From contig CAINVP010000083.1 of assembly GCA_903854185.1 (NCBI GenBank), positions 1 to 48,570 on the forward strand: a stretch of 48,570 bases of DNA. Reading direction: 5' to 3'. Made by a program: the position numbers and the translations under genes. Shown piece after piece: positions 1-48,570 of the stretch (the stretch's first letter is position 1; each line of letters opens with the position of its first letter). This DNA comes from an uncultured Actinomycetes bacterium (GTDB lineage Bacteria > Actinomycetota > Actinomycetes > Nanopelagicales > Nanopelagicaceae). The notes beneath the pieces were generated by a model, which had not been told where the DNA came from, ran no database searches, and saw nothing but the letters and a program-made list of their open reading frames with translations.

Positions 1-395
1 AACGGTTTTTTGCTAACCCCGCGTGCAATTCGCCATTCACCAGCAAAGGCCGCGTCACCATAACCGAAGTGGAGCGCGCTCATGATGAGTACAAGTCGGA
101 ATCCCCAGATGTTCCACGTTGCAATTCCAAATCCAGCTGCGACAGCGATCGCAACGTAGATAACGATGAAGAGCACGAACCGAACTTTTGATTTTGAGGA
201 GATAGAGATCAAATGGTCAACAGCGCCGTGTGGGACTCCGAGAAGCAGCGCTCCAAGTGCAATTACGAGCTGAACCGAGATAGAGAGTTGAATTCCAAGA
301 ACTTTCAAGGCGATGAATGCCAGGATTGCTACTATCGCAGATAGGCGAGAAAACTTCTGCGCCCGCGCATACACAGCAGAAAGTCCGAGATTCAT
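1..395 (-). CDS. blh: Brp/Blh-family beta-carotene 15,15'-dioxygenase, 5' part (cut by window edge)
   Basis: Reading leftwards from ATG at 395 there is an open frame of 131 codons that runs off the window edge. The protein is hydrophobic with several membrane segments. It carries the family hallmarks PHGAVDH (about residues 55-61) and, about 50 residues later, ALHFGYGD, which hold the histidine/aspartate iron-site residues of the Brp/Blh family. This integral membrane enzyme cleaves beta-carotene into two retinals, the chromophore of microbial rhodopsins. The first in-frame ATG after an upstream TGA is at 395, so the start is well defined. It lies 46 bases from, and divergent to, crtYc-crtYd, which make its substrate. 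There is no Shine-Dalgarno; a TACGCT box six bases upstream suggests a leaderless transcript. The C-terminal half is outside the window. Confidence 0.88.
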   Translation of the reverse strand, partial: MNLGLSAVYARAQKFSRLSAIVAILAFIALKVLGIQLSISVQLVIALGALLLGVPHGAVDHLISISSKSKVRFVLFIVIYVAIAVAAGFGIATWNIWGFRLVLIMSALHFGYGDAAFAGEWRIARGVSKKP

Positions 396-401
396 AGCGC
401 G

Positions 402-407
402 AGCGTA
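402..407 (-). promoter_or_regulatory. putative -10 box, leaderless promoter of blh
   Basis: On the minus strand TACGCT fits TAnnnT and ends six bases before the ATG at 395, so transcription could start at or next to the start codon. No ribosome binding site is seen. No convincing -35 box is present. Confidence 0.45.
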
Positions 408-441
408 TGTGAAAAAACCTCAGTTTGGGAGATGATTAGGC

Positions 442-774
442 ATGCGGCATTTCCAGTACTCATTTGTACTTGCCTTTGTTGCGATCTGCGCCATATTCGT
501 AAATCTAGCCTTCAGACTGCGCATAACTTCCCAGTGGCGGGCCTTCCTTAAAGTCGATGCTGCCATTCTCGTCATCTATCTGAGTTGGGATGCCTGGGCT
601 ATCCATAAGAAGAATTGGCGCTTTGATTCCCACCAAATCCTTAATACAACTTTATGGGGCGGCCTGCCGGTTGAAGAGGTCCTCTTCTTCATAATCGTGC
701 CGCTCATGACTATTTTGACTTATCTCGCACTGAACAAAATCGTTACCCGCCTGAAGAACGGTGGTTCACGATGA
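442..774 (+). CDS. crtYc: lycopene beta-cyclase subunit CrtYc
   Basis: A 110-residue membrane protein with about three helices. The family motif PVEEVLFF sits near residue 76 and holds the paired acidic residues of the CrtYc/CrtYd half-domains. Actinobacterial lycopene cyclases of this type are heterodimers of two such halves that cyclise both ends of lycopene to give beta-carotene. A GGGAG sequence ten bases upstream supports the ATG at 442. The stop overlaps the start of crtYd by four bases (ATGA), so the subunits should be made together. The length is normal for one half; fused versions are about twice as long. Confidence 0.88.
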   Translation: MRHFQYSFVLAFVAICAIFVNLAFRLRITSQWRAFLKVDAAILVIYLSWDAWAIHKKNWRFDSHQILNTTLWGGLPVEEVLFFIIVPLMTILTYLALNKIVTRLKNGGSR

Positions 775-1070
775 TTTACTCCGATATCGCTCTTAATGCA
801 GTCCTCGTCGCCGTGATGGTTGATCTCTTCCTGCTCCGCACCCAGATGATCACCCGCGGCATCTTCTGGCTAACCTATGGACTCATTCTTCCTTTTCAGT
901 TGCTTACTAATTGGTGGTTAACCTCTAAAAATATTGTGATGTATGAACCTGCCCAGATAATTGGCCGAAGGCTAGCCGGTGCGCCCATCGAAGATCTCCT
1001 CTTCGGCTTCTCGATGATTCTTCTAACACTGGCTTTATGGGATTTCTTTAGTAAGCGCGCATCGAAGTAG
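771..1070 (+). CDS. crtYd: lycopene beta-cyclase subunit CrtYd
   Basis: A 99-residue membrane protein whose motif APIEDLLFGF (near residue 71) matches the second half of the split lycopene cyclase. It pairs with CrtYc in the membrane to form beta-carotene, the substrate of the divergent Blh enzyme. It starts inside the crtYc stop (ATGA overlap), typical of translational coupling. No other carotenoid gene (crtE, crtB, crtI) follows, so lycopene must be made by genes elsewhere, possibly left of the window. The 55 bases after its stop show no clear terminator before the convergent neighbour. Confidence 0.88.
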   Translation: MIYSDIALNAVLVAVMVDLFLLRTQMITRGIFWLTYGLILPFQLLTNWWLTSKNIVMYEPAQIIGRRLAGAPIEDLLFGFSMILLTLALWDFFSKRASK

Positions 1071-1125
1071 AACTAACTATTTCTTGGAGTGACTCCCGAG
1101 AGCCACATTTTCCCTTATAGCAAGT

Positions 1126-2481
1126 TTATTTCTTTACAACCGCAGCAACTGCTTTAGCGAAGTAGTCATCTGCTTCAGCGGAGAATTGTGCGAGAGAGAT
1201 TCCATAAGCTTTTTCGAAGACTGCTGCGAAATCCTCGCCCGGAATTTTTTCAGTTATAAAGAGCGCATCCATATTTCCTGTCTTGGCTATCAGATACTCA
1301 GTTGCAATAAGACCTTTGGTGTATTCACAACTACTGGAATAGCTTCCCTGTCCTGTTAATTCGGTCAACGAGACGGATAGGCAAGTATTTCCGGTGCCCT
1401 GTAGATACAAATTGCGTAGATCCAAATATGAAGTGCTTGTGGCTTTTGAGTATGCAACTAATTTAAAGAATTCAGCAGTTCCCTCACGAAGCCAAGCCGG
1501 CTGAATCATCCAGAAGTTAGGATTACCAACCGACTTAGCTGCACTTTGCTGGGCCTCGTGCCCTAGCTCATGTGGAATATTGGCTGCAATCGACAGTCGT
1601 GAAAGTGCATCGGGAATACTGTCCGCATTCGAAATATCACTTGAACCTCCGGCAAACCACTGCAGGTCGGCCCAGATATCACCATTGCCACACGACCCTC
1701 CACCAGCGTTGTATTTGCAAGAGTCCGGAATATATAGATTCCGAAATGCCGGCCCCCAGGAGATGTACAAATTAAGTTTTCCTTCAAGTGAGAGACCAAA
1801 GGCAGAAACTAATTGGGTGGCGCTTGCGATAGTTGCTACCGAATTCTTCAACCAGAGGGTATCGGCAATCGTTGGATCAATATGAATAACCAAATTTGAA
1901 GGTACCGGGGCCGAGCCAGAGCCTGCAATAAATTTCGAAGCGAGGACGCTAACACGATTTAATTGTTCAAGCGAACTAGAAGCGTTGACTGGTAAGTGTG
2001 AGTTAAAAGTTGAAGTAGGAATGCAGAGCGCATTCAATAAACTATTGCGATTGGAACCGTCGGCAAGATTAATTATGAACTCCGCCTTGGGAAGATATTT
2101 TGATGGAAGAGAAACAGAAAACTTTACTGGCGTAGTCTTAACATCAGAGTTTATTGTCATTACTTTGGTGCCATAACGAACCGAGTTGTATGACACAGCC
2201 AAAGTTAGTTTTGACCAAAGGCCTTTCATATTGCTGAAGTGAAAGTTAGTGAAAGTAAGCGTTGTGTTCTTCCCTTTCAGGGTTTGCTTTGGGGTATCTA
2301 CCTGCAAATTTCCAATGGCCATTTCTGCGAACGTGCTCAACCCTGCGGGATCCGGACGGAAACAGGTCCAGGTGCTAACCGAGAGACCGCCAGTCGAATC
2401 ATTCGCAACTGCCGGCCCACTTTCTAAGAGGGCAGAAACGAGAATGGCTGAGACAAAAAGGCTAATTCGAGCTCTCTTCAC
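1126..2481 (-). CDS. secreted putative zinc metallopeptidase (gluzincin-like)
   Basis: A 451-residue protein with an N-terminal signal peptide (hydrophobic stretch about residues 6-26, AxA-like cleavage near residue 27). The C-terminal half has HELGH at about 304-308, followed 25 residues later by WLREGTAEFF, where the Glu of REG (about 333) is placed like the third zinc ligand of gluzincin peptidases. The N-terminal half (about 30-160) looks like a beta-rich secreted domain I do not recognise. Cysteines at about 255 and 264 may form a disulfide. The start is GTG at 2481, with GGGAG nine bases upstream. I infer an exported peptidase; no named family is assigned. It is convergent with crtYd and appears to be a single gene. 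Confidence 0.6.
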   Translation of the reverse strand: MKRARISLFVSAILVSALLESGPAVANDSTGGLSVSTWTCFRPDPAGLSTFAEMAIGNLQVDTPKQTLKGKNTTLTFTNFHFSNMKGLWSKLTLAVSYNSVRYGTKVMTINSDVKTTPVKFSVSLPSKYLPKAEFIINLADGSNRNSLLNALCIPTSTFNSHLPVNASSSLEQLNRVSVLASKFIAGSGSAPVPSNLVIHIDPTIADTLWLKNSVATIASATQLVSAFGLSLEGKLNLYISWGPAFRNLYIPDSCKYNAGGGSCGNGDIWADLQWFAGGSSDISNADSIPDALSRLSIAANIPHELGHEAQQSAAKSVGNPNFWMIQPAWLREGTAEFFKLVAYSKATSTSYLDLRNLYLQGTGNTCLSVSLTELTGQGSYSSSCEYTKGLIATEYLIAKTGNMDALFITEKIPGEDFAAVFEKAYGISLAQFSAEADDYFAKAVAAVVKK

Positions 2482-2557
2482 TCACGTAGTCTCCCTTTGA
2501 GCCCGGAAGTTGTCTAGAGATTGATTGCCATCTTTGATGTATTTCATTCACAGTGCG

Positions 2558-2630
2558 TGTCCCAGACGGGAGTTGAACCCGTGGCCTACCGCTTAGGAGG
2601 CGGTCGCTCTATCCACTGAGCTACTGGGAC
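2558..2630 (-). tRNA. tRNA-Arg (anticodon CCU)
   Basis: On the minus strand a full cloverleaf can be drawn. The acceptor stem is GTCCCAG/CTGGGAC with an A discriminator at 2558. The D-arm is GCTC/GAGC. The anticodon stem ACCGC/GCGGT encloses the loop CTCCTAA, giving anticodon CCU. The T-arm is ACGGG/CCCGT with loop TTCAACT. It reads AGG codons. CCA is not encoded after the discriminator, as is usual in many actinobacteria. Confidence 0.95.
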
Positions 2631-2678
2631 GTGTTGCATCTGGGCTACGTAAGCCTAGACGCTGGACTAGGTGAAGTT

Positions 2679-2684
2679 TAGACT
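2679..2684 (+). promoter_or_regulatory. putative -10 box, leaderless promoter of the SDR gene
   Basis: TAGACT lies seven bases before the ATG at 2692. No Shine-Dalgarno is present, so a transcript starting at the ATG is likely. This box also argues against a longer GTG start at 2671, which would lie upstream of the -10. Confidence 0.5.
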
Positions 2685-2691
2685 CATATTT

Positions 2692-3462
2692 ATGGCCCAC
2701 GCTCTCATCACAGGTGCAACCGCAGGCATCGGTAACGCATTCACACGCTTACTTGCCGAGAAGAAGTATGACCTTGTCCTGGTCGCACGGGATCTATCAC
2801 GTATGGAAGAGCAAGCCGCGGATTACCGAGCAAAATATGGAGTTCAGGTAGAAATTCTTCAGGCTGACCTTTCAAAGGTGGATGAGTTAGCAAAGGTTGA
2901 GGCCCGACTTCACGAGCTTATAAAGCCAATCGATGTTCTTATCAACAACGCTGGCTTTGGTCTCAACAAGGCATTCTCATCGAGCAAGGTTGAGGATGAA
3001 CAACAACTTCTAGATGTGCTTGTCACTGCACCGATGCGCCTTACTCACGCAGCACTCCCCCAGATGCACGCGAGGAAATCCGGAACAGTTATTAATGTCA
3101 GTAGCGTTGCCGGCTGGATTGCTGGCGGCACGTACAGCGCAGCAAAGTCCTACGTCACCGTCTTCTCTGAATCTCTCAACACTGAACTTCGCAACAGCGG
3201 AGTTAACGTCCTCGCGCTCTGCCCGGGGTTCACACATACCGAATTCCATCAGCGGGGTCAGATGAAGATGGGTGGACTTCCGACATTTATGTGGCTCGAT
3301 GCTGACCGAGTTGTGACAGATGCTTGGGCGGCGGCGCAAAAAGGAGAGGCGATCTGCATACCTGGTGGCCAATATAAAGTCCTGAGCTGGATCGCTCGGA
3401 AGGCCCCCCGAGGTCTCGTCCGCCGGATTGGGATGGGTGTTCGGGTCCGCCAGCGCCGCTGA
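2692..3462 (+). CDS. short-chain dehydrogenase/reductase
   Basis: A 256-residue classical SDR. The Rossmann nucleotide motif TGATAGIG is at the N terminus, NNAG lies near residue 90, and the catalytic Ser (SSVAG) is followed by YSAAK. The fold and length are those of cytosolic NAD(P)H-dependent oxidoreductases. The N-terminal VARD after the second strand, with a basic residue, suggests NADPH preference. Substrate cannot be told from sequence; close relatives are annotated as DltE/YqjQ-like SDRs. The start at 2692 is chosen over an upstream GTG because the family begins two or three residues before the first strand and a -10 box precedes the ATG. It stands alone, next to tRNA-Arg on the other strand. 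Confidence 0.8.
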   Translation: MAHALITGATAGIGNAFTRLLAEKKYDLVLVARDLSRMEEQAADYRAKYGVQVEILQADLSKVDELAKVEARLHELIKPIDVLINNAGFGLNKAFSSSKVEDEQQLLDVLVTAPMRLTHAALPQMHARKSGTVINVSSVAGWIAGGTYSAAKSYVTVFSESLNTELRNSGVNVLALCPGFTHTEFHQRGQMKMGGLPTFMWLDADRVVTDAWAAAQKGEAICIPGGQYKVLSWIARKAPRGLVRRIGMGVRVRQRR

Positions 3463-3530
3463 GCGCAATCTCTCAGCCATTTCCCACGCCCTGCACGCCT
3501 AATTGTGACTTTGCAAGGTGGCTGCTCACT

Positions 3531-3536
3531 TACAAT
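3531..3536 (+). promoter_or_regulatory. possible -10 box for the downstream secreted-protein gene
   Basis: TACAAT is the best -10-like hexamer in the 169-base gap before the gene starting at 3632. It would give a leader of roughly 90 bases with a GGAGG ribosome binding site. No -35 at proper spacing is convincing. Nothing else is seen in this gap. Confidence 0.3.
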
Positions 3537-3631
3537 TCTCACAGGCGTTAAGAGGCGGGTGTTGACCCGAACCCAACGCGACCAATTCGATCCAGAATGG
3601 CATAAAGAAGCAACAACTTGGAGGAAATGTG

Positions 3632-4510
3632 ATGAGAAAAAGCAATAAGGCTAACCACGTAACCATGATTGGCGCGGTCATCACGGCCGGCCTCCTCGTG
3701 CTCTCAAGCACCACTGGTGCGCACGCCGCCTCAGTTAAGCAGGGCGTTGCCTGCGCCAAGAAGGGCGCTAAGACAACCGCTGGTGGAACCAAGTACACAT
3801 GTGGCGTCAATCCTGCATCTTCAAGTAAGAAGCTCGTCTGGGTCACCTCAGATTGCATCTCCTCTGACACTGCATACAAGAGCTCAGTCACCGAGAGCAA
3901 CGCATTTGCAAATCAACAGATCAGCGCACTGAACCAGATTGCCGAGAGCATCGATGCCTCCAAGAAACTTGTTGATGTTTTGAATCAGCAGATCTCTGAT
4001 GCGAAGACAAAGAAGTACATCGTTGACTATGACCACGCGGTAAAGCCAGCCATCCCTATCACTGCAATCGGTGTAGATGCTGCTATTGCAGCACTTCAGG
4101 CAAAGGTCATTGTAGATACAACAAAGCGCGATAACGCTGGCGCACAGCGTGATCTTGTTCGTGCAACACTTGCAAAGACATATAACGACTCACAAATTCT
4201 CGCCTTCGCAAATGATCTTTCCGGGTCAATCAGAAATTCAGATAAGAATGTTCAGAATTACGCAAACTGGATTCGTGCATACTCTGGCTACGACGGCAGT
4301 ATCTCAAGCACGAATAAGAACATCGCAAACCTTCAGAAGATTCTTACAAACTTGAATGATCGCCTTGCAAAGGCACAAGCTCAGGTCACCTCAATGACCT
4401 CACGCTACGATGTCGCAAAGGCACAACAGCCAACACTCTTGGCTCAGATCAAGACCAACTCTTCACAGGCGCTTCAATTCCGCACCATCGCTTGTAAGGC
4501 TGGCCTCTAA
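3632..4510 (+). CDS. secreted coiled-coil protein of unknown function
   Basis: A 292-residue protein with a clear signal peptide (hydrophobic core about residues 11-27, cleavage after GAHA). A short cysteine motif follows: CAKKG, about 18 residues, then KYTC and a KLVW segment. This looks like a small disulfide-bonded cell-surface domain. The rest (about residues 75-285) is rich in Ala, Gln, Asn, Lys and Leu with heptad-like spacing, consistent with a long helical coiled coil. The ATG at 3632 is preferred to GTG at 3629 because GGAGG lies seven bases upstream of it. A strong terminator follows. No enzymatic motif is present, so a structural or envelope role is likely. I do not recognise a named family. 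Confidence 0.65.
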   Translation: MRKSNKANHVTMIGAVITAGLLVLSSTTGAHAASVKQGVACAKKGAKTTAGGTKYTCGVNPASSSKKLVWVTSDCISSDTAYKSSVTESNAFANQQISALNQIAESIDASKKLVDVLNQQISDAKTKKYIVDYDHAVKPAIPITAIGVDAAIAALQAKVIVDTTKRDNAGAQRDLVRATLAKTYNDSQILAFANDLSGSIRNSDKNVQNYANWIRAYSGYDGSISSTNKNIANLQKILTNLNDRLAKAQAQVTSMTSRYDVAKAQQPTLLAQIKTNSSQALQFRTIACKAGL

Positions 4511-4530
4511 GCACTAAAAGTTCAATAAAA

Positions 4531-4556
4531 AAACCACCGGTTGATATCGGTGGTTT
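4531..4556. terminator. bidirectional intrinsic terminator
   Basis: AAACCACCG pairs with CGGTGGTTT around an eight-base loop, flanked by A and T runs on the two sides. It lies between convergent genes ending at 4510 and 4580 and can serve both strands. Confidence 0.9.
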
Positions 4557-4579
4557 TTTTATGCCATAAATAAATTCAA

Positions 4580-5032
4580 CTAGCCAAGAGTGACTGTCTT
4601 TGCTGTTGCGGTGAGTGGAATCTTGGTAAGGGCGGTACGGGCCGGACCACGTACAACTTTGCCTGGGAGTGTGAACTCAGAACCATGTGCTGGGCAGATC
4701 CAATTACTGCCCTGCTGCATCACGGTTACGCCATTGTGTGTGCAACTCAAGTCAATCGAGTTGTAACCATTAACGGCCTTCGATGTTCGAATGACTGCGA
4801 TGGTGCGGCCATCCGAGAGATCGATAGTGACAACTCCACCAACCTTGGCGAGCGCTTTATTCTTGGCAAGATCAATCTTTAATTTACCGCCCGATTGGCT
4901 GATGCCAGAAGCTGGAACGGAGGCGGAGGCGAGATCTGTGGCCAGGCCCAAACTCAGTGCAAGGGCGCCACAGAGGACTGCTCGGCGGGATGGCAATCCA
5001 CTCTCGGTTTCATTCTGAACTGCTTCTAACAT
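4580..5032 (-). CDS. Tat-exported Rieske [2Fe-2S] protein
   Basis: A 150-residue protein. The N terminus has a twin-arginine signal (SRRAVLCGALAL). The C-terminal 100 residues form a Rieske domain with ligand motifs CTHNG and, about 15 residues on, CPAHGSEF, giving the Cys-His/Cys-His cluster ligands. GPARTALTKIP near the end is typical of small Rieske ferredoxin-like proteins. It should bind one 2Fe-2S cluster and act on the outer face of the membrane. It is not in a bc-complex operon, so it is not evidently the respiratory Rieske subunit. The ATG at 5032 is chosen because GGAG lies five bases upstream and the Tat motif is then near the N terminus; a longer frame reaches 5110. Partner unknown. 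Confidence 0.8.
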   Translation of the reverse strand: MLEAVQNETESGLPSRRAVLCGALALSLGLATDLASASVPASGISQSGGKLKIDLAKNKALAKVGGVVTIDLSDGRTIAVIRTSKAVNGYNSIDLSCTHNGVTVMQQGSNWICPAHGSEFTLPGKVVRGPARTALTKIPLTATAKTVTLG

Positions 5033-5086
5033 TACAACTCCATATCTTCGACACTCAATTGAAAACTCTTCTGAACTCTCCACTAT

Positions 5087-5092
5087 TAGCCT
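5087..5092 (+). promoter_or_regulatory. putative -10 box, leaderless promoter of the GGDEF gene
   Basis: TAGCCT ends seven bases before the GTG at 5100. If transcription starts there the message is leaderless; otherwise translation could begin at the ATG at 5115. Confidence 0.35.
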
Positions 5093-5099
5093 GTAGCAA

Positions 5100-6503
5100 G
5101 TGGCTGGCACTCGGATGAACCGGAAGCGAATTTATCTCACTCCACGGCTATTCCCCATCTTTTTCCTCATTCTGCATCTGGGAATTCGCCTAGCATTCCC
5201 CACCCCGACGCCACTCTCCGATCTCATCATTTATAACGCCACTCCCTTCCTCGCCGCAGCAGCGCTTCTGCGTAGTCCACTCTTCAACTCACGTGGATCA
5301 CTCCTGTTGACGGCGACCGGTCTGGGTTCCTGGGCGATTGGCTCAACCCTGTCGACCTGGCAATCGTTCTATCCTGGTGACAATCCGAACGCGCTCACTC
5401 TCTACATCAACGCTGGGTACACGCTCTTCTATCCATGCATGATTCTCGCCTTGTTCTCCTCAACAACACTTGAGCGGCTCCTAACCTTCACCCAGCTCCT
5501 CGATGCGTTGATCTCATCGCTTGGGTTAAGTGCGCTCATTGCAGCTCTCTTTATCAAACCCGCGATGATTACCTTTGATGGTTCTACATCAACAGTCTTC
5601 TTTACTCTGCTCTTCCCCGCTGGCGATGTTGTGTTGCTCGCAACTTCAGTGCTCTATTTCCTCCTACTGCCCAAGAGCGGCCGATCGTTCTTATTACTCG
5701 CTGGCTTCGCACTCTTTGCGACGACCGATATCTACTTTCTGATCGCATCAGCTACAACCGGATATCCGTTCGCTTCCATTATCGATGATGGCTGGTTACT
5801 TGGTCTCATCTGCATAGCAGAGGCCTTCTATCACCGACCAAAGCCGATAATCATCTCAGATCTATGGAGCTCATTCACCACCACCGCCTCACTCATCCTC
5901 GCCACAATCATTCTGGCAACAGCCGCTCTTCATCCATCTGCCTTTGTGGCTCCGGTTATTGCAGTTGCCATTGCCACCATCGCATTTTCATTTCTACGCA
6001 TGGTCGTAGCGTTAAGGAGCGCGCATGCGGCGCGCGATGATCGAGAGTTAGCCCACCTCGATGAACTTACGAGCCTGCCAAATCGGAGAAGATTTTTGGC
6101 TGAACTTGCCGAGATTGAGCGCAGCGGGGTTGGCACCGTCTTACTCCTAGACCTTGACGGCTTTAAGCCCATTAACGACGAGCGCGGTCACGATGTGGGC
6201 GATCAATTGCTGCGGCACATCTCCCGCAGATTTGAGAGGGCGCTGGCACACGGTGATCTGTTAGCCAGACTCGGTGGGGATGAATTCGGTGCCATCGTGC
6301 GCGGTGATGGCATCGAAGCGGCAGAGGCGCTCCTTGCGGCGTTGAGTTATCCGGTGCATTTAGTGACTGGCTCAGTAAAAGTGGGAGCATCCATCGGCAT
6401 GGTCACTAATGATGGACGAGGTGAACTTTTGAAACGTTGCGACAGTGCGATGTATGCAGCAAAGCGAAGTGGCGGTGGCGTTAAGAGCTGGGACTCTCTT
6501 TAA
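5100..6503 (+). CDS. membrane-bound diguanylate cyclase (GGDEF)
   Basis: A 467-residue protein with about eight to ten membrane helices over residues 15-300, then a GGDEF domain from about HLDELTSLPNRR. The active-site loop LGGDEFG is intact (about residues 392-396), so it should make cyclic di-GMP from two GTP. The inhibitory I-site RxxD that usually precedes it by five residues reads AHGD, so feedback inhibition is probably lost. There is no EAL domain and no recognisable sensor beyond the membrane part. The start is GTG at 5100 or ATG at 5115. The end overlaps the convergent photolyase gene by 23 bases. Confidence 0.85.
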   Translation: MAGTRMNRKRIYLTPRLFPIFFLILHLGIRLAFPTPTPLSDLIIYNATPFLAAAALLRSPLFNSRGSLLLTATGLGSWAIGSTLSTWQSFYPGDNPNALTLYINAGYTLFYPCMILALFSSTTLERLLTFTQLLDALISSLGLSALIAALFIKPAMITFDGSTSTVFFTLLFPAGDVVLLATSVLYFLLLPKSGRSFLLLAGFALFATTDIYFLIASATTGYPFASIIDDGWLLGLICIAEAFYHRPKPIIISDLWSSFTTTASLILATIILATAALHPSAFVAPVIAVAIATIAFSFLRMVVALRSAHAARDDRELAHLDELTSLPNRRRFLAELAEIERSGVGTVLLLDLDGFKPINDERGHDVGDQLLRHISRRFERALAHGDLLARLGGDEFGAIVRGDGIEAAEALLAALSYPVHLVTGSVKVGASIGMVTNDGRGELLKRCDSAMYAAKRSGGGVKSWDSL

Positions 6504-7827
6504 TCTCAGCCAAGCGGGCTAGCGATTCGATTCGCTCCTTTGCATGATCAACAACTGGATCTGGATACCCGTGATCTAAACCGCCAATGACTTTCCATGG
6601 CTCGTGAATCTCCGCTCCCGATAACTGAGCAAGCTCTGGCACATAGCGCTTGATGTAGTGACCATCTGGATCAAACTTACGACCTTGCTCGATGGGGTTA
6701 AAGACGCGGTAATAAGGTGAGGCATCTGTGCCACAGCCTGCCGTCCATTGCCAGCCGTGCGCATTGCTGGCTACGTCGTAATCGATGAGGTGCTGCTCGA
6801 AGAATCGCTCGCCAAGTTGCCATTCCAGATGTAGATCCTTTACTAAGAACGAGGCGACGACCATGCGGGCACGGTTGTGCATCCAACCCTCTTTGAGTAA
6901 TTGACGCATTGCCGCATCGACGAATGGGAAGCCGGTTGTGCCACTCTTCCACCGTTCAAATAGATCTCCGGGCTCGTCATAACGCATCTGCGCAAAGCGG
7001 GGGGCGTAATACTCTTTGTCGGTCGTTGGGTAGTTGAAGAGAACATCGGCATAGAACTCGCGCCAAGCAATCTCTTTACGGTAAGTCACCTCACCATCGC
7101 TATCACCAAGAGTGGCAAGCAGAGTACGTGGATGAATCTCACCAAACTTCAAAGCAGCGCTGAGTCGACTTGTGCCATCTACGCTTGGGACGTTGCGCAT
7201 CTCGTTGTAATCACGAAGATGTTCCTTCGACCACTGCTTCCAACGCAACAGCGCAGCATGTTCTCCTGCTGGTGTAATAAGAGCACCTTCTGGCAGATGC
7301 CAATGTGGAAATTCTTGATGTTCTTTAGTCGGCTCCACCGCATTGATTAACTTTGGCGCTGTTACTGGACCCCGCCAACCGTGAGTAACCCACGCCTTAT
7401 AGAACGGGGTGTAGACGCGATAATTAGTGCCATCCGGTTTTCGCACGCGGCCAGGCGCAACTGCATAGGGACTGCCGGTGCGGATGAGAGTAATCCCAGC
7501 CTTCTCAATTTCAAGATCGCGAGCACGACCAAGTGGTTCGAACTCTTCGGAGATATGTACATCCTGCGCGCCGTATAGCTCTTGCATCTGCTTGAGAACA
7601 GCGATGGGCTTGCCCTGCACAATATGCAATCGATCATCAAGTGACCGGTTTAATTCGCGAAGTGAGTTGGCAAGATATGCCAAGCGCTTTGTGCCCGCCT
7701 GCGCAAAGAATTTCTCGTCCAGAATAAAGATAGGAACAATCTCATCGGATTCTGCTAACGCTGCCAAGAGCGCTGGGTGATCTCCGATGCGAAGATCTCT
7801 TCGGAACCACATAATTGACCGCTTCAT
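6481..7827 (-). CDS. phr: deoxyribodipyrimidine photo-lyase
   Basis: A 448-residue class I CPD photolyase. The N terminus WFRRDLRIGDHPAL starts the antenna-chromophore domain. The FAD domain shows GFPFVDAAMRQL, GWMHNRARMVVASF, the ASNAHGWQWTAGCGTDASPYYR region and the C-terminal DPVVDHAKER. The Asn of ASNAHGW and the Trp residues of the electron-transfer chain are in place. It repairs UV pyrimidine dimers using blue light and FADH-. This fits a surface-water organism. Its 3' end overlaps the convergent GGDEF gene by 23 bases. The start is ATG at 7827, 21 bases from the divergent esterase start, with no clear Shine-Dalgarno. Confidence 0.93.
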   Translation of the reverse strand: MKRSIMWFRRDLRIGDHPALLAALAESDEIVPIFILDEKFFAQAGTKRLAYLANSLRELNRSLDDRLHIVQGKPIAVLKQMQELYGAQDVHISEEFEPLGRARDLEIEKAGITLIRTGSPYAVAPGRVRKPDGTNYRVYTPFYKAWVTHGWRGPVTAPKLINAVEPTKEHQEFPHWHLPEGALITPAGEHAALLRWKQWSKEHLRDYNEMRNVPSVDGTSRLSAALKFGEIHPRTLLATLGDSDGEVTYRKEIAWREFYADVLFNYPTTDKEYYAPRFAQMRYDEPGDLFERWKSGTTGFPFVDAAMRQLLKEGWMHNRARMVVASFLVKDLHLEWQLGERFFEQHLIDYDVASNAHGWQWTAGCGTDASPYYRVFNPIEQGRKFDPDGHYIKRYVPELAQLSGAEIHEPWKVIGGLDHGYPDPVVDHAKERIESLARLAEIKESPSS

Positions 7828-7836
7828 AAGTAGGTC

Positions 7837-7842
7837 TATCCT
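7837..7842 (+). promoter_or_regulatory. putative -10 box, leaderless promoter of the esterase gene
   Basis: TATCCT ends six bases before the ATG at 7849, with no ribosome binding site between. It lies in the 21-base gap to the divergent photolyase gene, so the rest of this promoter must extend into phr. Confidence 0.5.
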
Positions 7843-7848
7843 TCCATT

Positions 7849-8691
7849 ATGAGCGAGCTAATGCACTATCAAGTTCGAGGTCTGCCAGGAAGCGTGGCTC
7901 GCACCTACTTCAACGGCAGAAGAGTTGATTATTGGGCACCTGCGGGCGGTAGCGACCGGGTCGTGCTGGCTCACGATGGGCAGAACATCTTTGATAAGAA
8001 GACCGCCACACGAGGGAGAACGTGGGAGCTCGCCCAGCGAGCGATATCAGTCTCTGAGGAGTTCGGAATAACTCCCCCACTTGTTATCGGAACCTTCCAT
8101 AGCGCCTCCGCACAAGACCCATTCGGCCGCGCGAAAGACCTTGCACCCCAGCACCCATTTCAGAATGGGGTCACTCCGATTCTTGGTCGATCCGGCTTCT
8201 GGCAGCGAGAACAACCTTCTTTTCCGTTGGATGAGATTCGCTCTGATCACTATCTCGCTGAGATAGCAGAGGTAATCATCCCTACTATTGCCAAGGCAAC
8301 GGGATCTGAGATTGATTCGCTGAAGTCAGCGATGCTCGGTTCAAGTATGGGTGGATTGGCGACGCTCTACGGAGTGAATAACTACCCACATCGCTTCCAA
8401 ACAGCGCTCGCCTTCTCTCCCCATTGGATAATCGGTGAGAACCCGTTGGTGGATGCGCTTATCACTCCGCTCACTCCTGGAAAGATCTCTCGCCTTTGGA
8501 TGAGCCGTGGGAGTAAAGGCCTCGACAAGGGGTATGAACCCTTTCAAAATTATGCGAATGAATTAGCAATTAAAAATGGTTGGCACTCAGGTGTGAACTT
8601 CATTCATAAGGTCTATCCGCGCACTGGCCATAACGAGCGTTCGTGGAGTAGTTATCTCTCAGAAGCGCTTCGCTTCTGGTTGCATCCTTAA
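7849..8691 (+). CDS. alpha/beta-hydrolase, putative esterase family
   Basis: A 280-residue cytosolic protein of the putative-esterase (Fes/EstD-like) group. An early HDGQNIFD strand-loop (about residues 42-49) is typical of this family. GSSMGG places the nucleophile at Ser166, and the C-terminal GHNERSW supplies the histidine; the acid residue is probably in the SRGSKGLDKG region. No signal peptide, so it acts inside the cell on a small ester or thioester that cannot be named. Its TAA stop interlocks with the TAA stop of the convergent GH13 gene (four shared bases). The start codon directly follows a leaderless-type -10 box. Confidence 0.8.
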   Translation: MSELMHYQVRGLPGSVARTYFNGRRVDYWAPAGGSDRVVLAHDGQNIFDKKTATRGRTWELAQRAISVSEEFGITPPLVIGTFHSASAQDPFGRAKDLAPQHPFQNGVTPILGRSGFWQREQPSFPLDEIRSDHYLAEIAEVIIPTIAKATGSEIDSLKSAMLGSSMGGLATLYGVNNYPHRFQTALAFSPHWIIGENPLVDALITPLTPGKISRLWMSRGSKGLDKGYEPFQNYANELAIKNGWHSGVNFIHKVYPRTGHNERSWSSYLSEALRFWLHP

Positions 8692-10517
8692 TCTCTCTCA
8701 AGCCGCCAGATATGAACGCCTGCACTGTGTGGGCGGAAGTGAATTGCTGCTGCGTGTGAAGTGTCGCCCACTTCGCCACCATCGCCAATTATTAACTCAT
8801 CGAGTCGATAATCATAAGGCGCTAAGTTAATAGCGATATTGCAGACCTCCCGATTGACCACTACGAGAAGTGATTCGCCTTTGCATTCACGCAGGTAGGC
8901 AATGTAATGGCTCTCTGCCGCAACAAAGCGTAGGCCACCTTCAGATAGCGCCTTGCAGTTGCGGCGAAGATGGACGAGAGCGGTAACCAGTCCTAAGAAG
9001 GTGTTATCCCACGAATCCTTATCATCCCAAGGAATTGTGCGGCGAGCATCTTCTCCCCACGCGCCTTCAATACCAATTTCATCGCCCGCGAAGATTGATG
9101 GCACACCTGGATAAGTCATTAAGAGCCCCATCGCAGCAAAGTGGCGAGCCCGATCACCGTTCACGACATTTCTAAATCGGGCGGTATCGTGTGAATCAAG
9201 CAAGATCATGCTCGCATTCAGCGCGCGCCACGGAATACTTGCATTGAACTGCACCATTGATTGCACCAGGGCATCTCCGCCAAATGAGGGGACATCCGTT
9301 GGCAATCCAAAGAAGCCACCCTGCGTATCAGGGTTCTTAGATAACCAACCCCATACGGGGCGCATGAAACCGTTGTAATTCATTGTGCCGTGCCAGCCAA
9401 AACCGTCGAGATCGTTTGGAAAGTTATCGGCATTCTCTGCCACGAGCCATGCATCCGGATTCGCCTCATCCATCGCCTTGCGAATGCCACGAATTACTTC
9501 TTGGTTAATATCTTGACCCCGGAAACGACCGGTCATATTTCCTACATCAATTCGCCAACCAGCCATCCCCTTCTTCGGGCCAACCCAGGTGCGAACAATG
9601 GAGCTCTTTCCTTCATACATGCGGCGACGGAGCTCTGCTGATGAGTAATTTAATTTTGGGAGCGAGGCGAGGCCCCACCAACCCTCATAGCCATGTTCGA
9701 TGCTCTTATCCCAGTAGAAGAAAGAGCGTTCCTTCGACTTCTTATCAGCCAGGGCCTTGCGAATCCAGGGATGGCCGGCACCGCAGTGATTCGTTGTGAG
9801 GTCTCCCATGATGCGAATTCCAGCGCGCTTCGCCTTCTTCTGAAGGCGCTCCATCGCTTCATCGCCACCAAGTACCGGATCCACCTCATCAAAGCTGCTG
9901 GCGTCATAGCGATGGGTAGAGCGTGCGGCGAAGAATGGAGTGAAATAGATTCCGTTTACACCTAAGTCTGTAAGGTGATCTAGCTGTTCGCGAACTCCAT
10001 CGAGGTCACCGCCAAAATACTCCACTCCCGTAGTTGCATCTTTTCCGTTAGGAAGCTCGCTCCATTTACGTGGCACATAAAACTTAGGTAACTTGTACTT
10101 CTTTCCCGATGCAGCGAAGCGGTCAGGAAATATTTGATAGAAGACACTCGACGAGATCCACTTTGGATAAGCCGGCTTTGCAAAGATAGCGAAATCTTGG
10201 GCGCTAGAGACCTCGTTAGGGTGAATGCCCGAAGCATTGAGCCACTCGTACATCTTTGGCCCAGTTAAGAGAAAGCGGTAACGCGAACTCTCATTGATGA
10301 TTGCAACCTTTGCGCTCCACCATTGTTCATTCTCGGTAGCGCTGACAATCTTGAGATCGAAATGACGTGGTTCGCCATCTTGAAAGATGCGAACAAGGAT
10401 AGATGTTGCCCCGTAGCCCTTAGGAGTGCGAACGCGAAGTTCAACCTCTTCGCCCAACTTTGGCGCAGCGTTACTTACATATAACGGACTTCCATCGTGA
10501 TGAGGTGTTCTTTCCAC
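8688..10517 (-). CDS. glycoside hydrolase family 13 (neopullulanase/maltodextrin glucosidase-like)
   Basis: A 609-residue alpha-amylase-superfamily enzyme. Residues 1-120 form an N-terminal beta-sandwich, the (beta/alpha)8 barrel begins at SSVFYQIFPDRF, and a C-terminal beta domain ends the chain. Conserved regions: GDLTTNH (about 239-244), GWRIDVGN with nucleophile Asp324, LVAEN with acid/base Glu361, and LLDSHDT with Asp444. There is no signal peptide, so it probably degrades imported or stored maltodextrins in the cytoplasm. The length and N-terminal domain fit the neopullulanase/MalZ group. The start is GTG at 10517, with AGAGG eight bases upstream. A MalK-type ATPase at 18173 could serve sugar uptake, but the genes are not linked. 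Confidence 0.88.
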   Translation of the reverse strand: MERTPHHDGSPLYVSNAAPKLGEEVELRVRTPKGYGATSILVRIFQDGEPRHFDLKIVSATENEQWWSAKVAIINESSRYRFLLTGPKMYEWLNASGIHPNEVSSAQDFAIFAKPAYPKWISSSVFYQIFPDRFAASGKKYKLPKFYVPRKWSELPNGKDATTGVEYFGGDLDGVREQLDHLTDLGVNGIYFTPFFAARSTHRYDASSFDEVDPVLGGDEAMERLQKKAKRAGIRIMGDLTTNHCGAGHPWIRKALADKKSKERSFFYWDKSIEHGYEGWWGLASLPKLNYSSAELRRRMYEGKSSIVRTWVGPKKGMAGWRIDVGNMTGRFRGQDINQEVIRGIRKAMDEANPDAWLVAENADNFPNDLDGFGWHGTMNYNGFMRPVWGWLSKNPDTQGGFFGLPTDVPSFGGDALVQSMVQFNASIPWRALNASMILLDSHDTARFRNVVNGDRARHFAAMGLLMTYPGVPSIFAGDEIGIEGAWGEDARRTIPWDDKDSWDNTFLGLVTALVHLRRNCKALSEGGLRFVAAESHYIAYLRECKGESLLVVVNREVCNIAINLAPYDYRLDELIIGDGGEVGDTSHAAAIHFRPHSAGVHIWRLERD

Positions 10518-10558
10518 TCCTCATTCCTCTCTGAACGTTATTACTAGATCAGGCGCGA

Positions 10559-11674
10559 CTAGCTGTGTAGTGCCGCGACGCTCTCATCCCAACCCTGTAC
10601 ATCGCTGGCACTACGTGGGCCATGACCGATGTAACGAGCTGATGGGCGAACCAAGCGACCCGTACGCTTCTGCTCGAGGATATGTGCTGACCAACCTGCA
10701 GTGCGTGCACATGTAAACATTGAGGTGAACAATGGCGCTGGAACTTCAGCGAAATCAAGGATGATTGCCGCCCAGAACTCAACATTTGTCTCAAGGACTC
10801 GCTCTGGATGGCGCTCGTGTAACTCTGCAAGTGCTGCCTTCTCAAGTGCTAGTGCAACCTCATAACGTGGCGCACCTAACTCTTGCGCTGTGCGACGCAG
10901 TGTACGAGCACGTGGATCCTCTGCGCGGTAGACGCGATGGCCAAAGCCCATCAAACGCTCGCCACGATCCATGATGCCCTTCACATAAGCGCGGGCATCA
11001 CCTGACTTTTCAACTTCTTCAATCATTCCAAGTACGCGTGATGGCGCGCCACCGTGAAGTGGGCCAGACATCGCACCAATTGCGCCGGACATGGAGGCAG
11101 CAACATCTGCACCAGTAGAGGCAATAACGCGAGCGGTAAAGGTAGAGGCATTCATTCCATGCTCAGCTGCAGAGACGAAGTATGCATCGATAGCGCGTAC
11201 ATGCTTTGGATCTGGCTCTCCACGCCAACGAATCATCATGCGCTCTGTAACAGTATGCGCCTTATCAATTTCAGATTGTGGGACTGGTGGGAGCACGACA
11301 CCACGGGCTGCTTGCGCCAGATATGAGAGTACGGTGACTGATGTGCGAGCGAGATCGCTACGGGCTTCTTCATCAGAGATATCTAGGAGTGGCTTGAATC
11401 CCCAAGCAGGAGCGAGCATCGCGATTGCAGATTGAATATCTACACGAACATCACCGGAGTGAACAGGAAGCGGAAATGCTTCTGCTGGTGGCAGGCCAGG
11501 GTTGAATTGATCATCGACGAGTAGCCCCCAAGCGTTGCCGAATGAGACGCGACCAACGAGGTCTTCAATATCTACGCCACGGTAACGGAGCGCGCTACCC
11601 TCTTTATCTGGCTCGGCAATCGTTGATTCAAATGCAATAACGCCTTCGAGACCTGGCTTGAAATCATCCGACAC
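10559..11674 (-). CDS. citA: citrate synthase, actinobacterial CitA type
   Basis: A 371-residue citrate synthase-family enzyme condensing oxaloacetate and acetyl-CoA. Visible active-site segments are the His of HGMNAS, the His of GAMSGPLHGGAP, the His of GFGHRVYRAEDPRA, and the Asp of NVEFWAAIILD. The length and the N-terminal GLEGVIAFESTIAEPDKEG match the shorter actinobacterial 'citrate synthase 2' (CitA) rather than the GltA type. A 2-methylcitrate synthase activity cannot be excluded, but no propionate genes are nearby. The start is GTG at 11674, with GGGAG seven bases upstream. Divergent from pdxH across 141 bases. Confidence 0.88.
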   Translation of the reverse strand: MSDDFKPGLEGVIAFESTIAEPDKEGSALRYRGVDIEDLVGRVSFGNAWGLLVDDQFNPGLPPAEAFPLPVHSGDVRVDIQSAIAMLAPAWGFKPLLDISDEEARSDLARTSVTVLSYLAQAARGVVLPPVPQSEIDKAHTVTERMMIRWRGEPDPKHVRAIDAYFVSAAEHGMNASTFTARVIASTGADVAASMSGAIGAMSGPLHGGAPSRVLGMIEEVEKSGDARAYVKGIMDRGERLMGFGHRVYRAEDPRARTLRRTAQELGAPRYEVALALEKAALAELHERHPERVLETNVEFWAAIILDFAEVPAPLFTSMFTCARTAGWSAHILEQKRTGRLVRPSARYIGHGPRSASDVQGWDESVAALHS

Positions 11675-11815
11675 GTGAAACTCCCCTGTAATCGTCCGCG
11701 CCTACATCACTGGAGGCATGCCCCTATTCTGCCCCTAGCCGCCTAGTGCTACCAACCCAATTCGGTTAGATTTACCGGGCGGACCCTCATACAGAAAGTG
11801 ACCTGTAATACATTT

Positions 11816-12469
11816 ATGGATAATCCAATAGAACGAGAGCAGATTCGGGCGATGCGCCGCTCATACGGCGAGGCTGGGTTGGGCGAGGTCGATCCTGACC
11901 CAATCAAGCAGTTCCTCCATTGGCTCGCCCAGGCCCACGAAAACCCGGTCATTGTTGAAGCAAATGCGATGGTCCTTTCTACCGGTGGCGGCGAAGATCT
12001 CACCTCACGAACTGTTCTACTAAAAGATGTGACAGCGGCAGGTTTCTCGTTCTTCACAAATTATGAATCGCGTAAAGCGAAGGCAATTGCAAGTTCTGAG
12101 CAGGTAGCCCTTCTCTTCCCTTGGTATGCAATGGAACGACAAGTGCTGATTCAAGGCGTTGCAACAAAGGTAAGTGCGGCCGATAGCGATGCTTACTTCG
12201 CATCGCGTCCATGGGGAAGCAAAATCGGCGCATGGGCAAGTACGCAATCAGAAGTTTTAGATGAGCGCACCTCATTAGAGGCACGCTACGCAGAGTTTGC
12301 AGAGAAGTTCCCGGAAGGTAGCGATGTTCCTCGTCCACCTTACTGGGGCGGCTATGTAGTGCAACCCACTACTATTGAGCTCTGGCAGGGGCGGTATTCA
12401 AGGTTGCATGACCGCGTGAGATATATCCAGAGCAATGGCGCTTGGAAGACAATTCGACTATTCCCATAA
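11816..12469 (+). CDS. pdxH: pyridoxine/pyridoxamine 5'-phosphate oxidase
   Basis: A 217-residue FMN flavoprotein making pyridoxal 5'-phosphate. Signature blocks are RRSYGEAGL, SSRTVLLKD-like LTSRTVLLKDV, FFTNYESRKA, LFPWYAMERQV, SRPWGSKIGAWAS and the C-terminal PTTIELWQGR...LHDRVRY. Length is normal for the family. The ATG at 11816 is chosen over an in-frame GTG at 11798 because family proteins start near here. The upstream gap (11675-11815) is A/T-rich near the start, with TGTAAT six bases before the ATG, a weak leaderless -10 candidate. Its product serves the PLP enzymes SerC (next gene) and alanine racemase in this window. Confidence 0.93.
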   Translation: MDNPIEREQIRAMRRSYGEAGLGEVDPDPIKQFLHWLAQAHENPVIVEANAMVLSTGGGEDLTSRTVLLKDVTAAGFSFFTNYESRKAKAIASSEQVALLFPWYAMERQVLIQGVATKVSAADSDAYFASRPWGSKIGAWASTQSEVLDERTSLEARYAEFAEKFPEGSDVPRPPYWGGYVVQPTTIELWQGRYSRLHDRVRYIQSNGAWKTIRLFP

Positions 12470-12518
12470 TTATTCCGGGAATGGCGATCCATTGATGAAC
12501 GAGCGAGTGAATGGGTAA

Positions 12519-13643
<1,125 letters not shown>

Positions 13644-14903
13644 TTAACTCCGCTCGTAGAACGACTCGAGCACATCCTCGGTCTTAATACTCACCGGGGT
13701 TCTCAGTTCGCTACGTAGCACCGCATAAGTAATCGCGGTTGCTGCCGCTGTAATGCCGCCGCAGAGGGCTATCGTCTGACGTATTCCTATCTCAACAGTG
13801 ATCCAGCCGATGAGGGGAGAGAAGAAGGGTGAGCCGCCCATAAAGACCATGAGATAGATGCCCATGACGCGGCCGCGAATTTGTGGGTCACTCGTGCGCT
13901 GGACATACGAATTGGCGGCAATCATCGTGGTGAGCGCTGTTGCCCCACAAATTGGCAGCGCCAATGCATAGATGAGGAAGTTTGGGGCGAGCGAGGAGAG
14001 TGCAACTACAGATCCAAAGAGGGTTGCAAAGGCCATGATGAACTTAGCGGAGCGCTTTGTATCTAACTTCGCTGACAATAACGCCGCTGAGAGCGAACCG
14101 ATAGCAAGTATCGTCCCAAGGAAACCAAATGTGGCTGGACCTTTATGAAAGATATTCTTCGCCATCAGGGCGTTATAAATTTGGAAATTCAAGCCGAACG
14201 TTCCAGCGAAGAAGACGGTACACATCACCGCTATCAAATCTCGGCGCGCTCTCACATATCGCAGCCCCTCACGAACTTTGCCTTGTGACTTCTCTTTAAG
14301 ATCTACAAAGAGGTCCGATTCGCGAATTACTAGGAGGGAGAGAATCACAAAGAGATAGGAGAGCGCATTGAGAATAAAGGAGGGTCCCGTATGAAAGGCA
14401 GCAATCAACAGGCCTGAGATACCTGGCCCAATAAGCCGTCCGGCATTGAAATTTGCCGAGTTAAGACTAATCGCATTTGCAAGATCACTCTTGCCCACCA
14501 TCTCAGCGGTAAATGCCTGACGAACTGGCGCATCGATTGCACCGAAGGCGCCGAGGGCAAAGGCCAAGAGATAGACATGCCACATCTGCACATTATGAGT
14601 AATGACCAGTAGTCCAAGTATGAGCGAGGTTAATCCCCCACCCACGTTAGTAAAGATCAAGAGCTTGCGTTTATTGAGCCGATCAGCAAGTGCGCCCGCC
14701 CAGATACTAAAGAGGAATGATGGGAGAAATTGCAGGCCGGTAACTAAGCCGAGATCTCTACCACTTCCTGTTAACTCGAGAACTAGCCAATCCTGGGCAA
14801 TGCGCTGCGCCCATGAGCCGATATTTGAGACGGCGTTGGAGAAGAAGAGCAATCTGAAGTTTCTATGACGGAATGATCGCAATGACCCCGTCTCGTTAAC
14901 CAC
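13644..14903 (-). CDS. MFS transporter (MFS_3/EntS-like exporter)
   Basis: A 419-residue major facilitator with about twelve helices. The N terminus (SFRHRNFRLLFFSNAVSNIGSWAQRIAQDWLVLELTG, shortened here to its first segments) and the loop GALADRLNKRK resemble the MFS_3/EntS group of exporters. A substrate cannot be assigned; siderophore, drug or metabolite efflux are all possible. The start is GTG at 14903, six bases after a TAGACT box, pointing to a leaderless transcript. The stop directly abuts the serC stop. In other actinobacteria a similar transporter occurs near serC, cold-shock and DUF3027 genes, so this is part of a conserved neighbourhood rather than an insertion. Confidence 0.82.
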   Translation of the reverse strand: MVNETGSLRSFRHRNFRLLFFSNAVSNIGSWAQRIAQDWLVLELTGSGRDLGLVTGLQFLPSFLFSIWAGALADRLNKRKLLIFTNVGGGLTSLILGLLVITHNVQMWHVYLLAFALGAFGAIDAPVRQAFTAEMVGKSDLANAISLNSANFNAGRLIGPGISGLLIAAFHTGPSFILNALSYLFVILSLLVIRESDLFVDLKEKSQGKVREGLRYVRARRDLIAVMCTVFFAGTFGLNFQIYNALMAKNIFHKGPATFGFLGTILAIGSLSAALLSAKLDTKRSAKFIMAFATLFGSVVALSSLAPNFLIYALALPICGATALTTMIAANSYVQRTSDPQIRGRVMGIYLMVFMGGSPFFSPLIGWITVEIGIRQTIALCGGITAAATAITYAVLRSELRTPVSIKTEDVLESFYERS

Positions 14904-14909
14904 TGTGCG

Positions 14910-14915
14910 AGTCTA
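14910..14915 (-). promoter_or_regulatory. putative -10 box, leaderless promoter of the MFS gene
   Basis: On the minus strand TAGACT ends exactly six bases before the GTG at 14903. There is no Shine-Dalgarno. The same TAGACT hexamer precedes the helicase and SDR genes. Confidence 0.55.
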
Positions 14916-14934
14916 ACTCGTTAGGTGGACGGTG

Positions 14935-14940
14935 TACCCT
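14935..14940 (+). promoter_or_regulatory. putative -10 box, leaderless promoter of the small membrane protein gene
   Basis: TACCCT ends seven bases before the ATG at 14948, with no ribosome binding site between. It is back-to-back with the MFS promoter in a 44-base gap. Confidence 0.45.
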
Positions 14941-14947
14941 TCAGATT

Positions 14948-15136
14948 ATGGGCACAACGGTTCGAGTACTTCTCTCCGGAATCTCACTCTGGATTGTTGC
15001 TCTCGTCATTGAATTACTTCGCGGTGCAACCAACACTTCGCTCTGGATCTGCATCGTTGGCGCTGCGCTAGGAGTCATAGGACTCATCTATTCAATTCGC
15101 CGGTTGCGGCGAGAAACACTACAGAAGAGAAGTTAG
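14948..15136 (+). CDS. small two-helix membrane protein (DUF2530-like)
   Basis: A 62-residue protein with two membrane helices (about residues 5-22 and 30-48) separated by a short polar loop, ending in a basic tail (RRLRRETLQKRS). Size, topology and position beside cold-shock, DUF3027, MFS and serC genes fit the actinobacterial DUF2530 family, though the match is by general character only. Function unknown. It has a leaderless-type promoter, and its TAG stop overlaps the stop of the convergent cold-shock gene by four bases. Confidence 0.55.
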   Translation: MGTTVRVLLSGISLWIVALVIELLRGATNTSLWICIVGAALGVIGLIYSIRRLRRETLQKRS

Positions 15137-15516
15137 CCGTCGATCTGGCCGGCGATACCCTTAAGTACCTTTGCTAAGCGGGTGGCATCAGGGCCAGTTG
15201 GATAACGCCCATGGCGAAGTCCATTACCGACCTTATCGAGCAATTTGATTGTATCTTCAATGATTGTTGCAAGATCATCGGCCGCCATGCGAGTGTTAGC
15301 GACAACAGATGCAGGTTCATCGATGAGTCGGACCGTTAAAGCTTGTGGCCCTTTCTTTCCCTCAGCAACGCTGAACTCCATCTTTGTCCCAGGTTTTACT
15401 GATGGCACACCGGCAGGTAGAGCAGAGGCAGCGAGATAAACATCTTCGCCCTCTTCAGATGAGATGAAGCCAAAACCCTTTTCGAGGCTAAACCATTTGA
15501 CGCGACCGATAGGCAT
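15133..15516 (-). CDS. cold-shock domain protein with C-terminal extension
   Basis: A 127-residue protein. Residues 1-65 are a cold-shock OB-fold with the RNA-binding motifs GRVKWFSLEKGFGFI (RNP1, KGFGFI) and DVYLAASAL (in place of DVFVHYSAI). The Val-Tyr-Leu version lacks the usual His of RNP2. The C-terminal 60 residues (about 66-127) are a helical extension seen in the longer actinobacterial CspB-type proteins. It probably binds single-stranded RNA or DNA as a chaperone. The start ATG has AAGGAG five bases upstream. It is followed on the opposite strand by an interlocking stop. Located next to DUF3027 and groEL2, a grouping also seen in other actinobacteria. Confidence 0.88.
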   Translation of the reverse strand: MPIGRVKWFSLEKGFGFISSEEGEDVYLAASALPAGVPSVKPGTKMEFSVAEGKKGPQALTVRLIDEPASVVANTRMAADDLATIIEDTIKLLDKVGNGLRHGRYPTGPDATRLAKVLKGIAGQIDG

Positions 15517-15598
15517 TGTGACTCCTTCATTTTCTAGTACTGGGATATTTTAACGGGGAAGCGGGTTGTGCTGGGTTCAATTACGGTCAATTATCGAC

Positions 15599-16279
15599 CT
15601 ACTCAGTGACAACCATGGCTTCCGAGTGGGCGCCGCAGCCGTGATCGACTGCTACGACGCGGGCATCATCGGGAGCGAGCGCATTTGCGCAGACTCCGAA
15701 GGCGGTTCGAAGCGCCCCTGAGATTGGAATAAAGAAGCCGCATGATTGGCAGGGCTTGGGGGCGTAATTTGCCATCGGCGTATTCGGCCCGCGATCTCCT
15801 TCGTGCCAACGCTTAGCGGCCGCATCGCGCCCGACAATGGAGAGAACGCGTGCTCGCCCGAGACCAAATTCAAAGAGTTGGGCGTTATCAAGGTCTTCAT
15901 CGCCTGGGAGCGCCGCAAGGCCTGGAACCAAACGCTCGTCATCAGCTGAGGTAGGGATGACATCACCAATACCAACATCGCCAGGTTGCAAGCGGTTCTT
16001 GTAAGGAACCCACTCTGGTGCAAGAAGTGCACCCTCACCCGGTAGGAGTACTACATCGCAGATTGTTGTTTCTGCATCATCATCAACACGAATTGCTGTT
16101 ACTGCCCAACTCCACCCGACATAGCCAGGAAGGGAGCTCTGGAAGAGATAGGTGGCGACACGCTCTTCCGAATCAAAATCGATCGAGAGAAGTTCACCGA
16201 CCACTGAAGGATTTTGGGCGTCCTCCAACGCAGCTGCACGAGCACGTGCAGCTGCGTTGAATGGATCGCGAATCTCCAA
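15599..16279 (-). CDS. DUF3027 family protein
   Basis: A 226-residue actinobacterial protein. The core shows PGYVGWSWAVTAIRV, VVLLPGEGALLAPEWVPY, LQPGDVGIGD and the DDERLVPG segment, all hallmarks of DUF3027. The C-terminal third carries CQSCGF, a later Cys, and GCGAHSE, which may bind a metal. Function unknown. The only plausible start is TTG at 16279, because the codon immediately before is the groEL2 stop (TAA). Translation therefore probably depends on ribosomes finishing groEL2. It would thus rise with GroEL2 under stress; this is inference. Confidence 0.75.
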   Translation of the reverse strand: MEIRDPFNAAARARAAALEDAQNPSVVGELLSIDFDSEERVATYLFQSSLPGYVGWSWAVTAIRVDDDAETTICDVVLLPGEGALLAPEWVPYKNRLQPGDVGIGDVIPTSADDERLVPGLAALPGDEDLDNAQLFEFGLGRARVLSIVGRDAAAKRWHEGDRGPNTPMANYAPKPCQSCGFFIPISGALRTAFGVCANALAPDDARVVAVDHGCGAHSEAMVVTE

Positions 16280-17908
<1,629 letters not shown>

Positions 17909-17947
17909 CTATCTAGATTTCACACTGATTCAAGCTGGGCTGATTTT

Positions 17948-17974
17948 TTAGCACTCTAGCCCGGTGAGTGATAA
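17948..17974 (-). promoter_or_regulatory. CIRCE operator (HrcA binding site) upstream of groEL2
   Basis: TTAGCACTC, nine bases, GAGTGATAA: the classical inverted repeat TTAGCACTC-N9-GAGTGCTAA with one mismatch. It lies about 50 bases before groEL2 and is expected to bind HrcA for heat-shock control. Confidence 0.92.
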
Positions 17975-18018
17975 CCCAAATTTACCGACTTTCTATTCCC
18001 CGTCATAATCAAGGGACG

Positions 18019-18038
18019 CCCACCCCACCCCCACCCCC
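18019..18038 (-). other. G-quadruplex motif upstream of groEL2
   Basis: The plus strand has C-runs of 3, 4, 5 and 5 separated by single A residues. On the minus strand this is four G-runs with one-base T loops, the most stable type of parallel quadruplex. It sits about 45 bases beyond the CIRCE, on the groEL2 coding strand, and about 135 bases upstream of the ABC ATPase start. Confidence 0.85.
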
Positions 18039-18172
18039 TGCAGGCGGGAGGTAGACCCCCTATCTGGGACCCAGGTTCGCTACAGTGTCCCTTAATCGGG
18101 GCAATGGCGCCCTGAGTTTCCACTCCCAAGGATCGTCGGGCACGTACCTGCCCGGAGAAGGAGATACCGTAA

Positions 18173-19258
18173 ATGGCATCTGTCGTATTCGAAAATGCAT
18201 CACGCATCTACCCAGGCACAACTAAGCCGGCTGTAGATAAGCTCAATCTCACCGTTAATGATGGTGAGTTCCTCGTCCTCGTTGGCCCTTCAGGTTGCGG
18301 TAAGTCAACATCACTCCGCATGCTCGCTGGCCTAGAAGAGGTAGATACCGGTTCAATCCGTATCGGAGACCGCGATGTAACAAACGTTGCACCAAAAGAT
18401 CGCGATATCGCGATGGTCTTCCAGTCATACGCTCTCTATCCACATATGTCAGTTGCAGAGAACATGGGCTTCGCGCTCAAGATCGCTGGCGTCGATAAAG
18501 AGGAGCGGGATCGTCGCGTTCTTGAAGCCGCAAAGTTGCTCGACCTCGAGCCATACCTTGATCGTAAGCCAAAGGCACTTTCCGGCGGACAGCGCCAGCG
18601 CGTAGCAATGGGTCGCGCGATTGTTCGCGAGCCTCAGGTCTTCTTGATGGATGAGCCACTCTCTAACCTTGATGCAAAGCTCCGCGTAGCAACACGTACC
18701 CAGATCGCAGCGCTTCAACGTCGTCTTGGAATCACAACTGTTTATGTAACGCACGACCAGGTCGAAGCAATGACCATGGGTGATCGCGTTGCAGTGCTTA
18801 AGGATGGCCTCCTTATGCAAGTTGATACACCACGTAATCTTTACGAGAACCCAGCAAACGCTTTCGTTGCCGGCTTCATCGGCTCACCAGCGATGAACCT
18901 ACTCAACGCACCTGTCTCAGGTGGCAAGGCGATGCTCGGAGATTTGGCTATCGATGTACCAGCAAACGCTGGCCTGGAGGTCACAGTAGGCGTTCGCCCA
19001 GAGGCATTTGTTCCGGCAGCAACTGGCTTCCATGTAACAGTTGAAGTCGTTGAAGAGCTTGGTGCTGATGCATTTGTCTACGGCAAGCCAAATGATCCAA
19101 TTGTGAAGTTTGCAAACGCGATCGATGAAGGCGCACAGGTTATCGTCCGCTGGGATCCAAAGAACCCACCTAAGCCAGGCGATGTCATTACTGTCGGTGT
19201 CAACCAGGCAGCAGTTCACCTCTTTGATGCTGCAACCGGTGAGCGTCTTATCAAGTAA
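18173..19258 (+). CDS. sugar ABC transporter ATP-binding protein (MalK/UgpC/MsiK type)
   Basis: A 361-residue ATPase. Walker A GPSGCGKST (about 38-46), Q-loop FQSYALYP, signature LSGGQ (136-140), Walker B FLMDEP (about 157-162) and the H-loop YVTHDQ are intact. The C-terminal 120 residues form the regulatory/TOBE domain typical of carbohydrate importers. No permease or binding protein is adjacent, so it may energise several sugar importers, as MsiK does in streptomycetes. AAGGAG lies nine bases before the ATG. The 198-base upstream region contains the quadruplex motif and a six-bp hairpin (18137-18154) right before the ribosome binding site. A strong terminator follows. Confidence 0.88.
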   Translation: MASVVFENASRIYPGTTKPAVDKLNLTVNDGEFLVLVGPSGCGKSTSLRMLAGLEEVDTGSIRIGDRDVTNVAPKDRDIAMVFQSYALYPHMSVAENMGFALKIAGVDKEERDRRVLEAAKLLDLEPYLDRKPKALSGGQRQRVAMGRAIVREPQVFLMDEPLSNLDAKLRVATRTQIAALQRRLGITTVYVTHDQVEAMTMGDRVAVLKDGLLMQVDTPRNLYENPANAFVAGFIGSPAMNLLNAPVSGGKAMLGDLAIDVPANAGLEVTVGVRPEAFVPAATGFHVTVEVVEELGADAFVYGKPNDPIVKFANAIDEGAQVIVRWDPKNPPKPGDVITVGVNQAAVHLFDAATGERLIK

Positions 19259-19270
19259 CTTATCCAATAA

Positions 19271-19300
19271 AAAACCCCGCTACTGATGTAGCGGGGTTTT
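19271..19300. terminator. bidirectional intrinsic terminator
   Basis: AAAACCCCGCTAC pairs with GTAGCGGGGTTTT around a TGAT loop, followed by T residues on the plus strand and preceded by A residues. It lies between the convergent ABC ATPase and icd genes. Confidence 0.93.
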
Positions 19301-19317
19301 TTATTACTACTAATCAG

Positions 19318-20532
19318 TTATGCGAGCGCCTTCTGGAGGTTCTGATCAATTGCATCCAAGAATGCCTGCGTATTGAGGTATGGCGCATCGTCGCTAATGA
19401 GAAGGGCTAGATCCTTCGTCATCTTTCCGGATTCAACTGTCTCAACGCAGACTCGCTCAAGGGTCAGAGCGAAATCTGCCAACGCGCTGTTGTTATCAAG
19501 CTTGGCACGGTGGGCAAGACCCTGGGTCCACGCAAAGATAGAGGCGATTGGGTTTGTTGAGGTCTCTTTACCTGCCTGATGATCGCGATAGTGGCGGGTC
19601 ACTGTTCCATGAGCAGCTTCTGACTCAACCACCTTGCCATCTGGAGTCATAAGAACAGATGTCATCAATCCAAGTGAGCCATAACCTTGCGCAACTGTGT
19701 CGGACTGAACATCACCGTCGTAGTTCTTACACGCCCACACATAACCTCCAGGCATGCGAAGTGACATCGCAACCATGTCATCGATGAGGCGATGCTCGTA
19801 CCAAATGCCTATCTTCTCAAACTCTGCCTTGAACTCGGCCTCGTAGATCTCTTGGAAGATATCTTTGAAACGACCATCGTAAGCCTTCAAAATCGTGTTC
19901 TTCGTTGAGAGATAGACCGGGTACTGGCGCTTGATTCCGTAGTTCAATGAGGCGCGAGCGAAGTCACGGATTGACTCATCTAAGTTGTACATCGACATTG
20001 CTACGCCAGAGCCTGGGAAGTCGAAAATCTTATGTTCGATTGCTGGTGAACCATCTTCCGGAACGAACTTGACGGTAAGCGTGCCAGCTCCTGGCACTTT
20101 GAAATCAGTTGCCCGGTATTGATCGCCGAATGCGTGACGACCGATAACGATGGGCAGCGTCCAGTGAGGAATCAGGCGTGGGACGTTCGAGATGATGATC
20201 GGCTCGCGGAAGATTACTCCCCCGAGAATGTTGCGGATGGTGCCGTTAGGCGACTTCCACATCTTCTTCAGACCAAACTCTTCGACGCGCGCCTCATCTG
20301 GGGTGATGGTTGCGCACTTGATGCCAACGCCATGCTTCTGAATCGCCTTAGCAGCATCGATTGTTATCTGATCATCAGTTTCATCACGCTTCTCAATACC
20401 GAGATCGTAATATTCAAGATTTACATCAAGGTAAGGAAGAATCAACTTATCCTTAATGAACTTCCAGATAATGCGAGTCATCTCGTCGCCATCTAGCTCA
20501 ACGACTGTTCCTTCAACTTTAATTTTGCTCAT
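19318..20532 (-). CDS. icd: NADP-dependent isocitrate dehydrogenase (homodimeric, type II)
   Basis: A 404-residue enzyme of the eukaryotic-like dimeric isocitrate dehydrogenase family (similar to mycobacterial Icd1 and human IDH1). It shows [58 protein letters not shown] and the metal-site [17 protein letters not shown]. It decarboxylates isocitrate to 2-oxoglutarate, yielding NADPH. AGGAG lies seven bases before the ATG. It sits ten bases downstream of mdh, so the two TCA genes are probably co-transcribed. The convergent neighbour shares a terminator. Confidence 0.95.
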
Positions 20533-20542
20533 GCGCTAGCTC

Positions 20543-21499
20543 CTATAGGTCCTTCACATCGGCTTGCTTAGCGCGGACAGCCTCGGCCGCGACTTTAAGT
20601 GATTCAACTTCTGAAGGCGTGAGTGAACCTTCAACTACGTTACGAACTCCTTCGCGGCCAATCTCAGCTTCAACTCCGAGATAGACACCGCTAATTCCAA
20701 ATTGACCATCAACCCAGGCACAGACTGGCATGACGACGCCAGAATCTTCGATAACCGCCTTTGCCATTCGAGCAGCTGCAGCTGATGGTGCGTAATAAGC
20801 AGAACCGGTCTTCAGAAGTGCAACAACCTCAGCGCCGCCATTACGTGTGCGATCTACTAATTCAGCAATTTCTTCAGCGCTCAACAGTTCTGTGAGTGGC
20901 TTGCCATTTACGGTGCAACGACTTGGGACTGGAACCATGGTCTCACCATGAGAACCGAGTGTGAGAGTACGAACGGCTCCGACGGGTACTCCGACCTTCT
21001 CTGCGACAAAGTTAGTGAAACGTGCGGTATCGAGCATTCCTGCCTGACCCATCACTTTATTCTTTGGGAAACCGGTTGCGATCTGCGCAAGCGCCGTCAT
21101 CTCATCAAGTGGATTTGAGACCACGATGATGACTGCGTTCGGTGAGTGCTGGGCAATATTTTCGGCGACGCCACGGACGATGCCAGCATTTACTCCGATG
21201 AGGTCCATCCGAGACATACCTGGCTTACGTGGCAGACCGGCAGTAATAACCACGACATCTGAGTTCGCGGTAGCTTCATAGCCAGCACCTTCAGCTGTTG
21301 TTGTTGCTCCTACAACTTTTGTCTCAAAGCCCTCGATGGAGCGAGACTGATTCATATCAAGTGCGAGGCCCTCTGGCTTACCCTCGACGATATCTGTAAG
21401 AACGACTGTTTCGAAGATGTTGTATTCAGCTAGACGGAGAGCGGTTGTGGATCCATAAAAACCTGCTCCAACGACTGTGACTTTGCCCTTCAATGACAT
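20543..21499 (-). CDS. mdh: malate dehydrogenase (LDH-like type)
   Basis: A 318-residue NAD-dependent enzyme oxidising malate to oxaloacetate. The dinucleotide motif GAGFYGSTTA is N-terminal. The substrate loop reads AGLPRKPGMSR, with Arg (not Gln) at the specificity site, which marks malate rather than lactate dehydrogenase. SNPLDEM and LGSHGETMVP with the catalytic His follow. It belongs to the LDH-like, tetrameric MDH group. GGGA lies upstream of the ATG. The gene is between DUF3017 and icd in a TCA/one-carbon cluster. Confidence 0.93.
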   Translation of the reverse strand: MSLKGKVTVVGAGFYGSTTALRLAEYNIFETVVLTDIVEGKPEGLALDMNQSRSIEGFETKVVGATTTAEGAGYEATANSDVVVITAGLPRKPGMSRMDLIGVNAGIVRGVAENIAQHSPNAVIIVVSNPLDEMTALAQIATGFPKNKVMGQAGMLDTARFTNFVAEKVGVPVGAVRTLTLGSHGETMVPVPSRCTVNGKPLTELLSAEEIAELVDRTRNGGAEVVALLKTGSAYYAPSAAAARMAKAVIEDSGVVMPVCAWVDGQFGISGVYLGVEAEIGREGVRNVVEGSLTPSEVESLKVAAEAVRAKQADVKDL

Positions 21500-21538
21500 T
21501 GCATTTCCCGTCTCTACGCGCGTGCGGACGGAGCAATC

Positions 21539-21766
21539 TTATCTTGCGTGTGGAAGGGTCAGTGCCACCACAAAAAGGGCTAGCGCAAGTAGGAGTGGCA
21601 GAAATAACTCAATTCTCCGCTTCTTCTCCGCCTCCAGATAGCGCAGATAGGCGTAGCCAGCCGCACCAATCGCTAGCAGGATGCTGCCCGATCGCACCTT
21701 GCCAACAATGGCGATTGCAACTCCAACGAAGATGAAGAGCAGATTAAGAGTGCGATAACGTGACAT
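21539..21766 (-). CDS. small membrane protein, DUF3017 family
   Basis: A 75-residue protein with three membrane helices (about residues 6-23, 27-42 and 53-70) and a basic Lys/Arg loop (EAEKKRRIE). Size, topology and position between folD and mdh match actinobacterial DUF3017. Function unknown. It starts three bases after the folD stop and is therefore in the same transcript. Confidence 0.78.
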   Translation of the reverse strand: MSRYRTLNLLFIFVGVAIAIVGKVRSGSILLAIGAAGYAYLRYLEAEKKRRIELFLPLLLALALFVVALTLPHAR

Positions 21767-21769
21767 GGA

Positions 21770-22606
21770 TTAGAGCTTCGAAGCCATCTCGAAGACATTG
21801 GTGATCAACATCGCGCGCGTCATCGGTCCAACGCCACCAGGGTTAGGTGCGAAGTAACCGGCAATCTCTGCCACATCTGGATGGACATCTCCCAGCAATC
21901 CGGCATCCGTGCGAGTAATTCCCACATCAAGAACTGCGGCACCTGGCTTGATATTCTCCGGACGAATTGCATGTGGCTGACCAACTGCTGCCACGACAAT
22001 ATCGGCTCGACGCGTGTGCCAGTTAATATCGTGGGTTGCGGTGTGAACTGTAGTTACAGTCGCATCGTCACCTTTACGAGTGAGCAACAATGACAACGGG
22101 CGACCAACAGTTAATCCGCGACCAACAATGATTACTTCAGCGCCCCGCGTTGATACGCCATAACGATGGAGCAACTCCACGATTCCGCGAGGGGTGCAAG
22201 GTAGCGGTGCTGGCTCGTTGATTACTAGCTTTCCGAGATTAAGCGGATGAAGCCCATCGGCATCTTTTGCTGGATCAATTGCTTCCAGAATTGCATTCTG
22301 ATTCATTCCCTTAGGAAGGGGAAGTTGGACGATGTAACCGGTGCACTCTTTTGCATTATTCAAATCATTAATTGCCGCGAGTACATCCGCCTGAGTAGCG
22401 GTGCCGGGAAGATCGATGCGAATAGATTGGATTCCTACCTCAGCGCAGTCCTTATGCTTTCCACCGACATACGAGTGCGATCCTGGGTCATCGCCAACAA
22501 GTACGGTACCGAGACCAGGCTTATTGCTCATGGTCTTTACCTTCTCAGCAAGTTCTGCCTTGATTGTGGCAGCTGTTGCTTTACCATCAAGAATGATTGC
22601 GCTCAT
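21770..22606 (-). CDS. folD: bifunctional methylenetetrahydrofolate dehydrogenase/cyclohydrolase
   Basis: A 278-residue enzyme interconverting 5,10-methylene- and 10-formyl-tetrahydrofolate with NADP. Motifs: [15 protein letters not shown] (catalytic Lys), [51 protein letters not shown], and the C-terminal [15 protein letters not shown]. It supplies the formyl donor for PurN and PurH, encoded next door. The start is ATG at 22606, six bases after a TAGAAT box, so it can be made from its own leaderless transcript. Confidence 0.96.
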
Positions 22607-22612
22607 ATTCTC

Positions 22613-22618
22613 ATTCTA
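22613..22618 (-). promoter_or_regulatory. putative -10 box, leaderless promoter of folD
   Basis: TAGAAT ends six bases before the ATG at 22606 on the minus strand, just behind the purH stop. No Shine-Dalgarno is present. This would separate folD expression from purH read-through. Confidence 0.55.
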
Positions 22619-22636
22619 TCGGGAAAATTTTGCTTC

Positions 22637-24184
22637 TTAGGCGTGGGAGAAGTGACGAACTCCGGTGAAGAACATTGCTACACCGCGAGCCTGCGCAGCC
22701 GCGATCACTTCTTCATCGCGGACACTTCCACCGGGTTGTACGACCGCGGAAATTCCAGCATCCAAGAGAATCTCAAGCCCGTCGGCAAAGGGGAAGAAGG
22801 CATCACTTGCGGCAACACTTCCCTGCGCTCGAGTTCCACTACGTGAAACTGCAAGCCGGGCAGAGTCGACTCGATTAACTTGGCCCATACCTACGCCAAC
22901 GGAAGCGCCGCCCTTTGCAAGGAGAATTGCATTGCTCTTAACAGCTCGAACGCTTCGCCATGCAAAGTGAAGGTCAGCAAGTACATCTGGCGAAAGTTCT
23001 GGACCGCTGACCTGCTTCCAATGTTGCCTGCTATCCCCATCTGCATCAATTAGATCGCTACCTTGGATCAAGAGGCCACCGCTGATAGGGCGGAGTTCTT
23101 CTCGTGGCGTTTCATAATTTTCGACGCTAAGAATTCGGATAGATGGCTTCTTCGCAAGTATTTCTACTGCGCCATCTTCATATCCTGGTGCGATAATAAC
23201 CTCAGTAAAGATTTCAGAGACTTGATCTGCCATCTCCTTCGTAACAATGCGATTTGCAGCTATCACACCACCAAACGCGGAGACTGGATCACATTCGTGC
23301 GCTTTGCGATGAGCCTCTGCAATTGAACTACCGACGGCAATGCCGCAAGGATTTGCATGCTTAATGATTGCAACACAGGGACCGGAGTGATCAAAGGCGG
23401 CTCGAAGTGCGGCATCACCATCGGTGTAGTTATTAAAAGACATCTCCTTGCCATGAAGTTGAGTAGCACCGGCGATGCCGCCACCTGGTGCACCGCTATA
23501 CAGATTTGCAGCTTGATGAGGATTCTCACCGTAACGCAGGCCAGCCATCTTCTTCCAGATAAACGAACGCCACTCATCGGCAAGGCCAAGCTCTCCCCCG
23601 AGCCACTCAGCAATGGTGCTGTCATACTCCGCTGTCGCACGGAAGGTGTGCATCGCAAGGCGTTGGCGCTCGGCAAAGGTGAAGCCACCAGCAGGCAGCG
23701 CCTCATAAATCGCGGAATATTGGGATGGGTTGCTGACGACGGCCACTGAACCATGATTCTTTGCCGCACCACGAAGCATGCTCGGTCCACCGATATCAAT
23801 CTGCTCAATACATTCTGCATAGTCAGAGTTCGTTGCAATGGTCTCTGCAAATGGATAGAGATTGATAACGATGAGATCAAAGGGGGCAATATCGTGGCTG
23901 TGAATGGCGGCCATATGTTCAGGGTTATTTTGGTCAGCAAGGATTCCGCCATGGATGCGAGGATGAAGAGTCTTAACGCGGCCACCCATCATCTCTGGGA
24001 AGTCGGTGTACTCCTCAACAGCGGTGACTGGGATACCCGCGGTTGCAATCGCCTTTGCCGTTGAGCCAGTTGAGAGAATCTCGACACCATGCTTGTGAAG
24101 TGAGGTTGCTAGTTCAACGAGTCCGCTCTTGTCATAGACACTAATAAGTGCTCGCTTGATGGCTTTACGTTCGGATGAGCTCAT
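22637..24184 (-). CDS. purH: bifunctional AICAR transformylase/IMP cyclohydrolase
   Basis: A 515-residue enzyme for the last two steps of IMP synthesis. Residues 1-195 form the IMP cyclohydrolase (MGS-like) domain with [18 protein letters not shown] and [16 protein letters not shown]. The transformylase domain shows [19 protein letters not shown] and [11 protein letters not shown], and ends with [11 protein letters not shown] and [12 protein letters not shown]. Length is normal. The start overlaps the purN stop by four bases, with GAGGA upstream inside purN. Confidence 0.96.
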
Positions 24185-24735
24185 TCCTCTACCTTGCTCT
24201 CTAGGAAGTCATAAATAGTCTCAACAATGAGCTCGCGTTCAACGACCTTAATTCTCTCATGCAATGAATCTTCAGTGTCGCCTGGCAGAACTGGAATTGC
24301 CACCTGCTTAATCACTGGTCCGGTATCAACACCTTTATCCACCCAATGAACAGTGGTGCCGGTCTCGCTCACGCCCGCCGCCAGAGCGTCGCGGACAGCA
24401 TGGGCGCCTGGAAAAGCTGGCAGGAGCGCTGGATGCGTATTAATTACTTTGAAGTGAGTAACGAAGCGCTCCTCCAAGATTCGCATAAAGCCGACGCTTA
24501 CAACGAGATCTGGTGCCAGGCTCTCCACAAGTGCGAAGAGCTCCTCGTTCCAACGATTTCGATCGCCATCCAATGGCAGAAAGTGGTCCGTGACGCCGAC
24601 TTCGCGGGCGCGCTCTAGTACTGGTGCATCTTTATCGCTGATGACTCCCACAATATTCGATAACGGAACTCTCTGAAAGATTGCAGAGGCGAGGGAGCCA
24701 GATCCAGATGCAAGCAGGACGATGCGCTTACTCAC
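24181..24735 (-). CDS. purN: phosphoribosylglycinamide formyltransferase
   Basis: A 184-residue enzyme transferring a formyl group from 10-formyl-THF to GAR. It has LLASGSGS near the N terminus, the catalytic Asn-His segment [17 protein letters not shown], and [17 protein letters not shown]. The start is GTG at 24735 inside the last codons of the DUF6350 gene (eight-base overlap), and the stop overlaps purH by four bases, so the three genes form a tight unit. Confidence 0.95.
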
Positions 24736-25801
24736 TCTTTAAAAACCTTGTATGACTAGCTGGAAGAGCGATAAAGAGTAAGTAAATGGCTCCGAGTGAG
24801 ATAGCGAAGTACTCAATGAATGTAAGCAGCGGAATACCCACGGGATTCATCGCAGAAGTCAGCAGCTCTCCTGAAGATAAGAAAGCAAGCAGTGCCAAGA
24901 TAAGCAGAAGGGCGAATGAGGTTCGGAAGAAATAGAAGGTTCTCGCTTTGAATCCGTTAAATTCTCGGAGCACCGGAAGAAGGCAGACGAGTGAAATCAC
25001 AAAGAGTGAGAGTGATCCGACGGCGAGCACAGGGTGCTTTCCGGTTGGAAGCGCACTCAGAAGTGGCAGGGCTGGAATTTCGTGGAGTGTGAAATGCGTT
25101 GGAGATATCAGCGTTCCCGCCCCAAGATGGAAGCCGGAACCAATGAAATATGAGAAGGCAAGGAGTGCCGCATTAGGAAGATAGAGCGCCTGGACGAGAA
25201 AGAAGAGGACTCCCCCAATAATTCCCGGACCAATGACAGTGTCGAGATCGACGAGTACTTTCCAATGCGCAATCATCGAACCCATTACTACCAAGCTCGC
25301 TACGCCCCACACTATGAGAATGACATGAAAGGCGAAGCGAATATGTCTTGCCTCATCCGATCTAAAGTTATAAGTCGCAAGATATGAGATCACAAATGCA
25401 TAGAGCGGTGCTAAATACCAGAGTGGATATGTGGTGGTGCTCTTTGAGAAAAAGGCGAGCGCCATTGCCATTAGTGCGTACGCAATAGCAAAGAAGAACC
25501 TCGCACCTTCAACTTTCGAGTGTGCCTCGGCAACGCGGGGGAAAGATTTACGTATCGCCCAGATGGGAAAAATAATCGCCCCGAGCGGCAGGACTGAGAG
25601 CTTTCCCATTGCGAGGTGAAATGGAATCTGATGGGCGGCGAGCCAAATCCAGACAGAAGCGCGAATCGGGTCAGATGTATTTCCGGTTGCACTGCCCGCC
25701 GTCGCCCAAGCGAAAAGTGAGATAAAACTTGCTGGGAAAAGTGTAAGTGCGACGCTCCTTGCGGCCTGAAGTAATGAGACCGAGAGGATACGCCGCACCA
25801 T
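24728..25801 (-). CDS. polytopic membrane protein, DUF6350-like
   Basis: A 357-residue protein with about nine or ten hydrophobic helices. Its position between sucD and purN is that of the actinobacterial DUF6350 membrane protein. Two short segments rich in Gly/Pro (GSGFHLGAGTLISP and the ALPTGKHP loop) look like conserved loops between helices. Function unknown; no enzymatic motif is seen. It begins 15 bases after the sucD stop, with no strong ribosome binding site, and overlaps purN by eight bases. Confidence 0.7.
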   Translation of the reverse strand: MVRRILSVSLLQAARSVALTLFPASFISLFAWATAGSATGNTSDPIRASVWIWLAAHQIPFHLAMGKLSVLPLGAIIFPIWAIRKSFPRVAEAHSKVEGARFFFAIAYALMAMALAFFSKSTTTYPLWYLAPLYAFVISYLATYNFRSDEARHIRFAFHVILIVWGVASLVVMGSMIAHWKVLVDLDTVIGPGIIGGVLFFLVQALYLPNAALLAFSYFIGSGFHLGAGTLISPTHFTLHEIPALPLLSALPTGKHPVLAVGSLSLFVISLVCLLPVLREFNGFKARTFYFFRTSFALLLILALLAFLSSGELLTSAMNPVGIPLLTFIEYFAISLGAIYLLFIALPASHTRFLKSE

Positions 25802-25816
25802 AACTGTGAAGCCTAG

Positions 25817-26698
25817 TTAGCCTTGAAGGATTTTGCGCATGAGAGCTGCAGTTTCAGAAGGTGTCTTTCCGACTGCAACGCCGGCCGCTTCAAGTGCCTC
25901 TTTCTTAGCCGCTGCAGTACCCGAGGAGCCAGAGACGATGGCGCCAGCGTGGCCCATAGTTTTGCCCTCTGGCGCAGTGAAGCCAGCAACATATCCGACA
26001 ACCGGCTTTGTGACATATTCTGCGATAAAGGCGGCCGCACGCTCTTCTGCATCGCCACCAATCTCACCAATCATGACAATCGCATCGGTATCAGGATCAT
26101 CCTGGAAGGCGCGCAAGCAATCGATATGCGTAGTTCCGATAATTGGATCGCCACCGATACCTACTGCGGTACTGAAACCGAAGTCACGGAGTTCATACAT
26201 CATTTGGTAGGTGAGCGTTCCCGACTTTGAGACTAAACCAATACGACCCGGGCCGGTGATATCTGCCGGAATAATTCCGAGGTTTGATTTTCCTGGGCTA
26301 ATAAGGCCAGGACAGTTTGGGCCAACGAGTTGAGTAGTGCCCTTGCTCTTTGCATATGCATAGAACGCTGCTGAATCGTGTACTGGAATTCCTTCAGTAA
26401 TGACAACAACTAACGGGAGCGCGGCATCGATAGCATCAATGACAGCAGCCTTAGCGAACTTAGGTGGAACGAAGACAACTGAGGCATTTGCGCCAGTTGC
26501 AGCAACCGCTTCTGAGACCGAGTTGAAGACTGGTAACGTCTTTCCTTCGATCTCAACGCTCTGCCCACCCTTACCTGGTGTAACTCCACCGACGATATTT
26601 GTGCCAGATGCGATCATGCGGCGAGTGTGCTTTGTGCCCTCAGAGCCAGTCATACCTTGAACGATGACTTTGGAGTTTTCGTTGATAAAGATAGCCAT
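25817..26698 (-). CDS. sucD: succinyl-CoA synthetase alpha subunit
   Basis: A 293-residue subunit carrying the phosphorylated histidine. It shows the CoA-binding [40 protein letters not shown] and the active-site segment [11 protein letters not shown]. With SucC it converts succinyl-CoA to succinate with nucleotide phosphorylation. The start ATG overlaps the sucC TAA by one base (TAATG). Confidence 0.96.
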
Positions 26699-27858
26699 TA
26701 CTTCGCCGCCAATTCTGCTGCCTTAGCAGCTGCGCTATCCATGGTGTCGAGTTGTTGCACCAATGGGTGCGCCGCCTCATTAAGAATTCTGCGACCCTCA
26801 AGGACGCTATTACCATCCAAGCGAACCACGATTGGCTTAGTCGCCTTATCTCCTAGCATCGCAAGCGCTTGGACGATTCCATGTGCAACAGCATCGCAGG
26901 CCGTGATTCCGCCGAAGACGTTAACGAAGACGCTCTTCACTTCAGGATCGCCAAGGATAATTGAGAGGCCATTTGCCATCACTTCAGCCGATGCACCGCC
27001 ACCAATATCGAGGAAGTTCGCCGGCTTGACGCCGTACTTCTCGCCAGCATAAGCAACAACATCGAGCGTGCTCATTACTAGACCAGCGCCATTTCCGATG
27101 ATGCCAACTTCGCCACTGAGCTTGACATAGTTAAGACCCTTAGCCTTCGCTGCAGCTTCAAGCGGATTAGCAGCTGATGAGTCAACGAGCGCCTCGTGGT
27201 CTGGGTGGCGGAAGTCAGCGCTATCGTCAAGCGTTACTTTTCCATCCAGCGCAATGATTCGACCATCATCAGTCTTTACCAATGGATTAATCTCCATCAA
27301 AGTTGCGTCTTCAGCAACAAATGCCGCCCATAACTTCAACAGCACATCTGCAACATCGTTCTCAACTGAAGATGGGAACTGACCTTGACGAACGATCTCA
27401 AGAGCGAGTTCGGAAGAGATCCCAACGTTGGGATCAATACCTACCCGAGCTAACTTCTCCGGCTGGGTGTGTGCAACTTCTTCAATCTCCATACCACCAG
27501 CCACAGAGGCCATAACAAGGAAGTTTCGGTTTGCCCGGTCGAGGAGAATCGCCATGTAGTACTCCTCAGCGATTGGCGCTGCCTGAGCAATCATGACCTT
27601 ATGGACTATGTGTCCCTTAATATCCATACCGAGAATTGCTGATGCCTTCTCTTTCGCATCTGCTGCGTTCTCTGCGACCTTTACGCCGCCCGCTTTTCCA
27701 CGGCCACCAATTTTTACTTGTGCTTTAACTACTACTCGTCCGCCCATAACTTCTGCAGCTTGAGCGGCTTCATCCGCTGTAGTTGCAACTGCTCCAGCAA
27801 GTACTGGAATGTTATGCGACTCGAATAGATCTCGAGCTTGATACTCAAAGAGATCCAT
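26698..27858 (-). CDS. sucC: succinyl-CoA synthetase beta subunit
   Basis: A 386-residue ATP-grasp subunit. N-terminal [17 protein letters not shown], the [16 protein letters not shown] loop, METNPLV-like [14 protein letters not shown], and the C-terminal [16 protein letters not shown] are diagnostic. It pairs with SucD in the TCA cycle. A GGGG sequence lies a few bases before the ATG. It is the first gene of a leftward transcript running through sucD, DUF6350, purN and purH; the 50 bases upstream to the helicase stop hold no terminator that I can see. Confidence 0.96.
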
Positions 27859-27908
27859 TACTACCCCGATTCATCAGTGGCTATGTTGGGAGCAATTCTA
27901 TCGGCTTG

Positions 27909-30137
27909 CTACAGCTTCTCTACCGGGGCATATCTGAGCAGTAGGCGCTTGCTGCCGGCACTTCCAAAATCAATTGTCGCCTCAGCTCGGTCCCCCTCGC
28001 CAGCAGTACCGGTAACGGTGCCTAATCCAAATGTGTCGTGTGACACACGATCACCAATCGCGAGCGCCATAGCCTCGCTCGCCTTCTTACCCGTTGCCTT
28101 CGGCGGAGGTCCAAAACTTCGAACCGTTGTACTCAACCCACTCTTCATAATTCGATCAGTTCGGTCATTCCATTGAATTACATTCTCTGGAATTTCGCTC
28201 AAGAAGCGTGATGCCGGGTTATATGCCGGTGCGCCCCACGAGGAACGATATTCAGCACGAGTGATGTAAAGACGTTGGCGCGCTCGAGTTAGACCAACAT
28301 AAGCAAGGCGTCGCTCCTCCTCAACTTCATCTCGATCACCAAGCGTGCGCGAGTGCGGAAAGATTCCCTCTTCCATGCCAGTTAAGAAGACGGTAGGAAA
28401 TTCCAGACCCTTTGCAGTGTGCAGGGTCATCAGAGTCACGACGCCGCCGTGGTCCTCACCATCAGGAATTTGATCAGAGTCGGCGACGAGTGAGACGCGC
28501 TCGAGGAAACCAGAGAGTGAAATCTCTTCCCCTTCAATTACTTCGCCCTCTTCATACTCGGTTGCCACTGAGACAAGTTCTTCTAAGTTCTCGGTGCGAG
28601 ATTCCGCCTGCGGATCAAAGCTCTTGGCAAGTTCTGCCATCAGACCACTCTGTTCAAGAACTGCTTGGGCAATTACCGATGGGCGCACCTTCGCTTCAAC
28701 GAGAGTATGAAGCCCGACGAGCAAGCCAATGAACTCTTTTATAGATACCAGTGTGCGCGCTGGCATACCTGGCGCCTCACCTGCTCGATTGAGCGCCCCC
28801 CAGAAAGAGAGTCCCTGGGATTTGCCATACTCCTCAACGATTTCCAGTGCGCGGTCGCCAATTCCTCGCTTTGGGGTATTGATTACGCGCCGTAGCGAGA
28901 TTTCATCATCAGGATTGACGAGTACTCGAAGATAAGCAAGAAAGTCCTTTACCTCTTTACGCTCGTAGAATCGAAGACCGCCCACAACTTTGTAAGGAAT
29001 TGCCGAGCGCAGAAAGGCTTCCTCGAAGAGACGCGACTGCGCATTCGTTCGGTAGAAGATTGCGGTCTCCCCGGGCTGCGACTTTCCATCTTCGCGCAGA
29101 CGTCTAATCTCTTCAACAACAAATGAGGCTTCCGCGTGTTCACTCTCCGCGAGGTGGCCAATAATCGGCTCTCCACTTCCCTCTTCCGACCAGAGGTTCT
29201 TCTCGCGTCGGCCAGTGTTATTCCCGATGACAGCATTTGCAGCGGTCAGAATATTTTGAGTGGAGCGATAATTCTGTTCTAGGAGAATCGTCTTGGCATC
29301 TGGATAATCCTCTTCAAATTGGAGGATGTTACGAATATTAGCGCCGCGGAATGCGTAGATTGATTGATCAGCATCGCCAACAACGCAGAGTTCTGCCATC
29401 GGGAAGCCATCGCCGTCAACACCAACGAGCTCACGAATTAACACGTACTGCGCATGGTTTGTATCTTGATACTCATCTACGAGCACGTGCTTAAAGCGCG
29501 AACGGTAACGTGACTTTGCCTCTGGAAAGCGCTGCAAAACCTCCACGGTCTTACCGATCAAATCATCGAAATCCATCGCATTTGCCGTAGTGAGGCGTCG
29601 CTGGTAAATCGCGTAGACCTCTGCGCAGACCTCCTCTAACTTCGTGGAAGCGTTCTGTAAAAATGCTTGTGGCCCAAAAAGTTCATTCTTTGCAGAGGAG
29701 ATAACACCTTGCACTGAACGCGGGGTGTACATCTTTGAGTCGAGATTAAGCTCAGCCAGAATATGTTTAATGAGCGCAAGGCTGTCAGAACTATCGTAAA
29801 TGGTGAAGGTGTTGGTGTAGCCAAGTCTGGCCGCCTCTTGGCGCAAGATGCGCACGCAGGCGCTATGGAAGGTTGAGACCCACATCGACTTTGCCTGAGC
29901 GCCTACGAGATCGGCGACTCTCTCCTTCATCTCCGCGGCCGCCTTATTAGTAAAGGTAATGGCGAGGAGTTCGAAGGGCGCGACACCTCGTTCGCCCATA
30001 AGATAAGCAATTCTGCGAGTGAGAACACGTGTCTTACCAGATCCAGCGCCAGCAACAATCAGAAGCGGCCCACCTGAATGGAGAACGGCAGCTTCTTGGG
30101 CAGGGTTAAGGCCCGCAATAATCGAGTGGGATGACAC
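27909..30137 (-). CDS. pcrA: ATP-dependent DNA helicase UvrD/PcrA
   Basis: A 742-residue superfamily 1A helicase. Motifs: Walker A GAGSGKTRVL, motif II VDEYQDTN, motif III GDADQSIYAFRGA, motif IV QNYRST, motif V TLHTAKGLEF and motif VI VGLTRARQRLYITRA. The C-terminal tail ends in a small SH3-like domain (about 690-740, GDRVSHDTFGLG) that contacts RNA polymerase in PcrA/UvrD. It acts in nucleotide excision repair and replication-transcription conflicts. The start is GTG at 30137, six bases after TAGACT, without a Shine-Dalgarno. Confidence 0.95.
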   Translation of the reverse strand: MSSHSIIAGLNPAQEAAVLHSGGPLLIVAGAGSGKTRVLTRRIAYLMGERGVAPFELLAITFTNKAAAEMKERVADLVGAQAKSMWVSTFHSACVRILRQEAARLGYTNTFTIYDSSDSLALIKHILAELNLDSKMYTPRSVQGVISSAKNELFGPQAFLQNASTKLEEVCAEVYAIYQRRLTTANAMDFDDLIGKTVEVLQRFPEAKSRYRSRFKHVLVDEYQDTNHAQYVLIRELVGVDGDGFPMAELCVVGDADQSIYAFRGANIRNILQFEEDYPDAKTILLEQNYRSTQNILTAANAVIGNNTGRREKNLWSEEGSGEPIIGHLAESEHAEASFVVEEIRRLREDGKSQPGETAIFYRTNAQSRLFEEAFLRSAIPYKVVGGLRFYERKEVKDFLAYLRVLVNPDDEISLRRVINTPKRGIGDRALEIVEEYGKSQGLSFWGALNRAGEAPGMPARTLVSIKEFIGLLVGLHTLVEAKVRPSVIAQAVLEQSGLMAELAKSFDPQAESRTENLEELVSVATEYEEGEVIEGEEISLSGFLERVSLVADSDQIPDGEDHGGVVTLMTLHTAKGLEFPTVFLTGMEEGIFPHSRTLGDRDEVEEERRLAYVGLTRARQRLYITRAEYRSSWGAPAYNPASRFLSEIPENVIQWNDRTDRIMKSGLSTTVRSFGPPPKATGKKASEAMALAIGDRVSHDTFGLGTVTGTAGEGDRAEATIDFGSAGSKRLLLRYAPVEKL

Positions 30138-30143
30138 GGAGGC

Positions 30144-30149
30144 AGTCTA
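30144..30149 (-). promoter_or_regulatory. putative -10 box, leaderless promoter of pcrA
   Basis: TAGACT on the minus strand, six bases before the GTG at 30137. The bases between read as an anti-Shine-Dalgarno-like CCTCC, not a ribosome binding site, which favours leaderless translation. Confidence 0.55.
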
Positions 30150-30206
30150 GAGGTAGCCCAGAGGTTGGCTAGGATTTACCCCTTCACTCGAGAAAATGGT
30201 GGCATC

Positions 30207-30929
30207 GTGCCTATATCTGATAGCGACATTGAACGTATCCTCATCGTTACCGCACACCCTGATGATTTAGATTTCGGTGCCGCCGGAACAATCGCGCAAT
30301 GGACTGCTGCCGGAATTCAGGTCTCGTACGCAATTTGCACCAACGGTGAACAAGGTGGCATCGATCCCACAATCTCTCGAGCCGATATGCGTCTGATTCG
30401 CCGCAAGGAGCAGACTGATGCCGGTGCGGCAGTAGGTGTCTCGGATATTCACTTCTTGGATTATCACGATGGACTGCTTCAACCAACGCTGGAACTTCGT
30501 AAAGATATCGTCCGCATTATTCGCAAAGTGCGGCCAGATCGCCTCGTCTGCCAAAATCCCGAGCGCAATTACGAACGTATCTTTGCATCACACCCCGATC
30601 ACATGGCTGCCGGAGAAGCGGCGATGCAGGCGGTCTATCCCGATTGCGGAAATCCCTTTGCCTTCCCGGAACTACTCGCAGATGAGAAGTTAGAGCCGTG
30701 GACTGTGAAGGAGGCATGGTTAATGTCAACGAATCAGCCCGATCATTACATTGATATCACTGATACCTTCGATAAGAAATTAGCTGCGCTCCACGCGCAT
30801 GTGAGTCAGACCGCTCATAACGATAAGTTAGATGAGATGGTCCGCGAATGGGGAGCTCGTACTGCCGCGCAATATGGCTTTGCAGAAGGTCGTTTCGTAG
30901 AAGCCTTTAAGGTTGTTACGACCGCGTAA
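30207..30929 (+). CDS. PIG-L/LmbE-family zinc deacetylase (MshB/Mca-like)
   Basis: A 240-residue enzyme of the N-acetylglucosaminyl deacetylase family. The zinc motif AHPDD is near the N terminus, and the third ligand is in the SHPDHMAAG segment. Relatives deacetylate sugars or cleave mycothiol conjugates. Actinobacteria use such enzymes in mycothiol metabolism, but the exact substrate is not visible. GTG at 30207 is preferred over a TTG at 30165: GGTGG lies just before it, and TAGGAT at 30170-30175 could be the -10 box. The stop abuts the stop of the convergent cyclophilin gene. Confidence 0.82.
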   Translation: MPISDSDIERILIVTAHPDDLDFGAAGTIAQWTAAGIQVSYAICTNGEQGGIDPTISRADMRLIRRKEQTDAGAAVGVSDIHFLDYHDGLLQPTLELRKDIVRIIRKVRPDRLVCQNPERNYERIFASHPDHMAAGEAAMQAVYPDCGNPFAFPELLADEKLEPWTVKEAWLMSTNQPDHYIDITDTFDKKLAALHAHVSQTAHNDKLDEMVREWGARTAAQYGFAEGRFVEAFKVVTTA

Positions 30930-31613
30930 TTACTTAACGCTCACACTCTCAATAGCAACGGTCTGACGTGGATACTCTTTATTATTTCCAACGACGATAT
31001 TGCCAGCGGCAGCAATAGCCTTGAGAATATCTAGACCCTTAGTGATCTTGCCCCAACGGGTGTAGGACGGCCCAAGAGTTGTATCTGAGTAGACCAAGAA
31101 GAATTGGCTACCGTTGGTATCAGGCCCGGAGTTTGCCATCGCGACCGTTCCTGCTGGATAGTTATTTGCCGTTGCTGCTGGAAGATTCTCATCCCGGAAA
31201 GTGAAGTTCGGTCCGCCTCGACCAGTTGCCGTCGGATCGCCGCATTGGAGGACATACAGTCCTGCAGTTGTGAGACGGTGACAGAGCGTCTTATCGAAGT
31301 ACCCAGCGCTTGCCATGACGGCGAAGATGAAGACTGTGACGGGTGCGTTCTTTCCATCTGCCTGAACGACGATATCGCCACAGTTAGTCTTGAAGGTAAA
31401 GGTAACTTGGTCAGCTGGCGCCTTGTAAGACGGGATGGAAAATTTAGTAGCGGGGCGGCTGGTAGCGGTTGTAGCTTTGCAGCCGCTTACAACGGAACGC
31501 ATCGCGCGTGCGATTACACCCTTTGGCTTAGCCTTATCGCCAGCTTGCGCAGGGGAAAGTACGGCGACAGAGACAACTAACAACGATGTAGTAATTGCGA
31601 TTGCCCGCTTCAC
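30930..31613 (-). CDS. secreted cyclophilin-type peptidyl-prolyl isomerase
   Basis: A 227-residue protein with a signal peptide (VKRAIAITTSLLVVSVAV, cleavage after PAQA) and a cyclophilin domain from about residue 70. Recognisable parts are LCHRLTTAG with the catalytic Arg, QCGDPTATGRGGPNF, NSGPDTNGSQFFLVY and TRWGKITKG. It should catalyse prolyl cis-trans isomerisation in exported proteins. GTG at 31613 is chosen: GGGAG at the very end of guaA lies ten bases upstream, and the signal peptide then begins at once. An ATG at 31634 inside guaA is possible. It is the last gene of the guaB-guaB3-guaA transcript. Confidence 0.85.
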   Translation of the reverse strand: MKRAIAITTSLLVVSVAVLSPAQAGDKAKPKGVIARAMRSVVSGCKATTATSRPATKFSIPSYKAPADQVTFTFKTNCGDIVVQADGKNAPVTVFIFAVMASAGYFDKTLCHRLTTAGLYVLQCGDPTATGRGGPNFTFRDENLPAATANNYPAGTVAMANSGPDTNGSQFFLVYSDTTLGPSYTRWGKITKGLDILKAIAAAGNIVVGNNKEYPRQTVAIESVSVK

Positions 31614-31620
31614 TTTATCG

Positions 31621-33186
31621 TTACTCCCATTCAATAGTGCCAGGTGGCTTACTCGTTAGATCGAGGGCGACGCGATTAACTTCACGTACTTCATTGGTAA
31701 TCCGAGTTGAAATCTTCTCCAGTACATCGTACGGAAGACGACTCCAATCTGCAGTCATCGCATCTTCACTTGAGACTGGGCGAAGAACAATGGGGTGGCC
31801 ATATGTTCGTCCATCGCCCTGCACACCGACGCTTCGAACATCGGCTAGAAGTACGACTGGACATTGCCAAATCTCTCGATCTAACTTCGCCAATCTTAAT
31901 TCCTCGCGGACGATGAAATCGGCTTTTCGCAGAATTGTAAGTCTATTCTCAGTAACTTCTCCGATAATACGAATGCCAAGGCCTGGGCCTGGGAATGGTT
32001 GACGCCAGACAATCTCTTCCGGTAATCCAAGTTCAATACCAACAGCACGGACCTCATCTTTGAAGAGGGTGCGGAGTGGTTCAATCAGAGCGAACTGAAG
32101 ATCATCTGGAAGTCCGCCCACATTATGGTGAGACTTAATATTTGCAGCGCCCTCTCCCCCACCAGATTCAACAACATCTGGATAGAGAGTTCCCTGTACT
32201 AGGAATTCAACCGCTTCGGTCGCAGAGATCTCACGAGCTGCGGCTTCAAAGGCGCGGATAAATTCCGCACCGATAATCTTTCGCTTTCTCTCAGGATCAG
32301 TAACGCCAGCAAGCGCATTAAGAAATGTTTCGCGAGCGTTCACAACGTGAAGTGCTACTCCGGTTGCGGCTACAAAATCTTTCTCAACTTGCTCTGCCTC
32401 GCCTTCCCGGAGCAGGCCATGATCTACAAAGACGCAGGTGAGTTGATCACCGATTGCTTGTTGAACTATCGCCGCTGCCACAGCGGAATCGACGCCACCA
32501 GAGAGTCCGCAGATCACACGCTTACTTCCAACCTGGGCTCTAATCTTCTCGATCTCATTAGCTGCAATATTTCCCGCGGTCCACACTGGTTTACATCCGA
32601 CGACATCAATCAGCCAGCGACGAAGGATCTCTTGGCCATTCTCTGAGTGAAGTACCTCGGGGTGGAATTGCACACCTGCGACTAAGCCATCGTTGCTTTC
32701 AAAGGCGGCGATGGGCGTATCACTTGTTGATGCAGTTGATGTGAATCCTTCTGGCGCAACCGAGACGCTATCTCCGTGTGACATCCAGACACGAAACGAG
32801 CTTTCTAGTCCACGCAAAAGACGTGAATCGCCAGTCAGGGATAGTTCGGTCCGACCAAACTCAGATTTACCGGTCTTTGCGACGGTGCCACCGAGTGCTT
32901 GGGCCATGACTTGGAAGCCGTAGCAAATTCCGAAAACTGGGATTCCGTGGCTAAAGAGGGCAGGATCAAGAGTTGGAGCACCGGTCTCGTAGACACTTGA
33001 TGGTCCGCCAGAGAGGATGATCGCCTTAGGTCGCTTTGCAAGCATCTTCTCAATGCTCATTGTCGATGGCACAATCTCAGAGTAGACATTTGCCTGACGC
33101 ACTCGACGCGCAATGAGTTGTGCATATTGTGCGCCGAAATCAACGACGAGAACTACTTCGTTAGGCACAGCTTTTACATCAACCAC
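31621..33186 (-). CDS. guaA: GMP synthase (glutamine-hydrolysing)
   Basis: A 521-residue enzyme converting XMP to GMP. The class I glutamine amidotransferase domain (1-190) has the nucleophile in GICYGFQ and VQFHPEV for the His-Glu pair. The PP-loop ATP pyrophosphatase domain shows [12 protein letters not shown]. The dimerisation domain ends in [10 protein letters not shown], the universal GuaA tail. The start is GTG at 33186, overlapping the guaB3 stop by eight bases, so translation is coupled. Confidence 0.97.
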
Positions 33187-34291
33187 GATGAATGACGACC
33201 TCTACCTTTTGGAAATCCTTCAACTCGGAGTAACCAGATGTTGCCATTGCGCGACGAAGAGCGCCGAAGAGATTCATCGAACCATCAGAGGTATGTGATG
33301 GACCAACGAGAACCTCTTCAAGTGTTCCGACAGTGCCAACACGGACTCTGTCACCACGTGGAAGTTCATCATGGCTAGCCTCTGTTCCCCAGTGCCAACC
33401 CTTACCTGGCGCTTCAGTTGCGCGGGCAAGAGGTGAGCCCATCATGACCGCATCTGCGCCACATGCAATCGCCTTAGCGATATCGCCCGAGCGACCAACT
33501 GATCCATCAGCAATAACATGCACATAACGGCCACCCGACTCATCCATGTAATCACGGCGAGCTGAGGCAACCTCTGCAACTGCAGATGCCATCGGTACTT
33601 CAATGCCAAGAACTGTGCGGGTGGTGTGAGCAGAGCCGCCACCAAAACCAACGAGAACGCCCGCAGCGCCAGCGCGCATAAGGTGAAGCGCTGCAGTGCC
33701 AGTTGCACATCCACCAACAATGACGGGAACGTCAAGTTCATAAATGAACTTCTTCAAATTCAACGGAGCAACGCGGTCGGCGACATGCTCTGCGCTTACG
33801 GTTGTTCCGCGAATGACGAAGATATCAACGCCAGCATCTACTACTACCTTATGAAGTTCAGCAGTGCGTGCAGGTGACAGTGCAGCTGCAACTGTGACAC
33901 CAGAGGCGCGAATCTCTGCGATACGAGCCTTAACTAATTCAGGTTGAATCGGAGCGGCATACAGCTCCTGCATGCGACGAATCGCTTGCTCTTGTGGAAT
34001 AGATGCAATCTCTGCCAATGGAATACGTGGATCTTCGTGACGCGTCCAGAGGCCTTCTAGATTGAGAACGCCAAGTCCACCAAGTTTTCCAATAGCAATC
34101 GCAGTCTCAGGCGAGACGACTGAGTCCATCGGTGCTGCCAGCATGGGAAGTTCAAACTTGTATGCATCAATCTGCCAGGCAGTGGAGACTTCCTCCGCAT
34201 CGCGGGTGCGGCGACTTGGAACGATAGCGATATCGTCAAACGAGTAGGCAGCGCGTGCGCGCTTTCCTGGTCCGATTTCAAATTCGTTCAT
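33179..34291 (-). CDS. guaB3: GuaB3-family IMP dehydrogenase-like protein
   Basis: A 370-residue TIM-barrel protein of the IMPDH/GMPR superfamily, actinobacterial GuaB3 type ([50 protein letters not shown]). Where catalytic IMPDHs have GSICTT, this protein has GGSAHTT: the catalytic cysteine is missing. I believe this absence is shared by mycobacterial GuaB3, so it is a family trait; activity is uncertain. It lies in a tight row guaB-guaB3-guaA, with a five-base gap to guaB and an eight-base overlap with guaA. Confidence 0.9.
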
Positions 34292-34296
34292 GGCTA

Positions 34297-35430
<1,134 letters not shown>

Positions 35431-35451
35431 CGGGGAGCGCCGTGAGAGGCA

Positions 35452-35496
35452 AAAAGGCCCCTCCTGCCCGAAGAAAACGAGCAGGAGTGGCCTTTT
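35452..35496 (-). terminator. intrinsic terminator of groES-groEL1
   Basis: Reading leftwards, AAAAGGCC-A-CTCCTGC pairs with GCAGGAG-G-GGCCTTTT around a 13-base loop; the single unpaired position is an A/G mismatch. A run of T residues follows. It lies 13 bases after the groEL1 stop. Confidence 0.88.
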
Positions 35497-35508
35497 ATGC
35501 GTTAATTG

Positions 35509-37143
<1,635 letters not shown>

Positions 37144-37440
37144 TTAGTTCTTCTCAACAATCGCTAGTAGATCGCGCGCAGAGAGAACGAGGTACTCCTC
37201 GTTGTTGTAATTCACTGCAGTTCCGCCGTACTTGGAGAAGAGAACGACATCGCCAACCTTGACATCCATTGGAGTACGGACGCCGTCGTCGAAACGACCT
37301 GGTCCAACTGCAACAACAGTGCCTTCTTGTGGCTTCTCCTGGGCTGTATCTGGGATAACAAGACCTGAGGCGGTCTTCTGTTCAGCCTCGTTTACCTTCA
37401 GAACAATGCGATCTTCAAGTGGCTTGATAGCTACGGCCAT
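37144..37440 (-). CDS. groES: co-chaperonin GroES
   Basis: A 98-residue protein ([12 protein letters not shown], the mobile loop [18 protein letters not shown], and [14 protein letters not shown]). It forms the heptameric lid of the chaperonin and is the only GroES here, so it probably serves both GroELs. ATG at 37440 has GGAG six bases upstream. A longer reading frame up to 37479 would run into the CIRCE operator and is rejected. Confidence 0.97.
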
Positions 37441-37468
37441 GAGTGGCTCCTTTCGAGATTCCTTTGTT

Positions 37469-37495
37469 TTAGCAATCACTCTGGGAGAGTGCTAA
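37469..37495 (-). promoter_or_regulatory. CIRCE operator upstream of groES
   Basis: TTAGCAATC, nine bases, GAGTGCTAA: one mismatch to the canonical repeat, in the opposite arm from the mismatch in the groEL2 copy. It lies 29 bases before groES and should be bound by HrcA. Confidence 0.92.
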
Positions 37496-37506
37496 CAGCA
37501 ACTCTA

Positions 37507-38535
37507 CTAGCGCCAGATGGCCCGCTCCAAACCAGAGGTGGAATCTGCGCCGAGCCCAACGGCTGACGGTGCTGCCCCGGCCGAGAGCGCCAAGGAGGTC
37601 ATAGCAGCCACCATCGCCCCGTTATCGGTGCAGAGCGCCATCGGAGGGATGCGGAGTTCTACGCCCTGGGCAGTGGCCCTGGCGGTAGCCAGCTCCCGGA
37701 GCCGGGAGTTGGCGGCGACTCCGCCGGCAATCACCAACCGGTCAATTCCACATGAGGCGGCAGCCGCCAGCGCCTTTGTGACCAGCACATCAACGACCGC
37801 CTCTTGGAAGGAGGCTGCGATATCGGCCTTCACCGCCGACGGCGCGCTCTGAATATAGCGAGAGACCGCTGTCTTCAACCCCGAGAATGAAAAGTCCCAT
37901 GGATTATCCGATGGCCGAGTGAGCCCGCGCGGGAAATCGATGGCAGTTGCGTCACCGCTCTTTGCGAGTCGATCAATCGCTGGACCGCCTGGGAAATCTA
38001 ACTCCAGAATTCGCGCAATCTTGTCGAACGCTTCACCTGCGGCATCGTCGATAGTTGCACCTAAAGTCTCTACATCGCTCACCATATCTCCGATGCGGAG
38101 TATGGAGCTATGGCCGCCACTTACAAGTAGGCCAATCGAAGGTCGTAACGCACTCTCGTTATCAAGAATATCAACCGCTACATGTGAAGAGAGGTGATTT
38201 ACACCGAAGAGCGGCTTCCCCGTCGCAAGGGAGAGGCCAGAGGCGGCGCTTGTTCCCACAACAAGTGCGCCAATCAACCCTGGACCTGCAGTGACCCCAA
38301 AGGCATCGATATCACTGAGTGCGACGCCAGCGATTTTCAAAGCTCCGGCTATTGTCGGTTGCATTGCCTCAAGATGTGCGCGGCTAGCGATCTCAGGAAC
38401 AACTCCGCCGAACTTTGCATGTTCTTCCACGCTGGTCGAGATTACATTTGCAAGTAGCACTCGCCCGCGGACAATACCCACCGCAGTCTCATCGCATGAG
38501 GTCTCAATCCCAAGTACAAGTGGCTCGCTCTTCAC
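37507..38535 (-). CDS. tsaD: tRNA N6-threonylcarbamoyladenosine transferase TsaD
   Basis: A 342-residue ASKHA-fold enzyme that transfers the threonylcarbamoyl group to A37 of ANN-decoding tRNAs. It has [15 protein letters not shown], the metal ligand in [26 protein letters not shown], and [11 protein letters not shown]. Works with TsaB and TsaE encoded just upstream. The GTG start overlaps the tsaB/rimI stop by four bases (GTGA). It ends 12 bases before the CIRCE of groES, with no terminator between. Confidence 0.96.
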
Positions 38536-39506
38536 TTGAGCTCCTTGCGCATAATGGTTGCGGGCTTTCCGGGACCGTAATAATCCGCCCGCTCTGCGAT
38601 CTTTCTAAAACCTTGAGAGAGATAGAGCGGCTCTGCTTCACGATTTCCGACCAACATCTCTAACATGATGGCGTCAACTTTTCTATTGCGAGACCAATCG
38701 ATCATTCGCTTTAACATCTCGCGAGCGATGCCCTTTCGCCGGTGTGCGGATAGAACTGAGAGCGTCAGAATGTCACAGACATCACCTGCGACCATGACTC
38801 CGGCATAACCAATGACCTCACCTTCAAAGAGAGCGATTAGGTAGTACCGATCGCCAGCGCCAAGCTCCTCTTTAAATTGTGCCAGGCTCCACGGATCTTC
38901 TCCGCTATAAATAACTTTCTCTAGTGCGTGAAGCGCAACTGCATCCATCGCTGTAGCTGGGCGGAAGGTGACGCCCTTGGGGGCAGGATAAGCATCAGGG
39001 CGGCGGATGTAGAGCGGTTGCGCAATTGAACCCTGAAGAGCGGAGAGCGCAAGCGCAGTTGGAAACCCAGTGTGCATCTCAATGCCAAGTTCTTCCACAA
39101 CCTGCCGTAGTGCAACATGTGGTCCATCAACTCTTGCGCTATCAGTAAAGCGAGCATAGAAATACTCTTTACGACGTGCATCGGTAGCGACAATGAAATC
39201 TGTCGAGTTAATTTCAGATGCAATCGCATCCAAAGATGAGACTCCCCGCCATGGAATGTTACGGGCAAAGGCGAAAGCGCGACCAAATGCGATTCCTGCA
39301 CGGAGTCCGGTAAATGGCCCAGGACCCATTCCAATGACAACTGAATCAATCACAGGATTCGACAACAGGATTTCTGCGACGAGCTTGGGAAGAACTTCGC
39401 TGTGACCGAGCGGATCATCATGAAATTTCTCGACAACAAGTACCCCATCGGAGACCAGACCGGCGGTGGTCCTATCAGTAGATGTATCGATGACTAAGGT
39501 ATTCAT
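38532..39506 (-). CDS. tsaB/rimI: fused TsaB-RimI protein
   Basis: A 324-residue fusion. Residues 1 to about 175 are TsaB ([45 protein letters not shown]), the platform subunit of the t6A complex. Residues about 180-324 are a GNAT acetyltransferase of the RimI type ([33 protein letters not shown] with the acetyl-CoA loop, [19 protein letters not shown]), which acetylates the N terminus of ribosomal protein S18 in other bacteria. In most actinobacteria these are adjacent separate genes. ATG at 39506 overlaps the tsaE stop by four bases. Confidence 0.93.
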
Positions 39507-39949
39507 AGCGCAAAGCCATTCCAACGATCTCCGTGAAGAGTGAATGCTAAAGAGCGTGACTCTTCCGCTCCGCCAAAAGTTAGCTCAATTTCCAGATAAT
39601 CATCACTTAACCGTTCAACGAAGCCACTTCCCCATTCCACAATCGTGATAGAGCTTCCTAATCGGGAATCCAAATCAAGATCATCAAAGATCGCTAGTGG
39701 TTCTCCCATCAACCGGTAGGCATCCACGTGAATGAGTGGAATCTCTGCTTGATAGATTTTAGAGATGACAAATGTGGGAGAAGTGACTCCTTCAACGCCC
39801 AGTGCGAGGGCGATAGATTGGGTGAGCGTCGTCTTTCCTGCCCCTAGGTCGCCCTTGAGAAGTATGAGATCACCAGCGCGAAGTTGTAAACCGATGGCGC
39901 TACCTACTTGTTGCATCTCACGCAGCGATGTCACGACCTCAACAAACAT
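39503..39949 (-). CDS. tsaE: tRNA threonylcarbamoyladenosine biosynthesis ATPase TsaE
   Basis: A 148-residue P-loop ATPase (LKGDLGAGKTTLTQSIALALG, SPTFVISKIY, HVDAYRL, IVEWGSGF). It drives turnover of the TsaB-TsaD complex. It is first of a compact tsaE-tsaB/rimI-tsaD unit with four-base overlaps. The ATG at 39949 is preceded at six bases by TAACCT, and there is no ribosome binding site; a leaderless start is likely. Immediately upstream is the terminator of the liv operon. Confidence 0.93.
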   Translation of the reverse strand: MFVEVVTSLREMQQVGSAIGLQLRAGDLILLKGDLGAGKTTLTQSIALALGVEGVTSPTFVISKIYQAEIPLIHVDAYRLMGEPLAIFDDLDLDSRLGSSITIVEWGSGFVERLSDDYLEIELTFGGAEESRSLAFTLHGDRWNGFAL

Positions 39950-39955
39950 GTGAAT

Positions 39956-39961
39956 AGGTTA
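39956..39961 (-). promoter_or_regulatory. putative -10 box, leaderless promoter of tsaE
   Basis: TAACCT on the minus strand, six bases before the ATG at 39949. The expected -35 position falls inside the hairpin of the upstream terminator, so promoter and terminator are physically overlapped. Confidence 0.5.
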
Positions 39962-39965
39962 ATGG

Positions 39966-39999
39966 AAAACCCCCGCCTCGAAATCGAGACGGGGGTTTT
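39966..39999 (-). terminator. intrinsic terminator of the glmS-alr-liv-hydrolase operon
   Basis: AAAACCCCCG(C)CTCG and CGAG(A)CGGGGGTTTT pair around an AAAT loop with one mismatch, giving a very stable hairpin with a T run. It lies 17 bases past the hydrolase stop. Confidence 0.93.
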
Positions 40000-40016
40000 A
40001 CACGAGTACTTACAGA

Positions 40017-41690
40017 TTAACCCTGCTGATCCTGATAGAACTTCAAGAGGTCAGGCTCGAAATTAGGGTCATAAACAGCGCCCATCTTTCGAACTGCACT
40101 CTTTACCGGACCCATGTTAGGGAATTTTCCAGCGGTAGCAGCGCTACCGAGAAGATCCACAACAGTGGTGTACTGCTTCAGAGTGAAGTTACAGTGGTCA
40201 GTTCCATTCACGGCAGGTGTTGATGTCACAGGGAGACCTGATGCATCAAACTTTGTGTAATGGGCTGGTGGCACTGCATAGATTGGCAAGAAGTTGATTG
40301 GACCACGAGGCTTACCAGCCTTGAGGTTTGCAGCTTTCTGCGCTTCGTATTGCGCCGCATACTTCTGAGCGACCCATTGGACGTTTCCGCCCTGAGCTAC
40401 TGCATCGTTCACGCTATTCAACATAATTGTTGGAACGTTCACCTTGCCGGTATGCGCAAGAAGTGTGCGCATCTTTGCAACTGCGGTTGCATTTGCAGTT
40501 GCGCGTGGCGCCGCTGCTAGGTACTGCAAGAGTCCGCCGGTTGCTGTTGCGCCACTGAGGCCTGCGTTAAATACCTGTGCATCAGATGCAACGCGTGCTG
40601 AGTAATCAGTCTTTGAATTATCAAAGATTGCTCCGCCAGCTTGCTGCTCGACATCGTAAGTAACAAGAACGCCAAGTGCTGCTGATGTCACTCCATTTTC
40701 AAGCACTGCAAGAGCTGGGCTTCCAGCAATAGCAAAGCCGGTATATGAAGCTGAGTTCACAGAACCTGGACCAGTTGATCCATCGAAGTGTGCTGATTGG
40801 GTAGGAACTCCGGCCATGAGGCCAACCAAGAGAAGTGCTGAACGTGAAGGAATTCCAGCAAGTGCGCTACCGGTAATCGTTGCAGGAGTTGTATCTGGCC
40901 ACTGTGGCTTGCCTGTTGCAAGTTCAATTCCAATACCCTTCTGCAACTTGCCCATAACGGTGAATACCTTGCCTAGGTCACCCATCGCCTCGGCATATCC
41001 CGCGGCGCCAGCTGAGTAATTTCCACCCTTGATTGTTGGATCAAAGAAGGTCTTGAGACCCCAGAGGAAATCGCCGGCAACAGTGAGGGATGCCTCGATC
41101 GAACCAGTCTCAACACAGAGTGAAGCAGTTGCATCAACGAGTTCAGGATGCTTTTCAGCAAGTGCCTGAGTCATGAAGCCACCAAGTGACTCTCCCCATG
41201 CAACGACATGCTTTGTTGTTGGGAACTGCGCCTTGAAGGTGTTGATGAGCTCAACATCGGTTGCAACGCCAGAATCGGCGTTCCAACCCTGACGAGCAAA
41301 TCCGGAACCGAAGATCGCATAGCCCTTAGAGAGCATGTACTTCATAACTGAAGTGTCGTTCTTCACGGTTGAGCCCTTGCCGTAGATAAGTGGCCCAGGT
41401 TGAGGCGTGTTGGTCACCGTGTAGCCACCAATAAGTGGCATCGCTGCAGGAATATCAATGTTGTAGCGATATCCATGCGAGAAGATAAATGCTGTTCCAT
41501 TGAAGTTACCTGGAACCTGCATGACGTATGGTGCGCCATCAGATGTGACACCCTGACATGAGACAACTGCCGCTGGTGGTGTGCACTGTGGTGCTGATGC
41601 GTGTGCACTTGTTGGAAGTGCAGTGACAGAGATAGAGATAAGCGCTGCAGCTCCGAGGAGGGCAACTCTCTTGCTAAATGAAGTCTTCAT
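40017..41690 (-). CDS. secreted alpha/beta hydrolase coupled to the ABC importer
   Basis: A 557-residue exported protein: signal peptide (about residues 8-30, cleavage at SAHA), then an alpha/beta-hydrolase fold. FSHGY (70-74) gives the oxyanion-hole HG, WGESLGG places the nucleophile at Ser168, Asp429 (NSVNDAV) and His499 (GTDHCNFT) complete a plausible triad. Cysteines at 36 and 45 and at 192 and 500 may pair. A large insertion (about 195-400) likely forms a lid and substrate site. Family name not recognised; esterase, amidase or peptidase are all possible. The ATG overlaps the binding-protein stop by one base (TAATG) with no own ribosome binding site, so it is made together with the binding protein. 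Confidence 0.78.
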   Translation of the reverse strand: MKTSFSKRVALLGAAALISISVTALPTSAHASAPQCTPPAAVVSCQGVTSDGAPYVMQVPGNFNGTAFIFSHGYRYNIDIPAAMPLIGGYTVTNTPQPGPLIYGKGSTVKNDTSVMKYMLSKGYAIFGSGFARQGWNADSGVATDVELINTFKAQFPTTKHVVAWGESLGGFMTQALAEKHPELVDATASLCVETGSIEASLTVAGDFLWGLKTFFDPTIKGGNYSAGAAGYAEAMGDLGKVFTVMGKLQKGIGIELATGKPQWPDTTPATITGSALAGIPSRSALLLVGLMAGVPTQSAHFDGSTGPGSVNSASYTGFAIAGSPALAVLENGVTSAALGVLVTYDVEQQAGGAIFDNSKTDYSARVASDAQVFNAGLSGATATGGLLQYLAAAPRATANATAVAKMRTLLAHTGKVNVPTIMLNSVNDAVAQGGNVQWVAQKYAAQYEAQKAANLKAGKPRGPINFLPIYAVPPAHYTKFDASGLPVTSTPAVNGTDHCNFTLKQYTTVVDLLGSAATAGKFPNMGPVKSAVRKMGAVYDPNFEPDLLKFYQDQQG

Positions 41691-43012
41691 TAGTTGTTAG
41701 GTAGACCCTTCTCTGGCAATGCAGGACGGTTGATGGTGGCTTTCACTACCGCACCGGAACCTGAATCTGTTGTGTAAAGAACGTACTTACCTGCACCATC
41801 AACGGGAGTTGAATCGCCGTTGCCGCTGAGGCGACCAAACCAGTAACCGGAATAACCGACATGGCTAGTTCCGCTGTAAAGGATTGGCGAGAAAGCAGCG
41901 CTTGCCCATGTTGATCCCTTTGAGCTGATTGCAGCCATCAAGCTTGCGCGTGTGAGGTTCTTACCAGCTGCGCGAAGTGCCTGAACTGTAAGCATTGCAG
42001 TATTCATGCCAACGAGAACGTTGTTATCGAATACCGCATTGTTGTTGTACTTCGCATTAACATCTTGGAAGAGCTTCACATATGGATCACTTGAATCCGC
42101 AGGTGAAGGTAGGAATGAAGCTGCAATCGCTCCGGTAAGTAGCGGAAGAGCGGTTGGGGCAAGGGTCTTAATCGTCGTTGGGTCAGAGCCAACAGATCCA
42201 AGGATCCATTGAACCTTTCCAGCGAGACCAGCCTTGTATGCGCCACCGAGTGCTGCAGCTGTAGCGCTTGATACGCCAAACATGATTGCTACATCGGCCT
42301 GTGACTGAACGATGGTGCCAATCCACTTACCAACAACAGTTGGATCAGATTGTGAAGCGCTTACATAAGGAATCTTCGCAACAAAGGTTGTACCTGCAGT
42401 TGCGAAACCCTTAAGTGCATCTGCACCAAAATCGTCATCCTGATAAATCAAAGCAACTTTCTTGCCTGGGAAGTTATCCGCGATGTACTTGCCCATAATC
42501 TTCGCTTCCATTGCATAAGACGGGAAGAGTGGGAATGTTGTTGGATACTTCTTTGCACTTGCAAAGCCACTGAAGCCGGTGTTGATGAAGAGGCGTGGGA
42601 CTTTGTGATCATTAACAAACTTAGTTGTTGCCTCGTTATCAGCTGTGCCGAGTGTTCCGACAAGAGCGAAGACCTTATCCTTCAAGACGAGGTCATTTGT
42701 AACTGACTTCGCGAGGGCTGGGCTATACGCGTCATCCTTGATGACAAGCTGAATCTTGCGACCGTTTACTCCGCCATTTGCGTTGACGTAATCAAAGTAT
42801 GCCTTCATGGCATACGGGACCTTGTTGTAGCCCGGTGCAGCTGCACCTGTGAGTGGGACCGAGATACCCAACTTAATAGTTGAGCCGCTGACTCCAACCT
42901 CAGAGTGAGGCGAGAATGCGTTTGCGGGCATCGATGTCGATACCAAAGCGAGCGCAGTGAGTGCAGCGAACGCGATCGAGATTCGTCGCGAAGTGCTTCG
43001 TTGAACTTGCAT
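41690..43012 (-). CDS. branched-chain-type ABC transporter substrate-binding protein
   Basis: A 440-residue secreted periplasmic-binding-protein-like (type I, LivJ/Peripla_BP_6) protein. After the signal peptide (AALTALALVSTSMPANA) come KLGISVPLTGAAAPGYN, GGVNGRKIQLVIKDDAYSP, ALVGTLGTADN and the hinge region LIYQDDDFGADALKG. There is no lipobox Cys near the cleavage site, so how it stays at the surface is unclear. Relatives bind amino acids, amides, urea or aromatic acids; the ligand is not evident. AAGGA lies five bases before the ATG. It lies 28 bases after livM and is coupled to the hydrolase. Confidence 0.88.
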   Translation of the reverse strand: MQVQRSTSRRISIAFAALTALALVSTSMPANAFSPHSEVGVSGSTIKLGISVPLTGAAAPGYNKVPYAMKAYFDYVNANGGVNGRKIQLVIKDDAYSPALAKSVTNDLVLKDKVFALVGTLGTADNEATTKFVNDHKVPRLFINTGFSGFASAKKYPTTFPLFPSYAMEAKIMGKYIADNFPGKKVALIYQDDDFGADALKGFATAGTTFVAKIPYVSASQSDPTVVGKWIGTIVQSQADVAIMFGVSSATAAALGGAYKAGLAGKVQWILGSVGSDPTTIKTLAPTALPLLTGAIAASFLPSPADSSDPYVKLFQDVNAKYNNNAVFDNNVLVGMNTAMLTVQALRAAGKNLTRASLMAAISSKGSTWASAAFSPILYSGTSHVGYSGYWFGRLSGNGDSTPVDGAGKYVLYTTDSGSGAVVKATINRPALPEKGLPNN

Positions 43013-43040
43013 GTACTTCCTTTCGGTGAGGGCCGAAGGA

Positions 43041-44033
43041 TTACTTACTACGTCTTACTCTCGCTCCATTCGGCAAGATGAGCACCGTCAGGATCAAAAG
43101 CAGACTCGTAACCACTCCTGGCAAGTTAGCGGTCACTTTCTCTGAGCCTCCCAGGTGTGTTGCCACAGATGCTGAGAGTTCCGGGATAGCGACCAGAACC
43201 ATTGCCCCAATAATGCCCCCATAGAGGTTACTTACGCCAGAGAGAACCGCACCCGTGACCAAAGTAAATGAGAGGGTGAGCGTGAAAACCAGCGGAGCGG
43301 AGAGCCCAAGAATCATGGCAAGCATGGCTCCAGCCAATCCGGCCAAGGATGAGCTATAGGTAAAGGCGGCAACTTTGGTGCTTGAGACGCGAATTCCAAT
43401 CAAGGAGGCGGCAGTGGGATTAGAGCGCATCGCCTTAAAACGACGGCCAATCGGACCAGTCAGGATGTTGCGAACTACCCAGATCGTGGCGAGTGCAATG
43501 GGCACGGTGATCCAATAGAACCACTTGTACGTAGTGAAATCTCCATGGCCAATCTTTGCCAACCAACTATGTGATGCCCATGTTGGAACGTCGCCGATAT
43601 CAAAGGTAAGACCCTGCTCTCCACCGAGCACGTGGAACTGATTTGCAAGTGATGGGATGCCTACCGCTAACGCAAGGGTCGTGCCAGCGAGGTAAGGGCC
43701 AGATAACCGCGCAGCGGCGAAACCTAAAATGTAACCGGCAACGGCTCCGGCGAGTGCGCCAACTGCAAGCGCCGCCATCCACGGAATATGCCAACCATTA
43801 AAGGCGAGAGTCGCCGCATACGCTCCAATCGCCATGATGGCGCCGTGGCCCAACGAGAGCTGACCCGAATAACCAGTCAATAGAGTGATGGAGGCGATGG
43901 CAACGACGTAGACAGCGACTTCCGCACCTTGGTAGACGCGAAGTTCATCTACAAATCCACTGAGTGCAATCAACACCAACCCGATGGCGGCAAAGATTCC
44001 AAGTCGGGCAAGGGAGGAGATTCGCTTATGCAC
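43041..44033 (-). CDS. livM: branched-chain-type ABC transporter permease LivM
   Basis: A 330-residue membrane protein of the LivM group with about nine or ten helices. Family segments: LTGYSGQLSLGHGAIMAIGAY, LSGPYLAGTTLALAVG, and GRRFKAMRSNPTAASLIGIRV (the EAA-like coupling loop). With LivH it forms the transmembrane channel of the importer. The start is GTG at 44033, overlapping the livH stop by eight bases. Confidence 0.9.
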   Translation of the reverse strand: MHKRISSLARLGIFAAIGLVLIALSGFVDELRVYQGAEVAVYVVAIASITLLTGYSGQLSLGHGAIMAIGAYAATLAFNGWHIPWMAALAVGALAGAVAGYILGFAAARLSGPYLAGTTLALAVGIPSLANQFHVLGGEQGLTFDIGDVPTWASHSWLAKIGHGDFTTYKWFYWITVPIALATIWVVRNILTGPIGRRFKAMRSNPTAASLIGIRVSSTKVAAFTYSSSLAGLAGAMLAMILGLSAPLVFTLTLSFTLVTGAVLSGVSNLYGGIIGAMVLVAIPELSASVATHLGGSEKVTANLPGVVTSLLLILTVLILPNGARVRRSK

Positions 44034-44922
44034 TTCGACCTCCAGACTTACCCATGATTCCAGCCGGCTTCACCAAGAGCACAAAGATCAAGATGATGAA
44101 GGCGGCAAGAAATGTTACGGAGGCACCGATGTATTGAAGGATGAAGGCGAAGCCAATTCCTAGAACTACGCCACCGATGCCGGCTCCTACCAAGCTATCA
44201 AGTCCGCCAATAACTGCGGCAACAAAGCCAGAGACAAGAAGCAAGTCGAGGGAGTTAGGTGAGAGATAGGCAGTTGGGGTAACAAGTGCACCAGCAACTG
44301 CGCCAGCTGCACCAGCACAAGCCCAGCCAATCACGCGGATTCGATCTACACGGATTCCTGCCAGGCGGGAGATCTCTGGTTGAAAACTTGAGGCGCGAAG
44401 GGCTAGACCCAACTTTGTGAAGTTGAAGATAATCGCAAATGCCGCCATGACCAGCGCTGCGCCAATAACAATGGCTGCATTCTGAGGAGAGAATTGGATT
44501 GTTGTGCTACCGAAGGTATATCCCTTGCCCGATAACGGTGAGGTGTACTGAACGAAGGTATTGCCCCAAATTAATCCGGCAACGCCACGAATTAATCCGA
44601 GAATTCCCAGCGTTGCGATAACAGGTGCAATATCTGCAGCAGCGCTCCCCCGGACTCGCTTCGCAAGCGGACGCATAACAAAGGCTTCTACCGCCGCGCC
44701 AAGAATTGCTCCGGCGACTATTGCAACCAGTACTGAGTACCAATAGCTATGAAGATGCTTCATCGATTCGTAACCGATGTAGGTCGAGATAATTGCCTGA
44801 CCGGCTTGCGCAAAGTTCACTACGCGGGTTGAGCGCCACACTAGTACGAGGGCTAACGCCATCAGCGAATAGATAGATCCACTACTTACGCCTATCAGGA
44901 GCGTCTCAAGAATTGTCTTCAT
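44026..44922 (-). CDS. livH: branched-chain-type ABC transporter permease LivH
   Basis: A 298-residue membrane protein (GVSSGSIYSLMALALVLVWRSTRVVNFAQAGQ at the N terminus, only its first part is characteristic; FTKLGLALRASSFQPEISRLAGI coupling loop; GGLDSLVGAGIGG). It is the second permease of the importer. ATG at 44922 is chosen: GGGG lies seven bases upstream at the end of livF and the LivH family begins at this point. A longer frame to 44946 is possible. Confidence 0.9.
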   Translation of the reverse strand: MKTILETLLIGVSSGSIYSLMALALVLVWRSTRVVNFAQAGQAIISTYIGYESMKHLHSYWYSVLVAIVAGAILGAAVEAFVMRPLAKRVRGSAAADIAPVIATLGILGLIRGVAGLIWGNTFVQYTSPLSGKGYTFGSTTIQFSPQNAAIVIGAALVMAAFAIIFNFTKLGLALRASSFQPEISRLAGIRVDRIRVIGWACAGAAGAVAGALVTPTAYLSPNSLDLLLVSGFVAAVIGGLDSLVGAGIGGVVLGIGFAFILQYIGASVTFLAAFIILIFVLLVKPAGIMGKSGGRSA

Positions 44923-44923
44923 C

Positions 44924-45637
44924 TCAATACCCCAAATATGAAGCACGTAGAACGGGATCGGCTAATAACTCTGAGGCCTTGCCACTTGCCACAACTTCTC
45001 CAAGGTTAAAGATAATTCCGCGATCTGCGATAGCAAGTGCGCTTAGCGCATTCTGCTCAACGAGTAGCACCGTTAATCCGAGTGAAGTACGTAACCGAGC
45101 AATTGCCGAGAAGATTTCTTCAATGACGAGTGGGGCAAGACCAAGAGAGGGTTCATCCAAGAGAAGTAACTTCGGCTTACAAATCAGCGCCCGGCCAATT
45201 GCGAGCATCTGACGCTCTCCACCACTGAGAGTATCTGCTCGTTGTCCCAGACGTTCGCCTAGTCGGGGAAAGAGTTGTAGAACTTCAGCCTTGATCGCGT
45301 CCACACCGGCGCTCTTCTTCTGCCAGATGCCACCTAAATCTAGATTCTCTTCAACTGTTAACTCAGGTATCACTGATTTTCCTTCAGCTACATGCACAAT
45401 GCCAGCCCGAACCAGATTCTCTGGCTTATAACCAAAGATAGAGAGCTCATTCCACATCGCAGAGCCACCGGCAACTGGAATAAGTCCTGAGAGCGCGCGC
45501 AATAGCGAACTCTTGCCTGCACCATTTGCGCCGATGATGGTGACAAGTTCTCCGGGTGTGACTTCAAATGAGACACCGCGAATGGCTGCAACTGCACCGT
45601 AGGCGACTTGCAGATCTCTCACAACTAAGCCGCTCAT
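44924..45637 (-). CDS. livF: branched-chain-type ABC transporter ATPase LivF
   Basis: A 237-residue ATPase with Walker A GANGAGKSSLLRA, Q-loop region HVAEGKSVIPELTVEENL (LivF-type), signature LSGGERQMLAIGRAL, Walker B LLLLDEPSLGLAP and H-loop VEQN. Pairs with LivG. The start overlaps the livG stop by four bases (ATGA), and the stop is one base away from the livH start. Confidence 0.93.
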   Translation of the reverse strand: MSGLVVRDLQVAYGAVAAIRGVSFEVTPGELVTIIGANGAGKSSLLRALSGLIPVAGGSAMWNELSIFGYKPENLVRAGIVHVAEGKSVIPELTVEENLDLGGIWQKKSAGVDAIKAEVLQLFPRLGERLGQRADTLSGGERQMLAIGRALICKPKLLLLDEPSLGLAPLVIEEIFSAIARLRTSLGLTVLLVEQNALSALAIADRGIIFNLGEVVASGKASELLADPVLRASYLGY

Positions 45638-46401
45638 GCCGTGGCCCCGCTTCCAAGATAGGCCGCGATGACTGCTGGATTATTACGAACCTGTTCAGGC
45701 GTTCCCTCGGCGATTAACTCTCCAAAGTTCAAGACATAAATCCGATCACAGACCTCCATCACAACATCCATGTGGTGTTCAACTAAGAGAATTGAGGTCT
45801 TTACCTTGATGTTATGAATGAGTTGTTTCATCCACGCAATCTCCTGTGCGCCAAGACCACCAGCAGGTTCATCCAAGAGCAGAATCTTTGGATTAGTTAC
45901 CAACGCTCTTGCCAGCGCCACTCGCTTTGAATCTGGGTATGAGAGCGAACTCGCTTTAACGCCTTCAAGGGAGGCGCAGTACATATTCTCAAGTGCCATA
46001 TGCGCCCGCTCTAGATCCTGAGCATCAGAGCCACCCAAAAAAGCGTTTTGCAGCGTGCTTCGCTTCTCTTCCTCGACTGCAGCAAGAACATTTTCAAAGA
46101 CGGTGAGATCTTGGAAGAGACCAACTCCTTGAAGAGTTCTCGATAGTGACTGGCCAATGAGTTGATGAGGTGCGAGCCAAGCGCGTTCTTCTCCGTAGAG
46201 GGTGAACTCCCCCTTTTGGGGCTTTACGAATCCAGAGATTGCATTAAAGAGCGTTGTCTTGCCGGCGCCGTTAGGACCAATGATGCCCACGACCTCACCG
46301 GGACGAAGTTGGAGTGCGATATTCGATAAGGCCTTGAGGCCTCCGAATTGGACCGTCAGATTCTTAATCTCCAATAGCGGAGCTTGCTCTGCCGATGACA
46401 T
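45634..46401 (-). CDS. livG: branched-chain-type ABC transporter ATPase LivG
   Basis: A 255-residue ATPase with Walker A GPNGAGKTTLFNAISGF, LivG-type segment LSRTLQGVGLFQDLTVFENVL, Walker B ILLLDEPAGGLG and H-loop VEHHMDVVM. The signature motif is degenerate: SSLSYPDSKRVALARAL stands where LSYGQQRRLEIARAL is usual. ATG at 46401 has GGGAG five bases upstream and is preferred to GTG at 46407. It starts 24 bases after the alr stop without a terminator, so the importer is transcribed from the alr operon. Confidence 0.92.
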   Translation of the reverse strand: MSSAEQAPLLEIKNLTVQFGGLKALSNIALQLRPGEVVGIIGPNGAGKTTLFNAISGFVKPQKGEFTLYGEERAWLAPHQLIGQSLSRTLQGVGLFQDLTVFENVLAAVEEEKRSTLQNAFLGGSDAQDLERAHMALENMYCASLEGVKASSLSYPDSKRVALARALVTNPKILLLDEPAGGLGAQEIAWMKQLIHNIKVKTSILLVEHHMDVVMEVCDRIYVLNFGELIAEGTPEQVRNNPAVIAAYLGSGATA

Positions 46402-46425
46402 TTCCACTCCCCCTCGTTACGGGCG

Positions 46426-47532
46426 TTAATCTATATAGATTCGTGGCAAACGTGGTGCAATTCGAGTAACAATTTCGTAATTAATTGTCCCACTCGCTCT
46501 GGCCCAATCATCAATCGAGAAGACCCCGCCTATCACTTCGACATAATCTCCGGCAGAAACTGTCGGTGATTCACCGCAGTCAATAACACATTGATCCATA
46601 GATACTCGTCCAACAAGTGGAGCTCTCATCTCATGCGTAGACGCACCAGCTTCACTCGTTGCGCTCCGAGGTAGGCCATCGGCATAACCCATCGCCACAA
46701 TACCGAGATGGGTATCATCTTCGAGAATCGCAGTTCCTCCGTAACCAACGGCTGAACCCTTCTCTGCAAATTTCACATTTACTAATTTCGCAAAAACTTT
46801 CATCGCTGGTTGTAAACCCAACTCGCTTGAAGTACCCATGTGCTCAACATCCGGCGAGAGGCCGTACATGCCGATACCAACGCGGACCAAGCTCCGATGC
46901 GCAGTTGGTAGACGAAGTGCTGCAGCCGAATTTGAGAGATGAGTGATTTCAGGAACGATACCGATTGCGGATAAGTCACGCTCGTATTGTGCGAAGGTTT
47001 TTAACTGGAGTTCACTGAAATCCGATTCTGGTTCATCAGATCGAGCAAAGTGGCTCCAGAGGCCCACAATCTGAAGGTCATTCTTCATAGTCTCGAGTGC
47101 CCCAAGGAGTTCGCGCCACTCCGCCAAGAAGCCTCCGCGGCGCATTCCAGTATCAACTTCAATATGGACACGAGGTTTGATGCCCGACTTTATGCCAGCG
47201 CTATGTACTTCCTGAAGCAGAACCAGGGATGAGATAGAGAGGTCAATCTGTTCTTGCAGAGCTAATGCAAAATCATCACCAGGTGGCGTGAGCCAGGCGA
47301 TGATCGGCGCGGTAATTCCTTTGCTCCGCAACGTGATCGCTTCCTCAAGCAACGCCACACCCAACCACGATGCTCCAGCAGTTACGGCGGCGTGTGCGAC
47401 CGGAACGAGTCCGTGACCATACGCATCTGCTTTAACTACAGCTAAAATCTGCGCATCGGTCTTGGATGCAATCTGCTTAATGTTGGCAGCGATGGCGCCA
47501 AGATTTACCTCAACGTACGCGCGCGGCCTCAT
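46426..47532 (-). CDS. alr: alanine racemase
   Basis: A 368-residue fold-III PLP enzyme forming D-alanine for peptidoglycan. The PLP lysine is in AVVKADAYGHG (Lys about 34), the second-base segment is SAVGYGGT, with RVSMDQCVID near the end. The start overlaps acpS by four bases (ATGA). It is placed in the conserved acpS-alr pair; the gene after it in relatives is usually tsaE, but here the liv genes intervene. Confidence 0.96.
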   Translation of the reverse strand: MRPRAYVEVNLGAIAANIKQIASKTDAQILAVVKADAYGHGLVPVAHAAVTAGASWLGVALLEEAITLRSKGITAPIIAWLTPPGDDFALALQEQIDLSISSLVLLQEVHSAGIKSGIKPRVHIEVDTGMRRGGFLAEWRELLGALETMKNDLQIVGLWSHFARSDEPESDFSELQLKTFAQYERDLSAIGIVPEITHLSNSAAALRLPTAHRSLVRVGIGMYGLSPDVEHMGTSSELGLQPAMKVFAKLVNVKFAEKGSAVGYGGTAILEDDTHLGIVAMGYADGLPRSATSEAGASTHEMRAPLVGRVSMDQCVIDCGESPTVSAGDYVEVIGGVFSIDDWARASGTINYEIVTRIAPRLPRIYID

Positions 47533-47876
47533 GGAACTTCCTCAACAATGACCATCGCCGATGCAATACCTGCATCATGCGAGAGCGTCAGATGGATGCG
47601 TGCAGACTTTAAATACTCGGCCATCTCACCATTGAATCGGAAATCCGGTTTGCCACTTGGATGATTAAATACTTCGACACCTAAGAACGAGAATATCTCC
47701 TTCTTGTCGAGTGCCTTAGCCATCGCCTCTTTCGCGGCAAAACGTGCAGCAAGCGAAGGTAGCGGCAGGTGCTTCTCTGCCTCTGTGAAGAGACGGTCCA
47801 ACAGCAGCGGTGTCCGTTCGAGGGATTCGCCAAAGCGCGCGATATCGACAACATCAATTCCAGTTCCGATAATCAT
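47529..47876 (-). CDS. acpS: holo-[acyl-carrier-protein] synthase
   Basis: A 115-residue phosphopantetheinyl transferase (IIGTGIDVVDIARF, the metal-binding RFAAKEAMAKAL, and LSHDAGIASAMV). It activates acyl carrier protein for fatty acid synthesis. The start overlaps the PAP2 stop by four bases (GCATGA), and the stop overlaps alr. Confidence 0.95.
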   Translation of the reverse strand: MIIGTGIDVVDIARFGESLERTPLLLDRLFTEAEKHLPLPSLAARFAAKEAMAKALDKKEIFSFLGVEVFNHPSGKPDFRFNGEMAEYLKSARIHLTLSHDAGIASAMVIVEEVP

Positions 47877-48508
47877 GCTGGCTGCCTTTGCGAAGGCCAG
47901 GCGCGATCCACGGCGATGAGAAAGACCAAGATGGATCCGCCAAGAAGAACGCCACCGAGCAGATCCGAGAACCAGTGTGTATTACGAATGAGAGAGACTA
48001 CGCAGACAGCTGTCGTTATTACGCCAACGAGCCAGTTCAGATTTACGCCAGTAAACGGGTAGCGGTGGCTATATCTAAAGATGAGATATGAAAGTAAGCC
48101 CCAGCTCAGTAACGCATTAGCCGCATGCCCACTTGGGTAGGAGAGCCCACCAGAGTGAAGTAAATCCAGAGCTAACCTCGGCTTTGCTCGCCCAAAAATT
48201 AACTTTGATAAACCTACGACGCCGTTCAGTAAGAGCAGTGCTAACAACGAGAGATTGAGCGGTCGCCAGGTTTTAAATCGATACCCAACGGCGAGCGCGT
48301 AAAGAATCAGAATAGTTGCGGTGAGCGAGCGAAGTCCGAGGTCATCGATGGCAAGAATTGCGTGACTCGACATCCCTTTAAAGGTGTGATGACGTAGCGC
48401 CTTTATCCAGTGATCAAAGTCGTAGAGAAAGCTCCGCGAGAGAACCAGCGTGCTGACGATAATAAATCCGATGAAGAGAACTGCAGATTTAACTGCCGCA
48501 ACCTTCAT
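47873..48508 (-). CDS. PAP2-family membrane phosphatase
   Basis: A 211-residue protein with five or six membrane helices. The three phosphatase motifs are visible: KLIFGRAKPR, YPSGH and RNTHWFSD (general acid His and the Asp). The family dephosphorylates lipid phosphates such as undecaprenyl pyrophosphate or phosphatidate at the outer face. ATG at 48508 is chosen, with AAGG about six bases upstream; a GTG at 48544 would add 12 residues. It is coupled to acpS. In relatives this spot between glmS and acpS is usually close or occupied by nnrE, so this is an unusual neighbour. Confidence 0.85.
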   Translation of the reverse strand: MKVAAVKSAVLFIGFIIVSTLVLSRSFLYDFDHWIKALRHHTFKGMSSHAILAIDDLGLRSLTATILILYALAVGYRFKTWRPLNLSLLALLLLNGVVGLSKLIFGRAKPRLALDLLHSGGLSYPSGHAANALLSWGLLSYLIFRYSHRYPFTGVNLNWLVGVITTAVCVVSLIRNTHWFSDLLGGVLLGGSILVFLIAVDRAWPSQRQPA

Positions 48509-48555
48509 CTCGTACCTTCGTTCAGGCGCGAGTTCCTTAAACACCGTAGCGCCTG

Positions 48556-48570
48556 CTATTCAACCGTTAC
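48556..48570 (-). CDS. glmS: glucosamine-6-phosphate synthase, last codons (cut by window edge)
   Basis: The final codons on the minus strand read Val-Thr-Val-Glu-stop. VTVE is the near-universal C terminus of GlmS, and glmS normally lies just before acpS in actinobacteria. Only four residues are visible, so the call rests on the tail plus gene order. If right, the PAP2-acpS-alr-liv genes follow glmS in one operon. Confidence 0.55.
   Translation of the reverse strand, partial: VTVE

Follow-up and report, generated by a model that had tools for sequence, protein, structure and literature searches.

The left edge of the window (the whole stretch of 48,570 nucleotides analysed here) holds one half of a retinal cassette in which rhodopsin and blh are divided from crtYc-crtYd by a short divergent gap, which has its own, B-type lycopene cyclase, and which has been moved and lost largely as a block; we give this reading a probability of about 0.72. 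Gene content and order, two cyclase types, a conflict between trees, deletion scars and a conserved gap were observed directly and carry the argument; the activity of every enzyme, the division of labour between the cyclases, and transcription and co-regulation are predicted from sequence. In the mechanism that we propose, lycopene would be made by crtE, crtI and crtB at another locus, the B-type CrtYcd of the cassette would cyclise it to beta-carotene, and Blh would cleave beta-carotene to the retinal that charges the neighbouring proton-pumping rhodopsin. The crtYc-crtYd pair would be transcribed opposite to blh, with a ribosome site, and an A-type CrtYcd elsewhere in the genome (C63:16716-17347) would serve another carotenoid branch, so that the cassette brings its own cyclase. 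The cassette would behave largely as a unit when it is inherited, passed between genera or deleted.

blh is completed on a second contig and is followed by a rhodopsin gene

The window starts with the first 131 codons of a 317-codon blh gene (3-395, minus strand), in a frame that has an ATG start and runs past the left end. This fragment includes GVPHGAVDH and ALHFGYGD, in agreement with the original prediction of a partial Blh protein with PHGAVDH and HFGYGD motifs. It matched the Pfam BCD profile at 41.9 bits (cut-off 28) and NCBIfam blh_monoox at 52.1 bits, under the cut-off of 95.25, with 131 amino acids only being present. Since the window starts at base 1 of its contig (C83), blh is cut by the assembly, which consists of 1.45 Mb in 119 contigs and is 86% complete. 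A Pfam search of the source genome found two blh stretches, one in the window and one on contig C101, where the whole gene occupies 33-986 (317 amino acids) and matched BCD at 94 bits over profile positions 2-262 of 267, against the same cut-off of 28. Window 1-427 aligns with the reverse complement of C101:1-427 at 416 identical bases, and the 11 mismatches are all synonymous; C83 and C101 most likely break off within one and the same gene of two closely related strains. In G030, which both the cyclase tree and the blh tree place nearest to the source genome, a single contig (C4) carries rhodopsin, blh, crtYc, crtYd and a homologue of the window gene at 1126-2481, in that order, and the position of this homologue supports the join of C101 to C83.

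The remainder of blh, expected to the left of the window, is thus present in the same genome, and a truncated gene was rejected. A duplicated blh was rejected as well, since the two contigs overlap in a dovetail formed precisely by their ends. It is very improbable that the C101 gene is a genuine second copy at another locus (in which case the blh of the window may be truncated): the two copies do differ at 11 of 427 bases, but the dovetail, the synonymous nature of every difference and the full gene order on one contig of G030 all speak against it. A relative of Blh with a solved structure was not found by sequence at E 0.01, and the protein would cleave beta-carotene to retinal.

The genome has one rhodopsin gene, in a frame at C101:1144-1917 that lies on the same strand as blh and 157 bases downstream of it; its PF01036 match (C101:1189-1875, 140.1-140.5 bits) was obtained in a Pfam search of the genome. 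The protein carries RYVDWILTVPLLLVEV and DVLAK stretches, which supply the D-T-E residues typical of proton pumps and the lysine motif for retinal, and xanthorhodopsin (3ddl) and Gll0198 (6nwd) are among its five best matches in the PDB; by its sequence, the rhodopsin is of the proton-pump type. The D-T-E residues and the retinal lysine have established roles in rhodopsin proton pumps. Passages of PMC8113403 likewise describe the roles of D-T-E and lysine residues in rhodopsin pumps. The absence of any rhodopsin from the genome was rejected by the match on C101. Gene content supports the proposed supply of retinal to a rhodopsin in this organism, with the rhodopsin gene directly downstream of the completed blh.

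To the right of blh, the original prediction had placed crtYc-crtYd at a distance of 46 bases, and the gap (396-441) has exactly this length. crtYc (442-774, plus strand) and crtYd (771-1070, plus strand) overlap in ATGA and scored 66.1 and 55.7 bits, respectively, both over the NCBIfam CarR cut-off of 39.4. Profile and motifs mark them as subunits of a lycopene cyclase, of the B-type (blh-linked) by tree position, with PVEEVLFF in CrtYc and PIEDLLFG in CrtYd; these hold the conserved acidic motifs PxEE and PxED, which are important in split lycopene cyclases. Beyond the cassette lies the flanking gene at 1126-2481 (minus strand), which had no Pfam or NCBIfam match; a HELGH motif and a signal-like start, both seen by eye, make it possibly a secreted zinc peptidase. 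A tRNA-Arg (CCT) at 2557-2630 (minus strand) was the only tRNA gene found by ARAGORN in the window.

The divergent arrangement recurs across genera

We compared 32 genomes of the genus, the source genome included, among which 22 had blh, 21 rhodopsin, 31 at least one cyclase domain and 31 crtI above cut-off. In all 22 blh genomes crtYc adjoined blh divergently, a recurrence that argues against chance. A rhodopsin profile match was present in 18 of these 22 genomes; G008 had a rhodopsin fragment at a contig edge, in G017 and G031 the contig ended just past blh, and the fourth, G024, has a broken blh that is described below. Within the B-type cassettes, blh was followed by rhodopsin on the same strand in 14 of 19, and rhodopsin lay on a different contig from blh in G021 and G023; the other three cassettes are those of G017, G024 and G031.

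Order-wide, blh was found in 138 of 296 genomes, 116 of them outside the genus. Cyclases were examined in 43 genomes of eleven other genera, which covered 34 of the 116 outside blh carriers, from eight genera, picked for completeness and spread (G152 and G283 were assessed from coordinates alone). The divergent blh/crtYcd pair was present in 30 of these 34; two g2 genomes had blh away from crtYcd, and two were cut by contig ends. The ten single-contig blh genomes of g37 had one crtYcd pair each, beside blh; one of them, G151, also had a lone second crtYd about 0.9 kb past the crtYcd pair (C1:414112-414453).

Two types of lycopene cyclase

A tree of 95 CrtYc-CrtYd pairs contained a B-type clade of 24 (support 100), composed of 22 blh-side pairs, a truncated pair of G001 and a pair at the end of contig G017:C36. 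Among the 95 pairs, every intact B-type cyclase adjoined blh (22 of the 24 B-type pairs; the remaining two are partial). Outside this clade were the A-type pairs, namely all 30 crtB-side pairs, 14 others and 27 blh-side pairs, the latter comprising all those of g37, g30, g35 and g38 in the tree and three of the genus. Mean identity over the 44 pairs of the genus was 66% between B-types and 65% between A-types, against 41% from A to B, and the B-type sat on a separate long branch (0.97-1.08 changes per column). PxEE was present in CrtYc of 24/24 B-type and 71/71 A-type pairs, and PxED in CrtYd of 24/24 and 70/71, respectively.

Of the 22 blh carriers in the genus, 19 had a B-type pair on the blh side. 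Eighteen of these 19 were in the tree; G029, whose crtYc is interrupted at a contig end and was left out of the trees, was added because its 74 residues match a B-type at 99% identity and the A-types compared at no more than 39%. The G017:C36 pair, a second B-type pair nearly identical to that of G011, is probably on a misbinned contig and was not counted as a cassette. An A-type pair was found elsewhere in 12 of the 19 B-cassette genomes, and in eight of nine when only those with a completeness of 92% or more are counted; the seven with no second pair were mostly incomplete, but G022 is 94% complete. Among the ten genomes without blh, the A-type was the sole pair in eight (two of these with deletion scars), G001 had an A-type pair and the truncated B-type pair, with no blh match on the contig of the latter, and G005 (63% complete) had no cyclase pair. 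By this distribution, the B-type goes with blh and the A-type with the main carotenoid genes.

In G008, G010 and G018 the only pair found was an A-type one next to blh, and the eight g37 blh genomes in the tree (of ten) all had A-type pairs. Since single-pair g37 genomes carry the A-type beside blh, the A-type presumably can feed Blh and the B-type would not be chemically required, which is the main point against a specialisation of the B-type. The two types may thus be interchangeable beta-cyclases, the second copy being redundancy from cassette transfer with no division of labour, an alternative that we consider plausible at a little under even odds. Both the blh-side A-type pairs (seen in g37, g30, g35 and g38 as well as in three members of the genus) and the retention of PxEE and PxED in both types agree with interchangeability. 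It sits less well with the lack of any intact B-type away from blh among the 95 pairs, with the persistence of the A-type without blh (sole pair in 8 of 10 such genomes) and with the retention of both types in the small, nearly complete genomes that carry a B cassette (8 of 9).

The rest of the carotenoid pathway

A crtE-like gene and crtI were both found on C59, away from the cassette, and with the A-type pair on C63 they bring the pathway genes of the source genome to crtE-like, crtI, two crtYcd pairs and blh. The search for crtE, crtB and crtI genes that the original prediction had proposed was thus successful for two of the three, and crtB had no match in the source genome (86% complete). 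crtB is present in 30 of the 32 genomes of the genus; because C59 ends about 0.6 kb after crtI and the crtI-crtB spacing in G030 is about 2.3 kb, crtB probably sits in an assembly gap. The gene that follows crtI on C59 is apt-like, as read from its translation.

In the main carotenoid cluster of G021, we found proteins resembling CrtD, CruG, CruF and CrtA, all below the curated equivalog cut-offs, and these neighbours suggest a glycosylated carotenoid. The A-type might then make a monocyclic or other end group for such a carotenoid, with the B-type as a specialised two-ring beta-cyclase for retinal, but this we regard as unlikely: the family matches in G021 and the separate long branch of the B-type are in its favour, whereas the matches are all sub-threshold, and the single-pair genomes with an A-type beside blh argue that the A-type makes two rings. 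The reading of the A-type as a C50 cyclase was weakly rejected, with no elongase gene seen by eye among the frames at about 3,000-18,000 of the G021 main-cluster stretch.

A conserved divergent gap with a promoter-like signal for blh

Upstream stretches were taken from 49 of 53 blh genes (three had no start codon in the aligned column, and one with a short upstream stretch was left out). Among 49 gaps measured, the median was 46 bases and the range 35-85, and the length was exactly 46, as in the window, in 18 of the 22 B-type cassettes measured. On the minus strand of the window, a -10-like hexamer, TACGCT (402-407), ends 6 nucleotides before the blh start and is a putative leaderless promoter; on the plus strand, an SD-like word, GGGAG (427-431), lies ahead of crtYc. 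After removal of near-identical upstream stretches, 37 non-redundant genomes remained, in which TANNNT ended 6 nucleotides before the blh start in 28 and 7 nucleotides before it in five (33/37 together), as compared with at most 3/37 at any other offset from 8 to 59. In 18 of the 49 gaps, picked by hand (15 of the genus and one each from g31, g39 and g4), the -10-like element was present in 18/18, and an SD-like word was found before crtYc in 15/18 and before blh in 0/18.

A conserved -10-like element near the blh start together with the absence of an SD-like word is what a leaderless mRNA would be expected to show, and blh is probably transcribed as such from the -10 that abuts its start. A forward -10 for crtYc was not conserved as TANNNT in the 18 gaps, so that a shared bidirectional promoter is possible at most. 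The suggestion that the short gap may co-regulate both steps has indirect support in the conserved gap length and blh-side element, with no such conservation of a crtYc-side -10.

Proposed exchange between genera and deletion of the cassette

The B cassettes of g39, g31 and g4 nested within the genus. AU tests rejected the genus as one clade both for the cyclase (delta lnL 48.1, p 0.0004; 30 of 95 pairs) and for blh (delta lnL 44.3, p 2.4e-5; 28 of 53 rows), with rows picked to span the groups, the genus code as constraint group and the trees inspected before the test. In the rpoB tree, G313 (g39) and G034 (g4) fell outside the genus with support 100, the genus itself had a support of 78 only, and g31 was next to it; rpoB was found in 19 of 30 genomes, 18 of which were in the tree, G310 and G289 (no rpoB match) not being among them. 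The blh tree split in the same way as the adjoining cyclase (0.999 in one tree, 100/99 in the other). The A-type cassettes of G008, G010 and G018 had the gene order of g30, and their cyclases grouped with g30_G083 (support 98-100); for their blh genes the corresponding grouping had 0.97 and was not recovered in the tree with fewer rows. The genomes being MAGs, contigs placed in the wrong bin might pass for transfer in individual cases (G087, G289).

Loss of the cassette has left scars. On a 107-kb contig of G026 (C49:77092-77443), the end of crtYd directly meets that of the rhodopsin gene, and both read outward; compared with G006, about 2.2 kb is missing between flanks that are 94% and 92% identical, and 7 bases are common at the joint. 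G025 (C20:9069-9665) has the same kind of crtYd/rhodopsin joint with a different rhodopsin end point, and both genomes retain the A-type pair and crtB. In crtYd both genomes break at nearly the same residue (66-67), which may mark a fragile site, and their rhodopsin breakpoints differ. In G024 (C126:1851-2354), blh is broken after about 160 residues inside the contig, and no rest of blh and no rhodopsin were found in the remaining 1.8 kb; this is either a third damaged cassette or a misassembly. In G020, a contig (C122:6057-6576) stops partway through the rhodopsin gene, close to the residue with which the G025 remnant starts, and the G020 population may be mixed for the presence of the cassette.

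We tentatively propose, without rating it as probable, that a self-contained cassette (rhodopsin, blh, a dedicated paralogous cyclase and one conserved divergent promoter region) takes only lycopene from its host, passes between genera and is deleted whole, so that species would flip between retinal maker and non-maker with the main carotenoid branch intact, the B-type giving Blh its own beta-carotene. Many rhodopsin carriers have no blh; a compact cassette with its own cyclase, its scars and close relatives with and without it make the gain and loss of retinal synthesis by light-harvesting species testable in an abundant freshwater family. The A-type and B-type are, moreover, a natural pair of split cyclases for direct comparison of products.

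Comparison with known systems

Retinal supply in acI actinobacteria is already known. According to passages of PMC8113403 and PMC12422013, it is known or proposed that freshwater actinobacteria synthesise retinal alongside actinorhodopsin, that many relatives lack this synthesis and that species exchange retinal with one another. In Aquiluna IMCC13023, according to passages of PMC8113403, actinorhodopsin occurs with native retinal and carotenoid and is a DTE-motif proton pump; blh, rhodopsin, carotenoid genes and the DTE motif are common to that organism and ours, which belongs to another actinobacterial lineage, and two cyclase types are not mentioned for Aquiluna in those passages. As for the gap, PMC12825309 describes pseudo-symmetrical bidirectional promoters in E. 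coli; here too one short stretch could fire both ways, although only the blh-side -10 is conserved and the promoter is putative.

What appears new is the blh-divergent crtYcd across genera, the blh-linked B-type cyclase, the nesting of B cassettes of other genera, the scars and the conserved -10. A blh-linked second cyclase was not described in the literature searched, mostly by title and abstract. Dwulit-Smith et al. (2018, AEM) reportedly described an acI retinal pathway with actinorhodopsin that comprises crtE, crtB, crtI, crtYcd and blh, and a further branch to complex carotenoids. The same kind of lineage and the same genes are concerned, whereas the genus studied here has a second, blh-linked type of cyclase. 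In passages of papers citing that study (PMC12422013 and PMC8113403), neither exchange of the cassette nor deletion scars nor a conserved gap came up.

A further parallel is marine. The proteorhodopsin photosystem cassette of marine bacteria links rhodopsin with crtEBIY-blh-idi and is laterally exchanged. Rhodopsin and retinal genes are linked and laterally exchanged in the present case as well, but the cassette holds the last two steps of the pathway and the pump only, its lycopene would come from a separate locus, and its cyclase is of the split CrtYc/CrtYd type.
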